From Rhodobacteraceae bacterium IMCC1335 (GTDB lineage Bacteria; Pseudomonadota; Alphaproteobacteria; Rhodobacterales; Rhodobacteraceae), in NCBI GenBank assembly GCA_039640495.1, contig CP046864.1, positions 1,550,001 to 1,614,000 on the forward strand: DNA of 64,000 bases. Direction: 5' to 3'. The translations under genes were made by a program, and so were the position numbers. The notes under the pieces were generated by a model, which worked only from the letters and a program-made list of their open reading frames with translations, made no database searches and was not told where the DNA came from. Shown here one piece after another: positions 1 through 64,000 of this stretch. The first letter of the stretch is position 1. Every line of letters starts with the position of its first letter.

Positions 1-96
1 AAAAAAGGCTTAACGGGCCAAAAGACCGCGCTGTATAGATTGCCCTATTTTCTGCAAATAAGCGCCTCGTCAGCGCAGCGTTAAAAGGAGAGACAC

Positions 97-675
97 ATGT
101 CTGCTTGGATAAGGATGATTTCGGATGAAGAGGCGGATGCGTCTTTGAAAAAAGCGCTGGATTTTGCACGTACCCCGCATGGTACGGTGGATAACGTTAT
201 GCGGGTGCATTCTCTGCGCCCCAGTACGATGAACGGACATGTGACGCTGTATCGGGCCTGCCTGCATGATGATCAAAACACCATTCCCATGTGGTTTCAG
301 GAGGTAATAAGCTCTTATGTTTCGACTTTAAACAATTGCCCCTATTCTTATGCCAACCATTGGGCGAATGCGCGCCATTTAATGGCGGATGATGCAAAAG
401 CCACAAAGGTAGAGGCCGCCTTGCGTGCCCATTCGCCGCGCGATGTCTTTGAAGGCGCTGAACTTGCTTTGTTGAATTATGCTGAAAAGTTAACTTTATC
501 GCCAGGCAATATCACCAAAGAAGATGTTGATTCTCTGAAGTCTGCAGGCGTAGAAGACGGTGAAATTCTTGAGGCAAATCAAATTATTGGCTACTTTAAT
601 TATGTCAATAGGCTGTTAAATGGGCTGGGCGTGACCACCGCAGGGGATGTTGTCGGGTATTACCAATCAGACTGA
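97..675 (+). CDS. Carboxymuconolactone decarboxylase/AhpD-like peroxidase-related protein
   Basis: A 192-residue protein of the peroxidase-related CMD/AhpD family, a group of small helical proteins that often reduce peroxides through a CxxC pair. A good ribosome site (AAGGAGAG) precedes the ATG. The active-site segment around residues 69-88 keeps the Glu (E69), the first Cys (C81, in NNCPYS) and the His (H88), but the usual second Cys at position 84 is Ser. Family membership is clear from the NNCPY...NHW signature; disulfide-based peroxidase activity is doubtful without the second Cys. It stands alone, with a long gap downstream. Cytoplasmic; the partner reductant cannot be inferred. Confidence 0.75.
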   Translation: MSAWIRMISDEEADASLKKALDFARTPHGTVDNVMRVHSLRPSTMNGHVTLYRACLHDDQNTIPMWFQEVISSYVSTLNNCPYSYANHWANARHLMADDAKATKVEAALRAHSPRDVFEGAELALLNYAEKLTLSPGNITKEDVDSLKSAGVEDGEILEANQIIGYFNYVNRLLNGLGVTTAGDVVGYYQSD

Positions 676-1312
676 ATGGTTGCGAAATGAAGAGAAGCCC
701 CCTTTTGTAGCTCAGAGGGAACAGGGGTGATATGGCGGTAAAATGTAAAGCTGGCGTTACGGTTGCCGGCGTGATCGAACCCTTAAAAGCCTTTGCAATG
801 GCGACGGCAGAGTTCAAAACAACAGCTTTACGGGCGAATGGGGCGCAGTGTTTGGGCCGTGCACAGTCATTTATACCTCTTTGTCAACCGCAAAAGCTGC
901 GCGTATAGTGATGAGAGGCGGGTCTAGCGAAACAATTGGAACGCCTGCATGCAGATCGGCCAAGCTGGTGCACGTGCGAAACCACTGAGATGAAAGGGAA
1001 TTTACCACGTTTTTGCGTTGAGAAATACAGGACTATTTTGACCGTTTGGCTTTTGATAAGCTGCTATTATGCACCTATGCTGAAACATGGGCTGAAAGAC
1101 CTTGCCGATTGTTAGTTCCCAGACATTTATGTTCTAGCATGCTCGCAATAAACGTTTTTCCATCGTTTTGAGGTTTTGTTAATGCAGGGCCTATCTTAAA
1201 GAACAACGGTTTCTCACAACCATGGCGCGGATTTGTGAATTTAAGCCTGAATATTTTTAAAAAAACTCAAAGCTATGCAGCGCTATGTTTAACCTTTTTG
1301 GGCCAAATGTCC
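676..1312. other. Gene-poor stretch
   Basis: No convincing gene was found. A 58-residue reading frame at 732-908 (+) starts MAVKCKAG and has a weak AGGGG ribosome site, but it resembles nothing I recognise. It may be a remnant or chance. Confidence 0.4.
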
Positions 1313-1516
1313 TTAAGGGTCCAGATCTATCAATTGCTTTGGATGCCACGCATCGCAGACCACCTTGGCGGCACCTGGAGATTTTTGGCAGACACGGTAT
1401 TCGCCCGTTACATCGTTGGTTTCTGTCCAACTGCGGGCCCCTTGTTGATGATAGCCGATAAAGCCAACGATACTGAGGCAAATCATAAGAACGACACCTG
1501 TTTTGCTTATGCTCAT
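1313..1516 (-). CDS. Small single-pass membrane or secreted protein
   Basis: A 67-residue protein with a strong ribosome site (GGAGG about 8 bases before the ATG). Residues 6-22 form one hydrophobic segment (GVVLMICLSIVGFIGY). The rest is a short hydrophilic domain with two cysteines, at YRVCQK and VVCDAW, that could form a periplasmic disulfide. No family is recognised. The ribosome site and the N-terminal membrane anchor favour a real gene over chance. It is isolated, so the neighbours give no functional clue. Confidence 0.5.
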   Translation of the reverse strand: MSISKTGVVLMICLSIVGFIGYHQQGARSWTETNDVTGEYRVCQKSPGAAKVVCDAWHPKQLIDLDP

Positions 1517-1701
1517 GGATGATCCTCCAGCGTATCTCGCGCACCCTAGTTAGGCTTGGCTGAGAGGTCAATTGCCCCGAAAATGCGCTGAAGCCCTTCG
1601 GGTGTGCTGGGGACGCCGCGGTCTTTGCTGGGGGGAATAGGATTTGCGCTCAACAAATCAGAGGGCTTATCGGCAGATTTTCAACATTTTTGCAATCGCG
1701 G

Positions 1702-2485
1702 TTATTTCTGGCCAAGTGCGTTAATAAGGGTGTTTTTGGCCAATCTGCGGAGATTATTTGCTGCTTTCGGACTGGCGCTTGTGAGAAGCCTAAGATCAAG
1801 ATGGTAGGTTGCATCGGGCTTTGTGTTGACAAGTGAGTTCCCCCAAAAACGTTCAGCTTCTCTACAAAATACCTCGGCATGGGTCTGGGCATATATCCAA
1901 CCATTGGTGTTTGTTGGTTTCGGCTGGGAAAGCGATATTCTGATATCTCTGATAGATAAGCCTACTGCTTGTATCTGTGGCCAAAAGCGCAGCGGCCGCA
2001 TGACAGATTGCCAATGTAAACAGCTTGCGATCATGCGCCCAATCAAGCAGTTCTCTCAAATCCGGATTATCTGGTAATCTGAGCATGTCACCCTACCCGC
2101 CGGGAATAAATTTGGCAATTTAAGAAGCATCTTGGATCATGGCATTGTTTAAAAATTCGGCAAGGCTTTTGGGGTTTTTGAATGCCGTCTCAGACGCATG
2201 GAAGAAACCTGCGACACGCGGGTCTTTATCAGGCATTGCCCAGATTTCGATCGCGATGGGGGCGCCAGTGGGGGTTATCAAATCGATTTCAAATCCCGCG
2301 CTTAAAAAATGAAGCATTGGCAACGCCATTTCAACCGGGTGATTGCCCGTTGAAAACTTTTTATGATTGGGCATGGCCATATAGCGCTCTTCTGTACGGA
2401 CCGTAAAGCTACGCGCCTTGGTATGTTTTACTGGAGGGGTGCACTCATCTCCTCTAAAATCAGTTTGTGTCGATTTTGCCTGCTT
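1702..2485 (-). pseudogene. hchA: Decayed hchA (Hsp31, DJ-1/PfpI superfamily glyoxalase III/chaperone)
   Basis: Fragments in consecutive frames line up with HchA/Hsp31. The N-terminal part contains KKFSTGNHPVEM, TPTG and WAMPDKD. One frame then reads through two nonsense codons (TAA near 2130, TAG near 2097) into IPGG and ICHAAAALLA, where the catalytic-Cys region would be. The frame shifts into VGYMPRPMPRYFVEKL and again into NTKPDATYHLDLRLLTS. No start codon is visible, because an in-frame TAA lies just upstream of 2485. Two stops, at least two frameshifts and a missing 5' end make this non-functional. Known HchA detoxifies methylglyoxal and acts as a holding chaperone; this copy cannot. 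Confidence 0.85.
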
Positions 2486-2947
2486 TTAAGTTAAAAGGAA
2501 TGACAAAAAAGCGCCATCTTCGGTTGGGATGGGCGAAAGGTAAGGACTTTTTAAAATATAATAGTTTTTCCAAAACAAAAAACGCGGTGGTTACAAGTTG
2601 ACGGGGTAAGAGCAGGAGCTGATGCTGTACCCAGCGCCTCCTCCTTTGGCCTGATCTGTAAAACATTTATTTAGCGGAAGTGGTGTCATAAAAAGAAAAG
2701 TGCGAAATCAGACCAGCTGGGCAGACGCGTTGGTTAAGTGGTTTTAAGTGTAGCCCGCTTTGAGTCAGAGGCGCCAAAACCAAAATACTGATTTGTATCA
2801 TTTTAAGAATTGCCTCAAGCGCGCTTCTGCGCGGCAAAAGCTTAAGATCACTGGTAGATTCAAGTTTCTGGCCCACGCGCTTGAAAGGGCTAATAAGGGT
2901 TAACAAACCAAGGGATGATCGTGACCAGTCATTCGCCTCAGGTCAGT
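2486..2947. other. Non-coding gap
   Basis: Only short, unconvincing frames were found; no repeat, RNA gene or clear terminator was seen. Confidence 0.4.
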
Positions 2948-4248
2948 TTAGTCAACGGGCAAGCCGCTGGGCACAAACTCCGGGCTGCCCAACCGGCTTT
3001 TGGTAGCGGTTTTTCCCGTAAGGCTATGCAAAAACTTCACAATATCAGCGATTTGATTATCCGTTAGCGAGCGGGGCTCAATATCAATTTTCGCGGCTTG
3101 TCGCGCCATTTCATAGCGATCTGATTGGATGACAAAATCAATTTCCTCCAACCAAGGCACCGGGGGTAGAGCGGCCATATCGCGCGTCCAAGCCGCACGC
3201 ATTCCCTGCGGGTCTAAATGATGGCGCAGGATCCCTTCTAATGTTGGGTAGGCGCCGTTATGTCCATAGGGCCCTGTCAGAGCAATATTGCGCAAGCGAG
3301 GGGTTTTGAAGCGATAGGCATCGCGCAGATCATCGCTTTCACCCATACGTCCAACATCGCGCGCAGTTGGATCCCAGCGCCGTGCGCGGCCGGGGCCAAA
3401 AGCGGGCAGGCCCAGCGCGTAGAATTTCTGATCGCTCAATAAAGGTCCATTATGGCAATTTGAGCAGCCCGCCTCGCCAAAGAATAATTGCCGTCCCCGC
3501 TCACTGGCCGGGTCTAGTGGCTTGCCCGAGGTTAAGAGCGCATCATAGGGGCTGTCAAAACTCTGCCACTCAAGATTGATGAAATCTCCTAGGGCTTTGG
3601 CGATTTCCACGATCGTGATCTGTTCTGGGCTGTCTATATCATCAAAGGCCTTGACGAACATATCACCATAGGCTGGGATCACGCGCACGCGTTTGGCCAA
3701 AATCGGCCAAGCTGCATCGATTCTGTCATGCACAGCGCCGGCAATTTCATTCTCTTTGGGGTTTCCAGCCATTTCAAATTGCGCCACAAGCGGAAAAATC
3801 GCTTGCGCTGAAATAATCGTGTTCAACCCATCTGGCAACCATTCCTGAGCCGGTGAGTTGAAGCCATTTTCATAAATATCGCTGATTTCAAGCCGTCCGT
3901 CCTGAAAGACCACATTGATAGATTTATGCCCCAAATTCCACAGCGCTGTGGCATTGCGTGGAATACGCTTTTTGATTTTGTCATCGCCCGTGCCGGCGCT
4001 GCGCTTAGGGCCTATTCCTACACCGCCTTCGCCGATGCCAAGGCTAAGCCCATCACTACCGCCATGGTCAGGGTGATGGCATGTGCTGCAACTGATATTG
4101 CGATTGCCAGAGAGAATTTTATCGTAAAATAAAAGCCGGCCAATGCTTGCTTTTTGTAGGTCGAATGGATGAAACTGCGCCTCGGTGAGGGGTGGCGTTT
4201 CTGCCCATATGGCAGAGCTGCTTAACGCAGAAACAAGGATAGAAACAT
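2948..4248 (-). CDS. Di-heme cytochrome c peroxidase/MauG-family protein, 5' end unclear
   Basis: A periplasmic di-heme peroxidase-type protein. The first heme motif is CSTCH, in a GNRNISCSTCHHPDHGG context. The second is CSNCH after RQLFFGEAGC. C-terminal signatures are TPRLRNIALTGPYGHNG and a final KFLHSLTG. The family reduces H2O2 or oxidises protein substrates at the two hemes. The segment before the mature start (VSILVSALSSSAIWA, then ETPP) looks like a signal peptide, but no ATG, GTG or TTG lies in that frame within the plausible region. The only nearby ATG, at 4248, is one frame off. The open frame continues antisense through the neighbouring sel1 gene, which is not credible as coding. 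A one-base indel in the signal peptide or a rare start codon would explain this. Confidence 0.8.
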
Positions 4249-4681
4249 GTATCGCACTAAACAGGTTTTTAAGAAATTGGGGCTGGTTTTGGCGTTGCAA
4301 ACCGCGTTGATGAGCGCTGGGCCGGCTTTGGCCGAGCTTGAAATTGCCAGAGATTTGATGGAGGCGGGCAAATTTGAACAAGCGCGCCACGCGCTGTGGC
4401 CGGCGGCCCGTTCGGGCAATGCCGAGGCCGAAGAATTGATTGGCGTAATGTATGCGATGGGCTTGGGCGTAGAGCAAGATTTTGAGCGCGCGTTTGATTG
4501 GTATTTGCGCAGTGCAATGAAAGGCCATCCGGGCGCACAATCTGGTGTGGGGTGGTATTATGAACTGGGGCTTGGCATGCCCGCGCCTGATTTGACCCGC
4601 GCCTATATGTGGTATGTGCTCTCTGCGATTGGCAATGATCCGGATGCGATGATTAGCCAAGAGGAAGTGGTTAAAAAATGA
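4247..4681 (+). CDS. Secreted Sel1-repeat (TPR-like) protein, probably frameshifted at the 3' end
   Basis: A 144-residue protein with a signal peptide (about residues 1-29, cleavage after PALA). Two Sel1-like repeats of about 36 residues follow (GNAEAEELIGVMYAMGLGVEQD... and GHPGAQSGVGWYYELGLGMPAPD...), with the typical AYMWYVLSA ending. The ATG has an AAGGA site 7 bases upstream. Sel1 proteins scaffold protein interactions, here in the periplasm. The frame stops directly after an A6 tract at 4673-4678. One extra A would extend it by MTKEQIEKAHVLIDD... to 4752, the kind of C-terminus usual in this family. Its start overlaps the divergent peroxidase gene. Confidence 0.75.
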   Translation: MYRTKQVFKKLGLVLALQTALMSAGPALAELEIARDLMEAGKFEQARHALWPAARSGNAEAEELIGVMYAMGLGVEQDFERAFDWYLRSAMKGHPGAQSGVGWYYELGLGMPAPDLTRAYMWYVLSAIGNDPDAMISQEEVVKK

Positions 4682-4814
4682 CGAAAGAGCAGATTGAAAA
4701 GGCGCATGTTTTGATCGATGATTATCGGGTCTGGTTATATCCGTTCAGATAAGAACGGATGCACACCAGCTTTGCAAATGTTTTCAACAGTTTTGACAGT
4801 AAGATGCAAAAGCG

Positions 4815-4847
4815 GGATCTGCGCAGCGCCATATGCGGCGCAGATCC
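4815..4847. terminator. Bidirectional terminator between sel1 and dctP
   Basis: A perfect 10-bp stem (GGATCTGCGC / GCGCAGATCC) with a 13-base loop lies between two convergent genes. It is followed by TTTGTTGTTATT on the plus strand and CGCTTTTGC on the minus strand. Confidence 0.7.
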
Positions 4848-4854
4848 TTTGTTG

Positions 4855-5913
4855 TTATTGAATATCCGCTGCGCGACCGGCGGAAATATCGGCCTCTGCG
4901 GCAGCAACCGCTGCGGTCAGTGCATTAAACACCTCTTCGCCTCCATCTACATTGGCTTTGAACCAATCAAAAACGGGCGCCGCAGCTGCTTTAAACGCTG
5001 CTTTTTCTTCAGGTGTGGGCACGTAAAGATCTCCGCCACCAGCTACAAAATCCGCATAGGCTTGGATTGATTTGCGCTTAGGTGAAGCGAAAGTGGCCTG
5101 TTGCAATTGTGAGAAACCATCTGCAACGATCGTGCGCATTTCTACTGGCATTGACATGAATGTGTCATTTGACATCCACCACAACGCGCCCATATAGGCA
5201 TGGCCATCCAAAGTCACATATTTCAGGCCTGCATCTGGGAATTTCATCCCCATGATATCGGTAATGCCGTTTTTGGACCCTTCAACCACGCCGGTTTGAA
5301 ACGATGTAAACAGTTCAGGCCATGGGATTGGCGTAGGAGAGGCTCCAAGCGCTTTCACCAGTTCTTGCGGAAGATCTGCAACAACGGTGCGGATTTTTAA
5401 GCCAGCCATGTCATCTGGGTTTTGAACGCGGCGTTTTGTATTGGCAAAGTTGCGCCATCCGCCAGTATTCCCGATTGTCATCAAACGGATTTTATCGCCC
5501 GAATCTTCAAGCGCCATTTTGCGTACTGTGCGGGTGAAATCACCGGAAAGAACATGCTCAGCAATGCGATCATCTGCCATCAAATAAGGCAGGTCCAGAA
5601 CTTGCACATACGGGAAGATGCCTGCTGCGCCGCCGGATGTTGAAATATACACATCGATTGAGCCATCGGCCACACCTTGCAAACATTCTGCGCCTTTTGA
5701 ACACAGCTGCGTGCCGATGAACAATTCAACTTCGATCGCGCCGTTTGAAGCGCTCTCAACATAGTTTTTAAACACAACAAGACCATCATAGTCTTCATCG
5801 TTTTCATTCGAGTTGGCTGTGGCTCGAATTGTGTAATCTGCGGCATTGGCAGCCACCGCCCCTGTGGTGAGCATCGCTGCGAGCGTCAGCGACTTGATAG
5901 TACCTTTTAGCAT
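4855..5913 (-). CDS. TRAP transporter solute-binding protein (DctP family)
   Basis: A 352-residue periplasmic binding protein of a tripartite ATP-independent transporter, with a signal peptide at about residues 1-24 (cleavage after ANA). Typical DctP features are visible: GVADGSIDVYISTSGG, the VLDLPYLMADD segment, the NPDDMAGLKIRTV ligand-loop Arg region, and SFQTGVVEGSKNGI. It captures an organic acid or related anion and delivers it to the membrane subunits encoded just upstream on the same strand. Operon order is dctQ-dctM-dctP, with a 31-base gap before this gene and a terminator after it. The substrate cannot be read from the sequence. Confidence 0.9.
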   Translation of the reverse strand: MLKGTIKSLTLAAMLTTGAVAANAADYTIRATANSNENDEDYDGLVVFKNYVESASNGAIEVELFIGTQLCSKGAECLQGVADGSIDVYISTSGGAAGIFPYVQVLDLPYLMADDRIAEHVLSGDFTRTVRKMALEDSGDKIRLMTIGNTGGWRNFANTKRRVQNPDDMAGLKIRTVVADLPQELVKALGASPTPIPWPELFTSFQTGVVEGSKNGITDIMGMKFPDAGLKYVTLDGHAYMGALWWMSNDTFMSMPVEMRTIVADGFSQLQQATFASPKRKSIQAYADFVAGGGDLYVPTPEEKAAFKAAAAPVFDWFKANVDGGEEVFNALTAAVAAAEADISAGRAADIQ

Positions 5914-5944
5914 GTTTTCCTCCCTAGAGATATTGCAGTTAAGG

Positions 5945-7234
5945 TTAGTTTACGAACCCGGTAAGACGTGGGATCGTCATGGAAATGGCTGGAATATAGG
6001 TGATTAAGAAGATCACAAATATTTCAACCAAAAGAAATGGAATGATTGCGCGGGCGATACTATCGACTCTCTCTCCTGATACAGAGGAGGCCACAAACAG
6101 CACCAAACCCATTGGCGGCGTTGCCAGCCCAACCGTTAAGTTTACACTCATTATGATTGCAAAATGAACCGGGTCAACGCCCATACTGATGAAAATTGGC
6201 CCCAAGATCGGCCCCAAAATAATGATTGCCGGCCCAGCGTCTAAAAACATCCCAACAATGAACAATAGGATATTGATCAGAAAAAGCAAAATCAACGGGT
6301 TTTCAGAAAGCGACAATATAAACGCTGCAAGGGTTTCTGGGGCATGGCTCAGGCTCACGACTGTTTTAAACGCCATTGCCGCGCCAACCAATAATAAAAC
6401 CACCGAAGAAGTCATCGCTGCTTTTGTAAGAACCTGTGGTAAATCCTGCAGTTTCAGTGATTTTAAAACGAATAAGCCGATAAAAGTCGCATAGCCTACC
6501 GCAACAGCCGCGGCCTCTGTCGGGGTAAATATCCCGCCGAGAATACCACCAAGGATGATCACCGGCGTCATCAAAGGAAAGAACGCTTTCAGGCTGGCTT
6601 GGCCGCGGGCGTGCCAGCTGTATTTGGCGCTGGCAACTGGAAAATCATAGCGGTCGGCCATGACCTTCACCATCAGCATCAGCCCTGCACCAACCATAAT
6701 CCCCGGCACAATACCCGCTAAGAACAATGCGGCGACGCTCTCGCCCATTACATAGGCGTAGATAATCATGATGCCAGAGGGGGGGATAATGGGCCCAATA
6801 ACCGAACTGGCGGCGGTAATTGCGGCCGCAAAACGCCGTGTATAGCCTTGTTTTTCCATCGCGGGGATCAGCATAGAGCCAAGCGCAGAGGTGTCAGCGA
6901 CGGCTGATCCGGACAGGCCGGCAAACAGCATTGAAGATAAAATATTCACATGCGCAAGGCCACCGCGCAGATGCCCCATAATTGCCTGCGCGAATTCCAC
7001 CAAACGGCTTGTGATTCCACCCCGGTTCATCAATTCGCCCGCCAGCATAAAAAATGGAATGGCCATCAGCGGAAAGCTATCCATTCCATTGTAAACGTTG
7101 CGATATAAAAGGGCGATGTCACGCTCTTGACCGTTGAGCCATAACAAAAGCCCGGGCGCCGCCAACAGCCCAAAAAACACCGGTAGACCAATCACCAAAA
7201 ACACCAAAAACAGGGGGAGGAACCACATCAGCAT
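5945..7234 (-). CDS. TRAP transporter large permease (DctM family)
   Basis: A 429-residue, roughly 12-helix membrane subunit. Family signatures include PFFMLAGELMNRGGI, AGLSGSAVADTSALGSMLIPAM and GPIIPPSGIMIIYAYV near the middle, and VNLTVGLATPPMGLVLFV near the C-terminus. It forms the Na+-driven translocation channel and works with the DctQ-like subunit and the periplasmic DctP. Its ATG overlaps the dctQ stop (TAATG), so translation is probably coupled. The length is normal for the family. Confidence 0.92.
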   Translation of the reverse strand: MLMWFLPLFLVFLVIGLPVFFGLLAAPGLLLWLNGQERDIALLYRNVYNGMDSFPLMAIPFFMLAGELMNRGGITSRLVEFAQAIMGHLRGGLAHVNILSSMLFAGLSGSAVADTSALGSMLIPAMEKQGYTRRFAAAITAASSVIGPIIPPSGIMIIYAYVMGESVAALFLAGIVPGIMVGAGLMLMVKVMADRYDFPVASAKYSWHARGQASLKAFFPLMTPVIILGGILGGIFTPTEAAAVAVGYATFIGLFVLKSLKLQDLPQVLTKAAMTSSVVLLLVGAAMAFKTVVSLSHAPETLAAFILSLSENPLILLFLINILLFIVGMFLDAGPAIIILGPILGPIFISMGVDPVHFAIIMSVNLTVGLATPPMGLVLFVASSVSGERVDSIARAIIPFLLVEIFVIFLITYIPAISMTIPRLTGFVN

Positions 7235-7821
7235 TATCGCGCACTTTCGCTGTCAAGAATAGGAATATCCCGTAAATGGCGATGCTCCCCGCCCAGGGTA
7301 ATGATTTGGCGAATAATTAACTCCACCGTAGCAAAAATCATTAAAACAGCCCCAACAAACAGTGATAAATACATCCATGCCAATTTGAGTTTAACGGCTT
7401 TCAAACCGATCAACTGAAGCGGAAGCTTTAAAGAGGCGCTGGCAAACAGCCATCCAGAATTAACGTGTTTCCAACCCAATTTAACGGCAACGCAGAGCAC
7501 CACAAGAGACACTGTAAACAGAAACAGCGTTAGCAAGGTAACGCCCCGACGGGGCAAAAACTGCGTCAGAGTTTCAATTGCAACAAAACCACCCTGACGC
7601 AGCGCGATTGGCGCCATCAAGCCCGTGAGCCATAGCATAAGAAACCGTGCCGCTTCATCCGGCCAGGGCAGGGCATTGTTGAGCGCATAGCGGCAGAAAA
7701 CCTGCAGTAAAATTATAAGGACCATAAGCGCCAAGGCGATGACTGAGAGCCAGCGCCCAAACCAACCACAGATATCATTGAAAATTTGCAATGGTTTGAG
7801 AAGGGTGAACATCGCATGCAT
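7234..7821 (-). CDS. TRAP transporter small permease (DctQ family)
   Basis: About 195 residues with four predicted transmembrane helices. The DctQ signature LPWPDEAARFLMLWLTGLMAPIAL is present. The first ATG of the frame (MHAMFTLLK) is used here; a TTG 15 bases upstream is an alternative. No strong ribosome site decides between them. It is the first gene of the dctQ-dctM-dctP operon and overlaps dctM by one base. The subunit bridges the binding protein and the channel. Confidence 0.88.
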   Translation of the reverse strand: MHAMFTLLKPLQIFNDICGWFGRWLSVIALALMVLIILLQVFCRYALNNALPWPDEAARFLMLWLTGLMAPIALRQGGFVAIETLTQFLPRRGVTLLTLFLFTVSLVVLCVAVKLGWKHVNSGWLFASASLKLPLQLIGLKAVKLKLAWMYLSLFVGAVLMIFATVELIIRQIITLGGEHRHLRDIPILDSESAR

Positions 7822-9283
7822 TACATTATTTTCCAATCCACAGAGGAGCGCGGCGCGTTTTGTGAGGCTTCGCTTTTATGTTGTGGCTCGGCTTTTGCCG
7901 AGATAGGCAGCGCGTTTGGTGCTGCATAAGCTGCGTTTATCGCTACGCAGATATAGTTGCGCTTGGATGTTAAGATAATGTTGTTATTCATTTTCTAGCC
8001 AAAATTCAAATCCGCAACCAAAAGCCTATTTTCACCATCAAATCAACATGCCGAAAACGGCATTCAATTTTTACAAACTGCTGCAATTTGGACAGGTGAT
8101 TGTTCACTCCATTCTCTTCTTTGCGCCTTCGCTAGCATTCAATCACGGGTAAATCAATAGTGTATCAATTTTTAGGGGGATGAATTTTTTTTCTTGTGCC
8201 GAGCAAGATCATTTCTGCGTGTCAGCAGGGCAGATTTCAAAGTAAAAAGGAGCGCTCCAAACGATGAGAGGGCGTATTTATGTAACTTTTTTCCTTTGGA
8301 ATTTTGGTGGAATGAACCTGAATTTATATAGATATTTTGGCGAGGTTTAGTTATCTTCAAAAGGTTTTTTGGGCTTGATAAGATTGGCGCGTGGGTCACC
8401 ATCTTTAACAACAATTAGCGAATTTTACGCGGCTATAAGGTTAAATTTTATGACAGTTTATTGTCAAAGGTCTTCGCTTGGATAATCAGAAAACCCCAAA
8501 AAGCGCGGTGCAGGCGGGTTAATTGGTTTTAATGGTAGGCTTTATCACACGGTTGTATTTTGACGTATTGCTTTGAGCAGTGCCGTATATTTTCAATGTC
8601 AGATCAATCCAGCGTTCCCCTTTTTTGCTCAAATTCAATGAGTATATGACCGGTTCAAAAACGTCCCAAGCGGTTTAGCTGTAACCGCGCCGTCCATCGC
8701 AAATGCAAGGGCCAAAGTGATCAGCTTTAAATCGATCTCTTTAGACAAGGCCTTGCGCAAAGTACCGGTTATCTGCCCTGCGCCTTAATCGGATAGCTGG
8801 CAATGGTTCAACAAAATGTGGGCTGGTCTTGACAATTATGATGCTTTTTCCGTTGGCGTGGATCAATTATTTATCGTAACTATTGAACTTATACCGATGC
8901 GCGGCGATTTCAAAGCGTGCTTCATCCTGAAAATCGAACATATTGATATTGCCGCTGTTCCTATCGGTTCCTGCATTTTGTTTTTCGCTTTCTGGAGTTT
9001 CTTGCATGATCGGCGTCGGATCAAAACGCGCGATCGCAACGGCGCATGCTTGGGTGTTGACGTACAGAACTTTTTTTTGGCGAAGGGGCATTTGAGGGGC
9101 AAAACAGTGTCCGAATGACGTGGGTTTGCGCAAAGGGGCACATTGGCTTAGCGATGTTTATGCTGGTTATTTAAAAAAGTGAAATTTGGGCCGCAGATAA
9201 GGGAGCCGTGTGTTTGATTTGATAGTTGCGGCTTCTGGCTTATCAAAGATTAAAACGGATATTGGTAAAGTCGCATAATTGAT
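7822..9283. other. Long gene-poor region upstream of the TRAP operon
   Basis: About 1.46 kb of A/T-rich sequence. It should contain the dctQMP promoter but no operator is obvious. A minus frame at 8867-9133 (88 residues, ending HRYKFNSYDK) has protein-like composition but no ribosome site or recognised family. A minus frame at 8172-8414 is probably chance. Confidence 0.4.
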
Positions 9284-9454
9284 TTATTGGGGCCAGTTTT
9301 TTTGATCCATAAGCCTAGAATATTCCTCTGCGACTTTTTCAGCATGCGTTTCTGCTTCAAAGATGAGCTTTTTCACCTGCCATTCTGCGTGGGTCAGCTT
9401 ATGCCACCCAATGCAATTGGCCGTCGGTGATCGTCCGCAGTCACATTTTTTCAC
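9284..9454 (-). CDS. Small Cys-rich protein with CDCGRSP...C.GWH motif
   Basis: A short protein of 56 residues from GTG at 9454 (a TTG 12 bases upstream is possible). The N-terminus carries a compact motif, KKCDCGRSPTANCIGWHKL, with three Cys and one His. A charged helical tail with many Glu and Lys follows. The spacing looks like a small metal- or iron-sulfur-binding knuckle, but that is inference. I recall similar CxCGRSPTGxCxGWH proteins in marine proteobacteria without a known function. There is no operon partner. Confidence 0.55.
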   Translation of the reverse strand: MKKCDCGRSPTANCIGWHKLTHAEWQVKKLIFEAETHAEKVAEEYSRLMDQKNWPQ

Positions 9455-9600
9455 ATCATTTCCCAACGTCTAGGGTGGCTAGCCCGCGCTCTATAAAAGC
9501 GATTAACCGTGATCGCTGCGTGCGGATTAAGACACAAACCTATTTAACGTACGGTTCGAGATACAGATTGGATCAAAAAGAATGAGGGGTTTTCGAAAGT

Positions 9601-9774
9601 TTACCCGAGCATAAGCAACAAGGATTTGCCTCTGTCTGTTGCCTGATTTTTACTATCCACGAAATTGGATTGTTTCAACCACTCCCAAACCAGATCGTCT
9701 ACATCGGTCAGCAGGTATTCTCGTCCGTATTGAACGAGTTCATCTATAAAATGTCGATCCCGTGTTTCATTCAT
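9601..9774 (-). CDS. Small acidic hypothetical protein (57 aa)
   Basis: A complete short frame from ATG (MNETRDRHFIDELVQYGRE...) to TAA, with a GGAG site about 8 bases upstream. The composition is soluble and helical (DVDDLVWEWLKQ), with no membrane segment or Cys. No family is recognised. It lies in the same orientation as the other small gene at 9284-9454, about 150 bases away, and the two could be transcribed together. Confidence 0.45.
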   Translation of the reverse strand: MNETRDRHFIDELVQYGREYLLTDVDDLVWEWLKQSNFVDSKNQATDRGKSLLLMLG

Positions 9775-10099
9775 AAGTCAGCTCCATAAGTGGCAGTTTC
9801 AATGAGGCTGTTGGCTACGACTTTCTTAACTTAACGACTGTTTTTGGTTTAGGATACGCTGAAGAAGCGATTTTAGATCAATATTCGTGCTATCAGTTTC
9901 ATTAGCTTTAATAAGCCACTGATTAAATGAACATAATCAGATTAAGAAAAACGCAAAGATACAACGAGAAACCAATAATTAAAGTTATGATGTTTTAAGT
10001 CAAAGTTTGGAGGGGCTTTTTATCGGGGGCACAAATCTGCCTGAAATGCCCAAGCGCATCGTCTTTTAAGATTTTCAAGAGGGTTTTTTATCAATGGTT

Positions 10100-10771
10100 T
10101 TAACTAGAAAACTTGATAACGCCAATTTCGTACCACCCCCGATTGAAAAATAAATTTGTACTCACATCCGATGCTCTAACTTTTAAAACGGATCGTGGCT
10201 TCAATATAAATTCTTCCTCATCATATGGCGCACCATTTACAAAGCTATCATATGTAGTGATAAAAAGCGCCTCTCTCATGTCATTGTTAATCGTAACGAC
10301 AAAGCCAACATTTGTTGCATCAAGAGTGGCAAAAATTAAGGCGGACTCAATAGAAGTCATTGCCGCTTCTAATTTTGGGTTCCGCGCCAGATATAATCCG
10401 TAATAACCATCGCCTCTATCTTCTATGCCAAGTGCCAAGGCCCCGGTCATGTTATCCTGATTTTGATCATCCACTCGCATGACCGACGCTTCAAGTTCAA
10501 TATTTGCGGTTGCAAACAACGCGCTCTCATCGCTGTTGCATGATTGTAGCTTTCCGATCATGCCATAGGTTTCTAATATGCCCAGCACCTGACCGATTTC
10601 GGACTGACAATCATCCATGCTCGACGCTGGGACTTGCATAAATATAGGCAAATTGATGGGATCTCTAGACGCGATTACATCTTGGATGTCCCTCACGTAG
10701 AAGGTTGGCGTCACATTAAATTGGCAGGCAGATAAAACACTAAGAAGAATGATGACCGTAAATTTTCGCAT
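10100..10771 (-). CDS. Predicted lipoprotein of unknown function
   Basis: A 223-residue protein starting at the ATG of MRKFTVIILL, which has an AAGG site 9-10 bases upstream; the longer frame to 10828 lacks one. Residues 1-16 form a lipoprotein signal with lipobox LSAC, so the mature protein starts at Cys. The mature part opens with FNVTPTFYVRDIQDV and contains two further Cys (DDCQSEIG, LQSCNSDE) that could pair. It looks like a beta-rich soluble domain held at the membrane. I do not recognise the family with confidence. It sits 0.9 kb from the phage-type lysis genes and could belong to the same remnant. Confidence 0.65.
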   Translation of the reverse strand: MRKFTVIILLSVLSACQFNVTPTFYVRDIQDVIASRDPINLPIFMQVPASSMDDCQSEIGQVLGILETYGMIGKLQSCNSDESALFATANIELEASVMRVDDQNQDNMTGALALGIEDRGDGYYGLYLARNPKLEAAMTSIESALIFATLDATNVGFVVTINNDMREALFITTYDSFVNGAPYDEEEFILKPRSVLKVRASDVSTNLFFNRGWYEIGVIKFSS

Positions 10772-11647
10772 TGGTTTTGCCTTTTTGAATTGGGCTCTTT
10801 TCATATTTGCCAAATAATGTCGCGTCATGACCTTTTTCAGGACAATTCGATAATATGTTTAAGGACTTCAAAAATAAATGAATTTTTAACTTTTTTCGCA
10901 GGCTGATAAAATCTTACGACTTCAAAGGGGCGGTATGTCAAATCCCGTTCGTGGCCAGTTCAAAAAAAACATTTGGTAAAAGCGCGGCGAATAGCAGCTT
11001 TAGGGCCAATACCCGCCCAAGTTTTTTCACTTTTGCAAAGGATATCTTTAAACCCAGCGCGGCATGTGCAAGGCGCAAGCTTTAAAATGTAACCTTTTTA
11101 TGTCCAGCGCTTTAACGCTTTCCGGCGCAGCACGACCTCTAAGGCGAGGAGATGCTATTTCATAAGATCACAGGCTTGTTGGGGTGGCGTCATCGGGCTT
11201 TATGCCGGCTATGCGCTGGGGTGGGTTATCGTTTAGCAGGGTGCCGATCCAATTTTCTAAGGCCGAACCCTAAGGGGCGATCTAAATGGGCAATCTTGCA
11301 AAGCTAGAGCCTAGCGTGGAAGAGACCTCGCGTTTATATTTGCCTGTATCCCAAGTCCCGTTTGCAAGGCCCAAAATAACAGATGGATTGCAGCTCCGCG
11401 GTTTGGCGCGCCGTGTGCATGATTTTAAAGGTTGCGTTTCGAACAGCTTATGAACCATTCGAAAACACTCGTTTATCGCAAAAAACAAGTAACAAGCGCT
11501 GTGTTTGTATGGCTGGTTTTGAGGTATCGTGGCATATATCAGCCCCTGGCATAAGACGGTTAATTAAGCGCGCGTAGTCTTTACGTAGATGCAGCAATTC
11601 TAACCGACTCTTCGTTCTCCTGCGGGGTGCGTCACGAGGGAAAGTCG
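10772..11647. other. Gene-poor region before the lysis cassette
   Basis: One short plus-strand frame at 11286-11453 (55 residues, MGNLAKLEPS...) has an AAGGGG site 9 bases upstream and might be a real small gene or a remnant. A broken hydrophobic stretch near 11185-11240 (GGVIGLYAGYALGW) resembles part of a membrane protein. Otherwise nothing is recognised. Confidence 0.35.
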
Positions 11648-12286
11648 ATGTCTGATTTAAACAAAACCATAATGCGGCATGCGCAAAAACAGATCGGGAT
11701 ATGGGAATGGGCGGGGTCCGAAAACAATCCTTTGGTTTTGGCAATGTTTGCCGAGTCTGGCCATTCTAAGATCAAACAGGATGCGGTGCCGTGGTGCGCG
11801 GCTTTTGTGGGCTCGGTCTTGCTGCGGGCAGGGGGTAAAGGTACTGGTTCGCTTCTGGCGCGCTCTTATTTAGACTGGGGCCAAAAAATACCTCTTAGCG
11901 AGGCCAAAGAGGGCGATGTGGTGATCCTGTCGGGCAAAGGCAGCTGGCAGGGCCATGTGGGGTTTTTCAAGGGCCAAGGGGCGCAGAAAATCAATCTGCT
12001 GGGTGGCAATCAAAACGACCAGGTGAATGTCAAAGCCTATCCCGCCTCTAAGCTGTTGGGGGTGCGCCGGGCAATCGCGACGCGTGCAAATCCAAGCGAG
12101 AGCACCACCCTTCAGGCCAGCACGGTTACAGCGCTGGCAGGGGCGTCAGCCACAGCTACGGCGGGTGTGGCGGCCATGCATCCCGCCGCGCAGCTTACGC
12201 TGATTTGTGCAGGTGTTCTGGTGATGCTGGCGGGGGCTTATATTTTCCGTGAGCGCCTGCGCAAATGGCATTTGGGGGACCGATGA
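11648..12286 (+). CDS. Phage-type endolysin (TIGR02594/CHAP-like) with C-terminal membrane helix
   Basis: A 212-residue protein from ATG (MSDLNKT), with a GAGGGAAAG site upstream. The N-terminal 140 residues match the TIGR02594 peptidoglycan-hydrolase-like family. The candidate catalytic Cys is in VPWCAAFVGS and the His in GHVGFFKG, with ARSYLDWG and GDVVIL between them. A linker rich in Ala and Thr leads to one transmembrane helix (LTLICAGVLVMLAGAYIF) and a basic tail. Known relatives cut peptide cross-links of the cell wall. The C-terminal helix suggests membrane tethering or a holin-like role. Its stop overlaps the next ATG, making the first gene of a three-gene lysis cassette. Confidence 0.8.
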   Translation: MSDLNKTIMRHAQKQIGIWEWAGSENNPLVLAMFAESGHSKIKQDAVPWCAAFVGSVLLRAGGKGTGSLLARSYLDWGQKIPLSEAKEGDVVILSGKGSWQGHVGFFKGQGAQKINLLGGNQNDQVNVKAYPASKLLGVRRAIATRANPSESTTLQASTVTALAGASATATAGVAAMHPAAQLTLICAGVLVMLAGAYIFRERLRKWHLGDR

Positions 12287-12519
12287 TTGCGCGGGTTAAA
12301 ACATGGCTTGCGCTGGCGGGTGCCTTTGTTCTGGCCATGCTCGGCGCATTTTTATGGGGCGCTGCCAAACAGAAATCAAACCAGAAGATCCGCGATTTAA
12401 AAGCGCGGGTGTCAGTGCTTCAAAACTCAAAGGAGATTGAAGATGAGATGGATCTTATGTCTGATGATGCTGTCTCTGATGAGCTTGGCAAGTGGATGCG
12501 CGACCGTGATCAGCGGTGA
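12283..12519 (+). CDS. Candidate i-spanin (Rz-like inner-membrane lysis protein)
   Basis: A 78-residue protein. It has an N-terminal transmembrane helix (about residues 7-27, WLALAGAFVLAMLGAFLWGA), then a charged coiled-coil-like region (KQKSNQKIRDLKARVSVLQNSKEIEDEMD). The ATG overlaps the endolysin stop (ATGA). One N-terminal helix plus a periplasmic coiled coil is the usual inner-membrane spanin design. Together with the overlapping lipoprotein downstream it would fuse the inner and outer membranes in the last lysis step. Identity rests on topology and gene order rather than sequence similarity. Confidence 0.7.
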   Translation: MIARVKTWLALAGAFVLAMLGAFLWGAAKQKSNQKIRDLKARVSVLQNSKEIEDEMDLMSDDAVSDELGKWMRDRDQR

Positions 12520-12634
12520 GTGCCTTTGGGCAGAGCCTCTTCGCCCCTCGGTGCGTGATATTCTGACGATTGGCACCCAGCGGCAAATTTTGGCCCATAA
12601 TCAAAAAGGCGTCAAATTTTGCGATTGGGAATGA
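12443..12634 (+). CDS. Candidate o-spanin (Rz1-like outer-membrane lipoprotein), nested
   Basis: A 63-residue lipoprotein in another frame, starting inside the i-spanin gene. ATG is at 12443, with a near-ideal AAGGAGATTGAAG ribosome site. The signal peptide MRWILCLMMLSLM leads to lipobox LASGC. The mature part holds ECLWAEPLRPS, RQILAHN and a final FCDWE, as in Rz1-like proteins of alphaproteobacterial prophages. About 77 bases overlap the upstream gene. The nested arrangement is typical of two-component spanins. The mature protein would sit in the outer membrane and bind the i-spanin. Confidence 0.78.
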   Translation: MRWILCLMMLSLMSLASGCATVISGECLWAEPLRPSVRDILTIGTQRQILAHNQKGVKFCDWE

Positions 12635-13273
12635 TTTTAGCGCTTTGATTGAGCCTAGCCTCGGATCTGTTGCGGAATAATGCGAAATGACATCCTGAGT
12701 GTGATCGGTTGCACACAATTAGAGTGAGATAGGACAATGAGAAGTTTTATCATTTGTCCTATCTTCCCATTAATACTGACCTCAATTCGAAAGCTTCGAT
12801 ACATTTGTTTGTGGTATTATGTGCTGCTGTCTTTGAATTTCATTTGCCCTAACGGCAATCTCATTCTCGGGCCAAATCAAGGCTGCTTTGGCTTTAGAAC
12901 TAAATAAATTATTTTCCAGTTGCGTCAGAAGCTGTTTTCACATGAGAATTTTTTTGGAAGAATGTGTAGAGAGCGGCGTGATTTTATCGACCTCAATCTG
13001 GATCATTACGACCGTCTTCTAGAAATCAAATTGCGCAATCAGATCCAGTATGCCCTTGGTCTCAAAAGCTGTTAACCATTCTATTGCTGTCACCAACCCA
13101 CGCGGCTTGGTCTGCAGCGCTGGCGATCGAGACCAAATTGGCTGAGATGAGGCTTTCTTTGTTATCTGTGTCCAATCCGCGTGATGTATCATTATACCGC
13201 AATCGAAATCAAACAAGGGCTTGCCCCTCGCGCTAAATAAGCCTAAAGGGGGGGCAACAATGGAGATACCTAT
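12635..13273. other. Gap between the lysis cassette and rpsU
   Basis: No gene is recognised. A minus-strand frame ending in DLIAQFDF near 13020-13190 has protein-like stretches but runs antisense through rpsU and has no start signal. It may be a remnant. The rpsU promoter should lie in the last 200 bases. Confidence 0.35.
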
Positions 13274-13477
13274 ATGCTGCAAGTAAGTGTTCGTGACAAC
13301 AACGTAGACCAAGCGCTGCGTGTTATGAAAAAGAAAATGCAACGTGAAGGCATGTTTCGCGAGATGAGGGCGAAAGAATTTTATGAAAAGCCCTCTGTGA
13401 AGAAGGCGAAAGCCAAGAAAGAGGCGATTAAGCGGATTAAAAAGCTTGCGCGCAAAAAAGCTGAGCGTGAAGGGTAA
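13274..13477 (+). CDS. rpsU: 30S ribosomal protein S21
   Basis: A 67-residue protein, very rich in Lys and Arg, beginning [20 protein letters not shown]. It matches S21, including the [17 protein letters not shown] segment and the basic helical tail. S21 joins the small ribosomal subunit near the 3' end of 16S rRNA and helps translation start. The ATG has a GGAG site about 9 bases upstream. It stands alone between a lysis cassette and a decay zone, the only housekeeping gene in the window. Confidence 0.95.
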
Positions 13478-14089
13478 AGCGCCCAACCGTTGATAAATAA
13501 TACCTTAAGCTTTTATTTGACCAAAAATATATTTAGCGTCGCGTAACCGTGTTCGTGCGGTTACTTTTTGCGTTTTGAGAGAACTGAACAATGACGCATG
13601 CGCCCGATAGATAGAATGTCCGATAGCGCAGCCCTAGGAAGCGAAAATCAGCCTTTGAAGATCATAATTCGAATTTAGCTGAGAACTAAAATATAAGCGG
13701 CAGATTGATAAAATAGATCTGGGGGCAATGATGAAGCTACCCATGATTTTCCGAAAGTCTCCCGGATATGTCAGGCGTGCATGATTGCATTGCGCGCCTC
13801 CATGACTCTTCTTCCACGTCTGTTTCACGCGCAGTGTGCCGCATTTTGATCCTGATCGCCATGCGATGACAAATGTTGAAAACTTAATCATACTGAAGCA
13901 TTATCATGAAGATTTAGTCGAACTGACTTCAAGCGATGTTCAGGAAGGAAACGAGGCATGAAAACTTTCTCTCACTAGATTCGGCGAAGTCTCTGAGTTT
14001 CTTAACGATCAGCCAAGTCGTTTGACTGTAGGATATTCTGCTCATGGCTCCGGTTTGGTGTTAGAGGAAACTTGGTAGAAGATGGCACA
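13478..14089. other. Degenerate region with short protein-like fragments
   Basis: Short open stretches look like eroded genes, for example TNVENLIILKHYHEDLVEL at 13867-13960 (+) and FGEVSEFLNDQPSRLTVGYS at 13980-14040 (+). Stops and frame changes break them. No family is recognised. Confidence 0.35.
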
Positions 14090-15170
14090 CTAGCTCTTTC
14101 TCAAAAATTGATATTCTTCGTGAGTTATGATCCTGAAATTGTCTGACACTTGACTTTGAAAGCTATTACACTCGTTCGGAATAATTTCTCGGAAAAACTT
14201 GAGGATCGCAGTGGCGAACTGCTTTTACGTGAGATAGTGGCGATAATGGGTCACGAATTGCTGCATTTCGGCGCATAATCCTTTGATCGGGTTCAGGTGA
14301 AACAATATGGCGGTAATTGGATCAGGTGGAGGCGGCAATCCGACCGTGTGGGAGCTCTCGGACTTCTGATCCTTTATGATAAGCGGCGTTGTCCTAAATC
14401 ACATGGATCATTTTATTAGGGTTGCGCGCCTCAATCTTGGCAAGAAGATGTGCGGCACTGGTGCCGTCCGCAGTGGTTGGTTCAACAAAGGGCGCATCGA
14501 AAGGTTCAAGGTTGAATGCGCCATGGATGTTCACGCCCCCACGCCCTTCGGTGGTTGTCACGGCGAGGCTGCAGCCTGCCTTGACCCAGCCATATGTGGG
14601 TTTCGTTTGATACTCGGCATGCACTGGTTCGGCGAAATATACCGATTCATCTGCTCTCATCCTTTTCAGCAGGCGCTCGCACATGTCGATGAATTCAGCC
14701 TGCTGTTCAGCAGCGGCAACACGGCGAAGGCTCTTTGGTTTGCGATACTCAAACCCCAGCCGGGCACGAAGCTTGAGGCAGCCAGAATCTGAGTGGTCCA
14801 ATAAGAACTCTTTGAAAAATATGCGCCCCGATCTCAACCATTGAGCTGCAGAACGGAACATCCAGCCATTCAAAAAGCTCCGTTTCCTGCGTCAAAGCCA
14901 TTCGGGATCGATCGCGCTTCCAGTCATCGCACGATAGCGTGTCCCAGCCACCTTCACGGTTGGTCTTGTACCGGGCACCAATGGCGTCGTCGTCCAAATC
15001 AAGAAACTTCGCGATCTGAACGCATCTTTCACCTACATCCAGCGAAAGGATTGTACTTGTTCAGCGCGTCACGCCATGGTCCTCGCGCTGACTGCGAACA
15101 CATGCCTTAAGCTCAAGTTGATCAGAAGAAGAAAGAAAACGAGGACGGATCTTGTAAAAAATGAATTCTT
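14090..15170 (-). pseudogene. Degraded IS630-family transposase (one-ORF type)
   Basis: Pieces in several frames follow the order of an IS630 transposase. The N-terminal part includes DLDDDAIGARYKTNREGGWD and CDDWKRDRSRM. The next pieces are LFEWLDVPFCSSMVEI and the 14394-14873 frame (SGCLKLRARLGFEYRKPKSL, YQTKPTYGWVK, VNIHGAFNLE, LLAKIEARNPNK). The last pieces are DNAAYHKG and HLNPIKGLCAEMQQFVTH, then FRIITHEEYQF. Frameshifts and stops make it inactive. It is not a copy of the intact IS elements at 39.7 and 52.5 kb, because the central region has quite different sequence. Terminal repeats were not located. Confidence 0.85.
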
Positions 15171-15463
15171 CTAAGGTCGTATGTCAACCCGAATAAATCC
15201 GGGGTTCAATAACTCCGAGTATAAAGGTTTCATTTTACATTTTGCGGCGCCTCAAAACGGTTTAGGCTGGACGATTTGCTGTTAAAAAACCCTTTTGATT
15301 GACCATGTATTCTGCGTAAATACGGGTTGAAAATCGGTGTGAAACTTAAGACCGTTCTGGGATCTGCTTTGTGCCATTATACCTACAGAACCATTAAAAG
15401 ATTACATATCTTGAGGCGTTGGATCTGGACTTACATTGTGGATTATATGGGAAGGGGAGATTT

Positions 15464-15922
15464 TTAAGGCAATGGCACGTATAAAACGAATTTGAATAAA
15501 ACGTAAAAGGCGGTGATCACCACTGCGCCGGATACCGGATATAAAATGAGCGTTTTTGCTCTCCAGCCCTCATGCATTGCCGCAATCAGCCCACCACTGA
15601 AAGCCACTACACCTGCGGGGAGAAATCCGATCTTAGGGATCAGGAGACACATCAGAAACATCGTCATTATTAGCAAGACCCGGAGCCACCAAATGCCGGT
15701 TCCAAAGCCGCCTTCATCGGATGGTTGTAAAACTCTGGCGATGAATTAAACTGTCGCTGTGACGACCAGTATAATGGCCACGGTTTGCGGAAAAACTTGG
15801 CTGTCGCGATCAGTATAGCTGGTTGTGTCATAAAGCGTTATCAGCCCCGCACAGATGAAAAACAACGAGGCAAGCAGAGATCCGATCTGTCCGCCGCTTT
15901 TCATTGCAGAAGGGGGTGTCAT
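15464..15922 (-). pseudogene. tctB: TctB-family subunit with in-frame nonsense codon
   Basis: A 152-codon frame that would encode the small membrane subunit of a tripartite tricarboxylate transporter (about four helices). A single TAA at 15746-15748 interrupts it after VVTATV. The frame continues without shift into FIARVLQPS and then LLIMTMFLMCLLIPKIGFLPAG. The ATG (MTPPSAMKSGG) overlaps the original tctA stop as ATGA. Apart from the stop the gene looks intact, so inactivation seems recent. TctB helps form the membrane part with TctA. Confidence 0.82.
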
Positions 15923-17424
15923 TGGTCGGCCTCTTCGTATCTGCGTGATTTTTGCCATTTAACCACCGGCGGTAAAATCAACGTTATGAGGGTGAACAGC
16001 AAAATGCCCTGCGAAATCGGTCTGCCATAAAACATCCCGAATGAGTTATTTGTCGCCGCGCCTATGGTCCAGCCTTGAACAAAGCCCTACTCGGCGATCG
16101 GGCCCAACATCAACCCCAAAACGATCGGTGAGGCAGCAAATCCAAACCGGGCAACAACCCATCCAAAAATCCCAAGGCACAACATAATGATCACGTCTGA
16201 GAGGCTGTTGCGGATAGCAAAAGTGTCAATGATGGTCATAAATCCAACCGTTGGCACCAACACAGCTTTCGCTACAGTGACAATCGATTTATACGCATAA
16301 CGTCCGATTAGAAGGCCGGCCGGCAACATCAAAACCGTTGCGATTATCAATCCATAGATGAATGTGAAGACGATTGAGCCGCTTTGTGTAAACATCGCTG
16401 GGCCGGTGCGTACGCCTTGCACCAACCGCGCTCCTAAAACGATGGCATCGGGCGGTGTGCCCGGAATGCCCAAAACCAGCGTCGGGATGAATCCCCCACC
16501 AACAGTAGCGCTATTTGCGGATTCGGTTGCCATAATGCCATTCGGCTCGCCCTCCCCAAATTTCTGGTCGTGCTTGGCGGTACGTTTGGCCTCTGAATAG
16601 GCCACCAACCCAGCAACTGAGCCACCGGCGCCAGGCAAAATACCCACTAAAGTACCGATAATTGAAGATCGGATCAGATTGAATTTCGAACGCATCGTGA
16701 GCGCAAATGCCTCTCCGATGCGAACCGTTTTCACGCCTTCTTCTACTTTTAAATGTCTGTCAGGAACCGCGATAACATCGATTAAGACCGGTACGCAGTA
16801 CAGACCAATCAACGCGCCCACAACGCCAAAGCCGCCAATCAAGGTTTGGCTGCCAAATGTCAGTCGGATATCAGCGGAAATTTCAGCCACGCCAACCGTT
16901 GATAAAATCATCCCAAAAGCCCCGCCCACCAGACCTTTCATCAAATTGCCGCTGGAGAGTGATGCGATTAAAGACAGTCCAAAAACCGACAACCAAAAAT
17001 ACTCAATAGGCCCAAAAACCAGCGCAACCTGCGACAGGGGCGGCGCCAGGAATAGCAACGCGATCGCGCCAACCTGGCCGCCAAAAACCGATGCAAAACA
17101 GGCAAGGGCGACCGCAAGATCTCCATCGCCGCGTTTTGCCATGGGATACCCGTCAAAGGTTGTGGCAATGGCCGATGGGGTGCCGGGTGTATTCAATAAA
17201 ATGGCGGCATAGGCGCCGCCGTAAATTGCCCCGGTGTAAATGGCCCCAAGAAGAATAAGCGCGGAGGCGGGCTCTATGCTAAAGGTGATGGGTACCAAAA
17301 TAGCCAGCGCCATGGTGGCGGTTAACCCCGGGATAGATCCAATAACAGTGCCGGCCACAACGCCAAATAAAGCCAATGCAAAATTCAAAGGCGTTAAGGC
17401 AGATAAAAAGTGACTGAATTCCAT
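15919..17424 (-). pseudogene. tctA: TctA-family large permease with premature TAG
   Basis: A 501-codon frame of the tripartite tricarboxylate transporter channel. Signatures such as GSIPGLTATMALAILVP, LLNTPGTPSAIATTFDGYP, GILPGAGGS and LGIPGTPPDAIVLGA are visible. A TAG at 16087-16089 stands where relatives usually have Gln (GPIAE, stop, GFVQGWTIGAATNN). After it the frame runs on with GMFYGRPISQG to a natural TGA overlapping tctB. The last 56 residues, including a helix, are lost unless the stop is read through. It would normally import citrate or a related carboxylate using an ion gradient. Confidence 0.85.
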
Positions 17425-17456
17425 CGTTACAACTGTGCGGGGTTAACCAGTTTATT

Positions 17457-18389
17457 TTACTTGATCAGACCAGCTTCGCGGGCGTCTTTCAGGTATTCCG
17501 CAACGCGGTCAGCCATAAAGGCCGGCATATCCGCCGGGCTTATATCCAACATCGCAAAGCCACCATCGAGCATTTTCTGGCGAAACGCAGGGTCGGCATT
17601 GATCTCGCCAATCATATCAGACCACATGGCGGTGGTTTCTGCGCTGGCGGTATTGGGCAGCGCGATGCCACGATAGGCGCCGCCTACCATATCCTATCCC
17701 AGCTCTTTAAAGGTTGGAACATCCGGGAAAAGCGGATGACGCTTTTCCATAGCAACGGCCAACATACGCACCGCATCGCCTTGTTTGGCGCCTACGGTTG
17801 TATAGCCCCATTGTGCTTTGACCTGATTACCCAAAAGCGCCGTTACTGAGGCACAGGTGCCTTTGAACGGCACATATGTGGTGAGCGCGCCGGTCATCTT
17901 GTCAAATTTGATTTGGGCCAGGTGGTTGGCGCTGGCTTTTCCCGATCCTGACATGGCGACCTGTCCGGGGTTGGCCTTCGCATCATTTACCAAATCTGCC
18001 AGTGTTTGATAGGGGCTATTGGCCGGAAAAACGATGGCATCTGGAGTGAAGTGGAACATGTAGAACGCGTTCAGCGACTCGGTTGTAAAGCCTACGTCTT
18101 TTTGCGCAGGTTTGATGATGATATGGGGTAGGTTCACGCCCATAATGGTCTGGCAAGCGCCGTTCAAACCGTTTAGAGAGGCCCAGCCAACGGCACCGCC
18201 ACCGCCGGGTTGGTAGGAAACCACCATTTCTTGGCCGAATTTTTCGGCAAAGAAAGGCTGCTTCAATCGTGCGGAAATATCCGACTTCCCGCCGGGTCCG
18301 AAGGGAATGATGTAATTTACGGGTCCGTTCAATTCCGCGTGGGCTTGCACGCCAAATGTCAGTGCAAGCGCTGCCGCGGCGGTTGATGA
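17457..18389 (-). pseudogene. tctC: TctC-family binding protein, nonsense-interrupted and 5'-truncated
   Basis: A periplasmic binding protein of the tripartite tricarboxylate transporter (Bug family). Features include YIIPFGPGGKSD, YQPGGGGAVGW, GSGKASANHLAQ and the LFPDVPTFKELG segment. A TAG at 17694-17696 replaces the Tyr expected in ELGYDMVGGAYRG, and the frame continues unbroken to AGLIK. The signal peptide (TAAAALALTFGVQAHA) is cut at its start where the sequence abuts the truncated oxidase gene at about 18389, so no proper start codon remains. It is the first gene of the decayed tctC-tctA-tctB operon. Confidence 0.83.
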
Positions 18390-18390
18390 G

Positions 18391-19431
18391 AAAGGGCTAC
18401 AATTTCCACTGAGCATGGCTTCTAAGGGCAGCTGTAGTATCGGGGGGAATTTGGCTACCAATGCAGGGGGCATACAGGTTGTGCGCTATGGCAACACGCG
18501 AGATTTATGTTTGGAGATAGAAGCCGTGTTGCCCGGCGGCTCGATTCTAAGCGATCTCAGCCCTTTGCATAAAGACAATACAGGGTATGATCTTAAACAT
18601 CTTTTGATTGGAAGTGAGGGGACATTGGGCGTGATAACAGCGGCCACATTCAAGCTCATACCGCTCGATCCTGAAACGGTGACCATGCTCTGCGCGGTCG
18701 CATCTCCCGCCGCTGCCCTCGCGCTCTATAAAAAGTTACGCCTCGATTTGCGAGAGAGTATTTCTGCGCTCGAACTGATGAGCGATTTCGGCTTAGAATT
18801 GGTGGCCAGTTGTTTTTCAGACCTCAAAAAACCCTTTGAACAAGATCACAGCTGGTATGTGCTGATCGAGGCAGGCGGCACCAAGGGTATTACAGATCAA
18901 GCTTTGGACGCGATGGCCGCGTGTTTGAAGACGGGTTTGGTGCAAGACGCGGTGATTGCACAATCCGATGCGCAGCGCGCCACCCTGTGGCGGTTGCGTG
19001 AAAATACACCCGAGGCAAACCGGTTGTCAGGTGCGTTTGTAAGCAGTGATACATCAGTTCCCATCAGCAAAGTTGAAGCGTTCATTCACGCAACATGCGC
19101 TGCTGTAAAAGCGATTAATCCGGATCTGAGGGTTAACACATATGGGCATATCGGTGACGGGAATATACATCACAATATTTTACCACCTCAAGGCGTTACG
19201 AAGGCCGCATTTCTAAAGGCAGAACCAGACGCGGCTGAGCGCATTCGCATGGTGATAAATGATGCCACGGTGCAATTTGGTGGCTCGATTAGCGCTGAGC
19301 ATGGGATTGGCCGCTTGAAAACGCAAGACCTTGAAGCTTATGTTAGTCCGGTAAAGCAGCGCGCGCTCAAGGCCATAAAATTGGCACTTGATCCCAACAA
19401 TATTATGAACCCCGGCGCGCTGCTTCGGTAA
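18391..19431 (+). pseudogene. FAD-linked oxidase (GlcD/D-2-hydroxyacid dehydrogenase family), 5'-truncated
   Basis: About 345 residues match the FAD-binding and C-terminal domains of the GlcD / D-2-hydroxyglutarate dehydrogenase family. Visible signatures are GSCSIGGNLATNAGG, VRYGNTRDL, KDNTGYDLKHLLIGSEGTLG, the metal/substrate motif YGHIGDGNIHHNI, and SAEHGIGRLK with PNNIMNPGALL at the end. Homology reaches upstream to QFPLSMASKG and then stops at the tctC junction. Roughly the first 120 residues of the PCMH FAD domain are missing, so activity is unlikely. The frame is otherwise clean, suggesting a recent rearrangement. Confidence 0.82.
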
Positions 19432-20559
19432 AGCGATGAATTTTGGTTTGATGGCTTGAAATAGTATCCGGTTTGCGTTCAAAGCGCGGGATACGCGCGG
19501 GGCTGCAATCTGGCGGCGTCTCGCAAGCATTTTTGTTAATGCCATCGCGCAAGAGATTCGGCGCCCCGCATTGATATAGATACTAAGCAGATTACACAAA
19601 ATAAAGCCGGTTGCCTGCCACGGAATGCGCGGTTCGGGTTTGATATTGGCGGCTTTTCAATTGCCAAACCCTACGCTGGTTAAGATGGTATCTCCGCAGA
19701 GTGGTCAGCGTTTCAGCCGATGATTGCGCAAAAAAATCCGCCAATGTTGCCGAGGCGGCTGCCCCTGCCTGCGCGCAATGATACGAGAAATTGAATATTA
19801 TGGGCAATGCATTCATAGAAAATATCAACTGCATCTTCTTCAAAACGCATAGTTGTTTTCATGGGGACGATATGAGGCTTTAAAAAAGGCTTTTTGGTAG
19901 ATGCACCTTCCGCGTCGGCGGTGATATTAAAATAGTTAGGAAGATCGCAACACGGCTGGTCAGCGTAAAGGTCGCGGCGTTAAGCCTCGTTGTGTTCGTC
20001 AACAAGGCATAGGCCGTATTTACATCGAGATCGAAATTTGCTGGATTATTCGCGATGCAACAGCGCGTGAACCGGCTCATATTTGCCAGCTTATCTTAAA
20101 ACCGCGTAAATTGATACAAATCTGTCAGTTTTGGAGGGTGATATAGGCTGTTTACTCCGATTTAATAAGGTAGAGCCCAGCTAATTTTCTTGACATCGCA
20201 AGTGACATAACACCGTGCTGACGGATTGACCGCTTTCTAGCGCTATTGTTTGTCTTGAGGCCATTTTGGCTGTGAGCTGAAAGATCTCAAGCTATTTTAA
20301 GCTTATTTCCGAATGTCACATGCGTTCATGTTATCCATTTATAATGACCAGTCGAATGATATATTTTTGTTAGGAAAAGATATATAGGGTTGGCTTGGCT
20401 GAAATTGCAGCATCGGATTATGGCTGCACATCTTAGCGCTTCTGTGGTAGGGGCACAGGCGGTGCCGCTCTTGGTTGCATGGATAGGGCTGCTAAAAACA
20501 TTTGTTTTTTTAAGCTAATTTACGTTAGGTTTCACCGCGCAAGGCTGTAAGGTGAGTTT
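19432..20559. other. Non-coding or eroded region
   Basis: About 1.1 kb with no gene I can support. Some minus-strand stretches near 19600-19860 (VDIFYECIAHNIQFLVSLRAG) look protein-like but are broken by stops. Confidence 0.35.
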
Positions 20560-21540
20560 ATGGATGACGCTCCAATCAAAGGCTGGAACCATATTCCAGA
20601 GGTTCCGATTAAAGTCTCTCCGTTTTTTAGGTGGCCTTTAAAGCCATCAGAGATGCTATCATGGATTTGGAATTCGTGGTTTTTAATTTCTGAAAAGCTG
20701 ATTATTATCGTGCTGGCCTTTGTGTCTTTTTATTGGTTTCAGCCCCCGCTTACTGAGGTAAAGGAATTTGCTTTTGGCTGGATTGCTGAAATGTATTTGC
20801 GCAATTTGGTTTTAATGACAGGTGTTGCAGGCGGGCTGCATCTTTATTTTTATACCTTTACCAAACAGGGCCAAACCCTCAAATATGATCCCCGCCCATT
20901 GATGAAAAACGGCAAGCAATTCACGCTTGGTGGGCAAATTCGCGATAATATGTTTTGGACCTTGGCCAGCGGCGTGACCATTTGGACAGGGTATGAAGCG
21001 TTAATGTTTTGGGCTTTGGCAAACGGCTACGCGCCCATGCTGACCTGGGCGGCCCATCCGGTTTGGTTTGTTGCCCTGTTTCTGCTGATCCCAATCTGGG
21101 AAAGTTTTTACTTTTATTGGATCCATCGGCTACTTCATGTCCCATTCATGTACAAATATGTGCATGCTTTGCATCATCGAAATATTAACGTTGGCCCATG
21201 GTCTGGGCTGTCTATGCATCCGGTTGAGCATGTCATTTACCTGGGCACCGTGTTGATCCATTGGGTGGTTGCCGCTCATCCAGTGCATATCTTGTATCAC
21301 CTGCAATATTATACATTGACCGCTGCCACCACGCATACAGGGTTTGAAGGTTTGATTGTGAAAAACCAAGACCGGCTAAAACTTGGTACCTTTCATCACC
21401 AAATGCATCATCGGTATTTTGAATGCAATTACGGGTCTTTGGAAATGCCGTGGGATAAATTGTTCGGGTCTTTTCACGATGGAACACAAGGCGCGGATGA
21501 GCGGATCAAGCAGCGCCGAAAACGCATGATGAACCCCTAA
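20560..21540 (+). CDS. Sterol desaturase/fatty acid hydroxylase family membrane protein
   Basis: A 326-residue integral membrane enzyme of the di-iron hydroxylase superfamily. Four to six helices surround the eight-His iron centre: HRLLH (189-193), HALHH (202-206), HPVEH (220-224) and HHQMHH (279-284). Such enzymes hydroxylate or desaturate lipids at the inner membrane using O2 and electrons from a reductase. The lipid substrate cannot be inferred; carotenoid, fatty acid and ornithine-lipid hydroxylases all share this fold. The ATG has an AAGGTGAG site. It is a single-gene unit with long gaps on both sides. Confidence 0.88.
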   Translation: MDDAPIKGWNHIPEVPIKVSPFFRWPLKPSEMLSWIWNSWFLISEKLIIIVLAFVSFYWFQPPLTEVKEFAFGWIAEMYLRNLVLMTGVAGGLHLYFYTFTKQGQTLKYDPRPLMKNGKQFTLGGQIRDNMFWTLASGVTIWTGYEALMFWALANGYAPMLTWAAHPVWFVALFLLIPIWESFYFYWIHRLLHVPFMYKYVHALHHRNINVGPWSGLSMHPVEHVIYLGTVLIHWVVAAHPVHILYHLQYYTLTAATTHTGFEGLIVKNQDRLKLGTFHHQMHHRYFECNYGSLEMPWDKLFGSFHDGTQGADERIKQRRKRMMNP

Positions 21541-22394
21541 ACAAGCCATCTGTAAAATCTGTTTGGCGGCCAACACACTTTTTAGTCTTAGCGCTGGGCG
21601 CAGATTAAGCTACGCGAAAAGATTTTAGGGCAACCTTTGGTCATACGGTTTGATATGATTTGCAGCTTCGTCATTGGGTTGAGGGTTGCATAGCCGCGCA
21701 TGGCTTTTGATAAAGCACCCACCCGCGCTTGATAGCCGCCTGTTAAAAACGTTTCTTAAATTGAAAAGGGCAAATTTTGAAGCAGCAAAGCCATAGACGG
21801 CTTCACGCGTCAGAGTGATTTTGCCCAGCTGATGTTCCAGCGCTGAGATCGAAAAATAGGTGATGTATCTTCATTTTGATTGGGTTTAAGTTAAAAATAA
21901 TAACTGTCATTTTAGTATGTTAGGACATTTCTTTGTTGTCTGTCAGCGGGTGACTAACAGAAAGGTGCAAGGGCATAGGCATGGCCCGGCATTCGTAAAA
22001 GGGCGCTTGGCTTAAGTTCCTTACACAATGCAACGCTGTTATTTGGAGAATTCGTAGGGGAGTTTAAGTGTCACTAATTTACAAAATTTAAATTAAAGTT
22101 AAATGAATTATGCCTCTTTACGGCATAAGCCTATTTCAAACACATACAAAATTCAGAGCGTATATGATGCAATAAGTGTCAAAAGAAACCGCATTTTTGT
22201 TACGTAGCTTTTCCGTTCGAGATCGGTTTTCTAGCTTAAAATAATGGCCTGATATGCGGTGCATTTTCCAATCAAAATACTGCATCGCAACGCTAAAAAC
22301 AATTTAAAAAATTGTCTTATTTTCTATTCCAATTCACTGATTACTTGTTAGGCTGATCAGCGGAAGACAACTAAAAAAATCAAGGAGTATAATA
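21541..22394. other. Gap; promoter region of the betaine-type ABC operon
   Basis: No gene is supported. The last 300 bases are A/T-rich and should carry the promoter of the ABC operon. The immediate leader contains AAGGAG 7 bases before the ATG. No riboswitch was recognised. Confidence 0.4.
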
Positions 22395-23351
22395 ATGAAG
22401 ACGTTATTGAAAGCCACATTGGCTTCTGCACTTTTGTCTGGCTTTGCAGCGCCGGCAGCCTTCGCGGCGGACGTTGTGATCGGCGTTCCTAATTGGCCCT
22501 CTGTTCGCGTTACGGCGCATGTTCTCAAAGTGGTTATGGAAGATAATTTTGGCTTGGAAGTTGAGCTTCAAAATGGCTCAAACCCAGTGGTTTTTGAAGC
22601 CATGGACACAGGTTCGATGCATGTGCATCCCGAAGTTTGGTTGCCAAACCAAACCAACTTGCACAATAAATTTGTGAAAGAAAAGAAAACTGTATCTGTG
22701 AACCCAAATGGTGTGGCTGGCGATCAGGCGATGTGTGTGACAGCGGGCACAGCGGCACGGACGGGTATCAGCGAGCTGGCAGAACTCACCAATCCCGATA
22801 TGGCTAAAAACTTTGACACTGATGGCGATGGAAAAGGCGAAATCTGGATCGGCGCGTCTGGTTGGGCATCAACAAATGTTGAAAAAATTCGCGCTAAATC
22901 CTATGGCTATGCCGAAACAATGAACCTGAAAGAGATGGATGAATCGCTTGCTCTGGCAGAGGTTGATGCCGCCGTTGCGCAAGATAAAAACATCGTCTTT
23001 TTCTGCTACACGCCACATCACATGTTTGCATTGCATGATCTTGTGATCTTGAAAGAGCCCGCCTATGACGCCTCAAAATGGAGCGTGAAACAGCCAACTG
23101 ATGGCGCTGATTGGTTGGAAGTTTCAGAAGCCCCCACCGCGTGGGATACGGCGTATTTGCACATTCACTTTGCGTCAGCTCTGGCCGATACAAATCCGGG
23201 TGCTGCAAAAATGCTATCACAAGCTGCGCTGAACACAGATATCGTTTCTGCCATGACCTACGCGCTCGTGGTTGAAAAGCAGGATCCTGCCGAGTTTGCT
23301 AAAAACTGGGTTGCCGAAAATTCTGATCTGGTCGATAGCTGGTTAAACTAA
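22395..23351 (+). CDS. Quaternary-amine type ABC transporter binding protein (ProX/OpuAC family)
   Basis: A 318-residue periplasmic protein with a signal peptide (1-24, AFA then ADVVIGV). The OpuAC/ProX fold is indicated by VIGVPNWPSVRVTAHVLKVV, a GSMHVHPEVWLPNQ segment and CYTPHHMFALHDLV, whose aromatic residues and His probably line the ligand pocket. Family members bind glycine betaine, carnitine, choline or related cationic zwitterions. Two Cys occur (AMCVTAG, FFCYTPHH). It leads an operon with an ATPase and a permease. A strong stem-loop follows, as is common after highly expressed binding-protein genes. The exact ligand is unknown; the nearby guanidino-type enzymes make a guanidino or betaine compound plausible. 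Confidence 0.88.
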   Translation: MKTLLKATLASALLSGFAAPAAFAADVVIGVPNWPSVRVTAHVLKVVMEDNFGLEVELQNGSNPVVFEAMDTGSMHVHPEVWLPNQTNLHNKFVKEKKTVSVNPNGVAGDQAMCVTAGTAARTGISELAELTNPDMAKNFDTDGDGKGEIWIGASGWASTNVEKIRAKSYGYAETMNLKEMDESLALAEVDAAVAQDKNIVFFCYTPHHMFALHDLVILKEPAYDASKWSVKQPTDGADWLEVSEAPTAWDTAYLHIHFASALADTNPGAAKMLSQAALNTDIVSAMTYALVVEKQDPAEFAKNWVAENSDLVDSWLN

Positions 23352-23370
23352 AAATAGCGTGAAGTGAAAT

Positions 23371-23404
23371 AAGCCAGCAGTGCCGTCGAATGCATTGCTG
23401 GCTT
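23371..23404 (+). terminator. Intra-operon stem-loop (partial terminator) after the binding protein
   Basis: A perfect 9-bp stem (AAGCCAGCA / TGCTGGCTT) with a 16-base loop, followed by TTAT. It lies between the binding-protein and ATPase genes and probably lowers downstream expression or protects the upstream mRNA. Confidence 0.7.
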
Positions 23405-23425
23405 TTATATGGCCGGGGGAAGCTT

Positions 23426-24475
23426 GTGTCCGAAGATGTAATAAAATTGGAACATGTGTGGAAAATTTTTGGTGAAAACGCCCAAGCAGCTATGGAAGCC
23501 ATCGAGGCGCGTAATCTTTCCAAAGATCAGGTTCTAAAAGAATTTAAATGTGTTGTGGGTATCGCGGATTGTTCATTTTCGGTGCGCAAAGGCGAGGTGT
23601 TCTGCGTGATGGGGCTGTCAGGATCCGGCAAGTCGACCATGGTGCGCCATCTCAATCGCTTGATCGAACCAACCGCCGGTTTCATCGAGGTGCTTGGAAA
23701 AGATATGCGGGCCTTGTCCGATGTTGATTTGCGTGCCATGCGCGCGCGGGAGATCGGTATGGTGTTTCAGCATATGGCGCTTTTGCCGCATCGTACGGTG
23801 CGCGACAATGTTGCCTTTCCCTTGCAAATTCGTGGTGAGTCAAAGGCGCGTAGATGGGACATATCCCAACAATGTTTGAACCTGGTCAACCTTAATGGAT
23901 ATGAAGATCGTTTCCCTTCTGAGCTTTCTGGCGGCATGCAGCAGCGCGTTGGTCTGGCCCGGGCCTTGGCCTCTGACCCTGAAGTTTTGTTGATGGATGA
24001 GCCGTTTTCGGCGCTGGACCCGTTGATCCGCCGGCAATTACAAGATCAATTTATGGATCTATCTAGGAATTTACAGAAAACAACGGTTTTTATAACCCAT
24101 GATTTGGATGAGGCAATTCGCATTGGCCATCGCATTGCGATTATGAAAGATGGCCGGATCGTACAAATTGGAACGCCTGAGGAAATCGTCACCCAACCTG
24201 CGGATGATTACGTCCGCGATTTCGTGGAAGGGATTTCGAAGTTAAAGCTTGTCTATGCGCATTCTATTATGGTGCCAATTGCCCAGTTTAAAGCGGCGTC
24301 GAACGATGATTTGTCTCAGTCTCCCAAAGCCCATCACGGCTGCGATTTGGATCGACTGATCGATATTTCTACAACAACAGAGCATCCAATCGTTATTCAA
24401 GATGACGACGGAAACGATATTGGTGTTATCGATAAAACCACCCTTCTGAAGGGCATTCAGGGAGGCAAAGCATGA
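23426..24475 (+). CDS. Betaine-type ABC transporter ATPase (ProV/OpuAA family)
   Basis: A 349-residue ATPase. GTG at 23426 is chosen because GGGGGAAG precedes it; an ATG 36 bases upstream has no ribosome site. Walker A is GLSGSGKST, the signature LSGGMQQRVGLARA, Walker B VLLMDEPFSALD and the switch His in FITHDLDEAI. The N-terminal VWKIFG plus a helical insert, and DVDLRAMRAREIGMVFQHMALLPH, are typical of ProV. The C-terminal 80 residues form a CBS-like regulatory domain (HPIVIQDDDGNDIGVIDK) that in relatives senses ionic strength or nucleotides. The stop overlaps the next start (ATGA). Confidence 0.9.
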   Translation: MSEDVIKLEHVWKIFGENAQAAMEAIEARNLSKDQVLKEFKCVVGIADCSFSVRKGEVFCVMGLSGSGKSTMVRHLNRLIEPTAGFIEVLGKDMRALSDVDLRAMRAREIGMVFQHMALLPHRTVRDNVAFPLQIRGESKARRWDISQQCLNLVNLNGYEDRFPSELSGGMQQRVGLARALASDPEVLLMDEPFSALDPLIRRQLQDQFMDLSRNLQKTTVFITHDLDEAIRIGHRIAIMKDGRIVQIGTPEEIVTQPADDYVRDFVEGISKLKLVYAHSIMVPIAQFKAASNDDLSQSPKAHHGCDLDRLIDISTTTEHPIVIQDDDGNDIGVIDKTTLLKGIQGGKA

Positions 24476-26031
24476 CCAAGGGCGCAGCACAAGAGACCGG
24501 TCTTGATGATCTGGCAAAAGATTTTATCGTTGAAAATAATGCGTATTACCAAACTGCTTTTGCCAAAATTCAACGCGCCGAAGGGGTTGTTTTCTCATGG
24601 AACACGATGGCAGCGGTGTTTGGCCCTTTATGGGGAGCCTTGCGAGGGGTCTGGGGGTTTTTCTGGGTATTTATCGTTTTAGAGCTCTTTGCTTTAGTGC
24701 AGATTGGCCGCGGGTTATGGGGCGAATTGGGAGGCGATAAAATAGAGCGCTATGAGCGCCTTTTAACCAATATCGCAAAACGGCAGGATCAAGCAAAAGC
24801 GCTGCAGGCCGCTGGCGATACGGATGCTGCGGCTGCAAAGTTAAAAATTGCGGCAAACTTACAGGCCGCTGCAGATAATGCACTGCTTGCGGCCGAGGCT
24901 GCTGCGGCGCAAGCCTCAGGGATATTACTCAGTGGGCTGGTTCTGTTTGGGCTGATTAAGTTGCTTGAAGGGTTCTACGCCAATATCGCCTATGAACGGC
25001 AATATTTGGCTTGGCGTTCAAATCCTAAAGTGCAAACCGGCGTGAATTGGCAAAGCGCGTTTTGGGGCGGCCTGTTGCTGCTTTGTATTTGGCCCCTTAC
25101 CTTGCTGCGTTTCACGGTGGCAAAAGCGGATGAGGTTCTTTCTGGGCTGACAGGTGGGGTGCTTGGCGGCTCAATACCGATCAGTGAGTTTCCAGTCGGT
25201 AAAGAGTATTTCTCGGCTTTAGCGCTGCATGGGGATAATGGTTTTGATGCTTTGGCGATCCGTTTCAGCGGTATTTTCGATGGGATTACGGCAGCAATAC
25301 GATGGACTTTAACCGGTATTGAAGTGCTTTTGATTGATACGCCTTGGCCCGTTGTTATGGTGGTCATTGTGGTGATTGCCCTGCGTTTGGCTGGACTGCG
25401 CGTGGCAATTTTTACCGCTGCAGCTTTGGCTTATCTGGCCTTTATGGGGCTGTGGGAAATGTCGATGATTACAGTGGCTTTGATCGGAACAGGAGCGTTT
25501 TTATGCGTTTTGTTTGGAATTCCTCTTGGCATTTGGTTTGGGAAAAGCTCCCGGGCCTACCGATTTGCTGAACCTGTTCTTGATTTCATGCAAACCATGC
25601 CCGCCTTTGTTTATTTAATCCCGATTATTGCGTTTTTTGGCACTGGAAAGCCCCCAGGCGTTTTGGCAACAATCATCTTTGCGATGCCGCCGGTGATCCG
25701 TCTGACGGCTTTGGGGATGCGCGGTGTACCCGAAACCACCAAAGAGGCAGCCGTGGCATTTGGGTGTTCGCGGTGGCAATTGCTGCGAAATGTGGAATTG
25801 CCATTGGCGATGCCATCGATCATGACGGGGATCAATCAAACCATATTGATGAGCCTGTCGATGGTGGTGATTGCATCGCTTATCGGCGCCGAAGGGCTGG
25901 GCGCGCTGATCCTTGAAGCGTTGCAATATGCGGCAAAAGGGCAGGGGCTGCTTGGTGGCTTGGCAATTTTGTTTTGCGCTATGGTGATCGATCGGATTGC
26001 TCAGGGATCGTATCGCCGCGGTCCCAAGTAG
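24472..26031 (+). CDS. Betaine-type ABC permease (ProW/OpuAB family) with long N-terminal extension
   Basis: A 519-residue permease, longer than the usual 280-350. The last 270 residues are a standard binding-protein-dependent permease domain: VLDFMQTMPAFVYLIPIIAF, then the EAA loop TKEAAVAFGCSRWQLLRNVELP. The first 200 residues form an extra module. It starts with a cytosolic segment and FSWNTMAAVFGPLWGALRGVWGF, reminiscent of DUF2628-type membrane domains. An Ala-rich helical stretch (RQDQAKALQAAGDTDAAAAK) and another helix pair follow. The extension may sense membrane state or the cytosol. It is the last gene of the three-gene operon. Confidence 0.85.
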   Translation: MTKGAAQETGLDDLAKDFIVENNAYYQTAFAKIQRAEGVVFSWNTMAAVFGPLWGALRGVWGFFWVFIVLELFALVQIGRGLWGELGGDKIERYERLLTNIAKRQDQAKALQAAGDTDAAAAKLKIAANLQAAADNALLAAEAAAAQASGILLSGLVLFGLIKLLEGFYANIAYERQYLAWRSNPKVQTGVNWQSAFWGGLLLLCIWPLTLLRFTVAKADEVLSGLTGGVLGGSIPISEFPVGKEYFSALALHGDNGFDALAIRFSGIFDGITAAIRWTLTGIEVLLIDTPWPVVMVVIVVIALRLAGLRVAIFTAAALAYLAFMGLWEMSMITVALIGTGAFLCVLFGIPLGIWFGKSSRAYRFAEPVLDFMQTMPAFVYLIPIIAFFGTGKPPGVLATIIFAMPPVIRLTALGMRGVPETTKEAAVAFGCSRWQLLRNVELPLAMPSIMTGINQTILMSLSMVVIASLIGAEGLGALILEALQYAAKGQGLLGGLAILFCAMVIDRIAQGSYRRGPK

Positions 26032-26073
26032 AACTTTTGAACGCGCTGGATCTTGCCAAACGCGATAGGGCAT

Positions 26074-26092
26074 CGCCCCAGCAGTTGGGGCG
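26074..26092 (+). terminator. GC-rich stem-loop after the ABC operon
   Basis: CGCCCC / GGGGCG stem with a 7-base loop, 43 bases after the permease stop. There is no U-run, so it is only a weak terminator candidate. Confidence 0.3.
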
Positions 26093-26303
26093 GCGCGCTG
26101 TCGCTGAATAACGCAGTCGCGAAGCGATTTAAAAACAGTCCAGAAAACTTCGCTGATCACCTATGCACCGTTTGCAATAGCTTAAAAATCTGCGAAGCTT
26201 TCTATGCGATTACACGACATGCAGGCTGAAAAGATCGTAAAAAATTTAAATCAAAAGATCTTTTAGGCTAAGCTGAAAAAAACTGGGTAGGGAGTGCGGG
26301 CCT

Positions 26304-27182
26304 ATGGCGAGGTTTAACTGGGGAATTAACAACGATTATGCACCTTTAAAACATGTTCTTTTAGGCAAGCCAGAATATTATCGTTGGGTAGAGGCCGGCC
26401 CCTTGATTGGCCGCACGCTTGCCAATGCCCATAAAACGGGCGCAAGATTTGATCTTCAAACGGCAATGGCCCAGCATGAACAGATGGTGGCAATCTATGA
26501 AGAAAACGGCGTGTGTTGTCATTATTTACGGCCAGACGAGACATTGCATCGAAATTTTTTCGCCCGGGACTCTTCGGCCATGACGCCCTGGGGCGCACTC
26601 ATTTGTCATATGCAGCTTAAGGTGCGGCGGGCCGATTACGTTACCGCAATTCAGTTTTATCAAGAAAATAATATCCCGATTTGGAATTTTGCAACTGCGG
26701 GTCATTTTGAGGGCGGAGATTTTGTCATTCTTGAACCGGGAAAGGTTTTGATTGGCTTTTGTGGAGAGCGTTCAGAAAAAGAAGGCGCAGAACAAATTGC
26801 ACAAATGGTGCGGCGCGAGGGTTGGGAAGCATTAACGGTGCCGATTAATCGGGAATTCGTGCATATGGATGGGCTTGTTGTGCCGCTTGATGAGAAACTA
26901 CTTGTGTCTTGCCTTGATGCGTTGGAGCCTTGGGTTGTCGATCAATTAAAGGCTTGGGGCTTTAGCTTTGTGGACGTGCCATATCGCGAGGCAAAGAATC
27001 TGGGTGTGAATCTGGTTGCTCTGGGAAATCATAAAGTTTTATCGATGCAAGGTGCCAATGAACTGAACGCAAAGATACGCGCCCTGGGGTTTGAGGTTTA
27101 TGATCCGGATATGTCGATGTTTACGCTGGGCGGGGGCGGGGTACATTGCTTAAGCCAAGCGCTGTGTCGCGATAATGTGTAA
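26304..27182 (+). CDS. Arginine deiminase/DDAH-superfamily amidinohydrolase
   Basis: A 292-residue protein of the guanidino-group modifying superfamily (arginine deiminase, dimethylargininase, amidinotransferase). Superfamily residues are all present: FARDS (86-90), EGGDF (136-140), the catalytic His in FVHMDG (H187) and the nucleophile Cys in GGGGVHC (C282). Such enzymes attack the guanidino carbon through a Cys thiouronium intermediate, releasing ammonia or an amine. The substrate is not readable. It follows the betaine-type ABC operon and precedes the gene cluster with two ureohydrolases, supporting a role with a guanidino compound. It has its own 5' region (272 bases) with a GGGAG site. 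Confidence 0.82.
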   Translation: MARFNWGINNDYAPLKHVLLGKPEYYRWVEAGPLIGRTLANAHKTGARFDLQTAMAQHEQMVAIYEENGVCCHYLRPDETLHRNFFARDSSAMTPWGALICHMQLKVRRADYVTAIQFYQENNIPIWNFATAGHFEGGDFVILEPGKVLIGFCGERSEKEGAEQIAQMVRREGWEALTVPINREFVHMDGLVVPLDEKLLVSCLDALEPWVVDQLKAWGFSFVDVPYREAKNLGVNLVALGNHKVLSMQGANELNAKIRALGFEVYDPDMSMFTLGGGGVHCLSQALCRDNV

Positions 27183-28009
27183 CCGGGCATCACAAATATT
27201 TATACTACTTGCATTTATTTGCGCGCTTTAAACGCGCTAGCGAATGCTCTCCATCTGTATATGGTGGCGGTTTTTAAGCCTGTCTTGCTGCGCTTATCCC
27301 CATTCATTTCATCGGGGTTATCAGTTTGGACGGATGTAAGAGCTCGATCAAAAGCCTGCTGCACTGAGTAAGAAAGATAGAGGTTTTTTATACATGCGGT
27401 CGGCAATTTGACCTGCGAAACCTATGCATTGCACTGATTAGGCCACGCTGAATTTAGAATGCCTTTATCGAGGGAGTGCTCTCTTCAAAAGTTACGGGCG
27501 TTCCTGTCCGGAAACGGGTCGCTATGTGTTTTGGTCTGTGAAGCGATGATAAGCTTCTTGGATTGTAAACGCATGTAATTAAAATATTTGCACTTAATAA
27601 GCAAAATAATTCATTTTTAAGAATTTAAACTTTGTGTCATCATCTGCCGTGACACTTCTAATATTTCAGTAAGGAGAGCGTCTATGCGGCGTTCAGGGGC
27701 TTGGATGCAGCTTTGTTTGAAACTGGGTGCGCGCGCGCGATGCGGCTGGTCCGCCCCTCATATATTGCCCGTTTCGGATATTTTTTTAGATGCCTTCGGA
27801 TTCTGCAGATCGGTGCGATTGGCAAGGCGCTTGACGCTATTTACCAAGCTTTTTTCTGGCCTCGATCAGGCTGCGATATGGATCAAAGCGCTTTGGGTCC
27901 AAGGTCTATGTTTAATTCAACCGAGAGAGGGCCGTATAGCGGCCCCCGGTGTTTATGGCGCCGCGCCCTATCAAAACTACAGGTCTCTTGGGGTGCAAAG
28001 GAGAGCAGA
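27183..28009. other. Leader region of the guanidino-type cluster; possible gene remnant
   Basis: The A/T-rich part (27560-27650) probably holds the promoter. A strong ribosome site (AAGGAGAG) precedes ATG at 27684, which opens a 109-codon frame (MRRSGAWMQL...) of unusual, Cys- and Arg-rich composition. It overlaps the aldehyde dehydrogenase start and resembles no family I know. It may be a leader ORF or the scar of a deleted gene. Confidence 0.35.
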
Positions 28010-29482
28010 ATGAAACCTTATAAGATGTTGATTGATGGCGAATGGGTCGAGGCCGGTGATGGCGGAACATTCACCAGTATTAACCCTGCGACAGGTGAAA
28101 AATGGGCGGAAATTCCAGAGGCCACGGCCGAAGATGTGGATTGCGCTGTGCGCGCCGCGCATAGGGCTTTTCTTACGGGGCCATGGGGGAAGATGAGCGC
28201 CACGCAACGCGGCCATTGTTTGCGCCGCTTGGCAGATTTACTTGCCGCGCAGTCTGAGGCGCTGGGAGAAATCGAAACGCGCGATACTGGAAAATTATTT
28301 GCAGAAACGCGGTGGCAGGCAAAATATATCAGCGAATTTTATCATTTTTTCGCTGGAGCGGCTGATAAAATCCATGGTGAAACGCTTCCGATTGATAAAC
28401 CGGATATGTTTGTTTTTACCAATCGTGAGCCCTTGGGGGTGATTGCCGCAGTTGTGCCATGGAACAGCCAGTTGTTTTTGGCAGCGGTAAAAATCGGACC
28501 CGCGCTTGCCGCGGGAAACACCATTGTTATGAAAGCCTCGGAACATGCACCTGCGGCGCTGTTAGAGTTTGGAAAGTTGATCGCGCAAGCAGGCATTCCC
28601 GATGGGGTAGTCAACATCGTGACGGGGCATGGTGATCCTTGTGGGAAGGTGCTTACCTCGCATCCGATGGTGGCGCGTGTTTCCTTCACAGGGGGGCCGG
28701 GTTCTGCCCGTCATGTGATTCAAAATACGACGGAAAATTTCGCCGAACTCAGTTTGGAACTGGGGGGGAAATCTCCGTTTATCGTGTTTGAGGATGCGGA
28801 TATTGAAAGCGCAGTAAACGGATCAGTCGCGGGCATATTTGGGGCGTCTGGGCAAAGCTGTGTGGCGGGTTCGCGTTTGCTTGTGCATGAAGATATCGCG
28901 GATGAATTTTTAAAGCGGATGGTGAAGATTGCACAGGCCGTTACGATTGGCGATCCAATGGCTGGCGAAACCGAGATGGGGCCTTTATGTACCTATGGGC
29001 AGATCGAAAACATCGAACGCGAGGTCGCGCGCGCTGTTGAGGAAGGCGCTCAGATCCTAAGCGGTGGAAAACGGGCAAATGCCGGTTCGGAACTGTATTA
29101 TGAGCCAACGATCATCGACTGCCCCGCGCCAAATCTTCACATAGTTGATACGGAATTATTCGGGCCGGTTTTAAGCGTGCTGCGGTTTAAAACCGAAAGC
29201 GAGGCCTTGGCTTTGGCCAATGATACGGTGCATGGCCTTGCCGCAGGGATTTTTACCAAAGACAGCGCGCGGGCGCTGCGGATGTCAAAATCTGTACGGG
29301 CGGGCATTGTTTGGGTGAATACTTATCGGGCGGTCTCTCCCATTGCTGAGTTCGGTGGAATGAAAAACTCAGGCTATGGCCGCGAAAGCGGCTTTCAAGC
29401 CGTTTATGATTATACGCGCCCGAAAACTGTATGGATGAACATGTCTTCAGAGCCGTTGGGCAGCCAGTTCGTATCTCGTTAA
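28010..29482 (+). CDS. NAD(P)-dependent aldehyde dehydrogenase
   Basis: A 490-residue ALDH from ATG at 28010, with AAGGAGAG 5 bases upstream. The much longer open frame upstream is not homologous to ALDH. Catalytic residues are N152 (PWN), E250 (LELGGK) and C284 (GQSCVAGSR); the cofactor loop SFTGGPGSARHV is present. It oxidises an aldehyde to a carboxylate in the cytoplasm. As first gene of the cluster it could oxidise 4-guanidinobutyraldehyde, as KauB does in arginine catabolism. That role is inferred from the ThDP enzyme and ureohydrolases downstream. The gap to the next gene is only 16 bases. Confidence 0.9.
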   Translation: MKPYKMLIDGEWVEAGDGGTFTSINPATGEKWAEIPEATAEDVDCAVRAAHRAFLTGPWGKMSATQRGHCLRRLADLLAAQSEALGEIETRDTGKLFAETRWQAKYISEFYHFFAGAADKIHGETLPIDKPDMFVFTNREPLGVIAAVVPWNSQLFLAAVKIGPALAAGNTIVMKASEHAPAALLEFGKLIAQAGIPDGVVNIVTGHGDPCGKVLTSHPMVARVSFTGGPGSARHVIQNTTENFAELSLELGGKSPFIVFEDADIESAVNGSVAGIFGASGQSCVAGSRLLVHEDIADEFLKRMVKIAQAVTIGDPMAGETEMGPLCTYGQIENIEREVARAVEEGAQILSGGKRANAGSELYYEPTIIDCPAPNLHIVDTELFGPVLSVLRFKTESEALALANDTVHGLAAGIFTKDSARALRMSKSVRAGIVWVNTYRAVSPIAEFGGMKNSGYGRESGFQAVYDYTRPKTVWMNMSSEPLGSQFVSR

Positions 29483-29498
29483 TTTGAAAGGGACGAAA

Positions 29499-30560
29499 AT
29501 GAAATTTCATATTGCTATAAATTTAGAACGAAGCGAACCCTCTGTGGATATGAAAGAGGTGCGCGATCACACGCTTGAAATGGTACAAATGGCAGATCAA
29601 GCTGGTTTTGAGATTGCTTGGGCCGCCGAACACCACGCGTTGGAAATGACGATAGCGCCAAACCCGTTTCATATGATGACCTGGTGGGCAGATCACACCA
29701 AAAATATCCGTCTGGGATGCGGCGTGGCCAATGCCTCTTATTGGCACCCGATCAAATTGGCGGGCGAGGCGGCTTTGGTGGATTTGCTGAGCGATGGGCG
29801 GATGGATCTGGGGCTGGGCTCGGGGGCTTATCAACGCGAGTTCGATAGGCTACGCCCTGGATTAAGCCAAAAAGACGGGTGGAAATATCTGCAAGAAATG
29901 TTGCCTTTAATTCCGAAGCTTTGGGCCGGTGATGTGCAACATAATGGAGAGTTTTGGCAATTTCCAACCGCCACATCCTGCCCGAAACCTGTGCAAGACA
30001 GGGTGCCTATCTGGGTGGCTGCGCGCTCTCCAACAACCTTTGATCATGCGGTAGAAAACAATTGCAATATTATGAGCTGGCCTTTGACAATGCCATTTTC
30101 CGAGGCTGAAAAATACCGCGGCCAGCTTGAAGATAGTATAACCCGTTTGAACCCTGGATATTCGGGTAAATTTGCCATGATGCGCCACGCTGTTATTTAT
30201 GAAACAGAAAGCGATCGGCAAGCGGCGCTAGATGCTGTGCGGCAGGTTTTGGCCCGCTTTGGCAATTTAATGATGCAAGCAGGTGACGTTGTGAACGGAT
30301 ATCCCGATATGGTTCCGCTGGAAACATTAGAGGGTAATGCCCGCGTCGAGCCTGCGATGCTGGAAGAAAACTTAATGTTCGGATCTCCGGAGGTTGTTGT
30401 AGAAAAACTTAAGCAGTATCAATCTATTGGCGTTGATGCGTTTATTTATTATGCCTCTCTGGGGCTGGATATGGAGCGCCAGAAACGATCGCTGCGTTTG
30501 TTTATTGACCAGGTACTGCCCGCATTTACTGAAGTAAAGGAATTTGCCCATGTCGATTGA
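29499..30560 (+). CDS. LLM-class (luciferase-like) flavin-dependent oxidoreductase
   Basis: A 353-residue TIM-barrel flavoprotein of the bacterial luciferase family; the ATG of MKFHIAINLER follows a GAAAGGG site. Signatures are AGFEIAWAAEHHALEM near residue 40, IRLGCGVANASYWHPIKLAGEAALVDLLSDGRMDLGLGSGAY near 75-115, and the C-terminal VGSP-like FGSPEVVVEKL. Such enzymes use FMNH2 and O2 to oxygenate or desulfonate small molecules and need a reductase, which is not encoded here. The stop overlaps the next start by 11 bases, so the genes are probably translated together. Confidence 0.86.
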   Translation: MKFHIAINLERSEPSVDMKEVRDHTLEMVQMADQAGFEIAWAAEHHALEMTIAPNPFHMMTWWADHTKNIRLGCGVANASYWHPIKLAGEAALVDLLSDGRMDLGLGSGAYQREFDRLRPGLSQKDGWKYLQEMLPLIPKLWAGDVQHNGEFWQFPTATSCPKPVQDRVPIWVAARSPTTFDHAVENNCNIMSWPLTMPFSEAEKYRGQLEDSITRLNPGYSGKFAMMRHAVIYETESDRQAALDAVRQVLARFGNLMMQAGDVVNGYPDMVPLETLEGNARVEPAMLEENLMFGSPEVVVEKLKQYQSIGVDAFIYYASLGLDMERQKRSLRLFIDQVLPAFTEVKEFAHVD

Positions 30561-31146
30561 AATCCGCCGAACGCTGCTTTGGAAACAAAAAACCTTTATC
30601 GAGGGGTGGAAAACTGTGGAAACCCCCACCCAATTGATGGCGTCTATGGCCATCATAAAAAACCCTTGGTTTGCCCGTGGGCATGTTGAAAATATGCGCC
30701 CTGAAATCCAAGCGTATGGGCCGGTTATTGGCAAATTATTGACGGAAATGCTGCTCGATGAAACGGGCGGTTTGCTTGAGGGCTGCGGCAAAGCAAGCGT
30801 GGTTGGCATGGGCGGAGAAATTGAACATGCCCAAGCTATGACGCATACGCTCCATTTTGGAAATCAATTTCGCGAAGCGATCGGTGCCAAAAGCTATCTG
30901 GCCTTTTCAAACACGCGCGGCGCGGCGAATTGCGCGATAACTATTCCTTTGATGGACAAGCATGACGCAGGCCGTAGGTCGCATTATCAAACGATCCAAA
31001 CCAGCGTGGTTGACGCACCGGCTGATGATGAGATTCTTATTGCTTTGGGAGCCTCGATTGGTGGGCATCCCAACCATCGCATTGGTGATCGATATGAAGA
31101 TTTAAAAGATCTGGGCCGCGATTTAGATAACCCGGCAGGCGTTTAA
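30550..31146 (+). CDS. PF06684 (amino-acid-synthesis/DUF1185) family protein
   Basis: A 198-residue soluble protein from ATG (MSIEIRR) inside the end of the LLM gene, with AAGGA 8 bases upstream. It matches the PF06684 family through NPWFARGHVENMRPEI, GKASVVGMGGEIEHA and the late DDEILIALGASIGGHPNHRIGDRYEDL. The biochemical role of this family is not established to my knowledge. Members often lie beside LLM monooxygenase genes, as here, so it may act on the same substrate. The stop is followed directly by the next ATG. Confidence 0.78.
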   Translation: MSIEIRRTLLWKQKTFIEGWKTVETPTQLMASMAIIKNPWFARGHVENMRPEIQAYGPVIGKLLTEMLLDETGGLLEGCGKASVVGMGGEIEHAQAMTHTLHFGNQFREAIGAKSYLAFSNTRGAANCAITIPLMDKHDAGRRSHYQTIQTSVVDAPADDEILIALGASIGGHPNHRIGDRYEDLKDLGRDLDNPAGV

Positions 31147-31950
31147 ATGGCAAGAACCAAAGACGGCACAGCCTATGAGATAACAGGTTGTCAGGGCGCA
31201 GCTTGGGTTGTGCTCATTCATGGGCTGGGTTTAACGCGTGCCAGCACGTGGGGTGGCATTGCACCAATCTTGGCGCAGGAGTTTCAAATTCTGAGCTATG
31301 ATCTTTTAGGCCATGGTGAAACGGATCTGCCCTCTGGGCGCGTTGACTTAAAGCGCTTGGGGCAGCAAGTGATCGATTTGATGGATGATCTGTCTATCGA
31401 TCGCGCCGCTTTGGTTGGGTTTTCACTTGGTGGGATGATCAATCGGCGCGTGGCGATTGATCATCCAAGCCGCGTCTCTGCGCTGGGAATATTAAACGCA
31501 CCGCATGAGCGGGGGGAAAAGCAGCAGCGTTTGGTGGAAGAGCGGGCCCGCGCCAGTTCAGCTGAGGGACCATCTGCCAATATCGATACAACGCTTGCCC
31601 GATGGTTTACCCCGGATTTTCGTGTTCATTCTTCACAGAATGTGGCAGCTCTACGCGATATTGTGGTGGCAAATGATCCAAAAAATTATGCCATCCATCG
31701 CCAGATTTTAGCCGATGGTGTAACCGAACTGATCCGCCCAACGCCACCCTTAAAGCAGCCCAGTCTTATCATGACCTGCCAGAATGACAGTGGTTCAACG
31801 CCTGCGATGAGTCAGGCGATTGCTCAGGAAATCAGGGGCTCTGAGCTGAATGTTCTGCCCAAATTGCAGCATTTGGGCTTGCTTGAAGATCCAAAGGCTT
31901 TTGCAGATCCGCTTTTGGCTTTTTTGCGAAGCAAACTGCCTCCACGTTAG
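31147..31950 (+). CDS. Alpha/beta-fold hydrolase
   Basis: A 267-residue hydrolase. The oxyanion segment is LIHGLGL, the nucleophile elbow GFSLGG (Ser near residue 98), the acid probably the Asp in CQNDSGS, and the His the one in LQHLGLLEDP. It resembles the 3-oxoadipate enol-lactonase / RutD group. It probably opens an ester, lactone or amide made by the upstream monooxygenase, in the cytoplasm. Its ATG starts one base after the preceding stop codon, and only 12 bases separate it from the ThDP enzyme gene. Confidence 0.85.
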   Translation: MARTKDGTAYEITGCQGAAWVVLIHGLGLTRASTWGGIAPILAQEFQILSYDLLGHGETDLPSGRVDLKRLGQQVIDLMDDLSIDRAALVGFSLGGMINRRVAIDHPSRVSALGILNAPHERGEKQQRLVEERARASSAEGPSANIDTTLARWFTPDFRVHSSQNVAALRDIVVANDPKNYAIHRQILADGVTELIRPTPPLKQPSLIMTCQNDSGSTPAMSQAIAQEIRGSELNVLPKLQHLGLLEDPKAFADPLLAFLRSKLPPR

Positions 31951-31962
31951 AAAGGAATTGAC

Positions 31963-33650
31963 ATGGCACTTTTATCTGGCGGGCAAGCCGCAGTTGAGGC
32001 GTTAAAAGCGGAAAAAACCGATTTCGTTTTCGGGCTGATCGGCTCTGCAACAATGGAAATGTTTGACGCGCTTTATGATGCGCAAGATATCAAATTGATT
32101 GGTGTGCATGATGAGCGTACTGGCACCCATATGGCCGATGGCTATGCCCGCGCCAGCGGAAAAACCGGTGTTGTTCTGGCGGGACAAAATGGTCCGGGAA
32201 CAACCAATTTGGTGACCGGGTTGGCGCAGGCGAAAGCCGCTTACACGCCGCTGGTGTCGATTGGGGGGCTTTGTCGTCCGAACATCTCTATCGAGATGCC
32301 TTTCAAGAGGTGGATCAACAGGCGCTATTTACTCCGATCACCAAAAAAACCTGGACCGCAACCAGCAGCGAACGCGTTCCAGAAATGATGCGGGAGGCGT
32401 TTCGCGTGGCCAATGCTCCCCGAAAAGGGCCTGTGCAGTTGAATTTGCCGCGTAACGTCTTGTCAGGCCAGGCTAAATTTGCGGCGATGCAAGACCCGTC
32501 AGACTATCGGCCGGTTTCGTTGCAAGCCGCGCCTGAAAGCAGCATTAATCAAGCCGTTGGGCTGTTAAAAAATGCAGCGCGCCCGGTTATTATGGTGGGC
32601 GGTGGTATAAAAAATACCGCGGCTGGTGCGCATGCAATGGCGCTGGCAGAGGCGTATAACATACCCGTTGTTTCTTCGCCAGGGCATGGGGATGCAGTGC
32701 CGTTTGGACATCCGTTGAATGCAGGCCAAATGGGGCCGCGGGGCAATCCGGTTGCGTCGCGATTGGTCAAAGAAGCGGATGTTATTTTGGCTCTTGGAAC
32801 CCGCATAGGCTTTAATGCCACGTTCTATAGTTATGACAATATAAATAAGGCTGCGAAAATTATTCACGTCGAACAGGAACCAACCGCAATTGGGCGCTAT
32901 TTTCCTGTTGAGATGGGGATTTGGGGCGATGCCCCCACGGTTGCCATGCAGCTTTTGGTCGCTGCCGATCGGTTAAGCCAACGCGCCGAAGCGCAAGCTT
33001 GGAGCGACGCTTTGAAAGTCGAGCGCGCGGGGTTCCTTGCCCGCCGTGATGCAGAGGCTTTGATCGAAAGCAACCCCATCCAGCCTTCTGGCCTTTATAA
33101 AACCCTGCGTGATATATGCCCGCAAAATAGCGCCTTTACCATGGATGCGGGCACATTATGTTTGCAAGCCACCGATGCGATGAATTACTGGCAGCCCAAA
33201 AGTTTATTCACCCCGCTTGATTTCGGGCTTGTTGGGTTTTCGTTTGCGGCAGGTTTGGGGGTAAAACTGGCTATGCCCGAGCGGCCAGTGATCTCTTTGA
33301 TGGGCGATGGCGGGTTTGGGATGACCACTTCTGAATTATCTACTGCGGTAGATTACGGAATAAACACCGTGACAATCGTGATGAATAATGGCTGTTGGGG
33401 GGCAGAAAAAGCCTATCAGCGCGATTTCTTCAACGGGCGCTATATTGGTGCTGATATTTCCAGCCCGCCATTTGACAAGCTGGCAGAGCTTTACGGCGCG
33501 AAAGGCTATCGTGCAGAAACTTTGCCAGAAACGGCTGAAGCGCTTGAAGCGGCGCTGGCTTGCGAAAAACCTGCGGTGATTGACGTGCAGGTTGACCCTG
33601 CTGCATTGTATTCTTTCCGCCGCGATAGTTTCAAACATAGAGGAGGCTAA
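31963..33650 (+). pseudogene. ThDP-dependent acetolactate-synthase-like enzyme, frameshifted at a G6 tract
   Basis: Two overlapping frames give one ThDP enzyme of about 560 residues. The first ends its homology at AKAAYTPLVSIGG; the second picks up at LSSEHLYRDAFQEVDQQALFTP. The switch is at a G6 run (32262-32267), where one more G would restore the frame. The N-terminal Glu region (HDERTGTHMADGYARASG), the central domain and the ThDP motif (GDGGFGMTTSELS...NNG) are intact. The family decarboxylates 2-oxo acids or makes acetolactate. In this cluster a 2-ketoarginine decarboxylase role (AruI-like) is plausible but unproven. All neighbours are intact, so a sequencing slip, slippage correction or a recent mutation are all possible. 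Confidence 0.82.
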
Positions 33651-33653
33651 GTT

Positions 33654-34022
33654 ATGGCTGAAAATCAATATCCAGCAACACAGGCCCAAAAAGCGACCGG
33701 GGATTGGAACCCGTTTTGGGATACGTTGGCCGAATTGGATCCTGATTATCTGGAACGGTTTCTCGCCTTTCGCGCCGTGCCTCAAAATGGGCCCTTGCCT
33801 CAGAAATACAAAGAGTTGATTTTTATCGCGATTAATGTCGCCACCACGCATCTTTGGCCTTCTGGCGCGCGCAGACATATTCAAAACGCTCTGGAAGCCG
33901 GGGCAACCAAAGAAGAAATTCTTGAGGTGATCCAATTGACTTCTATAATGGGTATTCACTCAATGAGCATGGGGGTTCCGATCCTAATGGAAGAGATTGA
34001 GAAATTTGAACGCAACGCTTAA
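33654..34022 (+). CDS. Carboxymuconolactone decarboxylase family protein
   Basis: A 122-residue all-helical CMD-family protein. The core reads KELIFIAINVATTHLWPSGARRHIQNALEAGATKEEILEVIQL, with the conserved His but no Cys pair, so it belongs to the non-redox branch (gamma-carboxymuconolactone decarboxylase-like). It starts 4 bases after the ThDP gene and ends 18 bases before the first ureohydrolase. Position in the cluster suggests it works on the same pathway intermediate. The precise reaction is unknown. Confidence 0.82.
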   Translation: MAENQYPATQAQKATGDWNPFWDTLAELDPDYLERFLAFRAVPQNGPLPQKYKELIFIAINVATTHLWPSGARRHIQNALEAGATKEEILEVIQLTSIMGIHSMSMGVPILMEEIEKFERNA

Positions 34023-34040
34023 TTTGGAAAAGGCGGGGAA

Positions 34041-35027
34041 ATGGCCGAAGAACACGATCATTCGATGATGGAAAACCTCTATTGGTGGGGAATTCCAACG
34101 TTGTTTAGATGTCCTAACCTGCCTGCTGAGGGGCAAGATATTGCCTTGGTGGGTGTGCCCCATTCCACTGGAAACGGTACCACCGAACGCGATCAGCATT
34201 TGGGCCCGCGTGCGGTGCGCAATGTCTCGGCCGTGGCGCGGCGCGTGCATTCTGCTTTTGAAATTGATCCTTGGACTGCGGCGAAAATCGCTGATATTGG
34301 CGATGTGCCTTTTCCGCGGGCCAATGATAACGAAGATTGTATCGAGCGGATTACAGCATTTTATCAAAATATTGCAAAAGCTGGCGCGCGGCCTGTCTCA
34401 ATTGGCGGCGATCATTCGATCACTGGGGGCATTGTGCAGGCGCTTGGCGGCAGTGAGTTGGCGGGCGGGCAGCCTGTCAGCTTTTTGCATTTGGATGCGC
34501 ATACGGATGTATTCACTAAGGTGGATCATTTCTTGGGCGCGCAGAAATCGGCCGCGCATTGGGGGGCTTACTTGGCGGATCAGGGCAAAGTGGACCCAAG
34601 CCGATCGATGCAGATCGGGCTGCGCGGGCATCCGCGCACGCTTGATTGGCTGCAACCCTCTTATGAATATGGATATAATATCGTGACCATGCGCGAATTT
34701 CGTGCGCGGGGCCTGCAAGATGTTGTGGCGCAAACGCGCAATATCTTGGGGGACCGACCGGTCTATATTACCTTTGATCTAGACTGCTTGGATCCGACCA
34801 TTGCGCCTGGGGTGTCAAATATTGAAGCCAGCGAAAAGGGCTTTGACATTGATGAGGCGATGGGGCTTTTGCGCGCCGCCCGGGGGTTAAACATTATTGG
34901 CGGCGATGTTGTCTGCATGATGCCAACCAAAGACAGCCCGAATAATATTACAGCGCTTACGGCAACCGCTGTGATGTTTGAAATGATTTCAATGATCGCT
35001 GAAAATATAAGTAGGAGCGCAGCATGA
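34041..35027 (+). CDS. Ureohydrolase (agmatinase/guanidinobutyrase family), paralog 1
   Basis: A 328-residue member of the arginase/agmatinase superfamily with all metal ligands: GGDHS (H125), DAHTD (D152, H154, D156) and FDLDCLDP (D246, D248). These hold a di-manganese (or nickel) centre that hydrolyses a guanidino group to amine plus urea. The specificity loop, usually GTGTPE..GG in agmatinases, is instead APGVSNIEASEKG, so the substrate probably differs from agmatine. The stop overlaps the next ureohydrolase start (ATGA), suggesting equal synthesis and perhaps a mixed complex. Candidate substrates are 4-guanidinobutyrate, guanidinopropionate or guanidine. Confidence 0.85.
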   Translation: MAEEHDHSMMENLYWWGIPTLFRCPNLPAEGQDIALVGVPHSTGNGTTERDQHLGPRAVRNVSAVARRVHSAFEIDPWTAAKIADIGDVPFPRANDNEDCIERITAFYQNIAKAGARPVSIGGDHSITGGIVQALGGSELAGGQPVSFLHLDAHTDVFTKVDHFLGAQKSAAHWGAYLADQGKVDPSRSMQIGLRGHPRTLDWLQPSYEYGYNIVTMREFRARGLQDVVAQTRNILGDRPVYITFDLDCLDPTIAPGVSNIEASEKGFDIDEAMGLLRAARGLNIIGGDVVCMMPTKDSPNNITALTATAVMFEMISMIAENISRSAA

Positions 35028-35998
35028 CGCAGCAGCCAGATCCATTTTTTCAACCCGTTTCCGCCATGGAACTGGCCCGGTTTGCCGGGGTGCCAACCTT
35101 TATGCGATTGCCAGAATTGAGCCCGGATCACGCTCGGTTTTCAGATGTGGATCTGGGTATATTGGGTGTGCCTTGGGATGGGGGCACAACGAATAGGCCG
35201 GGAGCGCGCCACGGTCCGCGCCAGTTGCGGGACCTGTCAACCATGATCCGCGCTATGAACCCCGTCACGGGGGTTACGCCTTTCGCCAGCGTTAATTGCG
35301 CCGATATGGGAGATGTGCCACCCAACCCGGTTGATATTCAAGACAGCCTGAACCGAGTGGCTGATTTTGTAAGCGCCATGACGGTTCAGAACATCGTGCC
35401 CATGACGGCCGGAGGTGATCATCTGGTCACCCTGCCAATTTTGCGTGCTCTGGCAAAAACCGCGCCTGTAGGGCTGATCCAATTTGATAGCCACACAGAT
35501 CTGTTCGACAGTTATTTTGGCGGCCAGAAATTTACCCATGGCACGCCATTTCGCCGCGCAATCGAAGAGGGTTTGGTTGACCCAACGCGATTTGTGCAAG
35601 TGGGAATTCGCGGCACCGCGTATAATCTAGAGGATGTTGAATGGGGTCTTGCGCAAGGCATTCGGATCATTCGGGTTGAAGAATTATTCGAAAGAGGAAT
35701 TGCCCATGTGATGGCAGAAGTGCGGGAAATCGTGGGCAAACAGCCGACCTATTGCACTTATGATATTGATTTTGTTGACCCAACATTTGCGCCAGGCACT
35801 GGCACGCCTGAAATTGGCGGCCCGAACAGCTTTCAAGCCCAACAGGTGATCCGCGAGCTTGCCGGCGTTAATTTAATTGGCGCTGACCTTGTTGAAGTCT
35901 CGCCACCTTTAGACGCTGCGGGCGGCACTGCTTGGCTGGGGGTTTCTTTGATGTTTGAGTTGATCTGCATGCTGGCACAATCTATCCAAGCCAGATAA
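35024..35998 (+). CDS. Ureohydrolase (agmatinase/guanidinobutyrase family), paralog 2
   Basis: A 324-residue second ureohydrolase, clearly divergent from paralog 1. Metal ligands are GGDH (H133), DSHTD (D155, H157, D159) and YDIDFVDP (D247, D249); the loop GTGTPEIGG is canonical. The N-terminal GVPWDGGTTNRPGARHGP segment is typical of agmatinase and guanidinobutyrase. It would release urea from a guanidino acid or amine. Last gene of the cluster; no urease genes are in view to use the urea. Confidence 0.88.
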   Translation: MTQQPDPFFQPVSAMELARFAGVPTFMRLPELSPDHARFSDVDLGILGVPWDGGTTNRPGARHGPRQLRDLSTMIRAMNPVTGVTPFASVNCADMGDVPPNPVDIQDSLNRVADFVSAMTVQNIVPMTAGGDHLVTLPILRALAKTAPVGLIQFDSHTDLFDSYFGGQKFTHGTPFRRAIEEGLVDPTRFVQVGIRGTAYNLEDVEWGLAQGIRIIRVEELFERGIAHVMAEVREIVGKQPTYCTYDIDFVDPTFAPGTGTPEIGGPNSFQAQQVIRELAGVNLIGADLVEVSPPLDAAGGTAWLGVSLMFELICMLAQSIQAR

Positions 35999-36223
35999 AA
36001 GCGTTTTGCTCAAGGTACGTTAAACTGTGCGTAAGTCAAACTTTATTTTTTTTGATTTAAACATAGATTCAATGCCTTAAAGATATATCTTAATGTTTTA
36101 ATCGAATTTTGCATTATGGCGCGTTTTCAGGCCGTCGCGTTGCGCACTGGTCTCCTGAATTGACGTTGAGATACGCGCATATCGTGGAGGATCGCCCAGT
36201 TTGAGCCATCCTCTCAACTTTTT

Positions 36224-37183
36224 TTACATGACCCGATGTAAATTACCGGTGCATTTTCTACAGCCTCGGCATGCGGTGGGTGTTTCGACTTCTTGGGGTT
36301 GGCGATTACTGACAGTGAGCGTTAAGAAAACAGCCACCGTGGCGATACCCAGTCCGAAGATGCCCAACATGGAAAGAACTTCGTCGAACGCCATCCATGC
36401 CATTATCATTGTCACGGGCGGTGATAGGTAGGTCAAACTTGCAACCTGTGATGCGGGCAAGCGTCTAAGCAAGACGAACATAAGACCATAGGCCGCGAGT
36501 GATACGACAATTGCCAGCCAAACAACCGCAAAGACCAGACTGCCGTTCCAGGTCGCTTCTAGACCTTCCAGACCAACTGCGAGCGGGGCAAGCACCAAAA
36601 ATGATGCCAGACAATGTAAGAATGTTACCAGCAGGATAGAAACAGACTTTTCCTCTTTTAGAGTGCCGCTACGGTCGATCAGTGATGCGATTGTGATTGC
36701 GATCACTGCTAAGAAAGGAAGCAAATGCGCGACAACTGCGCCCCCAAGGGCAATTCCATCGCCGATAACCAACGCCACGGCGATAAGACCCAGTCCCAGA
36801 CCAGCCCATTCCTTGCCGGACACCCGCTCGCCCGTCATGCGCGCAGACAGCGCACCGGTCAGGATTGGCTGCAATGCAGTTATGAATGCCGCAAGACCTG
36901 CCGACAAACCAAGGTCGATCGCGCCCAGTACGGCTACCAACCACCCGGCATGGGCTAGAGCGCCGACGAGCATGTGGCGACCAATGACTGAACGTGGAAT
37001 GCGCTGCCATTGCCGTGCCAGTGTGACGAACAAGGCCAAGATTGTGGTAACGAGTAGATAGCGCCAGAATAGAATCGTGAACGTTCCAGCGTGATCGAGG
37101 CCAAATTTAGCCCCGACAAAACCCGAACTCCACAAAACAACAAAGACGCCGCATAGAAGAGGTATACCAAGCGCACGTTTCAT
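36224..37183 (-). CDS. EamA/DMT-family transporter
   Basis: A 319-residue inner-membrane protein with ten predicted helices in two EamA repeats (first near residues 9-135, with VLWSSGFVGAKFGLDHAG; second ending PPVTMIMAWMAFDEVLSMLGIFGLG). DMT exporters move amino acids or other metabolites. The ATG overlaps the stop of the upstream dioxygenase gene (TGATG), so the two are co-translated, and the transporter may handle the substrate or product of that enzyme. The C-terminus carries a short CRGCRKC-type tail. Confidence 0.87.
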   Translation of the reverse strand: MKRALGIPLLCGVFVVLWSSGFVGAKFGLDHAGTFTILFWRYLLVTTILALFVTLARQWQRIPRSVIGRHMLVGALAHAGWLVAVLGAIDLGLSAGLAAFITALQPILTGALSARMTGERVSGKEWAGLGLGLIAVALVIGDGIALGGAVVAHLLPFLAVIAITIASLIDRSGTLKEEKSVSILLVTFLHCLASFLVLAPLAVGLEGLEATWNGSLVFAVVWLAIVVSLAAYGLMFVLLRRLPASQVASLTYLSPPVTMIMAWMAFDEVLSMLGIFGLGIATVAVFLTLTVSNRQPQEVETPTACRGCRKCTGNLHRVM

Positions 37184-38340
37184 CACTTTGCTCCGCCTTC
37201 GCCTTCGACGATGCGGCGGAAGCCCGAAAGGTCGTCTAGCTCCATATAGACTTGTTGAAAATGACGTCGGCCAAGACCATCATCAAAAGCATCGCGCCCA
37301 TGCAAGACCCGGTGGTTATTGATCAACAGCATCTCTCCTGGCGAGCAGCGATAAGACACCCGATTTTCGGGCGCGTTGATCTGCTCTGCTAGAGCTCGAT
37401 AGGCATCATACCAATCAGGAAACCGATCAAACGGCACGGTTTTGAGTGGCTGAACCGTCCAATTGGCATAGCGTAGAAGTGCAAGTTCGCCACGTTCATC
37501 CAATATCACCGGTGGAGACATCGACATAGTGTCGGCCTTTTTCGACCAAAGACGAAACTGGACCGCATAATCTGTCATAATCTGAAGCGCCTCGGGGTTC
37601 GTTTGGCGCAGCTGTGCCACAACGTTTGCGCCGTCCACATATTGCGAGGCTCCTCCTGCGACGTCGTTGTGCAGGCAGTGGAATGCCATAACATTGGGGG
37701 GCCAAGAATATCCGGAACAATCGGTATGTAGTGGTAGCGCAGCATTGGTGAAGCCAAGAGTATAAGGGGTCATCGAGACGCGAATATCTGCCACCCGATC
37801 AAAGGCAATTTCGCGCACATAGGACAAGCGATTTGCGAACCGCTCCACTTCACGATCAGTCGTCGGCATGTCGGTTAAACGAACGAGCCCAAATGCTTCG
37901 AACGCAGCGATCATCTCCGCTGAAGCGTTGTCGTCTGACATGACTTCATCGTATGCGAAGCTATCAAGAGATGATCCATACTTGGCGCCCCAAAACTGTT
38001 TTGGAGCTTTGGTTGATATCTCAGCCATGTCGTAGGAATTGCGTTTCAGCCAATGTGCATCAAAGCGTGAATCCACACTTTCGTCGGACCACTTGATCCG
38101 AATTTCAGCGCCCGTAATGGCGATCTCGCTGGCAATCAGTTTACTAGGGATGCTCTCTGTCAACGCCTTGCGTTCCTTGGTAACGGGGTCAAAACGCTCG
38201 GTTGAACGGCAATTGTCCCTTAGCCACTGATAGTGAAACTGTGAAACGCTGCCATCCGGCCAATAAAGCGTCATGAATTCTTGATGTGCGACTGCTGTAA
38301 TTGCTTTGTCTATTTGGGATCCAAATTCGTGCTTACCCAT
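37183..38340 (-). CDS. 2-oxoglutarate/Fe(II) dioxygenase, gamma-butyrobetaine hydroxylase-like
   Basis: A 385-residue enzyme with the two-part layout of gamma-butyrobetaine and trimethyllysine hydroxylases. The N-terminal DUF971-like domain has FHYQWLRDNC (36-44). The C-terminal TauD/TfdA double-stranded helix has iron ligands H205 and D207 (LPLHTDCSG) and a distal His in NHRVLHGRDAF, with the 2-oxoglutarate Arg in the final third. It hydroxylates a small, probably quaternary-amine substrate using O2 and 2-oxoglutarate. It lies beside a divergent LysR gene and upstream of an EamA transporter. Carnitine synthesis is a possible role, but a related substrate is equally likely. Confidence 0.83.
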   Translation of the reverse strand: MGKHEFGSQIDKAITAVAHQEFMTLYWPDGSVSQFHYQWLRDNCRSTERFDPVTKERKALTESIPSKLIASEIAITGAEIRIKWSDESVDSRFDAHWLKRNSYDMAEISTKAPKQFWGAKYGSSLDSFAYDEVMSDDNASAEMIAAFEAFGLVRLTDMPTTDREVERFANRLSYVREIAFDRVADIRVSMTPYTLGFTNAALPLHTDCSGYSWPPNVMAFHCLHNDVAGGASQYVDGANVVAQLRQTNPEALQIMTDYAVQFRLWSKKADTMSMSPPVILDERGELALLRYANWTVQPLKTVPFDRFPDWYDAYRALAEQINAPENRVSYRCSPGEMLLINNHRVLHGRDAFDDGLGRRHFQQVYMELDDLSGFRRIVEGEGGAK

Positions 38341-38423
38341 CTCAATGCCTCCTTGGGTGAATGAATGTCGTCAAATTCAACCAAAGATCTAATTTGCGGA
38401 AGATGTTCGTTATGCTAAAGGGC

Positions 38424-38440
38424 TTTGCGTAATACGCAAA
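38424..38440. promoter_or_regulatory. 17-bp perfect palindrome, probable LysR operator
   Basis: TTTGCGTAATACGCAAA lies in the divergent region between the dioxygenase and the LysR gene. It fits the T-N11-A layout of LysR sites. Near-symmetric outer repeats TATGCT (38411-38416) and AGCATA (38447-38452) surround it. Confidence 0.75.
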
Positions 38441-38466
38441 ATACCGAGCATAGCAAACCGAACCTA

Positions 38467-39366
38467 ATGGACCTAATTGGCGATCTCATTTTGATGCAGG
38501 AACTTGCAGAGTACGGCAGCTTTTCAAAGGCAGGACTTATCCGCGGGCAAGCCCCATCAAGCTTGGCACGGCGTCTTGATGGATTGGAATCTCATCTCAA
38601 AGTACGCCTATTCAACCGTGCTCCGTCCGGTTTGTCGCTCACTGCTTCTGGGGCACAAAAGCTGATCGAAGCGCGCAGTATTATTGAAGCTGCCTGTAAG
38701 CTGACCTCGCGCGATGGCGAGAACGGCGTTTTGACGGGGCATATCGTTGTTTCCGCTCCCTCGAGATTGGGCGAAAAGCTTGTGGCACCTGTCGTATTAC
38801 AATTTCTCAAAAAACATCCCTACGCCTCAGTCGACCTGCATTTTACAGACTCAATCCAAAATCTTGAACAAGATAAAGTAGATATCAGCGTGAGAGTAGG
38901 CACGGAACCCCCAGACCACCACTATATTCGTCGTATTGTGACGAACAAGCGCATTCTCGTAGCGTCTCAAACCTATTTGGCGTCTCGCGCTCCAATTAAA
39001 TCTGTTACGGACCTTGATGAACATGATGGCTTGCTCTTGGGCCGCACATCAATTTGGTCACTTATCCATCAGGATGGTCAAACGCATGTGGCCTTCCCCA
39101 AACAAAGGTTACGCGCGATCACGGGCGACGTCTTGCTTTCTATGTGCAAGGCAAATTTGGGAATTGCTTTAAAGTCAATATGGGACGTCCGCCGAGATTT
39201 AGAAAATGGGAAAGTCGTTCAAGTTCTGCCAGAGTGGTTTCAAGCTCATGCGTCCGACATCATGCTTGTGACACCGAGCAAAAAGTTTGTGTCTCCAACG
39301 GCATTCGCATTCAATCATATGCTAACCGATTATCTCAAGTCGGCCCTGAGGCATGACAATCAATAG
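38467..39366 (+). CDS. LysR-family transcriptional regulator
   Basis: A 299-residue regulator. The N-terminal winged helix covers about residues 1-60 (MQELAEYGSFSKAGLIRGQAPSSLARRLDGLE...LFNR). The C-terminal effector-binding domain has SAPSRLGEKLVAPVVLQFLKKHP. ATG at 38467 is preferred; an in-frame TTG at 38425 falls inside the palindromic operator and is unlikely. Transcribed away from the dioxygenase-EamA operon, it most likely controls that operon and itself in response to a small effector. Confidence 0.88.
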   Translation: MDLIGDLILMQELAEYGSFSKAGLIRGQAPSSLARRLDGLESHLKVRLFNRAPSGLSLTASGAQKLIEARSIIEAACKLTSRDGENGVLTGHIVVSAPSRLGEKLVAPVVLQFLKKHPYASVDLHFTDSIQNLEQDKVDISVRVGTEPPDHHYIRRIVTNKRILVASQTYLASRAPIKSVTDLDEHDGLLLGRTSIWSLIHQDGQTHVAFPKQRLRAITGDVLLSMCKANLGIALKSIWDVRRDLENGKVVQVLPEWFQAHASDIMLVTPSKKFVSPTAFAFNHMLTDYLKSALRHDNQ

Positions 39367-39672
39367 GCTGTGAGCTACTGTCGGGTTTTTTCGAAATTTT
39401 GTATGCACGTAGTTATCCCGTCTGGGATCGTGGTAGGTGATGCGTAGCATCTGTCCAAAGGTCGAATGTATCGCAGCGGTTTTGTCTCTGTAGGGCGGCA
39501 ATCATAACTCTGCGTTTGGGTGGGAAAAGGGCGGCCGCCCCATCATGCGCATATCAAAACCGATGCGGCCTGTTGTGGAGATTTAAAGCGCCCCATAATC
39601 CTTTCAGGCCGTCGCGTTTGGCGATTTTCTGCCGCGGCGCGGGCATTCAGCTCCTTGTGCTGAGGATGTTCT

Positions 39673-39739
39673 ATGCCCTCTGTGAACTATTTTAAAGCCT
39701 CTTTTGACGCTTTTGGCCCTATTCGGGTTGCGGCGATTA
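39673..39739 (+). pseudogene. 5' part of a small gene split by the composite transposon
   Basis: ATG at 39673 has a GAGGA site 6 bases upstream. The frame MPSVNYFKASFDAFG... is cut after AAI by the insertion at TA 39738-39739. Joined to 53699-53823 with the insert and one TA removed, it gives exactly 64 codons including the stop (63 residues). No family is recognised. Confidence 0.7.
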
Positions 39740-39751
39740 ATACCAACCGCC

Positions 39752-40297
39752 CTAATAATTGACCTTTATCCAATCTCTTTTGGTGATTGAAGTTATTCGT
39801 TCTGGATCGTTGGCGAAGAAGTTCCACGCTTGGGCACATTTTTCGAGGATTTCGTCGTAGGTGTCGAAGACCGAGATAGCGAGTTTGTTTGACCGCAGAT
39901 AGGCCCAGACGTTTTCCATGGGGTTCAGTTCTGGTGAGTATGGCGGCAGTTTCACGAGCGTAATATTGTCTGGTACTTGCAAGCATTTTGCCCCGTGCCA
40001 GCCAGCCCCGTCGACGATGAGCATGGCATGTGCCCCGTGCGCGACAGCTTTTGCGATCTCATTGAGGTGCGGCCCCATTGCCTCCGCGTTGACGTAAGGC
40101 AGGATCAGCCCTGCGGCGGTACCACGGGCGGGACAAGCGGCACCGAAGATTAGCCCCCACTTGTAACGCGTATCACGAGGTGCGCGGGGGCGGGTTCCGC
40201 GCCGCGCCCATTTGCGCGTAAGTGTTCCTTGTTGCCCAACACGGGCTTCATCTTGGAAGCATACCTCAAGGGGCTTACCCTTTGCATGTTCTGGCAT
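39752..40297 (-). CDS. IS630 transposase orfB (DDE catalytic domain), left copy
   Basis: The 181-residue C-terminal half of the transposase. DDE residues are the Asp in CFQDEARVG, the Asp in MLIVDGAGWHG, and the Glu in LPPYSPELNPMENVWAYL. The frame is open upstream of its ATG (KNFASLVVEL), so the natural product is probably an orfA-orfB fusion made by a -1 shift at the A7 run near the end of orfA. It cuts and joins DNA at the terminal repeats, targeting TA. Confidence 0.9.
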   Translation of the reverse strand: MPEHAKGKPLEVCFQDEARVGQQGTLTRKWARRGTRPRAPRDTRYKWGLIFGAACPARGTAAGLILPYVNAEAMGPHLNEIAKAVAHGAHAMLIVDGAGWHGAKCLQVPDNITLVKLPPYSPELNPMENVWAYLRSNKLAISVFDTYDEILEKCAQAWNFFANDPERITSITKRDWIKVNY

Positions 40298-40305
40298 GAG
40301 CTCGA

Positions 40306-40818
40306 CTACGAGGCTGGCAAAGTTTTTTTGAAAGCCTGCTGTGCTGCGGGATCAGTTTTGGGATACTCAGGTCGAACAGAGAGGCGACGAAATCCATGTT
40401 TGGCTAGATATTTACCAATCGTGCGTTCGTGCAACTTCACGCCGAACGCGTCTTCAACACGAGCCTGTAAATCGGCGCAGCGCCACCGTACTACGCCATC
40501 TTTTACAGGGTTAGGTCCAGCCTCAACCCAAGCCACAAACCGCGCCTGTTGTGTTGGCGACAGGCGTGGCTTCGCGCCCTTGCCACGTCGGTCAGAAAGC
40601 TCAGCAATGCCGCTGCAGTTGTAGCGATGCACCCAGTCTCGCAGAGTTTGGCGATCCATGCCGCTACTGCGAGCCGACGTCGCGCGATCAACGCCCTCTA
40701 GAACCACAGCTATTGCGAGTATGCGCCGAACAACACAACAATCTCTGGTTCGTTTGGCGATAAAACGCAACTCTCGCGCAGAAATATCCGTTCGCGTGAT
40801 GGCTATAGCTCGTCCCAT
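40306..40818 (-). CDS. IS630 transposase orfA (DNA-binding domain), left copy
   Basis: A 170-residue N-terminal half with helix-turn-helix regions (SSGMDRQTLRDWVHRYNCSGI and the later LHERTIGKYLAKHGF). It recognises the terminal repeats. It starts behind GGAGGAATAG. Near its end an A7 tract (TTCAAAAAAACT) provides slippage into orfB, the usual IS630 arrangement. Confidence 0.9.
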   Translation of the reverse strand: MGRAIAITRTDISARELRFIAKRTRDCCVVRRILAIAVVLEGVDRATSARSSGMDRQTLRDWVHRYNCSGIAELSDRRGKGAKPRLSPTQQARFVAWVEAGPNPVKDGVVRWRCADLQARVEDAFGVKLHERTIGKYLAKHGFRRLSVRPEYPKTDPAAQQAFKKTLPAS

Positions 40819-41026
40819 CTATTCCTCCATGATAAGTGCACACACAGATTCAGATTTCTGCGGAATTGGAAACCATAAAGTGAGTCAGCTTTTCGGGATA
40901 GTGGTATTAAATAGCCGACCTATCAAGGGGGGCACTTTTCCAAGCGCCCATGCGACATACATAAACGCCCACCATTTTTGCATTCAGAGCTCGGCAAGCG
41001 GTCCACAGCGAGTCGCAACTGAGACC

Positions 41027-41692
41027 TCACACGCCAAGCGCGGCCTTTTCTTCAGCATTGGTGCCAAATTGAGGCAGATCTGCGGTGGACTTGCCGTGTG
41101 CGGCCATCAACGTGTCACGCACAAAGGCGATATGGGCTGTCTCTTCGATAATTTCCGCCAAGTATTGCGCTTTCATCAAGGTTGCTCCGACACCGATTGT
41201 GCCGTGATTCGCCAAAACCGCTGCGACAATTTTAGGATCTTGGAAGACAGGGCTGATTTCCCTGTCGGTCTGCGGCCCCCCCATTGGTGACAAGGCGATC
41301 AGTGGCATGCGCCCAATCTTTTCAATCGTTTGCACGGTCAGACACGGGATCTCCAGTCCTGCGCTGGCATATCCTGTGGCCCAAGGGCTGTGGCAGTGTA
41401 CCACCGCGCGAATATCGTCACGGATACTATAAAGATCAAGGTGAAAACCCAGATCTTTGGATGGCTTGAAAGGGCTGTCTTCGATTGTGCCGTCCAGATG
41501 GACCACTTGCAGATTGTCCCGGGTGCATTCGTTAAACCCGATGCCTGAGGGCTTGATCACAATTGCATCGATGGCGTCGAGCCGGACCGATAGGTTGCCG
41601 CCGGCATTGGTTTGCAGCCGCAAGTCAAAGCACCGTTTGGCGGTTGCAATCAAGGCGTCTTTTTTATCAATTAAATCAGCGGGTATGCTCAT
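41027..41692 (-). CDS. Class II aldolase/adducin family protein (island, minus operon)
   Basis: A 221-residue class II (zinc) aldolase like L-fuculose-1-phosphate aldolase. NAGGNLSVR lines the phosphate site, KPSG follows, and zinc ligands are the His residues of VVHCHSPWA and the late His of ANHGTIGVG; the Glu after KPSKDLGFHLDLY is replaced in this motif by Asp. It would split or isomerise a sugar phosphate in the cytoplasm. Its ATG overlaps the stop of the Tm-1-like gene, and it is the last gene of the six-gene minus operon of the island. Confidence 0.85.
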   Translation of the reverse strand: MSIPADLIDKKDALIATAKRCFDLRLQTNAGGNLSVRLDAIDAIVIKPSGIGFNECTRDNLQVVHLDGTIEDSPFKPSKDLGFHLDLYSIRDDIRAVVHCHSPWATGYASAGLEIPCLTVQTIEKIGRMPLIALSPMGGPQTDREISPVFQDPKIVAAVLANHGTIGVGATLMKAQYLAEIIEETAHIAFVRDTLMAAHGKSTADLPQFGTNAEEKAALGV

Positions 41693-42834
41693 AGAATTTG
41701 GTCCAATGTCAGCGTTTCCAGTACAGTTATAATTTTGTCAGTGACGGCAGGTGCAGAGATGTGCTCAGGCACGATATTAAGCGCAATCTCGGCCTTCAGC
41801 TTGCTACGGGCCACATCCAGAAAGATCTGGCGCAGTTCAGGATCTTCGATTGCACCACCTGGACAATCTTGATGGGAAAAACCCCCCATCGGCACGATCA
41901 GTGCGCGAGGGCCGGTCGCGGTATTTAAGATATCTATTAATTTAGACGCAATCTGTGCCATTTCATCCGGGGTCAGTTTTACATGGGTGAAATAACCCGA
42001 ATGGGCATAGTGCGGCCGTTGCAGATAGTTTGATGGGACAAGAGCGGCTGCCCCCAATCCAAGAAAATTCAATCCGCCGGGCAGGACAATGCGCGGAAGT
42101 GCGCCTGCCGATGTAAACCTGTCTGCCATAGGCACGTGAGCGCCGGTGAGCTCTAGTCTGGTTAATTCATGCGGGGTGAGATCAATGATTGAATGAAAAG
42201 CGCCACGGGCGGCAAAGCGCGCAAAAGCTGCGCCACCATAGCCGTTTGAATGAAACACGGTCGCCTCTTGTTGGCGTTGGCCAAGCCGTTTGACCAATAG
42301 CCCGACTGCGGCTTCAGTTGCACCCATTGCCGTTATGCCAACCGAGGGCGCAGGTGGGCCCGCATCGTGTTTGTTGTTGCATAGGCCGGCGGTCATGGCG
42401 GCCGTGTTGTCCAAAACTTGGCGCAATGTGGCATTCAGCCCACAGATATCGGCCAGAGTTGGCACTAAAATGATGGAATTATCTGCTACGGCACCGCGTG
42501 GGTCAAACGGCAGGGTGGTCACAAGGAGCTTGGGAAAGGTAATAGGCAGGGCGCGCAGCACCTGCAAGATCACTTCGCCACCAGTTCCGCCTCCGATGCC
42601 AATCGTGACGTCTGTATCGTTCTCAACCGAGGCGGCGAGCTTATCCCAAACCCGTGCAACAGTTGCCTGCATTGCAGAGATTTTATCGCTCCCTCCAAGG
42701 GTTTTTCCGCCTGTCCGTAGCGAAACATCAATTGTGCGCACTGTTGTGCCGTGATCGGTAAGACGGCGGGTTAGATACGCCGCCTCGTCTGCTTTGGTCG
42801 CAAGCGTCGCTAATAGCAAAACGTTTCCGGTCAT
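41689..42834 (-). CDS. Tm-1-like ATP-binding / UPF0261 family protein
   Basis: A 381-residue protein of the UPF0261/Tm-1-like family. The N-terminal nucleotide-binding half has IGIGGGTGGEVILQVLRALPI and LPFDPRG near residues 77-115. The C-terminal half holds GITAMGATEAAVG, HSNGYGGAAFARFA, LTPHEL and MGGFSHQDCPGG. Some plant and bacterial relatives bind ATP; enzymatic function is poorly known, with hydrolase or isomerase roles proposed. It sits between the sugar ABC permease and a class II aldolase, so a role in the same sugar or sugar-acid route is likely. Confidence 0.83.
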   Translation of the reverse strand: MTGNVLLLATLATKADEAAYLTRRLTDHGTTVRTIDVSLRTGGKTLGGSDKISAMQATVARVWDKLAASVENDTDVTIGIGGGTGGEVILQVLRALPITFPKLLVTTLPFDPRGAVADNSIILVPTLADICGLNATLRQVLDNTAAMTAGLCNNKHDAGPPAPSVGITAMGATEAAVGLLVKRLGQRQQEATVFHSNGYGGAAFARFAARGAFHSIIDLTPHELTRLELTGAHVPMADRFTSAGALPRIVLPGGLNFLGLGAAALVPSNYLQRPHYAHSGYFTHVKLTPDEMAQIASKLIDILNTATGPRALIVPMGGFSHQDCPGGAIEDPELRQIFLDVARSKLKAEIALNIVPEHISAPAVTDKIITVLETLTLDQIL

Positions 42835-42838
42835 TTAT

Positions 42839-43768
42839 TTAGCCTTTTACTGCGCCAGCTGTCATGCCGGTAATGATTTGCCGGGATGCGAACAGCGTGA
42901 AGATAATTGGTGGAATCGCCAGCAGCATGCCGGTGGCCATGATGACCCCCCATTCAACGTTGAATTCTGACATGTTGTTCACGATTAAAATAGGCACGGT
43001 TTTTGTGTCTCGGTCCGACAGGGCCGAGGCCAAAAGATATTCGTTCCAAGCGATGCGGAACGTAAAAATTGCCGCAGCAGCAAGACCGGGTTTGATCAGG
43101 GGAAGAACAATTTGGAAAAAGACCTGAAACGGCCCCGCACCATCCACGCGCGCCGCCTCTTCCAAACTGCGCGGCACCTGCACGATAAAACTTTGCAAAA
43201 TCCAGATCACAAATGGCAGGTTCATCGCGACGTAAATTAAGATAATTCCAGAATGTGTACCGGCCAGACAAACATCACCGCGTCCCCCGAAGGTGTCGCG
43301 GATCAGTTCACCCAGCCAGAACTTTTTGCTAATGCAAAATTCGTTATTCCAAAGACCAAAAACGGGCACTAACAAAACAGCAGGTGGTACCATGCGGACC
43401 ATCAATGTCGTCAATGATGCTGTATCGCGCCCCATAAACCGGAACCGCACCAGCGCGTAAGCGGCCATACATCCGATGATTAAAGTCAGCGCCGTAGACA
43501 CCAGTGCGATGATTAAAGAATTGACAAAGGCCCCGCCAAATTTCAGTGCGCAGAAATCTAGGTGCTTGGGCTCGTACCATAAGACGTCGCACAGCGCGGT
43601 TTCATAATTCTGGATCGTCGGTAAAAATATCAGCCCCGAGGTGCCGCCAATGATGTCGACGTCAAGTTTAAACGAATTGGAGAACATCAAAACAATGGGT
43701 CCCACAGCCATGAAGATCAGGGCGACCAGCAAGGCATAAAAGGCGGGGTTCTGTCGGTCGTAATCCAT
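42839..43768 (-). CDS. Carbohydrate ABC transporter permease (MalG/UgpE family)
   Basis: A 309-residue inner-membrane permease with about six helices and the EAA loop RSLEEAARVDGAGPFQVFFQIVLPLIKPG near residue 210. It pairs with the preceding permease gene and the ATPase to import a sugar. An insertion near residues 145-175 (NNEFCISKKFWLGELIRDTFGGRGDVCL), with two Cys, is longer than usual in the periplasmic loop. The gene is 3 bases from the upstream permease gene. Confidence 0.9.
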   Translation of the reverse strand: MDYDRQNPAFYALLVALIFMAVGPIVLMFSNSFKLDVDIIGGTSGLIFLPTIQNYETALCDVLWYEPKHLDFCALKFGGAFVNSLIIALVSTALTLIIGCMAAYALVRFRFMGRDTASLTTLMVRMVPPAVLLVPVFGLWNNEFCISKKFWLGELIRDTFGGRGDVCLAGTHSGIILIYVAMNLPFVIWILQSFIVQVPRSLEEAARVDGAGPFQVFFQIVLPLIKPGLAAAAIFTFRIAWNEYLLASALSDRDTKTVPILIVNNMSEFNVEWGVIMATGMLLAIPPIIFTLFASRQIITGMTAGAVKG

Positions 43769-43771
43769 GGT

Positions 43772-44683
43772 TTAGTCTTCTTCCTGAATTTGGCGGGCTT
43801 GCCGCGCAGCGCGGGCCTCTTGCAAGCGGGTTATGACAAACATTCCCAAGGTTAGAATGAGCAAAAGGATCAGCAGATAGTTTGACATGGCCGCCGCCAC
43901 GCCCAATTCGCGAAATTCTGTTGCGGTTCGTGAAATGCGCAGGGCGATAATTTCTGTGGATAGGCCTGGGCCACCTTCGGTCATTACCAAGATTACCTCC
44001 AAGACTTTAAAGGCATCGATCAGACGCAAAAGCCCGGTCACAATCAGTACCGGCATCATCAGCGGCAACTTGATATATCTGATCTGCTGCCATCCGGTGG
44101 CCCCATCGATCTTGGCGGCTTCTAATGCGGAGCGGGGCAGTGATTGTAACGCCGCCAGCGACAGGATGAAAATAAATGGCGTCCATTGCCAGATATCGGC
44201 GATAATGACAGACAATAGCGCGTGCTGGCCAAGCCAATCTACGCCCTCAAGCCCCATTGATTTTAGGGTTCTGTTAATCGTGCCAACGGTTGGGTGGTAC
44301 ATATAGCGCCACATCAAGCCGACAACTACGGGGGCAATCATCATTGGTAAAATGAACAAGGTGCGCAGGACCGACATGCCGCGAATGTTGCGGTCCAGTA
44401 GCAAAGCTAAGCCAACACCAATTGCAAGTTCCGCTGTGACCACCGCAAAAGCAAACGTCAAGGTGACAGACAGGCTTTCCCGAAAGGCTGGATCAAAAAA
44501 TAGTGTAATATAGTTTTTCAGGCCTACAAATTCGGTTTCAGAAATATTCTGGCTGGGATCCCACGCTCGAAACGACCCATAAATCATATACGCAAGCGGG
44601 TAGAGTAACGCGAGACCCATGATAATAACCGCAGGGGCCATAAATACATAAGGTGTCATTCGGTTCAATTTTTGGGATTTCAC
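43772..44683 (-). CDS. Carbohydrate ABC transporter permease (MalF/UgpA family)
   Basis: A 303-residue permease with six helices. GTG at 44683 (VKSQKLNRMTPYVFM) is chosen because CGGAG precedes it and the 54-base upstream extension lies in a GC-rich hairpin. The EAA loop is LPRSALEAAKIDGATGWQQIRYIKLPLM. It forms the channel with the MalG-like partner. The hairpin before its start separates it from the binding-protein gene. Confidence 0.88.
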   Translation of the reverse strand: MKSQKLNRMTPYVFMAPAVIIMGLALLYPLAYMIYGSFRAWDPSQNISETEFVGLKNYITLFFDPAFRESLSVTLTFAFAVVTAELAIGVGLALLLDRNIRGMSVLRTLFILPMMIAPVVVGLMWRYMYHPTVGTINRTLKSMGLEGVDWLGQHALLSVIIADIWQWTPFIFILSLAALQSLPRSALEAAKIDGATGWQQIRYIKLPLMMPVLIVTGLLRLIDAFKVLEVILVMTEGGPGLSTEIIALRISRTATEFRELGVAAAMSNYLLILLLILTLGMFVITRLQEARAARQARQIQEED

Positions 44684-44707
44684 GTCATGCTCCGAATGTT
44701 GGGGATT

Positions 44708-44734
44708 GCGCGACCCGTGGGGACCGGGTCGCGC
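44708..44734 (-). promoter_or_regulatory. mRNA stem-loop between binding protein and permease genes
   Basis: A perfect 10-bp stem (GCGCGACCCG / CGGGTCGCGC) with a 7-base loop, directly after the binding-protein stop. It probably stabilises the upstream message and lowers permease synthesis. Confidence 0.7.
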
Positions 44735-44746
44735 CATAGATAGTAT

Positions 44747-46075
44747 TTACTGCCAGGTGTAATACCCGGCCTCTTCCATCACGCCTCTGGTGCGTTCCGC
44801 AACACCGTCCAAGGCAACCTTAACATCCAGACCTTCGGTCAGAACTTTTGACAGTGTTGTGCCTAGGTCTGCGTTGATTTTACCCCAAACTGGGATGATT
44901 GGGCGCCAGTCAGGGTCAGCGTGTTTAAGCGCTTCACCAAATGTTGCCATATGTGGAAACTTGGCGTTCACATCCGCATCTGCGTGGGTCGAGAACCGCG
45001 ACGGGTTTCCGCCGGCCAACGCAACCAGTTTGTCGCCGGTCTTTGAGGTCAGCCACTGCATCAACAAAAACGCGGCTTCTTTGTTTTCAGCGTTCTTTGG
45101 AATGCCGATGCCAAAACCGCCGGTTTGCGAACCGCGACGCACACCTTCGGGGTGCATAGCCCAACCAACCTTGCCGACAACTTTCGATTTACTTGCATCG
45201 TCGATTTGACCTGCCACAACAGTGGTGTCCAAAAACATTGCCGTGTCGCCGTTCAGGAATGAGCCAAGCGCTTCACCAAAACCAAACGAGGCTGCACCTT
45301 CGGGACCACAATCAATGATTTTTTTCAGCGCATTTGCGGCCTGAACACCAGCTTTATTGTTCACAATTGGGTTCCAAGCGTCGTCAAAGATACGTCCGCC
45401 CAGAGGTGCAAGATGCAACAAAAATGCGTGGGCTGCATGGTGCCCGGACGCCGCACGCGACGACAGACCGCCCATACCCGGCTCAAGCTGTGGGATCTTG
45501 CAGGCGATGTCCAGCATTTCTGCATAGGTCTCAGGAACGCTCAGCCCATGTTTTTCAAAGATGTCTTTGCGATAGCCAAGAACAGATGTTTCTGATCCGT
45601 AAGGCATTCCAAACAGCGATCCGGTTTTGCCTTGCAGATAGCCTTTGTTGCCACCGGCAAAGCCAATGTTGTAAACGTAGCCGTCAATTAAATCATCTGC
45701 ATCGTAAAATGGGTCAGCCAGTTTCGGGTTCATGAAATAACGCGCAAGATTTTCAAGCTGGTCTGCATAGACATAGTCTGCTTTGGAGAATACGACATAG
45801 GCGATCAGGTCATAGTCGCCTTCGTCTTGGCCCAGTTCTAAAGTCTGGCGTTCCCGCATTTTTAGATAGGGCAATTGGTCGACTTCGACTTCGATCCCAG
45901 TTTCTTTGGTGAACTCTGGCAAGATTTTCATCACCGCGTTATAATGAGGGTGCGCTGGGAAATTGACCACCAAAGTCGTGCCTTCATAGGCATCATACGG
46001 CCCAGCTATAGCTGCACTCGTCATAGTGAGTGCGGTTGAGGCCCCAAGGGCCATGCGTTTGAGTTTTGTTAACAT
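44747..46075 (-). CDS. Carbohydrate ABC transporter solute-binding protein
   Basis: A 442-residue periplasmic protein from ATG (MLTKLKRMALG) behind GGGAGGACAA. The signal peptide ends at AIA. The family 1 extracellular binding fold is shown by NAVMKILPEFTKETGIEVEVDQLPYLKM, YDLIAYVVFSKADYVYA, YGSETSVLGYRKDIFEKHGL and GGFGIGIPKNAENKEAAFLLMQWLTS. It captures a sugar, polyol or oligosaccharide. The exact ligand is unknown; kinase and aldolase genes nearby suggest a monosaccharide or sugar alcohol. Confidence 0.9.
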   Translation of the reverse strand: MLTKLKRMALGASTALTMTSAAIAGPYDAYEGTTLVVNFPAHPHYNAVMKILPEFTKETGIEVEVDQLPYLKMRERQTLELGQDEGDYDLIAYVVFSKADYVYADQLENLARYFMNPKLADPFYDADDLIDGYVYNIGFAGGNKGYLQGKTGSLFGMPYGSETSVLGYRKDIFEKHGLSVPETYAEMLDIACKIPQLEPGMGGLSSRAASGHHAAHAFLLHLAPLGGRIFDDAWNPIVNNKAGVQAANALKKIIDCGPEGAASFGFGEALGSFLNGDTAMFLDTTVVAGQIDDASKSKVVGKVGWAMHPEGVRRGSQTGGFGIGIPKNAENKEAAFLLMQWLTSKTGDKLVALAGGNPSRFSTHADADVNAKFPHMATFGEALKHADPDWRPIIPVWGKINADLGTTLSKVLTEGLDVKVALDGVAERTRGVMEEAGYYTWQ

Positions 46076-46107
46076 AGGTTGTCCTCCCATAATCATTAAA
46101 GGTGACG

Positions 46108-47193
46108 CTAGAGCGCCAGTTCTGTTTTTCGGTCAAATAGATGAATACCCTCTGGTCTGACCGCAAACCTGAGTGTTTCGCCAAGTGCGATGGGGGTTTC
46201 TGATTTTAGTTCCACCGTCACGTCAGCTCGTCCAGAAGCGCACAGCAAAACGGACTGTGCGCCAATGTATTCGGAAATTTTTACCTGCAAATCCAAAGCC
46301 GCAGCGTCTTGGGCTTTGGGATCATAAATCAGGTCACTGGGCCGCACGCCCAAGGTGACATGACCGCTTGTTTGGCCTAAACCGTTTGACTTGGAGGCAG
46401 GGATGGCAATTTTAAATGTATCGCCAATGGCAAAAAGTGTACCACCCTCTGCTTGTAGGTTAGCCTCTAGAAAATTCATGGGTGGCGATCCGAGAAACCC
46501 CGCAACAAATTTATTTTTGGGTTTTTTGAACAACGTCTCTGGCGTGCCTTGCTGCTGAATATAGCCGCCGTGCATCACGACAATCCGGTCGGCTAAAGTC
46601 ATTGCTTCGATTTGGTCATGGGTCACATAGATCATATTTTTTTTGACCCGCTGCCCCATCACTGCCAACTCGGCGCGCATTTGGCCGCGCAATTTAGCAT
46701 CGAGATTGGACAGGGGTTCGTCGAACAGGAAAATATCGCTGTCTTTGGCCAAGGCCCGCGCCATTGCGACGCGCTGGCGTTGGCCGCCCGATAGGGCACC
46801 GGGCTTGCGGTGTAAAAACTCTGTTAAACCTACGAGATCGGCGACTTGGCTTACCTTGGCTTCTATTTCGGCCTTGGGGCGTTTTTGCAGGCGTAATGCA
46901 AACGAGATGTTTTGCGCCACATCCATGTGTGGGTAGAGCGCGTAATCTTGGAATACCATCGCCAAATTGCGGTCCTTTGGTTCTAAATGGCTAACGGGTT
47001 GATCATTGAAGAAGATTTCCCCCTCAGAGACCGTTTCCAACCCAGCAATCATCCGCAGGGTCGTAGATTTTCCACAGCCAGAAGGCCCTACTAGAGCAGT
47101 GAATTCATTTTCGGCCATGCTGAGATCAATACCGTGCAACACCTGCACTGCGCCGTAGCGCTTGATAAGATTCTCCAAGCGAATTTCAGGCAT
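46108..47193 (-). CDS. Carbohydrate ABC transporter ATPase (MalK/UgpC family)
   Basis: A 361-residue ATPase. Walker A is GPSGCGKST, signature LSGGQRQRVAMARA, Walker B IFLFDEPLSNLDA, and the switch His is in YVTHDQ. The C-terminal TOBE/OB-fold regulatory domain begins near residue 240 (GSPPMNFLEA, GVRPSDL, FAVRPEGIHLFD). It powers the sugar permease pair encoded downstream. It is the first gene of the island's minus operon; a GntR-type palindrome lies 29 bases before its start. Confidence 0.93.
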   Translation of the reverse strand: MPEIRLENLIKRYGAVQVLHGIDLSMAENEFTALVGPSGCGKSTTLRMIAGLETVSEGEIFFNDQPVSHLEPKDRNLAMVFQDYALYPHMDVAQNISFALRLQKRPKAEIEAKVSQVADLVGLTEFLHRKPGALSGGQRQRVAMARALAKDSDIFLFDEPLSNLDAKLRGQMRAELAVMGQRVKKNMIYVTHDQIEAMTLADRIVVMHGGYIQQQGTPETLFKKPKNKFVAGFLGSPPMNFLEANLQAEGGTLFAIGDTFKIAIPASKSNGLGQTSGHVTLGVRPSDLIYDPKAQDAAALDLQVKISEYIGAQSVLLCASGRADVTVELKSETPIALGETLRFAVRPEGIHLFDRKTELAL

Positions 47194-47221
47194 AGAATCT
47201 CTCCTCGGTTGGACCTAATAA

Positions 47222-47235
47222 TTTTGTATACAAAA
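47222..47235. promoter_or_regulatory. GntR-type operator, copy 1
   Basis: Perfect 14-bp palindrome TTTTGTATACAAAA in the malK-gntR divergent region, 29 bases upstream of the ATPase gene start. An identical site occurs at 48052-48065. GntR/FadR-family operators commonly have a TGTATACA-like core. Confidence 0.82.
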
Positions 47236-47317
47236 AAGAAAGTAAATATACTAAATTGCTAAATTGAAAAAAAACTGTATTATTGGTCTAGAGTAGAGGC
47301 AAAACGCAGGGTCTGAA

Positions 47318-47983
47318 ATGGCAAATATACAAGCAACAGACGCCGGTAAGCATAAAATGTCGGCAGCACATCGTGTTGAACATGCTTTGATTGAAGAAAT
47401 CAGTGCTGGTGAACTTTTGCCCGGTGTTCGCCTAGATGAAGTTGGGTTGGCACATCGGTTTGGTGTGTCGCGCACCCCAGTACGCGAGGCACTATCTCGA
47501 TTAACCGCGCAAGGCATATTGGTTCCGGGTGAAAAGCGCGGCGCTTTTGTCGCGGAATATTCGCGTGAGCAATTAAGCCAAATTTTTGAAGCCATGCACG
47601 AAATAGAAGCCGCTTGCGCCCGAATAGCTGCACAACGCCTTAGTTTACTGGCCAGATCTGAAATTGAAACAGCTCAAGGCGATTGCATGAAAGCGGCCGA
47701 AGCAGGCGATCGCGTTGCGTATTTGCGTGCCAATGAAGCTTTCCATTTGACAATCTATAAGGCGACTGGAAACCCCTATATCGCTGAGATTGCATCTGAA
47801 TTTCGCCGCCGTACTGGGCCGTTTCGCGCTAAAAAATTCCAAACCCCCGAAGACCTGATCGGTTCAGCGCAAAGTCACCAGACTTTGATTGATGACATTT
47901 TCTCCGAAGATTCAAATACGGCGTCAAAAGGTATGCGGGATCATATGACAAACAGTTTTATGCAAACGTTACGGGTCAATTGA
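47318..47983 (+). CDS. GntR-family regulator (FadR/FCD subfamily)
   Basis: A 221-residue repressor-type protein. The N-terminal winged helix spans about 15-80 (LLPGVRLDEVGLAHRFGVSRTPVREALSRL). The FCD effector domain follows, with metal-binding His and Asp candidates (EAFHLTIYKATGN, SHQTLIDDI, MRDHMTNSF). It lies between the two island operons and is divergent from the ABC operon. Identical palindromes before both operons make it the likely regulator of the whole island, responding to a sugar acid or phosphorylated intermediate. Its last codons lie in a tandem repeat. Confidence 0.9.
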   Translation: MANIQATDAGKHKMSAAHRVEHALIEEISAGELLPGVRLDEVGLAHRFGVSRTPVREALSRLTAQGILVPGEKRGAFVAEYSREQLSQIFEAMHEIEAACARIAAQRLSLLARSEIETAQGDCMKAAEAGDRVAYLRANEAFHLTIYKATGNPYIAEIASEFRRRTGPFRAKKFQTPEDLIGSAQSHQTLIDDIFSEDSNTASKGMRDHMTNSFMQTLRVN

Positions 47984-48013
47984 CATAAAAACGTTACGGT
48001 TCATTGACATAAA
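47964..48013. repeat. Tandem 24-bp direct repeat spanning the gntR stop codon
   Basis: Two near-identical units, AAACGTTACGGGTCAATTGAC (from 47964) and AAACGTTACGGTTCATTGAC (from 47988), each continuing into ATAAA. The first unit encodes the last GntR residues and the stop. Each contains TTGACA, a -35-like hexamer. Confidence 0.8.
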
Positions 48014-48051
48014 GTTGGGTTACCCTCTTGCAATAGTGCCCATTCTTCTAT

Positions 48052-48065
48052 TTTTGTATACAAAA
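48052..48065. promoter_or_regulatory. GntR-type operator, copy 2
   Basis: The same 14-bp palindrome TTTTGTATACAAAA as at 47222-47235, here 27 bases before the MBL hydrolase gene start. Its position would block or control transcription of the plus-strand catabolic operon. Confidence 0.82.
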
Positions 48066-48091
48066 TAGATTCGCTGAATACGGAGGTCCGG

Positions 48092-49027
48092 ATGGGCATT
48101 GCAGAAACCAAGATTTACCCGATCAACACTGGCTGGTTAGAAGCTGACCTTGGGAGCTATATCTTTTGGAAGGGCCCTGCGGGAAAAAAGTATTGGAACC
48201 CTGTTTATTGCCATTATGTAGATACAGGTGAGCATAAAATCTTGATTGATACGGGGCTGTGTGATGCGGAACGGGCCACTCAATATCATCACAAATGCGA
48301 CAAGCGTGGCTGTTTGGAGGTGCATGACCACTTAGAGCAAAAACTCGGTGTGCATCCCGATGAGATTGATGCAATTGTATTTACCCATCTGCACTGGGAT
48401 CATGTCCAAAATATGAAAAAATTCAAAAATGCCCGCTATATTGCCCCTAAGGGTGAGATCGAAATGGCTTATAATCCTTTACCTTTATATTATCGCACCT
48501 ACGAATGCGGTATTCTGGATATTAAGCCGGCGTATGCTGGCTGTGTGTTTGAAGCGATTGGAGACGAATGCGAGGTTCTGCCTGGTATTACTATGTTCCA
48601 CACCCCGGGTCATTCTGTTGGTCACATGGGCGTGACAGTGGCCACCTCTGCAGGAGATATTGTGGTTGCGGGCGATGCAATTTTCGTAGAGCGGAACCTA
48701 GAGCCCAATCCTGCCGAAAAATGGCGTCACTGGGTGCCTGCAAGGTTTGTAAACTCTTATGAAGGCTGGAAATCTGTTGAAGAAATCGACAAGCGCGCGG
48801 ATTATGTTCTGCCGTGTCATGACGAGGTTGCAAATGCGCGCTCAGATGTGTTTCCTTACGACGGAATGCCGATTCGCAAACGCCGCCAACCCATTCCGGG
48901 GTACCAGTTTTATTTTGGTGATATGCCTATCGGCACAGCAGGGAAAGCAGCTCCTGCCTTAACCAAGGCGGAGGCCGATCAATATATCGCCGGTTTGAAA
49001 AATCCGAAAGATATGGCGGAATACTAA
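48092..49027 (+). CDS. MBL-fold metallo-hydrolase (lactonase-like)
   Basis: A 311-residue metallo-beta-lactamase-fold hydrolase. Di-metal ligands are HLHWDH near residue 99, the His in MFHTPGHSVGH, the Asp in VVAGDAIF and the last His in LPCHDEVA. It resembles AiiA-type lactonases. In a sugar-catabolic operon, opening of a sugar lactone is more likely than quorum quenching, but this is inference. GGAGG precedes the ATG. First gene of the four-gene plus operon, with 4 bases to the next. Confidence 0.85.
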   Translation: MGIAETKIYPINTGWLEADLGSYIFWKGPAGKKYWNPVYCHYVDTGEHKILIDTGLCDAERATQYHHKCDKRGCLEVHDHLEQKLGVHPDEIDAIVFTHLHWDHVQNMKKFKNARYIAPKGEIEMAYNPLPLYYRTYECGILDIKPAYAGCVFEAIGDECEVLPGITMFHTPGHSVGHMGVTVATSAGDIVVAGDAIFVERNLEPNPAEKWRHWVPARFVNSYEGWKSVEEIDKRADYVLPCHDEVANARSDVFPYDGMPIRKRRQPIPGYQFYFGDMPIGTAGKAAPALTKAEADQYIAGLKNPKDMAEY

Positions 49028-49031
49028 ACTT

Positions 49032-49865
49032 GTGACCCAGCGTATCAACACTTTAGCAGACGTGGCACAAGATTATGACGCCATCGTATTTGATCAATGG
49101 GGCGTGTTGCATAACGGCACAGCGCCGTATTCGCGTGCGATAGAGTGCCTTACCGGTCTAGCCAATGCAGGTTTGCCACTGGCGGTTTTATCCAATTCTG
49201 GAAAACGCGCCGGTCCGAACGCGCTACGGATCGCGGACATGGGCTTTGCGCCATCGCTGTTTAGTCAAATCATGACCAGCGGCGAAGCTTTATGGCGTGA
49301 CATTCATACAGGGAAGCTGCCCCACAGGCGGTTTTTCTGCATTGAGCGGTCCGCTGGTGATGCTTGTGCTTGGGCCGAGGGGTTGCCTGTTGAGTTCACT
49401 GATCTGGAAAATGCAGACGCTGTCTTGTTGATGGGCCTGCCAGATAAAGCCAGATTAGCCGATTGGGGTACCCCATTGGCGGCGGCACTGGACGCGGACC
49501 TGCCAATCTACTGTTCAAATCCCGACCGTCAATCACCCCGCGCAGAGGGTTTGGTGATCTCACCAGGTGCATTGGCGTATGCTTATGTCGATATGGGGGG
49601 GCATGTTTCGTTCTATGGCAAACCGCACCCTGGCATTTTTGATGCGCTGGCATCGTCCCTTGGGGTGGCACGTATTTTGATGGTGGGGGACAGTTTGGAG
49701 CATGATATCGCGGGTGCGCAATCTGCGGGCTGGGATAATGTTTTGGTACAAGGCGGACTTTATGCCAATGATTTTGCACAGGCGGATCATGATTCTGTTT
49801 TGGCAAATCTAGTGGCCGCAAAGGCCTGCCGACCCCCGACGTATTCAATAGAGGTACTTGCATGA
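49032..49865 (+). CDS. HAD-superfamily class IIA hydrolase (TIGR01459-like)
   Basis: A 277-residue HAD protein starting with GTG. Motif I is FDQWGVLHNG, motif II VLSNSGKR, and the late motifs are YGKPHPGIFDAL and MVGDSLEHDIAGA. The second acid of motif I is replaced by Trp, as in the TIGR01459 group. Candidate roles are removal of phosphate from a sugar phosphate or repair of a side product. It overlaps the next gene (ATGA), consistent with one operon. Confidence 0.87.
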   Translation: MTQRINTLADVAQDYDAIVFDQWGVLHNGTAPYSRAIECLTGLANAGLPLAVLSNSGKRAGPNALRIADMGFAPSLFSQIMTSGEALWRDIHTGKLPHRRFFCIERSAGDACAWAEGLPVEFTDLENADAVLLMGLPDKARLADWGTPLAAALDADLPIYCSNPDRQSPRAEGLVISPGALAYAYVDMGGHVSFYGKPHPGIFDALASSLGVARILMVGDSLEHDIAGAQSAGWDNVLVQGGLYANDFAQADHDSVLANLVAAKACRPPTYSIEVLA

Positions 49866-50830
49866 AAAACCGACCAGAATTGTTGACCCTAGACTTCCGC
49901 GCGCTGTCTGCCCGTTTGGGCACTGACCCTTTGCAAGTCCAAGGGCCGGGCGGCAATACGTCGATTAAAGACGGTGATGTGATGTGGATCAAGGCGTCGG
50001 GCACGGAATTGGCCAACGCGGAAACCCAAGATATTTTTGTTGCGGTCGACCGCAATGCAGCTAAGGCAGAAGCGCACGGTCAGGGTGATGGGTCGTGCAA
50101 ACAAACTGTGCTGGATCCTGCGATCACGCTGCGGCCGTCGATTGAAACAACATTTCATGCAGCGCTGAACCATAAGGTTGTGGCCCATACGCATTCTGTT
50201 GCGGCGCTGGTGCATGTCGCGGGTCCCGAAGGCCGCGCGCAGGCCGTGCAAAAACTGGCAGATTTGCCTTTTGTAATGGTGCCCTACGCCAAGCCAGGTC
50301 TGCCGCTGACCCGTGAAATTCTATCCCGTGTGACGCCCGACACCAAAGTTGTTCTATTGCAAAATCATGGATTGATCTGCTGTGGCGATACCGTGGATGA
50401 CGTATCAAACCTGATCCATGACGTTGAAACGAGATTGGCAATGGCGGTTAGTGGCCGGCAGACCAAGCCACCAAAAGAACGGGCACCTGAGGGGTTCGAG
50501 TGGGCGCATGAGAGCTGGGTTGCCCACGATGCTTGGGCCATGGCACATGCCACGGCTGGATCCTATTACCCCGATCACGTGGTGTTTCTGGGGCCAGCGC
50601 TGCCAGTCCAAGATGACGGGCGCTGGCCGGCTGTTTTGTATGACGGTGTCGGCATTGCCTTGCGTGTAGCGGCCACGCCCAGTCAACGTGCGATGCTGCG
50701 TTGCCTGTCGGATATATTGGCCCGATTACCCTCTGATTGGAGCTTAGATCCAATCGGTCTAGAGGCTGAGGCAGAGTTGCTGAATTGGGACGCTGAAAAA
50801 TATCGCCAAACTCTGGCTGCTCGCGCATGA
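49862..50830 (+). CDS. Class II aldolase/adducin family protein (island, plus operon)
   Basis: A 322-residue protein with a zinc aldolase domain. Signatures are QGPGGNTSIKDGDVMWIKASGTEL, PSIETTFHAAL (catalytic Glu), the zinc His pair in VAHTHSVAAL and LLQNHGLICCG. It resembles the aldolase part of RhaD-like rhamnulose-phosphate aldolase/dehydrogenase fusions, without the dehydrogenase half. It probably cleaves the phosphate made by the downstream FGGY kinase. It overlaps both neighbours by 4 bases. Confidence 0.85.
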   Translation: MKNRPELLTLDFRALSARLGTDPLQVQGPGGNTSIKDGDVMWIKASGTELANAETQDIFVAVDRNAAKAEAHGQGDGSCKQTVLDPAITLRPSIETTFHAALNHKVVAHTHSVAALVHVAGPEGRAQAVQKLADLPFVMVPYAKPGLPLTREILSRVTPDTKVVLLQNHGLICCGDTVDDVSNLIHDVETRLAMAVSGRQTKPPKERAPEGFEWAHESWVAHDAWAMAHATAGSYYPDHVVFLGPALPVQDDGRWPAVLYDGVGIALRVAATPSQRAMLRCLSDILARLPSDWSLDPIGLEAEAELLNWDAEKYRQTLAARA

Positions 50831-52095
50831 GCCTCAGCTTGGGGATAGATGTGGGTACATCGGGCGTACGCACTGCGGTTTTGACTGCCCAAGGTGATGT
50901 TTTGCCCATGGCGCGCACGGATCATGTGGCGCAAAACAAAGATTATATTGATGCGGATGGGTGGTGGCGTGCTGTCCAAACGTGCATTTTGCGGCAGATA
51001 GAGATTTTATGGGCTGAAGGGTTCTCACCGCTTGATATCACCGGGATTGCCGTCGATGGCACTTCTGGCACTATGGTTCTTACCGACATAAATTTGCGGC
51101 CCGTGACCCGCGCGATGATGTATAACTCAAGTGGGTTCGATACCGAGGCAGCGATGATCGCCCGCTTTGCGCCTGATTTGCATATCACGCGTGGGTCTGC
51201 TTCTGCGCTGGCCCGCGCCATGCGTCTGGCCGCAGAGGATGTCGATCACGCCGCCTGCCACCTGTTGCATCAGGCGGATTTTATTGCGGCAAAGCTGATG
51301 GGGCAGGGCGGGCTCTCTGATCATAACAACGCGCTTAAAACCGGGTTTGACCCTGAAACAGAAATGTGGCCAGACTGGATTGAGGCGTGCAAGCTCAATC
51401 CCTCCTTGCTGCCAGAGGTCAGGCCAGTTGGTGCACAATTGGCAGCAATCAACCCACAAGTGGCCACAGAATTGGGATTGTCGCGCAGTGTAACCATTCA
51501 TGCCGGTACCACCGACAGCATTGCCGCTTTTCTGGCTTGCGCCCCCCTGCAAGAAGGCGCAGCCGTAACGTCGTTGGGCACCACCTTGGCGGTGAAGTTG
51601 CTCAGTCCCAACCGAATAGATGATCCTGAGATTGGGCTTTATTCCCATCGCTTGGGCACTGTATGGCTGGTAGGCGGAGCGTCTAACACCGGCGGGGGTG
51701 TTTTACTTGATCACTTTTCAACAGACCAAATTTCAACCATCTGCAAGCGGATTGACCCCACCAAGCCAACGGGCTTGGGTTTTTATCCCCTTTCTAAGCC
51801 GGGCGAACGCTTTCCCATTAAAGATCCAGATTTTGTAGGTCGCCTGTCACCGAGGCCAAAAGATGACGTGATATTTTTACAAGCTATGCTGGAGGGAATA
51901 GCGGCGGTCGAAGCGCGGTGCTACCGTGAAATCGAAGTCAGAGGCGGTGGGGCACCACACCAGTTGTTTACTGCAGGTGGTGGCGCTCAAAACGCAGTTT
52001 GGACAGCCTTGCGAGAAATAGAGTTGGGGATGGATATTACCGCCGCTACGCGGTCAGAGGCTGCCATTGGATGTGCAAAATTGGCGCAGATTTAG
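50827..52095 (+). CDS. FGGY-family carbohydrate kinase
   Basis: A 422-residue kinase. The N-terminal phosphate motif is LGIDVGTSGVRTAV. The catalytic Asp is in GIAVDGTSGTMVL or the DHNNALKTGFD segment, and adenosine-site signatures are HAGTTDSIAAF and TSLGTTLAVK. The usual FGGY C-terminal motif is represented by FTAGGGAQNAVWTALR. It phosphorylates a ketose or sugar alcohol with ATP. Somewhat shorter than xylulokinase (about 480). Last gene of the plus operon; its product would feed the class II aldolase. Confidence 0.88.
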   Translation: MSLSLGIDVGTSGVRTAVLTAQGDVLPMARTDHVAQNKDYIDADGWWRAVQTCILRQIEILWAEGFSPLDITGIAVDGTSGTMVLTDINLRPVTRAMMYNSSGFDTEAAMIARFAPDLHITRGSASALARAMRLAAEDVDHAACHLLHQADFIAAKLMGQGGLSDHNNALKTGFDPETEMWPDWIEACKLNPSLLPEVRPVGAQLAAINPQVATELGLSRSVTIHAGTTDSIAAFLACAPLQEGAAVTSLGTTLAVKLLSPNRIDDPEIGLYSHRLGTVWLVGGASNTGGGVLLDHFSTDQISTICKRIDPTKPTGLGFYPLSKPGERFPIKDPDFVGRLSPRPKDDVIFLQAMLEGIAAVEARCYREIEVRGGGAPHQLFTAGGGAQNAVWTALREIELGMDITAATRSEAAIGCAKLAQI

Positions 52096-52528
52096 GCTAA
52101 AAAGTACTGTTGTAGAAGAGCTTTAGACGGAGTTGTTGCAAAAACTGTTGCTAAATGGCGCTAGTGACAGTTTGCCAGGGATCGCAAGACAGGCTGAAAA
52201 GAGCCGTGGTCAAATGTTATCAGCAAGCACCAGGGTGCGATTATGGTCGCTTTTCACTTTTACCTTTTTGATGCCCATTTCGTAACCAACATGTTCTTGC
52301 TGCTCCGGACAGTTTTGCGGTTTGGAAAAGATGGTGAGGTATCCTGTTGGTTTGGCGTGATAATCCTCGTATATAGTTATTTTCGAAGGCTCATGATGCT
52401 CATTCATCGCGCATTTTGCGAATACATCTGCTGATGGCGATTTTAGAGCAGGACATATTTATTATTGATCCTTCGCACCAGACGCTAAGGTCAAATGCTA
52501 AAACCGTCCGTTCAAAATTGCAGAGCTC
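52096..52528. other. Gap at the right inner end of the island
   Basis: A minus frame at 52210-52407 (65 residues, MNEHHEPSKITIYEDYH...) is hydrophilic and protein-like but has no ribosome site; a real gene is possible but not supported. The sequence meets the right IS copy at GAGCTC without a TA. Confidence 0.35.
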
Positions 52529-52617
52529 ATACCACTATCCCGAAAAGCTGACTCACTTTATGGTTTCCAATTCCGCAGAAATCTGAATCTGTGTGTGCAC
52601 TTATTATGGAGGAATAG

Positions 52618-53130
52618 ATGGGACGAGCTATAGCCATCACGCGAACGGATATTTCTGCGCGAGAGTTGCGTTTTATCGCCAAACGAACCAGAGATTGTTG
52701 TGTTGTTCGGCGCATACTCGCAATAGCTGTGGTTCTAGAGGGCGTTGATCGCGCGACGTCGGCTCGCAGTAGCGGCATGGATCGCCAAACTCTGCGAGAC
52801 TGGGTGCATCGCTACAACTGCAGCGGCATTGCTGAGCTTTCTGACCGACGTGGCAAGGGCGCGAAGCCACGCCTGTCGCCAACACAACAGGCGCGGTTTG
52901 TGGCTTGGGTTGAGGCTGGACCTAACCCTGTAAAAGATGGCGTAGTACGGTGGCGCTGCGCCGATTTACAGGCTCGTGTTGAAGACGCGTTCGGCGTGAA
53001 GTTGCACGAACGCACGATTGGTAAATATCTAGCCAAACATGGATTTCGTCGCCTCTCTGTTCGACCTGAGTATCCCAAAACTGATCCCGCAGCACAGCAG
53101 GCTTTCAAAAAAACTTTGCCAGCCTCGTAG
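52618..53130 (+). CDS. IS630 transposase orfA, right copy
   Basis: 170 residues, identical to the left-copy orfA: helix-turn-helix DNA-binding half starting GRAIAITRTDISARE, with GGAGGAATAG before the ATG. The A7 tract near the end (TTCAAAAAAACT) allows a shift into orfB. Confidence 0.9.
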   Translation: MGRAIAITRTDISARELRFIAKRTRDCCVVRRILAIAVVLEGVDRATSARSSGMDRQTLRDWVHRYNCSGIAELSDRRGKGAKPRLSPTQQARFVAWVEAGPNPVKDGVVRWRCADLQARVEDAFGVKLHERTIGKYLAKHGFRRLSVRPEYPKTDPAAQQAFKKTLPAS

Positions 53131-53138
53131 TCGAGCTC

Positions 53139-53684
53139 ATGCCAGAACATGCAAAGGGTAAGCCCCTTGAGGTATGCTTCCAAGATGAAGCCCGTGTTGG
53201 GCAACAAGGAACACTTACGCGCAAATGGGCGCGGCGCGGAACCCGCCCCCGCGCACCTCGTGATACGCGTTACAAGTGGGGGCTAATCTTCGGTGCCGCT
53301 TGTCCCGCCCGTGGTACCGCCGCAGGGCTGATCCTGCCTTACGTCAACGCGGAGGCAATGGGGCCGCACCTCAATGAGATCGCAAAAGCTGTCGCGCACG
53401 GGGCACATGCCATGCTCATCGTCGACGGGGCTGGCTGGCACGGGGCAAAATGCTTGCAAGTACCAGACAATATTACGCTCGTGAAACTGCCGCCATACTC
53501 ACCAGAACTGAACCCCATGGAAAACGTCTGGGCCTATCTGCGGTCAAACAAACTCGCTATCTCGGTCTTCGACACCTACGACGAAATCCTCGAAAAATGT
53601 GCCCAAGCGTGGAACTTCTTCGCCAACGATCCAGAACGAATAACTTCAATCACCAAAAGAGATTGGATAAAGGTCAATTATTAG
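53139..53684 (+). CDS. IS630 transposase orfB, right copy
   Basis: 181 residues, identical to the left-copy orfB, with the full DDE set (CFQDEARVG, IVDGAGWHG, ELNPMENVW). Both copies look intact, so the element is potentially active. Confidence 0.9.
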   Translation: MPEHAKGKPLEVCFQDEARVGQQGTLTRKWARRGTRPRAPRDTRYKWGLIFGAACPARGTAAGLILPYVNAEAMGPHLNEIAKAVAHGAHAMLIVDGAGWHGAKCLQVPDNITLVKLPPYSPELNPMENVWAYLRSNKLAISVFDTYDEILEKCAQAWNFFANDPERITSITKRDWIKVNY

Positions 53685-53696
53685 GGCGGTTGGTAT

Positions 53697-53823
53697 TAAT
53701 CCGTCAAAGCAATTTGAGCAATCCGCAGATGTAGCCGCTGGGCAGGCGATGGTACAGCGCGCGGTTTATTCAAAATCGCGTAAGGATTTCAGGCGCGATT
53801 TTGGCGACATGGTGGAAGTTTAA
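53697..53823 (+). pseudogene. 3' part of the small gene split by the composite transposon
   Basis: From the TA duplicate the frame reads NPSKQFEQSADVAAGQAM... and ends DFGDMVEV at TAA 53821. It has no start of its own. It is the missing end of the frame that opens at 39673. The composition is soluble and charged; the function is unknown. Confidence 0.7.
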
Positions 53824-53825
53824 AC

Positions 53826-53842
53826 CCAGCCCAACGGGCTGG
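53826..53842. terminator. Short perfect hairpin between convergent genes
   Basis: CCAGCCC-AAC-GGGCTGG lies between the split small gene and the SDR gene. No long U-run; on the minus strand it is followed by GTTTAAAC. Probably terminates one or both. Confidence 0.55.
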
Positions 53843-53850
53843 ATCACGGT

Positions 53851-54612
53851 TTATTTCGCGGTATAGCCGCCATCGACCATCAGAACCTGCCCCGTCACAT
53901 AGGCAGAGGCCTGTGAGCATAGAAACAAAAGGGGGCCGTCTATGTCTGACAAATCTCCATTACGGCCGATGCAGGTTTGGGCGGCATTGCGGGCAGCGCG
54001 CTCGGCATCCGCAAAAACCGGCCCTGTAAGCTCGGTTGGGAAGAACCCGGGCCCAATCGCATTGGCGTTAATCCCAAAGCCCGACCAAGCCTCTGCCATC
54101 GCGCGTGTCAATTGTGCGATGCCGGCTTTCGAGGCGCCGTAGCTGACCCCGCCGGGAAACGCGCGCGTGGTTTGAAGCGATGCGAAATTTACGATCCGGC
54201 CCCAGCCTTTGGCTTTCATATCCGGCACAAGCGCCTGACTTAGGAAAAACGGCGCAGCAAGATTGAGGTTAAGCGTTATGTCCCAGCCTTCATCGGTTAC
54301 GTTATCAGCGGCTTCGCGGGTGTTTATTCCGGCTGCATGAACCAGAATATCGGGCGTGCCGAATGGGGTGGCGATTTGAGCGGCGATCTCTTTTATCTGG
54401 CTGCGCTGAGACAGGTCGGCAGACAGGGTGGCGGCTTTTGGCCCGATACGCTCGGCCCATTCCGAAAGCGCTTCTGCGCGCCGCGCCACGCCAACAACCT
54501 GCGCGCCAGCAGCAGCCAAAGCCGAGGCTGCCTGTTGTCCGAGGCCAGAACTGGCCCCGGTGACGCAGGCAACGCGCCCCGACAGATCAAAAAGTGTTTT
54601 TGGATCAGCCAT
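53851..54612 (-). CDS. Short-chain dehydrogenase/reductase (possible DHPS or gluconate-type dehydrogenase)
   Basis: A 253-residue classical SDR. The NAD(P) site is TGASSGLGQ; HAAGIN follows, and the catalytic Ser-Tyr-Lys are in NFASLQ and SYGASKAG. The ending VTGQVLMVDGGYTAK is standard. It resembles gluconate 5-dehydrogenase-type enzymes. It overlaps hpsN by 8 bases, so it is co-translated with it. In known DHPS clusters short-chain enzymes (HpsO, HpsP) interconvert DHPS stereoisomers through a keto intermediate; this gene is a good candidate for that role, by context only. Confidence 0.85.
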   Translation of the reverse strand: MADPKTLFDLSGRVACVTGASSGLGQQAASALAAAGAQVVGVARRAEALSEWAERIGPKAATLSADLSQRSQIKEIAAQIATPFGTPDILVHAAGINTREAADNVTDEGWDITLNLNLAAPFFLSQALVPDMKAKGWGRIVNFASLQTTRAFPGGVSYGASKAGIAQLTRAMAEAWSGFGINANAIGPGFFPTELTGPVFADAERAARNAAQTCIGRNGDLSDIDGPLLFLCSQASAYVTGQVLMVDGGYTAK

Positions 54613-55912
54613 TTGCGCTCAGATCAAAGTTTTCCCCGGGAAAATATTTTGCAAGCCGCACGTCGGCGGCGCGGGCGTGACCTTCCATGCCTTCCAGCCG
54701 AGAAATCCGCGCGGTGGCTTGCGCAACCCGTTTTGAGCCCTCGCGCGTGGCCTGCTGCCAGGTAACGATTTTCATATATTTATGAACCGATAATCCACCA
54801 GTATAAGCGGCCGCGCCCGATGTTGGCAGCACATGGTTGGTGCCCGATGCTTTATCGCCATAAGAGACGGTTGTTTCTTCGCCCAAGAACAAAGATCCAT
54901 AGCAGCTTAAGCGGCCGCGCCACCAATCTAGATCCTCGGCCTGTACGGTCAAATGCTCGGGGGCGTATTCATCCGAGGTGGCGGCCATTTCTTCGCGGTC
55001 TGCGCACACGATGACCTCTGCGTAATCGCGCCATGCGGCAAGCGCATTATCCCGGTTCAATTCTGGAAGATCATTGATCAGCTTTGGAATTCGGTTCATC
55101 ACGTCCTCAGCCAAGTCTTTGCTATCTGTCACCAACCAGACGGGTGAGTTATAGCCGTGTTCGGCTTGGCTAACCAAATCGGTCGCGACGATATGCGGGT
55201 CGGCGGATTTATCTGCCAGAATCAAACTGTCTGTTGGCCCTGCGATCATATCAATACAAACGCGGCCAAAGAGAATGCGTTTTGCCTCGGCTACAAATTG
55301 ATTGCCTGGCCCGACCAGAATATTGGCTTTGGGCAATCCAAACAGCCCGAATGTCATCGCAGCAATGCCTTGAACGCCGCCTAATGCCATAATCGTATCG
55401 GCCCCACAGATATGGGCGGCGTAAATAATCGCAGGCGCGACACCAACGCCCGGCCGGGGAGGGGAGGTGGCCATAATATGATTGCAGCCCGCCACTTTCG
55501 CCGTTGTCACCGTCATGATTGCGCTGGCAATATGGCTGTAACGGCCGCCAGGCACGTAACAACCCGCCGCGTCAACCGGAATGGCTTTTTGGCCCACAAT
55601 CAATCCTGGAACAACTTCATGTTCAACATCGCTTACCGTGGCTTTTTGCGCCTCAGCAAACCGGCGCACATTCTCATGGGCGAATTGAATATCTTCTTTC
55701 AGCTTTTGTGGCACCAATTCGCAGGCAGCATCAATTTCTTCTTGCGTGAGGATAACATTGCCATCATATTTATCAAATTTTTGCGCGTAATCGAGCGCTT
55801 TTGCATCGCCGCCGTCTTCAATATCGTTCAATATCCCTCGAACAATATCATGGACGTTGGACGCATCGGATTGTGCGGTAAGCGTTGCTTTTTTAAGGTA
55901 GTCTCGTGCCAT
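54605..55912 (-). CDS. hpsN: Sulfopropanediol 3-dehydrogenase (HpsN; histidinol-dehydrogenase family)
   Basis: A 435-residue histidinol-dehydrogenase-fold enzyme. Zinc and catalytic residues of the family are present in SQAEHG (Gln, His), YAPEHLTV and SGTNHVLP. It is not HisD: it starts MARDYLKKATLTAQSDAS, has a VIVGQKAIPVDAAGCYVPGGRYSH region, and lies with a TRAP transporter, as in roseobacter DHPS clusters. HpsN oxidises (R)-2,3-dihydroxypropane-1-sulfonate to sulfolactate with NAD+. The downstream sulfolactate genes are not in this window. Identity rests on similarity I recall plus context; a related diol dehydrogenase is the main alternative. Confidence 0.8.
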   Translation of the reverse strand: MARDYLKKATLTAQSDASNVHDIVRGILNDIEDGGDAKALDYAQKFDKYDGNVILTQEEIDAACELVPQKLKEDIQFAHENVRRFAEAQKATVSDVEHEVVPGLIVGQKAIPVDAAGCYVPGGRYSHIASAIMTVTTAKVAGCNHIMATSPPRPGVGVAPAIIYAAHICGADTIMALGGVQGIAAMTFGLFGLPKANILVGPGNQFVAEAKRILFGRVCIDMIAGPTDSLILADKSADPHIVATDLVSQAEHGYNSPVWLVTDSKDLAEDVMNRIPKLINDLPELNRDNALAAWRDYAEVIVCADREEMAATSDEYAPEHLTVQAEDLDWWRGRLSCYGSLFLGEETTVSYGDKASGTNHVLPTSGAAAYTGGLSVHKYMKIVTWQQATREGSKRVAQATARISRLEGMEGHARAADVRLAKYFPGENFDLSANG

Positions 55913-55924
55913 AGTTATTTTGCC

Positions 55925-57253
55925 TTATTTATAGATATCTGGAAGCATTGTTGTTGAAATCGCAGGTACAAAAGCGATTAACAGGACCACAACAAGCATG
56001 AAAAATACGAATGGGACTGCGCGCCAAGCGATCCGCAGAATTGACTCTCCGGTAATCCCGGAAACGACGAATAAGTTCAACCCTAAAGGCGGCGTGATGA
56101 ACCCGACACCCAAAGCTGTAATCATCATGATGCAAAACTGAATTTCGTTCATGCCAATATTATCCGCCAATGGCTTCAAAATTGGCGCAAGGATCACAAT
56201 GTTGGGGGTTGTTTCCATCACACATCCCGCAGCGATCAAAATGCCGATCATCATCAAAATTAATAGGGTGGGATCATCCGTAAGGGTGGTGACAGAATGG
56301 ACAAACCCTTGTGGCACGCCCATGATCGCCAAAGCCTGTGCGAGGGGCAATGAAAAAGCGATAATCGGAAGAATAATTCCGTTCACTTTTGCAGAGCTGA
56401 CCAGCATGTTGGGAAAATCAGATAATTTAAGCGTGCCCAAAACAAAGCCAATAATGATCGTTACGATCACGGCGGTTGCGCCAGCTTCTGTGGGCGTTAA
56501 TCTTCCCGAAAAGATACCATAAAAGATAATGCCGGGCACAATGAAGGCGTACCATCCAGAGGCAAGCGCCCTGATAAGGTTTCCGAAATATTCTGCCGCG
56601 GAGAGATTGCCACCGCCTTCATATCCGTAAATTCTGTTGACAACGAGATTGGTGATCAGGATGGCGGTTAAGATCAGCAATCCGGGGATCAGGGCAGCCA
56701 AAAATAAGGTTGAGGCGGAGATACCCAGCACCAAGCCAATAATGATATAGGCAATGGATGGCGGGATTAAGATCCCCGTGCAAGCCCCGGCGGCAACGAG
56801 AGCGCAGGCATAGGGACGCGGATACCCACTTTCGACCAACCGATCGATGGTCATCCGCCCCACGGCGGCCGCGCCGGCGGCGTCCGAGCCTGAAATCGCC
56901 GCAAACATGCCGCAAACAAGAACGGTTGCTGATCCAAAACCGCCTTTGGCGAATTGCGTAACAGCTTCGGCCACGTTCAGAAATTTGCGAGACAGGCCAG
57001 TTCTTACCAAAACATCACCGGTTAGAATGAACAGCGTCACCGCGGTTAAAGCAAAGGCATCGATGCCATCAAACAGGCTTTCGCCAACCAATGCGAGGGG
57101 TAAATCGCCCGACATTAGCAGCATTGTAATAGCAGCAACACCGATGGAGGCCCAGACCGGCAAGGCCAGCGCAGCAAGAACCACGAAGATAATCACAGGT
57201 AAGTAAAAATCCCACCCCAGCTCAACGGCTTGATTTAGAGTATTGAAAAGCAT
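55925..57253 (-). CDS. TRAP transporter large permease (DctM family; HpsM-like)
   Basis: A 442-residue, roughly 12-helix channel subunit. Signatures are ILTGDVLVRTGLSRKFLNVAEA, FAAISGSDAAGAAAVGRMTI, GILIPPSIAYIIIGLV and GVGFITPPLGLNLFVVSG. It sits 12 bases from both hpsN and the small permease, in the order solute-binding, small, large, hpsN, SDR. In R. pomeroyi-type DHPS clusters the TRAP genes are called hpsKLM; this would be the large-subunit member. Confidence 0.9.
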   Translation of the reverse strand: MLFNTLNQAVELGWDFYLPVIIFVVLAALALPVWASIGVAAITMLLMSGDLPLALVGESLFDGIDAFALTAVTLFILTGDVLVRTGLSRKFLNVAEAVTQFAKGGFGSATVLVCGMFAAISGSDAAGAAAVGRMTIDRLVESGYPRPYACALVAAGACTGILIPPSIAYIIIGLVLGISASTLFLAALIPGLLILTAILITNLVVNRIYGYEGGGNLSAAEYFGNLIRALASGWYAFIVPGIIFYGIFSGRLTPTEAGATAVIVTIIIGFVLGTLKLSDFPNMLVSSAKVNGIILPIIAFSLPLAQALAIMGVPQGFVHSVTTLTDDPTLLILMMIGILIAAGCVMETTPNIVILAPILKPLADNIGMNEIQFCIMMITALGVGFITPPLGLNLFVVSGITGESILRIAWRAVPFVFFMLVVVLLIAFVPAISTTMLPDIYK

Positions 57254-57264
57254 CGCCGTATTCC

Positions 57265-57777
57265 TCAGTCAAACAGCTTGTCGCCTTCGTAAACGGGCGA
57301 CCCGTCGCGAAGGCTGCGCAGATCGCGCAGGAGCGATTGCGTCAATCGCACGATTACCAGAAAAAACCCAATTGGCACGGCCATCAGGAACCAAACCATC
57401 GACACCCGAAGGCCATGGCTTACCGAGCCAAATTTCCACGAGACATGGACGGTTTCCCATGACCAGTATAACGCGATCAAAGCGACCGCAAACATGACCA
57501 GATCACCAAAGATGTAGAGCAGGGTTTTCACCGAAGGGCTCAAATAATGCATCACCACATCAATTCTGATATGCGCGCGGTCTTTCACGGCCGCGGCCGC
57601 ACCGATCCAGGCAAGATAGATAAAAGAATATCGCACAATTTCTTCGCCCCAAATGGATGAATAGGCAAAGATCTCGCGGCGAAACACTTCAACGGCCATG
57701 GTCATAACGAGCATGACGTAAAAGGCCAAAAGTGCCCATTTCTCGGCGTCTTTATTGAGCCTTTGAAGTAACAACAT
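57265..57777 (-). CDS. TRAP transporter small permease (DctQ family; HpsL-like)
   Basis: A 170-residue four-helix protein. The ATG at 57777 (MLLLQRLNK) has a GGGAGG site; the in-frame ATG 36 bases upstream lacks one. The DctQ signature SSIWGEEIVRYSFIYLAWIGAAAAVKD is present. It links the Tat-exported binding protein to the channel. Confidence 0.88.
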   Translation of the reverse strand: MLLLQRLNKDAEKWALLAFYVMLVMTMAVEVFRREIFAYSSIWGEEIVRYSFIYLAWIGAAAAVKDRAHIRIDVVMHYLSPSVKTLLYIFGDLVMFAVALIALYWSWETVHVSWKFGSVSHGLRVSMVWFLMAVPIGFFLVIVRLTQSLLRDLRSLRDGSPVYEGDKLFD

Positions 57778-57885
57778 AACAAACCTCCCTCGTAGCGTCG
57801 CTTTGGCCAGCAAGGCGCGTTGAAAAATGCAAAATTATTTTGAGAGTAAAAATGGTGGGCGTTTTTGCACGCCCACCAAAAACAT

Positions 57886-59040
57886 TTATGCGTCGTGTAC
57901 GTAGTACCGGCCTTGCGTGCCGGCTGCTTCTTCGAGCTTTGCGAATGTATCCATTGAGCCGGCCAGCTCAACTTTGAAGCTGTCCCATGCCGCATTCTGA
58001 TAGCCGCCAACAGATTGCCACTCACCCAGTTGATCCTCGCTTAATGAGTGGAACTGAACGCCCGATTTGCGCAGCTCAGCCATGGCGTAATTGCGCGCTG
58101 AAGGTACTTTTGAAAGGTTCTGATGACGGGTGATTTCCGCCGCTTCCATAATGCCGTCTTGAACATCTGCCGGCATAGAGTTGAACCATTCAAGGTTACA
58201 AGAATACACCTGCGAATCTGGAACCGCCTGCGTGAAAGTTACATGGCTTAAAATGTCTTTGAAGCCAAACACATACAGCGCGCCAACGGATGGGTCGAGC
58301 GCGTCCGCAACGCCTTGTTTGATCGCTGAGGGCGTTTCACCCCATGCTACAGGTGTTGGGTTCGCACCGACCAAGCGGCAATATTGCTGCAACATTGCTG
58401 AGCCTGGTACACGGAATTTTACGCCAGACAAATCGCCAGGTGTCATCACAGCGCCTGCACCACCTTTGCGAACCGCAACCACACGCGGGTCAATATTGAC
58501 ATAGAACAAGGCTTTAAAACCCGCCGCTTCGACATTTGGGTTTACCGCTTTTGCCCAAGTGTCAGAATGTACCAGGTTTGTGAAGCGCTGGTTTGAACCA
58601 CAGAGATAGGGCATGTTGATCAAGTCAACGGTTGATGCGAAAGGGGCAAAATTTGATAAAGAATGCTGCGCAGCTTGGATGGTACCTGATTGTACCTTTT
58701 GGGCCAACGCCCCACCTGCGCCCAACTGGCCGCCGGGGGCCAATTTGACATAGACTTTGCCGCTTGTGGCGTTTTGGATGTTTTCTTTAAGGTCCAATTG
58801 CATGATTGGGTAGCTGCGCGTCGCGCCCAGAACGTAGGCTGTTGCAATTGTCATCACGTGATCGGCGGCTTTTTCGCGATCTCTTTCTTCGCTCGCCGTC
58901 TGAGCTGCGGCCTCAGTTGACCAAAGCGTTCCCGCTGCGCCTGCAACCATTGCGGCTGTGAAGCTGCCTGAGCCCGCTAGTTTCAGGAAATTCCGGCGTG
59001 TTGCTGATTTCAGATTTTTGTTCTCGTTACTCAATTTCAT
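57886..59040 (-). CDS. TRAP transporter solute-binding protein with Tat signal (HpsK-like)
   Basis: A 384-residue periplasmic binding protein with a twin-arginine signal (TRRNFLK, residues 14-20, cleavage near AAA after residue 47). Binding-domain features are APGGQLGAGGALAQKVQSG, NMPYLC, FRVPGSAMLQQYCRLVGANPTPVAWGETPSAIKQGVADALDP, the family ligand region. It would bind DHPS or a similar small sulfonate or diol. Export in folded form by Tat is common for this DctP branch. A 108-base gap separates it from the small permease gene. Confidence 0.9.
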   Translation of the reverse strand: MKLSNENKNLKSATRRNFLKLAGSGSFTAAMVAGAAGTLWSTEAAAQTASEERDREKAADHVMTIATAYVLGATRSYPIMQLDLKENIQNATSGKVYVKLAPGGQLGAGGALAQKVQSGTIQAAQHSLSNFAPFASTVDLINMPYLCGSNQRFTNLVHSDTWAKAVNPNVEAAGFKALFYVNIDPRVVAVRKGGAGAVMTPGDLSGVKFRVPGSAMLQQYCRLVGANPTPVAWGETPSAIKQGVADALDPSVGALYVFGFKDILSHVTFTQAVPDSQVYSCNLEWFNSMPADVQDGIMEAAEITRHQNLSKVPSARNYAMAELRKSGVQFHSLSEDQLGEWQSVGGYQNAAWDSFKVELAGSMDTFAKLEEAAGTQGRYYVHDA

Positions 59041-59067
59041 GTACTCCCTAAGTGATATGTACTGCGG

Positions 59068-59241
59068 CTACTTTTTAGCCTCAGCTTCTTTCGTCAGAAT
59101 CGTGATGACAAACAGGATGGCGACGCCACTTAACATGAGCATTTCGCCGACATCGCCAATAAACGAAGCGTTATAGATTGACCCAAGGGCCACATTTAAA
59201 GTGAAAACCACGAATAAGATGATCGCTCCGATAAGCGGCAT
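59068..59241 (-). CDS. Small two-helix membrane protein upstream of the TRAP genes
   Basis: 57 residues from ATG (MPLIGAIILF) with GGGAGG 9 bases upstream. Two hydrophobic helices (PLIGAIILFVVFTLNVALG and GEMLMLSGVAILFVITIL) flank a short loop, ending in KEAEAKK. It is the first gene after the LacI operators and 27 bases before the binding-protein gene, so probably co-transcribed with the DHPS-type operon. No family recognised; it may assist the transporter. Confidence 0.7.
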   Translation of the reverse strand: MPLIGAIILFVVFTLNVALGSIYNASFIGDVGEMLMLSGVAILFVITILTKEAEAKK

Positions 59242-59279
59242 TAAACCTATCCTCCCAGATGTTAAGAAGATTCCCACTC

Positions 59280-59320
59280 AATGTAAGCGTTTACATTGCT
59301 AAAATGCAAGCCTTTACATC
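59280..59320. promoter_or_regulatory. Two tandem LacI-type operators
   Basis: Site 1 (59280-59297) is AATGTAAGCGTTTACATT, palindromic around the central CG except one pair. Site 2 (59303-59320) is AATGCAAGCCTTTACATC, two changes from site 1 in the core. Both lie between the TRAP/hpsN operon and the LacI gene. Confidence 0.8.
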
Positions 59321-59385
59321 GAATATTTTAATTTCTTTAATAATGCCATATAGTTGCAGTTCTGATCAAAGTGGGTTGACCTTGA

Positions 59386-60408
59386 ATGCGCATTAAAAAT
59401 GGCACTCCAACGCTTCATGACGTTGCTTTTGCGGCCAATGTGTCGACGGCAACCGTCTCGCGCTGTCTTAATTTTCCCGATAAAGTATCGGCTGCAACGC
59501 GCCAAAAAGTGTCTGCCGCGATCAACGAGCTGGGTTATTTGCCAAACTTTGGAGCCAAAGTTATGGCCACTAATCGCACCAATACGATCGGCGCGATTAT
59601 TCCCACGATGGAAAACGCAATTTTCGCGCGGGGCCTCCAAGCCTTTCAAGAAGAGCTATTGTTGCACGGTTTCACACTTTTGGTTGCCAGTACGTCGTAC
59701 CGACCTGAAATAGAGCAAGAGCAAATCAGAGCGCTGGTGGCCCGCGGGGCGGATGCGTTGCTTTTGATTGGGCATGAACGCGATCCCGAGATTTATCGAT
59801 TTCTTGAAAACCAAGGCGTCGCGGCGCTGACCGCTTGGGCTTATAACAGCCAAGCTGAACGGCCCTCTGTGGGGTTTGACAACCGGGCTGCGATGCGTGA
59901 GATGGCGATCAAAGTGATAGAGATGGGTCATCGAAAATTGGCACTTATTTCTGCGCAAAGAGCAACCAATGACCGTGCAAAAGCCCGTCACTCTGGTATT
60001 TTGGATGCGATGGCGGAAAACGGATTGGATCCAAATGATCTTTATTTGCTTGAAACCACCTATGGTATCGAGGAGGGCGCGCAAGCTTTCAAGCAGGTTA
60101 TGGCAGCAAATACGGGGGCAACTGCTGTGTTTTGCGGCAATGATGTTTTGGCCGTCGGGGCGTTGAGAAGCGCGCGCGAGCTAAACCTAAATGTTCCAAA
60201 TGACGTATCTATCATCGGGTTTGACGATATAGAATTGGCGCAAGTTGCCTATCCGGCGCTGACCACAGTGCATGTTCCGCATCGTGAAATGGGAGTATTC
60301 GCGGCGAAAGCGCTGGCGAATTTAATCAAAGAGGGAATTGCGCTGAAATCCATACCGTTAAAGACCAAACTTGTGTTCCGAGATACGCTTGCCGCTGTGG
60401 CGCCCTAA
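59386..60408 (+). CDS. LacI-family transcriptional regulator
   Basis: A 340-residue regulator with an N-terminal LacI helix-turn-helix (TLHDVAFAANVSTATVSRCL, residues 8-27), hinge helix near 50-60, and a periplasmic-binding-like effector domain (TIGAIIPTMENAIFARGLQAFQ, FCGNDVLAVGALRSA, IIGFDDIELA). Divergent from the TRAP/hpsN operon with operators in between, it is the likely repressor of that operon, with DHPS or a derivative as inducer. It is not obviously linked to the hyu genes downstream. Confidence 0.9.
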   Translation: MRIKNGTPTLHDVAFAANVSTATVSRCLNFPDKVSAATRQKVSAAINELGYLPNFGAKVMATNRTNTIGAIIPTMENAIFARGLQAFQEELLLHGFTLLVASTSYRPEIEQEQIRALVARGADALLLIGHERDPEIYRFLENQGVAALTAWAYNSQAERPSVGFDNRAAMREMAIKVIEMGHRKLALISAQRATNDRAKARHSGILDAMAENGLDPNDLYLLETTYGIEEGAQAFKQVMAANTGATAVFCGNDVLAVGALRSARELNLNVPNDVSIIGFDDIELAQVAYPALTTVHVPHREMGVFAAKALANLIKEGIALKSIPLKTKLVFRDTLAAVAP

Positions 60409-60900
60409 AGTTCGCTAAGAGAGAAACAGCCGTTACGCTGTTGTATTCCCTGTGCTTAGAAATCGGTGTTGGGATATCTCTTAAATGATTTGGGGTTTAA
60501 GATGTGGTTTCAGCTCAAACTGTGCCAGCTTTACGCGAATATTTCGGAAAATTATTTTGCCTCTCCTACTCTGCACCTGCGTCTTACGGTAGATTTGCCG
60601 ATCTGTGGATCCGTCGGTACAAAAGATTGTCTTGATGTTCTAAAATTCAAGTTTGCAGGAAAGGGTTCTCACAGGGCGCTGCTTATATTGAGTGAAGCTT
60701 TTTGCGGCCCCGCTTTGCGGTTTTAATGGGTGCTCAAGCAGCCACGACTAAAAAGCTTGTGGTTAAAGAATATGCCGGGTGCGCCGTGCCTTTGGTGCGG
60801 GTCGACGCGTTTAGTGCATTTTTGTTTGATCGATAAAACAACTTGTAAATCGGCCCCGACACCCCCTAGTTTTAATAGACTAAATTGGAGGTCTTTTTTC
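60409..60900. other. Gap upstream of hyuA
   Basis: About 490 bases with no supported gene. A frame at 60466-60726 has no ribosome site. A short CCGC-TTT-GCGG hairpin followed by TTTT ends near 60724 and could weakly terminate upstream transcription. Confidence 0.35.
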
Positions 60901-62991
60901 TTGGCGCAGCATTCAGTTCGTTTGGGCGTAGATATTGGCGGAACTTTTACAGATGTGGTGCTGGAGGTTGGCACCGCTGTGTTTTCCGCCAAGGTTTTAA
61001 CCACCTATACAGCACCTGAAGAGGCAATTATCGCAGGCCTCCAGCAAGTTTGTGACAAAGCAGGCGTTGCGCCTTTCCAAATTGAGCAGGTCATTCACGG
61101 CACGACGTTGGCAACCAATGCGTTGATTGAGCGGCGAGGTGCAAAAACGGCTTTGATTACGAGCGAAGGGTTTCGAGACGTGATTGAAATGCGTACGGAA
61201 TCACGGTTTGAGCAATATGATTTAAATCTGATTTTGCCCGAGCCGCTTTTGCCGCGCCAAAGGCGCTACACGGTTCCGGGCCGGATGGATGCCAATGGGG
61301 CTGAAATTATGGCTCTCAGCCGCGCCGATATAGAACCGGTTATCGCCCAAATTGCGGCGGCAGGGTATGAGAGCGTTGCGGTGGGATTGATCCATTCTTA
61401 TTTGAACGATCGCCATGAAAAAATGGTGGCTGAGCTATTATCAGAGCGGTTGCCGCATGTGATGGTTTCTCTCTCCTGTGAGGTGTCGCCACAGATGCGC
61501 GAATATGAGCGGTTCAATACTGTGGTTGCGAATGCCTATATCAAACCTTTGATGAAATCATATTTAGATCGCTTAAGGGATCGGTTGCGGTCTGAATCGG
61601 TGGAATGTGACGTTTTTCTGATGCATTCTGGGGGCGGTATCATTTCGCTTGAAAGCGCTGCTGAATTTCCTGTGCGCCTGGTGGAGTCGGGCCCTGCAGG
61701 GGGCGCGGTTTTTGCGGCCCATATCGCGGCGCGCCACGGATTGAAAAATGTTATATCTTTCGATATGGGGGGCACCACCGCCAAAATTTGTTTGATCAAA
61801 GACCAAACGCCCAAAACCAGCCGGGTTTTTGAAGTTGCGAGAAGCTACCGATTTAAAAAAGGATCGGGCATGCCGATTTCGATACCTGTCATTGATATGG
61901 TTGAAATCGGTGCCGGGGGGGGATCGCTGGCGCATGTTGATGCGCTGCGTCAAATCCGGGTTGGGCCGCAAAGCGCTGGCTCTGAGCCGGGGCCGGCATG
62001 TTTTGGCAAAGGCGGAGAAAAGCCGGCCGTTACCGATGCGGACCTGCTTTTGGGCAAGCTGGATCCAGACCGCTTTGCTGGCGGATCTTTACCGCTTGAT
62101 GGCGCAGAGGCGCAAAAGGTAATGGGCAATGTTTTGGGCGCACCTTTAAATATGCCCGCGATCACTGCGGCGTTTGGGTTGGCTGAAGTGGTTGATGAAA
62201 ATATGGCGAATGCGGCGCGGGTACACGCGGTGGAAACGGGCGAAGATCTCTCTGGCTATACGATGATCGCTTTTGGCGGGGCTGCACCTTTGCACGCGGG
62301 TCGTCTTTGCGAAAAACTGGGCATTCGCCGGGCCTTGGTGCCGCCGGGCGCGGGGGTTGGCTCGGCAATTGGGTTTTTACGCGCGCCCTTCAGCTTTGAA
62401 GCAACGCGCTCTGTCTATATGAAGCTTGCGCAGTTTGATTCCCAAAGAATCAAAACGCTGTTGGATGAATTGCAAATGGAGGCGGCTGGATTTGTTGCCC
62501 GCTGTACCTCTGACAGCCCGATCGTTTTGGAATTTAAAGCCTATATGCGTTACGCAGGCCAAGGTTGGGAAATTCCGATTGGTTTAGACGCGGATTGCGC
62601 TAAGGCGCCTGACGCAGCCGTTTTTGAGAACCGCTTTACCGATGAATATGCCAAATTATTTGGGCGCCCAGTCGCCGGGCTGGATATTGAAGTGACGGTT
62701 TGGTCGGTGAACGCGGCCACGACGCCTGCTGCCGTGGCGCGGGTGCCGGAAAGTGCCGCGCGCATTCACGCGATAGCCCCTAAAAACCGCAGTCTTTTTG
62801 AACCCGCGGTGGAAGCGTTTGTGGAAGCGGCGGAAATACCGCGTGCTCATTTGCGCTGCGAAGATATGATTGCTGGGCCCGCCGCAATAACCGAGGATGA
62901 AACAACGATTATTGTGCCCTCAAGCTGCGTTGCCACATGCCTAGCAGATGGCTGTATCGATCTGCGTTTGAAAGGAGCCAGCGATGCTTAA
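60901..62991 (+). CDS. hyuA: Hydantoinase/oxoprolinase subunit A (HyuA family)
   Basis: A 696-residue ATP-using subunit. TTG at 60901 is chosen: GGAGG lies about 10 bases upstream, and homology begins at once with VRLGVDIGGTFTDVVLEVG; the 57-codon upstream extension has no family match. Other signatures are HGTTLATNALIERRGAKTALI, SVALIHSY-like residues, FDMGGTTAKICLI, GAGGGSLAHVD and GPACFGKGG. Such subunits, with HyuB, open hydantoins or 5-oxoproline-type rings with ATP. The substrate is not readable. The stop overlaps the hyuB start. Confidence 0.9.
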   Translation: MAQHSVRLGVDIGGTFTDVVLEVGTAVFSAKVLTTYTAPEEAIIAGLQQVCDKAGVAPFQIEQVIHGTTLATNALIERRGAKTALITSEGFRDVIEMRTESRFEQYDLNLILPEPLLPRQRRYTVPGRMDANGAEIMALSRADIEPVIAQIAAAGYESVAVGLIHSYLNDRHEKMVAELLSERLPHVMVSLSCEVSPQMREYERFNTVVANAYIKPLMKSYLDRLRDRLRSESVECDVFLMHSGGGIISLESAAEFPVRLVESGPAGGAVFAAHIAARHGLKNVISFDMGGTTAKICLIKDQTPKTSRVFEVARSYRFKKGSGMPISIPVIDMVEIGAGGGSLAHVDALRQIRVGPQSAGSEPGPACFGKGGEKPAVTDADLLLGKLDPDRFAGGSLPLDGAEAQKVMGNVLGAPLNMPAITAAFGLAEVVDENMANAARVHAVETGEDLSGYTMIAFGGAAPLHAGRLCEKLGIRRALVPPGAGVGSAIGFLRAPFSFEATRSVYMKLAQFDSQRIKTLLDELQMEAAGFVARCTSDSPIVLEFKAYMRYAGQGWEIPIGLDADCAKAPDAAVFENRFTDEYAKLFGRPVAGLDIEVTVWSVNAATTPAAVARVPESAARIHAIAPKNRSLFEPAVEAFVEAAEIPRAHLRCEDMIAGPAAITEDETTIIVPSSCVATCLADGCIDLRLKGASDA

Positions 62992-64000
62992 ATCTGATGT
63001 GGCCTATCAAATTATGTGGAACCGTTTGATTTCGGTCGTTGAAGAGCAAGCGCAAGCGCTTATACGCACCGCTTTTTCAACCTCTGTGCGCGAGGCGGGG
63101 GATTTGTCGGCCGGGGTCTATGATCAGCACGGGCGGATGCTTGCCCAAGCGGTGACGGGCACGCCGGGGCATGTCAATGCAATGGCAGATGCCGTGGCGC
63201 ATTTTATACGGCGTATCGGGCCGGATAATATTTATGAAGGCGATATCTATATTACCAATGACCCATGGGAGGGTACGGGCCATCTGCATGATATAACCAT
63301 GGTATCACCTTCTTTTTTAAGCGGAAATTTGGTGGGTTTTTTCGCCTGTACAGCCCATGTTGTTGATATTGGTGGGCGAGGGTTCGGTGCAGACGCTGCC
63401 AGCGTTTACGAAGAAGGCCTCTACCTGCCGATACTTAAATTTGCCGAGAGAGGCGTTATTGATCAAACGCTGATACGCATTATTCGTGGAAACGTACGGC
63501 AACCGGATCAGTTGATTGGTGATATCTATGCTTTGGCAAGCTGTAATGAGATTGGGCATCGCCGCTTGGTCGATATGATGCAGGAATTTGATCTTACGGA
63601 TCTGACGGGCATCGCACAATTTATCCTTGATCATTCGCGCCGCGCAACGCTTGAGGCGATTGCCGCGCTGCCGCGCCAAACGGCGCAGGGTGCCCTAACG
63701 ATCGATGGCTTTGATACTCCAATAACGATAAAGGCCAAGATTACCATTCACGAAGATCGCATTATCACCGATTTTGCAGGAAGCTCGCCGGTCGATAAAA
63801 AAGGCATTAATTGCCCCCTTGTTTATACAAAAGCCTATGCCTGTTATGCGCTGAAAGTCGCGATTGCGCCCAAGATTCCGAATAATGCAGCATCGCTTGC
63901 GCCGTTTGAGGTGCGGGCAACTGAAAACTCGATCGTACACGCGGCGCATCCAGCGCCTGTAGCCTTGCGCCATATTATTGGTCATTTTGTGCCTGATGCT
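62984..64000 (+). CDS. hyuB: Hydantoinase subunit B (HyuB family), partial, continues past window end
   Basis: 339 codons of the hydantoinase B/oxoprolinase family, open to the last base. The ATG has AAAGGAG and overlaps the hyuA stop. Signatures are SFSTSVREAGDLSAGVYD-like residues near 30, GTPGHVNAM, NDPWEGTGHLHDITM, ACTAHVVDIGGRGFGADA and FAGSSPVDKKGINCPL. It works with HyuA in the cytoplasm. About 200 residues and any downstream gene of the operon lie outside the window. Confidence 0.9.
   Translation, partial: MLKSDVAYQIMWNRLISVVEEQAQALIRTAFSTSVREAGDLSAGVYDQHGRMLAQAVTGTPGHVNAMADAVAHFIRRIGPDNIYEGDIYITNDPWEGTGHLHDITMVSPSFLSGNLVGFFACTAHVVDIGGRGFGADAASVYEEGLYLPILKFAERGVIDQTLIRIIRGNVRQPDQLIGDIYALASCNEIGHRRLVDMMQEFDLTDLTGIAQFILDHSRRATLEAIAALPRQTAQGALTIDGFDTPITIKAKITIHEDRIITDFAGSSPVDKKGINCPLVYTKAYACYALKVAIAPKIPNNAASLAPFEVRATENSIVHAAHPAPVALRHIIGHFVPDA

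Follow-up and report, generated by a model that had tools for sequence, protein, structure and literature searches.

Composite transposons in the IS630 family

Composite transposons have been described as the usual setting of IS630 elements (PMC9977792). The title of a 1991 paper by Tenzen and Ohtsubo, cited in PMC2170065, names an IS630-associated composite transposon, and a passage of PMC7701988 proposes a natural one, a putative unit enclosing the xanthorhodopsin operon in Tardiphaga strain vice278. In the light of these three sources, the original prediction for the locus described here was overstated in holding that elements of the IS630/Tc1 type are not usually described as forming composite transposons with metabolic cargo. 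Among single elements, ISHsp2 of Halomonas sp. ZM3, an IS630 family member, is reported to duplicate TTAA (PMC3606827), and in vitro ISY100 is reported to give aberrant insertions in 5 of 39 cases (PMC2170065).

The unit considered here lies in Rhodobacteraceae bacterium IMCC1335 (GCA_039640495.1), whose genome is one contig of 3,735,584 bp. The window, that is, the whole stretch analysed, comprises positions 1,550,001-1,614,000 of CP046864.1 on the forward strand (64,000 nt). Within it, two IS630-family copies enclose a gene cluster (Table 1), and we consider it likely, at a probability of roughly 0.88, that the entire 13,957 bp transposed as one piece, i.e., as a composite transposon. The genomes compared include three congeners (G001, G002, and G003), UBA1957, a Rhodobacteraceae MAG of a genus other than the window's, and G396, a second genome of UBA1957's genus. 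Family-wide searches for the IS and the cargo covered 394 genomes with only one or two candidate places scored in each, so some second copies or donors may be missed by them.

Table 1. Features of the unit and its target site (positions in the window; strand where applicable)
Feature	Position	Strand	Basis or remark
On-paper 63-residue ORF, left half	39673..39739	+	not conserved as ORF
Left TA of target duplication	39738..39739		sequence
Left IS630-family copy	39740..40907	-	transposase reads outward (leftward); outer end = transposase-downstream end
Transposase ORF B, DDE_3 (left copy)	39752..40297	-	joined to ORF A via predicted -1 frameshift at CAAAAAAAC
Transposase ORF A, helix-turn-helix (left copy)	40306..40818	-	Pfam HTH_33/HTH_32; NF033545 first half, below cut-off
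Inner TA of left copy	40908..40909		also in UBA1957 locus, where no IS adjoins
Cargo, 11,621 bp	40908..52528		98% identical to UBA1957 (L055 107-11702)
Class II aldolase/adducin family protein	41027..41692	-	PF00596
UPF0261 family protein	41689..42834	-	PF06792/PF23189
ABC transporter permease	42839..43768	-	PF00528
ABC transporter permease	43772..44737	-	PF00528
Extracellular solute-binding protein	44747..46096	-	PF01547
ABC transporter ATPase, MalK type	46108..47193	-	PF00005, PF17912
Palindrome TTTTGTATACAAAA, candidate operator	47219..47239		sequence
GntR/FCD regulator	47318..47983	+	PF00392, PF07729
Second copy of palindrome TTTTGTATACAAAA, candidate operator	48049..48069		sequence
Metallo-beta-lactamase-fold hydrolase, lactonase-like	48092..49027	+	PF00753; 4-pyridoxolactonase match below cut-off
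HAD-IIA hydrolase	49032..49865	+	TIGR01459, above cut-off
Second class II aldolase family protein	49862..50830	+	PF00596
FGGY carbohydrate kinase	50827..52095	+	PF00370, PF02782
Right IS630-family copy, inverted	52529..53696	+	transposase reads outward (rightward); outer end = transposase-downstream end
Right TA of target duplication	53697..53698		sequence
On-paper 63-residue ORF, right half	53699..53823	+	not conserved as ORF

The flanking IS copies and their ends

As predicted, the cluster lies between an inverted pair. Each IS copy is 1,168 bp, the two differ at a single base (40831/52605), and the genome has no other match to them. Their predicted helix-turn-helix and DDE transposase places them in the IS630 family. 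Against NF033545 (cut-off 100), the second half of the transposase scores above at 130.6 and the first half below at 92.9. The predicted frameshift fusion would be 355 aa long, with D190, D270, and E302 present. A protein search with a transposase half yielded relatives (the best 120 of about 8,000) without genomic context. The nearest IS relative among the 394 family genomes (one or two places scored per genome) is 96% identical and consists of two contig-end fragments in G227. None of five genomes (G001, G002, G003, G326, and G396) has a match to the IS, and the identical query recovers both copies in the window's own genome. G326 is a MAG and the assemblies of several relatives are split over many contigs; genome-wide absence from such relatives is weak evidence, because IS copies are easily lost in assemblies of these kinds.

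The terminal inverted repeats of the IS are short (ATACCA); the two ends are alike at 18 of 40 positions, and the longest common run is 6. The two end types differ, yet both outer ends of the unit are of the transposase-downstream type. This had been foreseen, as had the TA next to each of them, and both can be read directly from the sequence. Composite transposition is the best explanation, because two outer ends of the same type are impossible from one IS insertion. They could also have arisen stepwise: a single IS lands, a circle of cluster plus IS integrates by homologous recombination, leaving direct repeats, and one IS later flips in place, either because its two ends recombine with each other or because it is excised and reinserted locally. 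ISWpi1 in Wolbachia is reported to invert in place by end-to-end recombination, but its ends are given as 23 bp long and mismatched at position 17 (PMC3004938), against the 6-bp exact run here. The stepwise route, moreover, requires three events instead of one, and the three congeners have no IS match, which makes it improbable.

Junctions

The unit, with its 11,621-bp interior, is set between two TA dinucleotides, the outer flanks reading GATTA/ATACC on the left and GGTAT/TAATC on the right. The left inner junction is GGTAT/TA/AATAGCC. At this point UBA1957 has CACTG-TA-AATAGCC, i.e., the TA is native, and by comparison with that locus the left IS inserted at it. The right inner junction, GAGCTC/ATACC, has no TA, as originally noted. 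The TA duplication of the IS630 family is accordingly seen at both outer ends and at the left inner end, and is absent at the right inner end. Since the right IS adjoins a sequence free of TA, this junction was altered. The closest TA in UBA1957 is 54 bp further out, and two clean TA insertions alone therefore do not account for the unit. The right inner junction may stem from a deletion next to it, from entry at AA followed by the loss of 2 bp, or from imprecise use of the end; a TA originally present there would have been removed by a minor deletion or by imprecision at the end. The aberrant insertions reported for ISY100 provide a precedent for such a junction.

Duplication of TTAA, as for ISHsp2, was considered as well. 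The outer flanks fit both readings; TA is preferred because UBA1957 has GTAAAT at the left inner junction.

The target site

When the flanks are joined into an 800-nt query, the empty site is found uninterrupted in all three congeners at 86-88% identity (query positions 11-800 in G003, 73-800 in G002, and 186-800 in G001). In each, the cluster-free sequence runs on without a gap, and the break falls exactly at the outer IS ends; two of the three have one extra A beside the insertion point. The target is TTAA within the palindrome GATTAATC. Three close relatives directly show the site to be empty, and it is therefore most likely that the whole block arrived as one unit. Had the two IS copies come in separately on either side of a cluster already present, with no relation to its arrival, a TA on both sides of the left copy would be expected, as is found. 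However, the cluster-free site of the congeners ends exactly at the outer IS ends, and their cargo matches (E 1e-20 or better) reach only 67-69% identity, in the HAD gene and, in two genomes, in part of the ABC ATPase gene. Independent landing is hardly credible on these grounds.

The insertion had also been thought to interrupt a small gene that can be restored on paper. The reading itself is real: joined minus one TA, the flanks give a single frame of 63 residues and a stop, with GAGGA ahead of the ATG. The gene did not survive comparison. An intact ORF was expected in some relative at the empty site, but in the three congeners, all of which have the site empty, the frame begun by that ATG stays open for only 28, 28, and 14 codons. 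A search of 384 family genomes gave no match outside the genus; the two genomes matched were G001 and that of the window itself. With the frame closed early in all three relatives and no hit beyond the genus, the supposed 64-codon gene is probably intergenic DNA.

Origin of the cluster

The cargo comprises 11 intact genes with a predicted role in the uptake and use of a sugar-like compound. All 11 ORFs are free of stops and gaps relative to UBA1957, with an overall dN/dS of 0.134. In an NCBIfam scan of eight cargo proteins, none but the HAD protein scored above cut-off. A protein search with the FGGY kinase yielded relatives (the best 120 of about 8,000) without genomic context.

UBA1957 carries the full cargo at 98% identity over 11.6 kb, and its contig continues beyond both edges without an IS. 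G396 carries the cluster at 87%, with a flank collinear with UBA1957 on one side (18.8 kb, 86% identity). For the conserved genes of that flank, UBA1957 and the genome of the window share only 67-71% identity, compared with 98% for the cluster; therefore the cluster moved horizontally. Judged directly from these loci, it is native to a different genus of Rhodobacteraceae. The actual donor may have differed from UBA1957 at the left inner junction. A repeat-mediated misjoin or contamination, affecting either the UBA1957 MAG or the genome of the window, could be suspected, as the reference for the donor is itself a MAG and a segment between inverted repeats can be assembled the wrong way round. 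But the window's genome is one 3.74 Mb contig, a flip of the interior could not create the cluster, and the UBA1957 contig is collinear with its congener G396, so that an artefact is very unlikely.

The island was thus found at other loci, as had been proposed for checking, in the form of the cluster alone; neither a second copy of the IS-bounded unit nor a donor genome carrying both IS copies turned up among the 394 family genomes (one or two places scored in each). In the same search, none of the five other genomes with an IS match (1e-20) was among the 40 others with a cargo match (1e-50). A plasmid vehicle was considered and rejected: in a near search, three of 72,556 plasmid records match the cargo, each covering 1% of it, inside the ABC ATPase gene. 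Relatives of the IS occur in 31 plasmid records, with 65-78% identity among the 20 listed, and in none did the count of the search reach 80% coverage of the IS at a single place.

Probable movement as one unit

Composite transposition would proceed as follows. A donor closely similar to UBA1957 would receive one IS630-family element at the TA just left of the native chromosomal cluster, and a second copy, inverted, would come to lie on the right of that cluster. The transposase would then pair the ends that face outward, both of them the same end of the element, and move the 13,957-bp unit as one. In the window's lineage the unit would enter an intergenic TA within the palindrome, duplicating the TA. 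We infer the cut-and-paste step and a vehicle between cells. The locus has the features of a composite transposon: near-identical IS copies bracket genes not concerned with transposition, an outer TA duplication goes with an empty site, and the cargo occurs elsewhere in other flanks (UBA1957 and G396). A single transposition event, as originally proposed, is upheld by the empty site in all three congeners, the IS-free native locus elsewhere, and the same-type outer ends.

Comparison with known systems

The locus shows, before and after, the passage of a complete metabolic cluster between Rhodobacteraceae genera: the native locus, the point of entry, the vehicle, and the target while still empty can all be read. 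For the IS630 family it is a clear case with metabolic cargo, the literature surveyed having little on natural composite forms of this family, and it makes the question of same-end pairing directly testable. It is possible, though we hold this tentatively and with some doubt, that it is the first natural IS630/Tc1-type composite transposon moved by same-end pairing in which one can see the cargo together with its locus in the donor genus, the native TA of entry, and the target in its empty state. If this is true, a transposase of the IS630/Tc1 type requires no more than a single end type and is able to move a unit 12 times as long as the element itself. The 1991 unit of Tenzen and Ohtsubo is reportedly a laboratory construct. 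As far as its title tells, it is like the present unit an IS630-family composite transposon going to TA, but its target is CTAG, in contrast to TTAA within GATTAATC; the present unit has an 11.6-kb native cluster as cargo, and its empty site and donor-genus locus are known. In Tardiphaga vice278, two identical IS630 copies, proposed to be inverted repeats, likewise surround functional genes, but they are 45.7 kb apart, and the passage describing them makes no mention of an empty site or donor locus (PMC7701988). ISHsp2 is reported to share a two-ORF transposase joined by frameshifting, which is predicted here, but duplicates TTAA, unlike the TA without a preceding T at the left inner point in UBA1957 (PMC3606827). 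ISY100 of Synechocystis shares the TA target duplication and cut-and-paste movement, the latter proposed here, but the data reported concern the single element and mini-ISY100 (PMC2170065). IS630 composite transposons as a kind are already in print, and the present unit is a well-documented new case.

Structure and content of the unit

The unit is 13,957 bp long, with two inverted IS630-family copies enclosing an interior of 11,621 bp and 11 genes. The interior specifies a four-gene sugar-type ABC transporter, two class II aldolase-family proteins, a UPF0261 protein, a lactonase-like metallo-hydrolase, an HAD-IIA hydrolase, an FGGY kinase, and one GntR/FCD regulator. The palindrome core, TTTGTATACAAA, is found within the window solely in the two copies of the palindrome, which is likely to be an operator of the GntR regulator. 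Both copies are present in UBA1957 (G326), a Rhodobacteraceae MAG of another genus, and one in the sequence available of its congener G396; the clusters of G329 and G186, which are more distant, have none. At 47979-48002, the window copy has 24 bp (the GntR gene end and just beyond) that are absent from the UBA1957 alignment.

Positions of the repeated elements in the window
Feature	Position	Remarks
Left IS630-family copy	39740-40907	1,168 bp; orientation opposite to right copy
Palindrome TTTTGTATACAAAA	47219-47239	one side of GntR gene
Palindrome TTTTGTATACAAAA	48049-48069	other side of GntR gene
Right IS630-family copy	52529-53696	1,168 bp; orientation opposite to left copy

At a single base the two IS copies are unlike each other, and they are the only IS matches in their own genome (single contig, 3,735,584 bp). 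By domain searches the transposase comprises a helix-turn-helix ORF and a DDE ORF, and a -1 slip at CAAAAAAAC fuses the two into 355 residues. Among nine relative loci compared, the alignment covers the slip place in four, and the string is kept in all of these (L058 of G610, L059 of G615, L046 of G067, and L047 of G324), so that the IS appears to be an ordinary IS630-family element of the two-ORF type rather than a broken one. IS matches at E 1e-20 or better occur in 6 of 394 family genomes, and at 1e-60 or better in 3 of 390 in the order draw (own genome included in each), several relatives being draft genomes or MAGs from whose assemblies IS copies may be missing. The best relative outside the own genome among the family genomes is in G227, where it consists of fragments, 96% identical, located at contig ends.

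The insertion site in relatives

A joined 800-nt query aligns as one stretch each in G003 (11-800), G002 (73-800), and G001 (186-800), at 86-88%. These are all three other genomes available for the genus, and in each the alignment runs across the insertion point without an insert. G001 is called the same species by the tool, but its DNA at the empty site is just 82-88% identical. No IS match was found in the three congeners; such an absence counts for little by itself, but in the own genome the query recovers the two IS copies. The cargo matches in the congeners (threshold E 1e-20) are confined to the HAD gene in all three (49030-49793) and, in G001 and G003, a portion of the ABC ATPase gene, at 67-69%. 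The own chromosome also carries, away from the unit, a paralogue of the HAD-IIA gene with 67% identity (G000:C1:2877089-2877852).

The original prediction held that the flanks restore a small gene, to be found intact in relatives at an empty site. The joined 63-residue reading is real, and so is the empty site, but the same ATG opens just 28 (G002), 28 (G003), and 14 (G001) codons, and among 384 family genomes the reading was matched in the own genome and G001, nowhere else; a 63-residue gene is thus unlikely to have been the target. Two of the three congeners have one additional A next to the insertion point. Most probably the unit entered intergenic DNA, flanked by genes for a LysR-type regulator and a short-chain dehydrogenase. 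The dehydrogenase gene belongs to a set beside the insertion (53851-59040) that also includes genes for a TRAP-type transporter and a histidinol-dehydrogenase-like protein, and that we take to resemble sulfonate (DHPS) use clusters.

Arrival of the unit

A single IS insertion always leaves the target bordered by the upstream end of the element on one side and by its downstream end on the other. Here both transposases point outward, and a downstream end touches either target flank (left GATTA/ATACC, right GGTAT/TAATC), the flanks being contiguous in all three congeners. The unit therefore very probably arrived by one composite transposition event, as had been proposed (probability about 0.88). 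In the window sequence around the unit, TA stands at only 3.7% of positions, so its presence at both outer ends is unlikely to be due to chance. A circle could instead have integrated by homologous recombination into a resident IS, but this yields direct repeats and mixed ends, and a later in-place flip of one IS would be needed. Such flips have a precedent in ISWpi1, with 23-bp ends (PMC3004938). The two ends here are alike at only 18 of 40 positions, the longest common run being the terminal ATACCA, and this dissimilarity makes a flip, and with it the circle route, improbable.

Origin of the cargo

In 41 of 394 family genomes, own included, the cargo is matched at least in part (E 1e-50 or better). 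UBA1957 has the whole of it at 98%, and in G396, the second genome available for that genus (84% complete, 6% contamination), the cluster is 87% identical. Left of the cluster the two are collinear, over 0.6 kb at 76% and then 18.8 kb at 86%, G396 stopping shortly past the right edge; genes there presumably include cmk-, aroA-, trmB-, metK-, and phoH-like ones, judging from translations. Given this collinearity, the cluster is most likely native to that genus and passed on vertically within it. In the window's genome, four pieces of the UBA1957 left flank are present at 67-71%, so the cluster moved horizontally, from a source close to UBA1957. The island was thus found elsewhere; the IS pair was not found at another site in the family and order draws, which scored just one or two places per genome.

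Aligned to UBA1957, all 11 ORFs are free of stops and gaps, and their overall dN/dS is 0.134; G396 has one in-frame stop apiece in one permease gene and the solute-binding protein gene. When G396 is taken as the outgroup, the window branch accounts for 113 differences and the UBA1957 branch for 45. Coding changes on the window branch comprise 67 silent and 35 amino-acid ones (ratio 0.166). Part of the window-branch change may be older than the transfer.

The inner junctions

In UBA1957 the contig reads through both cluster edges without an IS, an absence that is firm for these two edges only. At the left, UBA1957 reads CACTG-TA-AATAGCC and the window IS-TA-AATAGCC. The TA is already in the UBA1957 sequence, so the site at which the left copy inserted was a native TA. 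At the right, UBA1957 reads GAGCTC-AAACG and the window GAGCTC-IS; the join lacks TA, as originally noted, and the closest TA in UBA1957 is 54 bp further out. This junction appears to have been altered, by deletion or an imprecise end event. In UBA1957 (locus L055), TAAATAGCC lies at the cluster's left edge (107-115) and its reverse complement, GGCTATTTA, at 11763-11771, about 60 bp past the right edge.

Comparison with known IS630 systems

The altered right inner junction may be set beside the aberrant insertions of ISY100 in vitro (5 of 39 in a published set, PMC2170065). ISHsp2, a two-ORF relative, duplicates TTAA (PMC3606827), whereas the UBA1957 left inner junction has TA and no TTAA. In selected passages of open-licence papers on IS630, no IS630-family composite was met that unites catabolic cargo, an empty site, and a donor locus; an excerpt on Paracoccus yeei reports many IS copies with no composite transposon found (PMC6209633), and the portion of PMC7471000 available merely names IS630, in methods. 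The original remark that composite transposons with metabolic cargo are not commonly described for IS630/Tc1-type elements is overstated, in view of a 1991 title, "Preferential transposition of an IS630-associated composite transposon to TA in the 5'-CTAG-3' sequence" (cited in PMC2170065), and of excerpts that propose a natural one in Tardiphaga (PMC7701988) and describe composite transposons as the usual setting of IS630 (PMC9977792). Composite IS630 transposons are already known as a kind, and the unit in the window is a clear further case.
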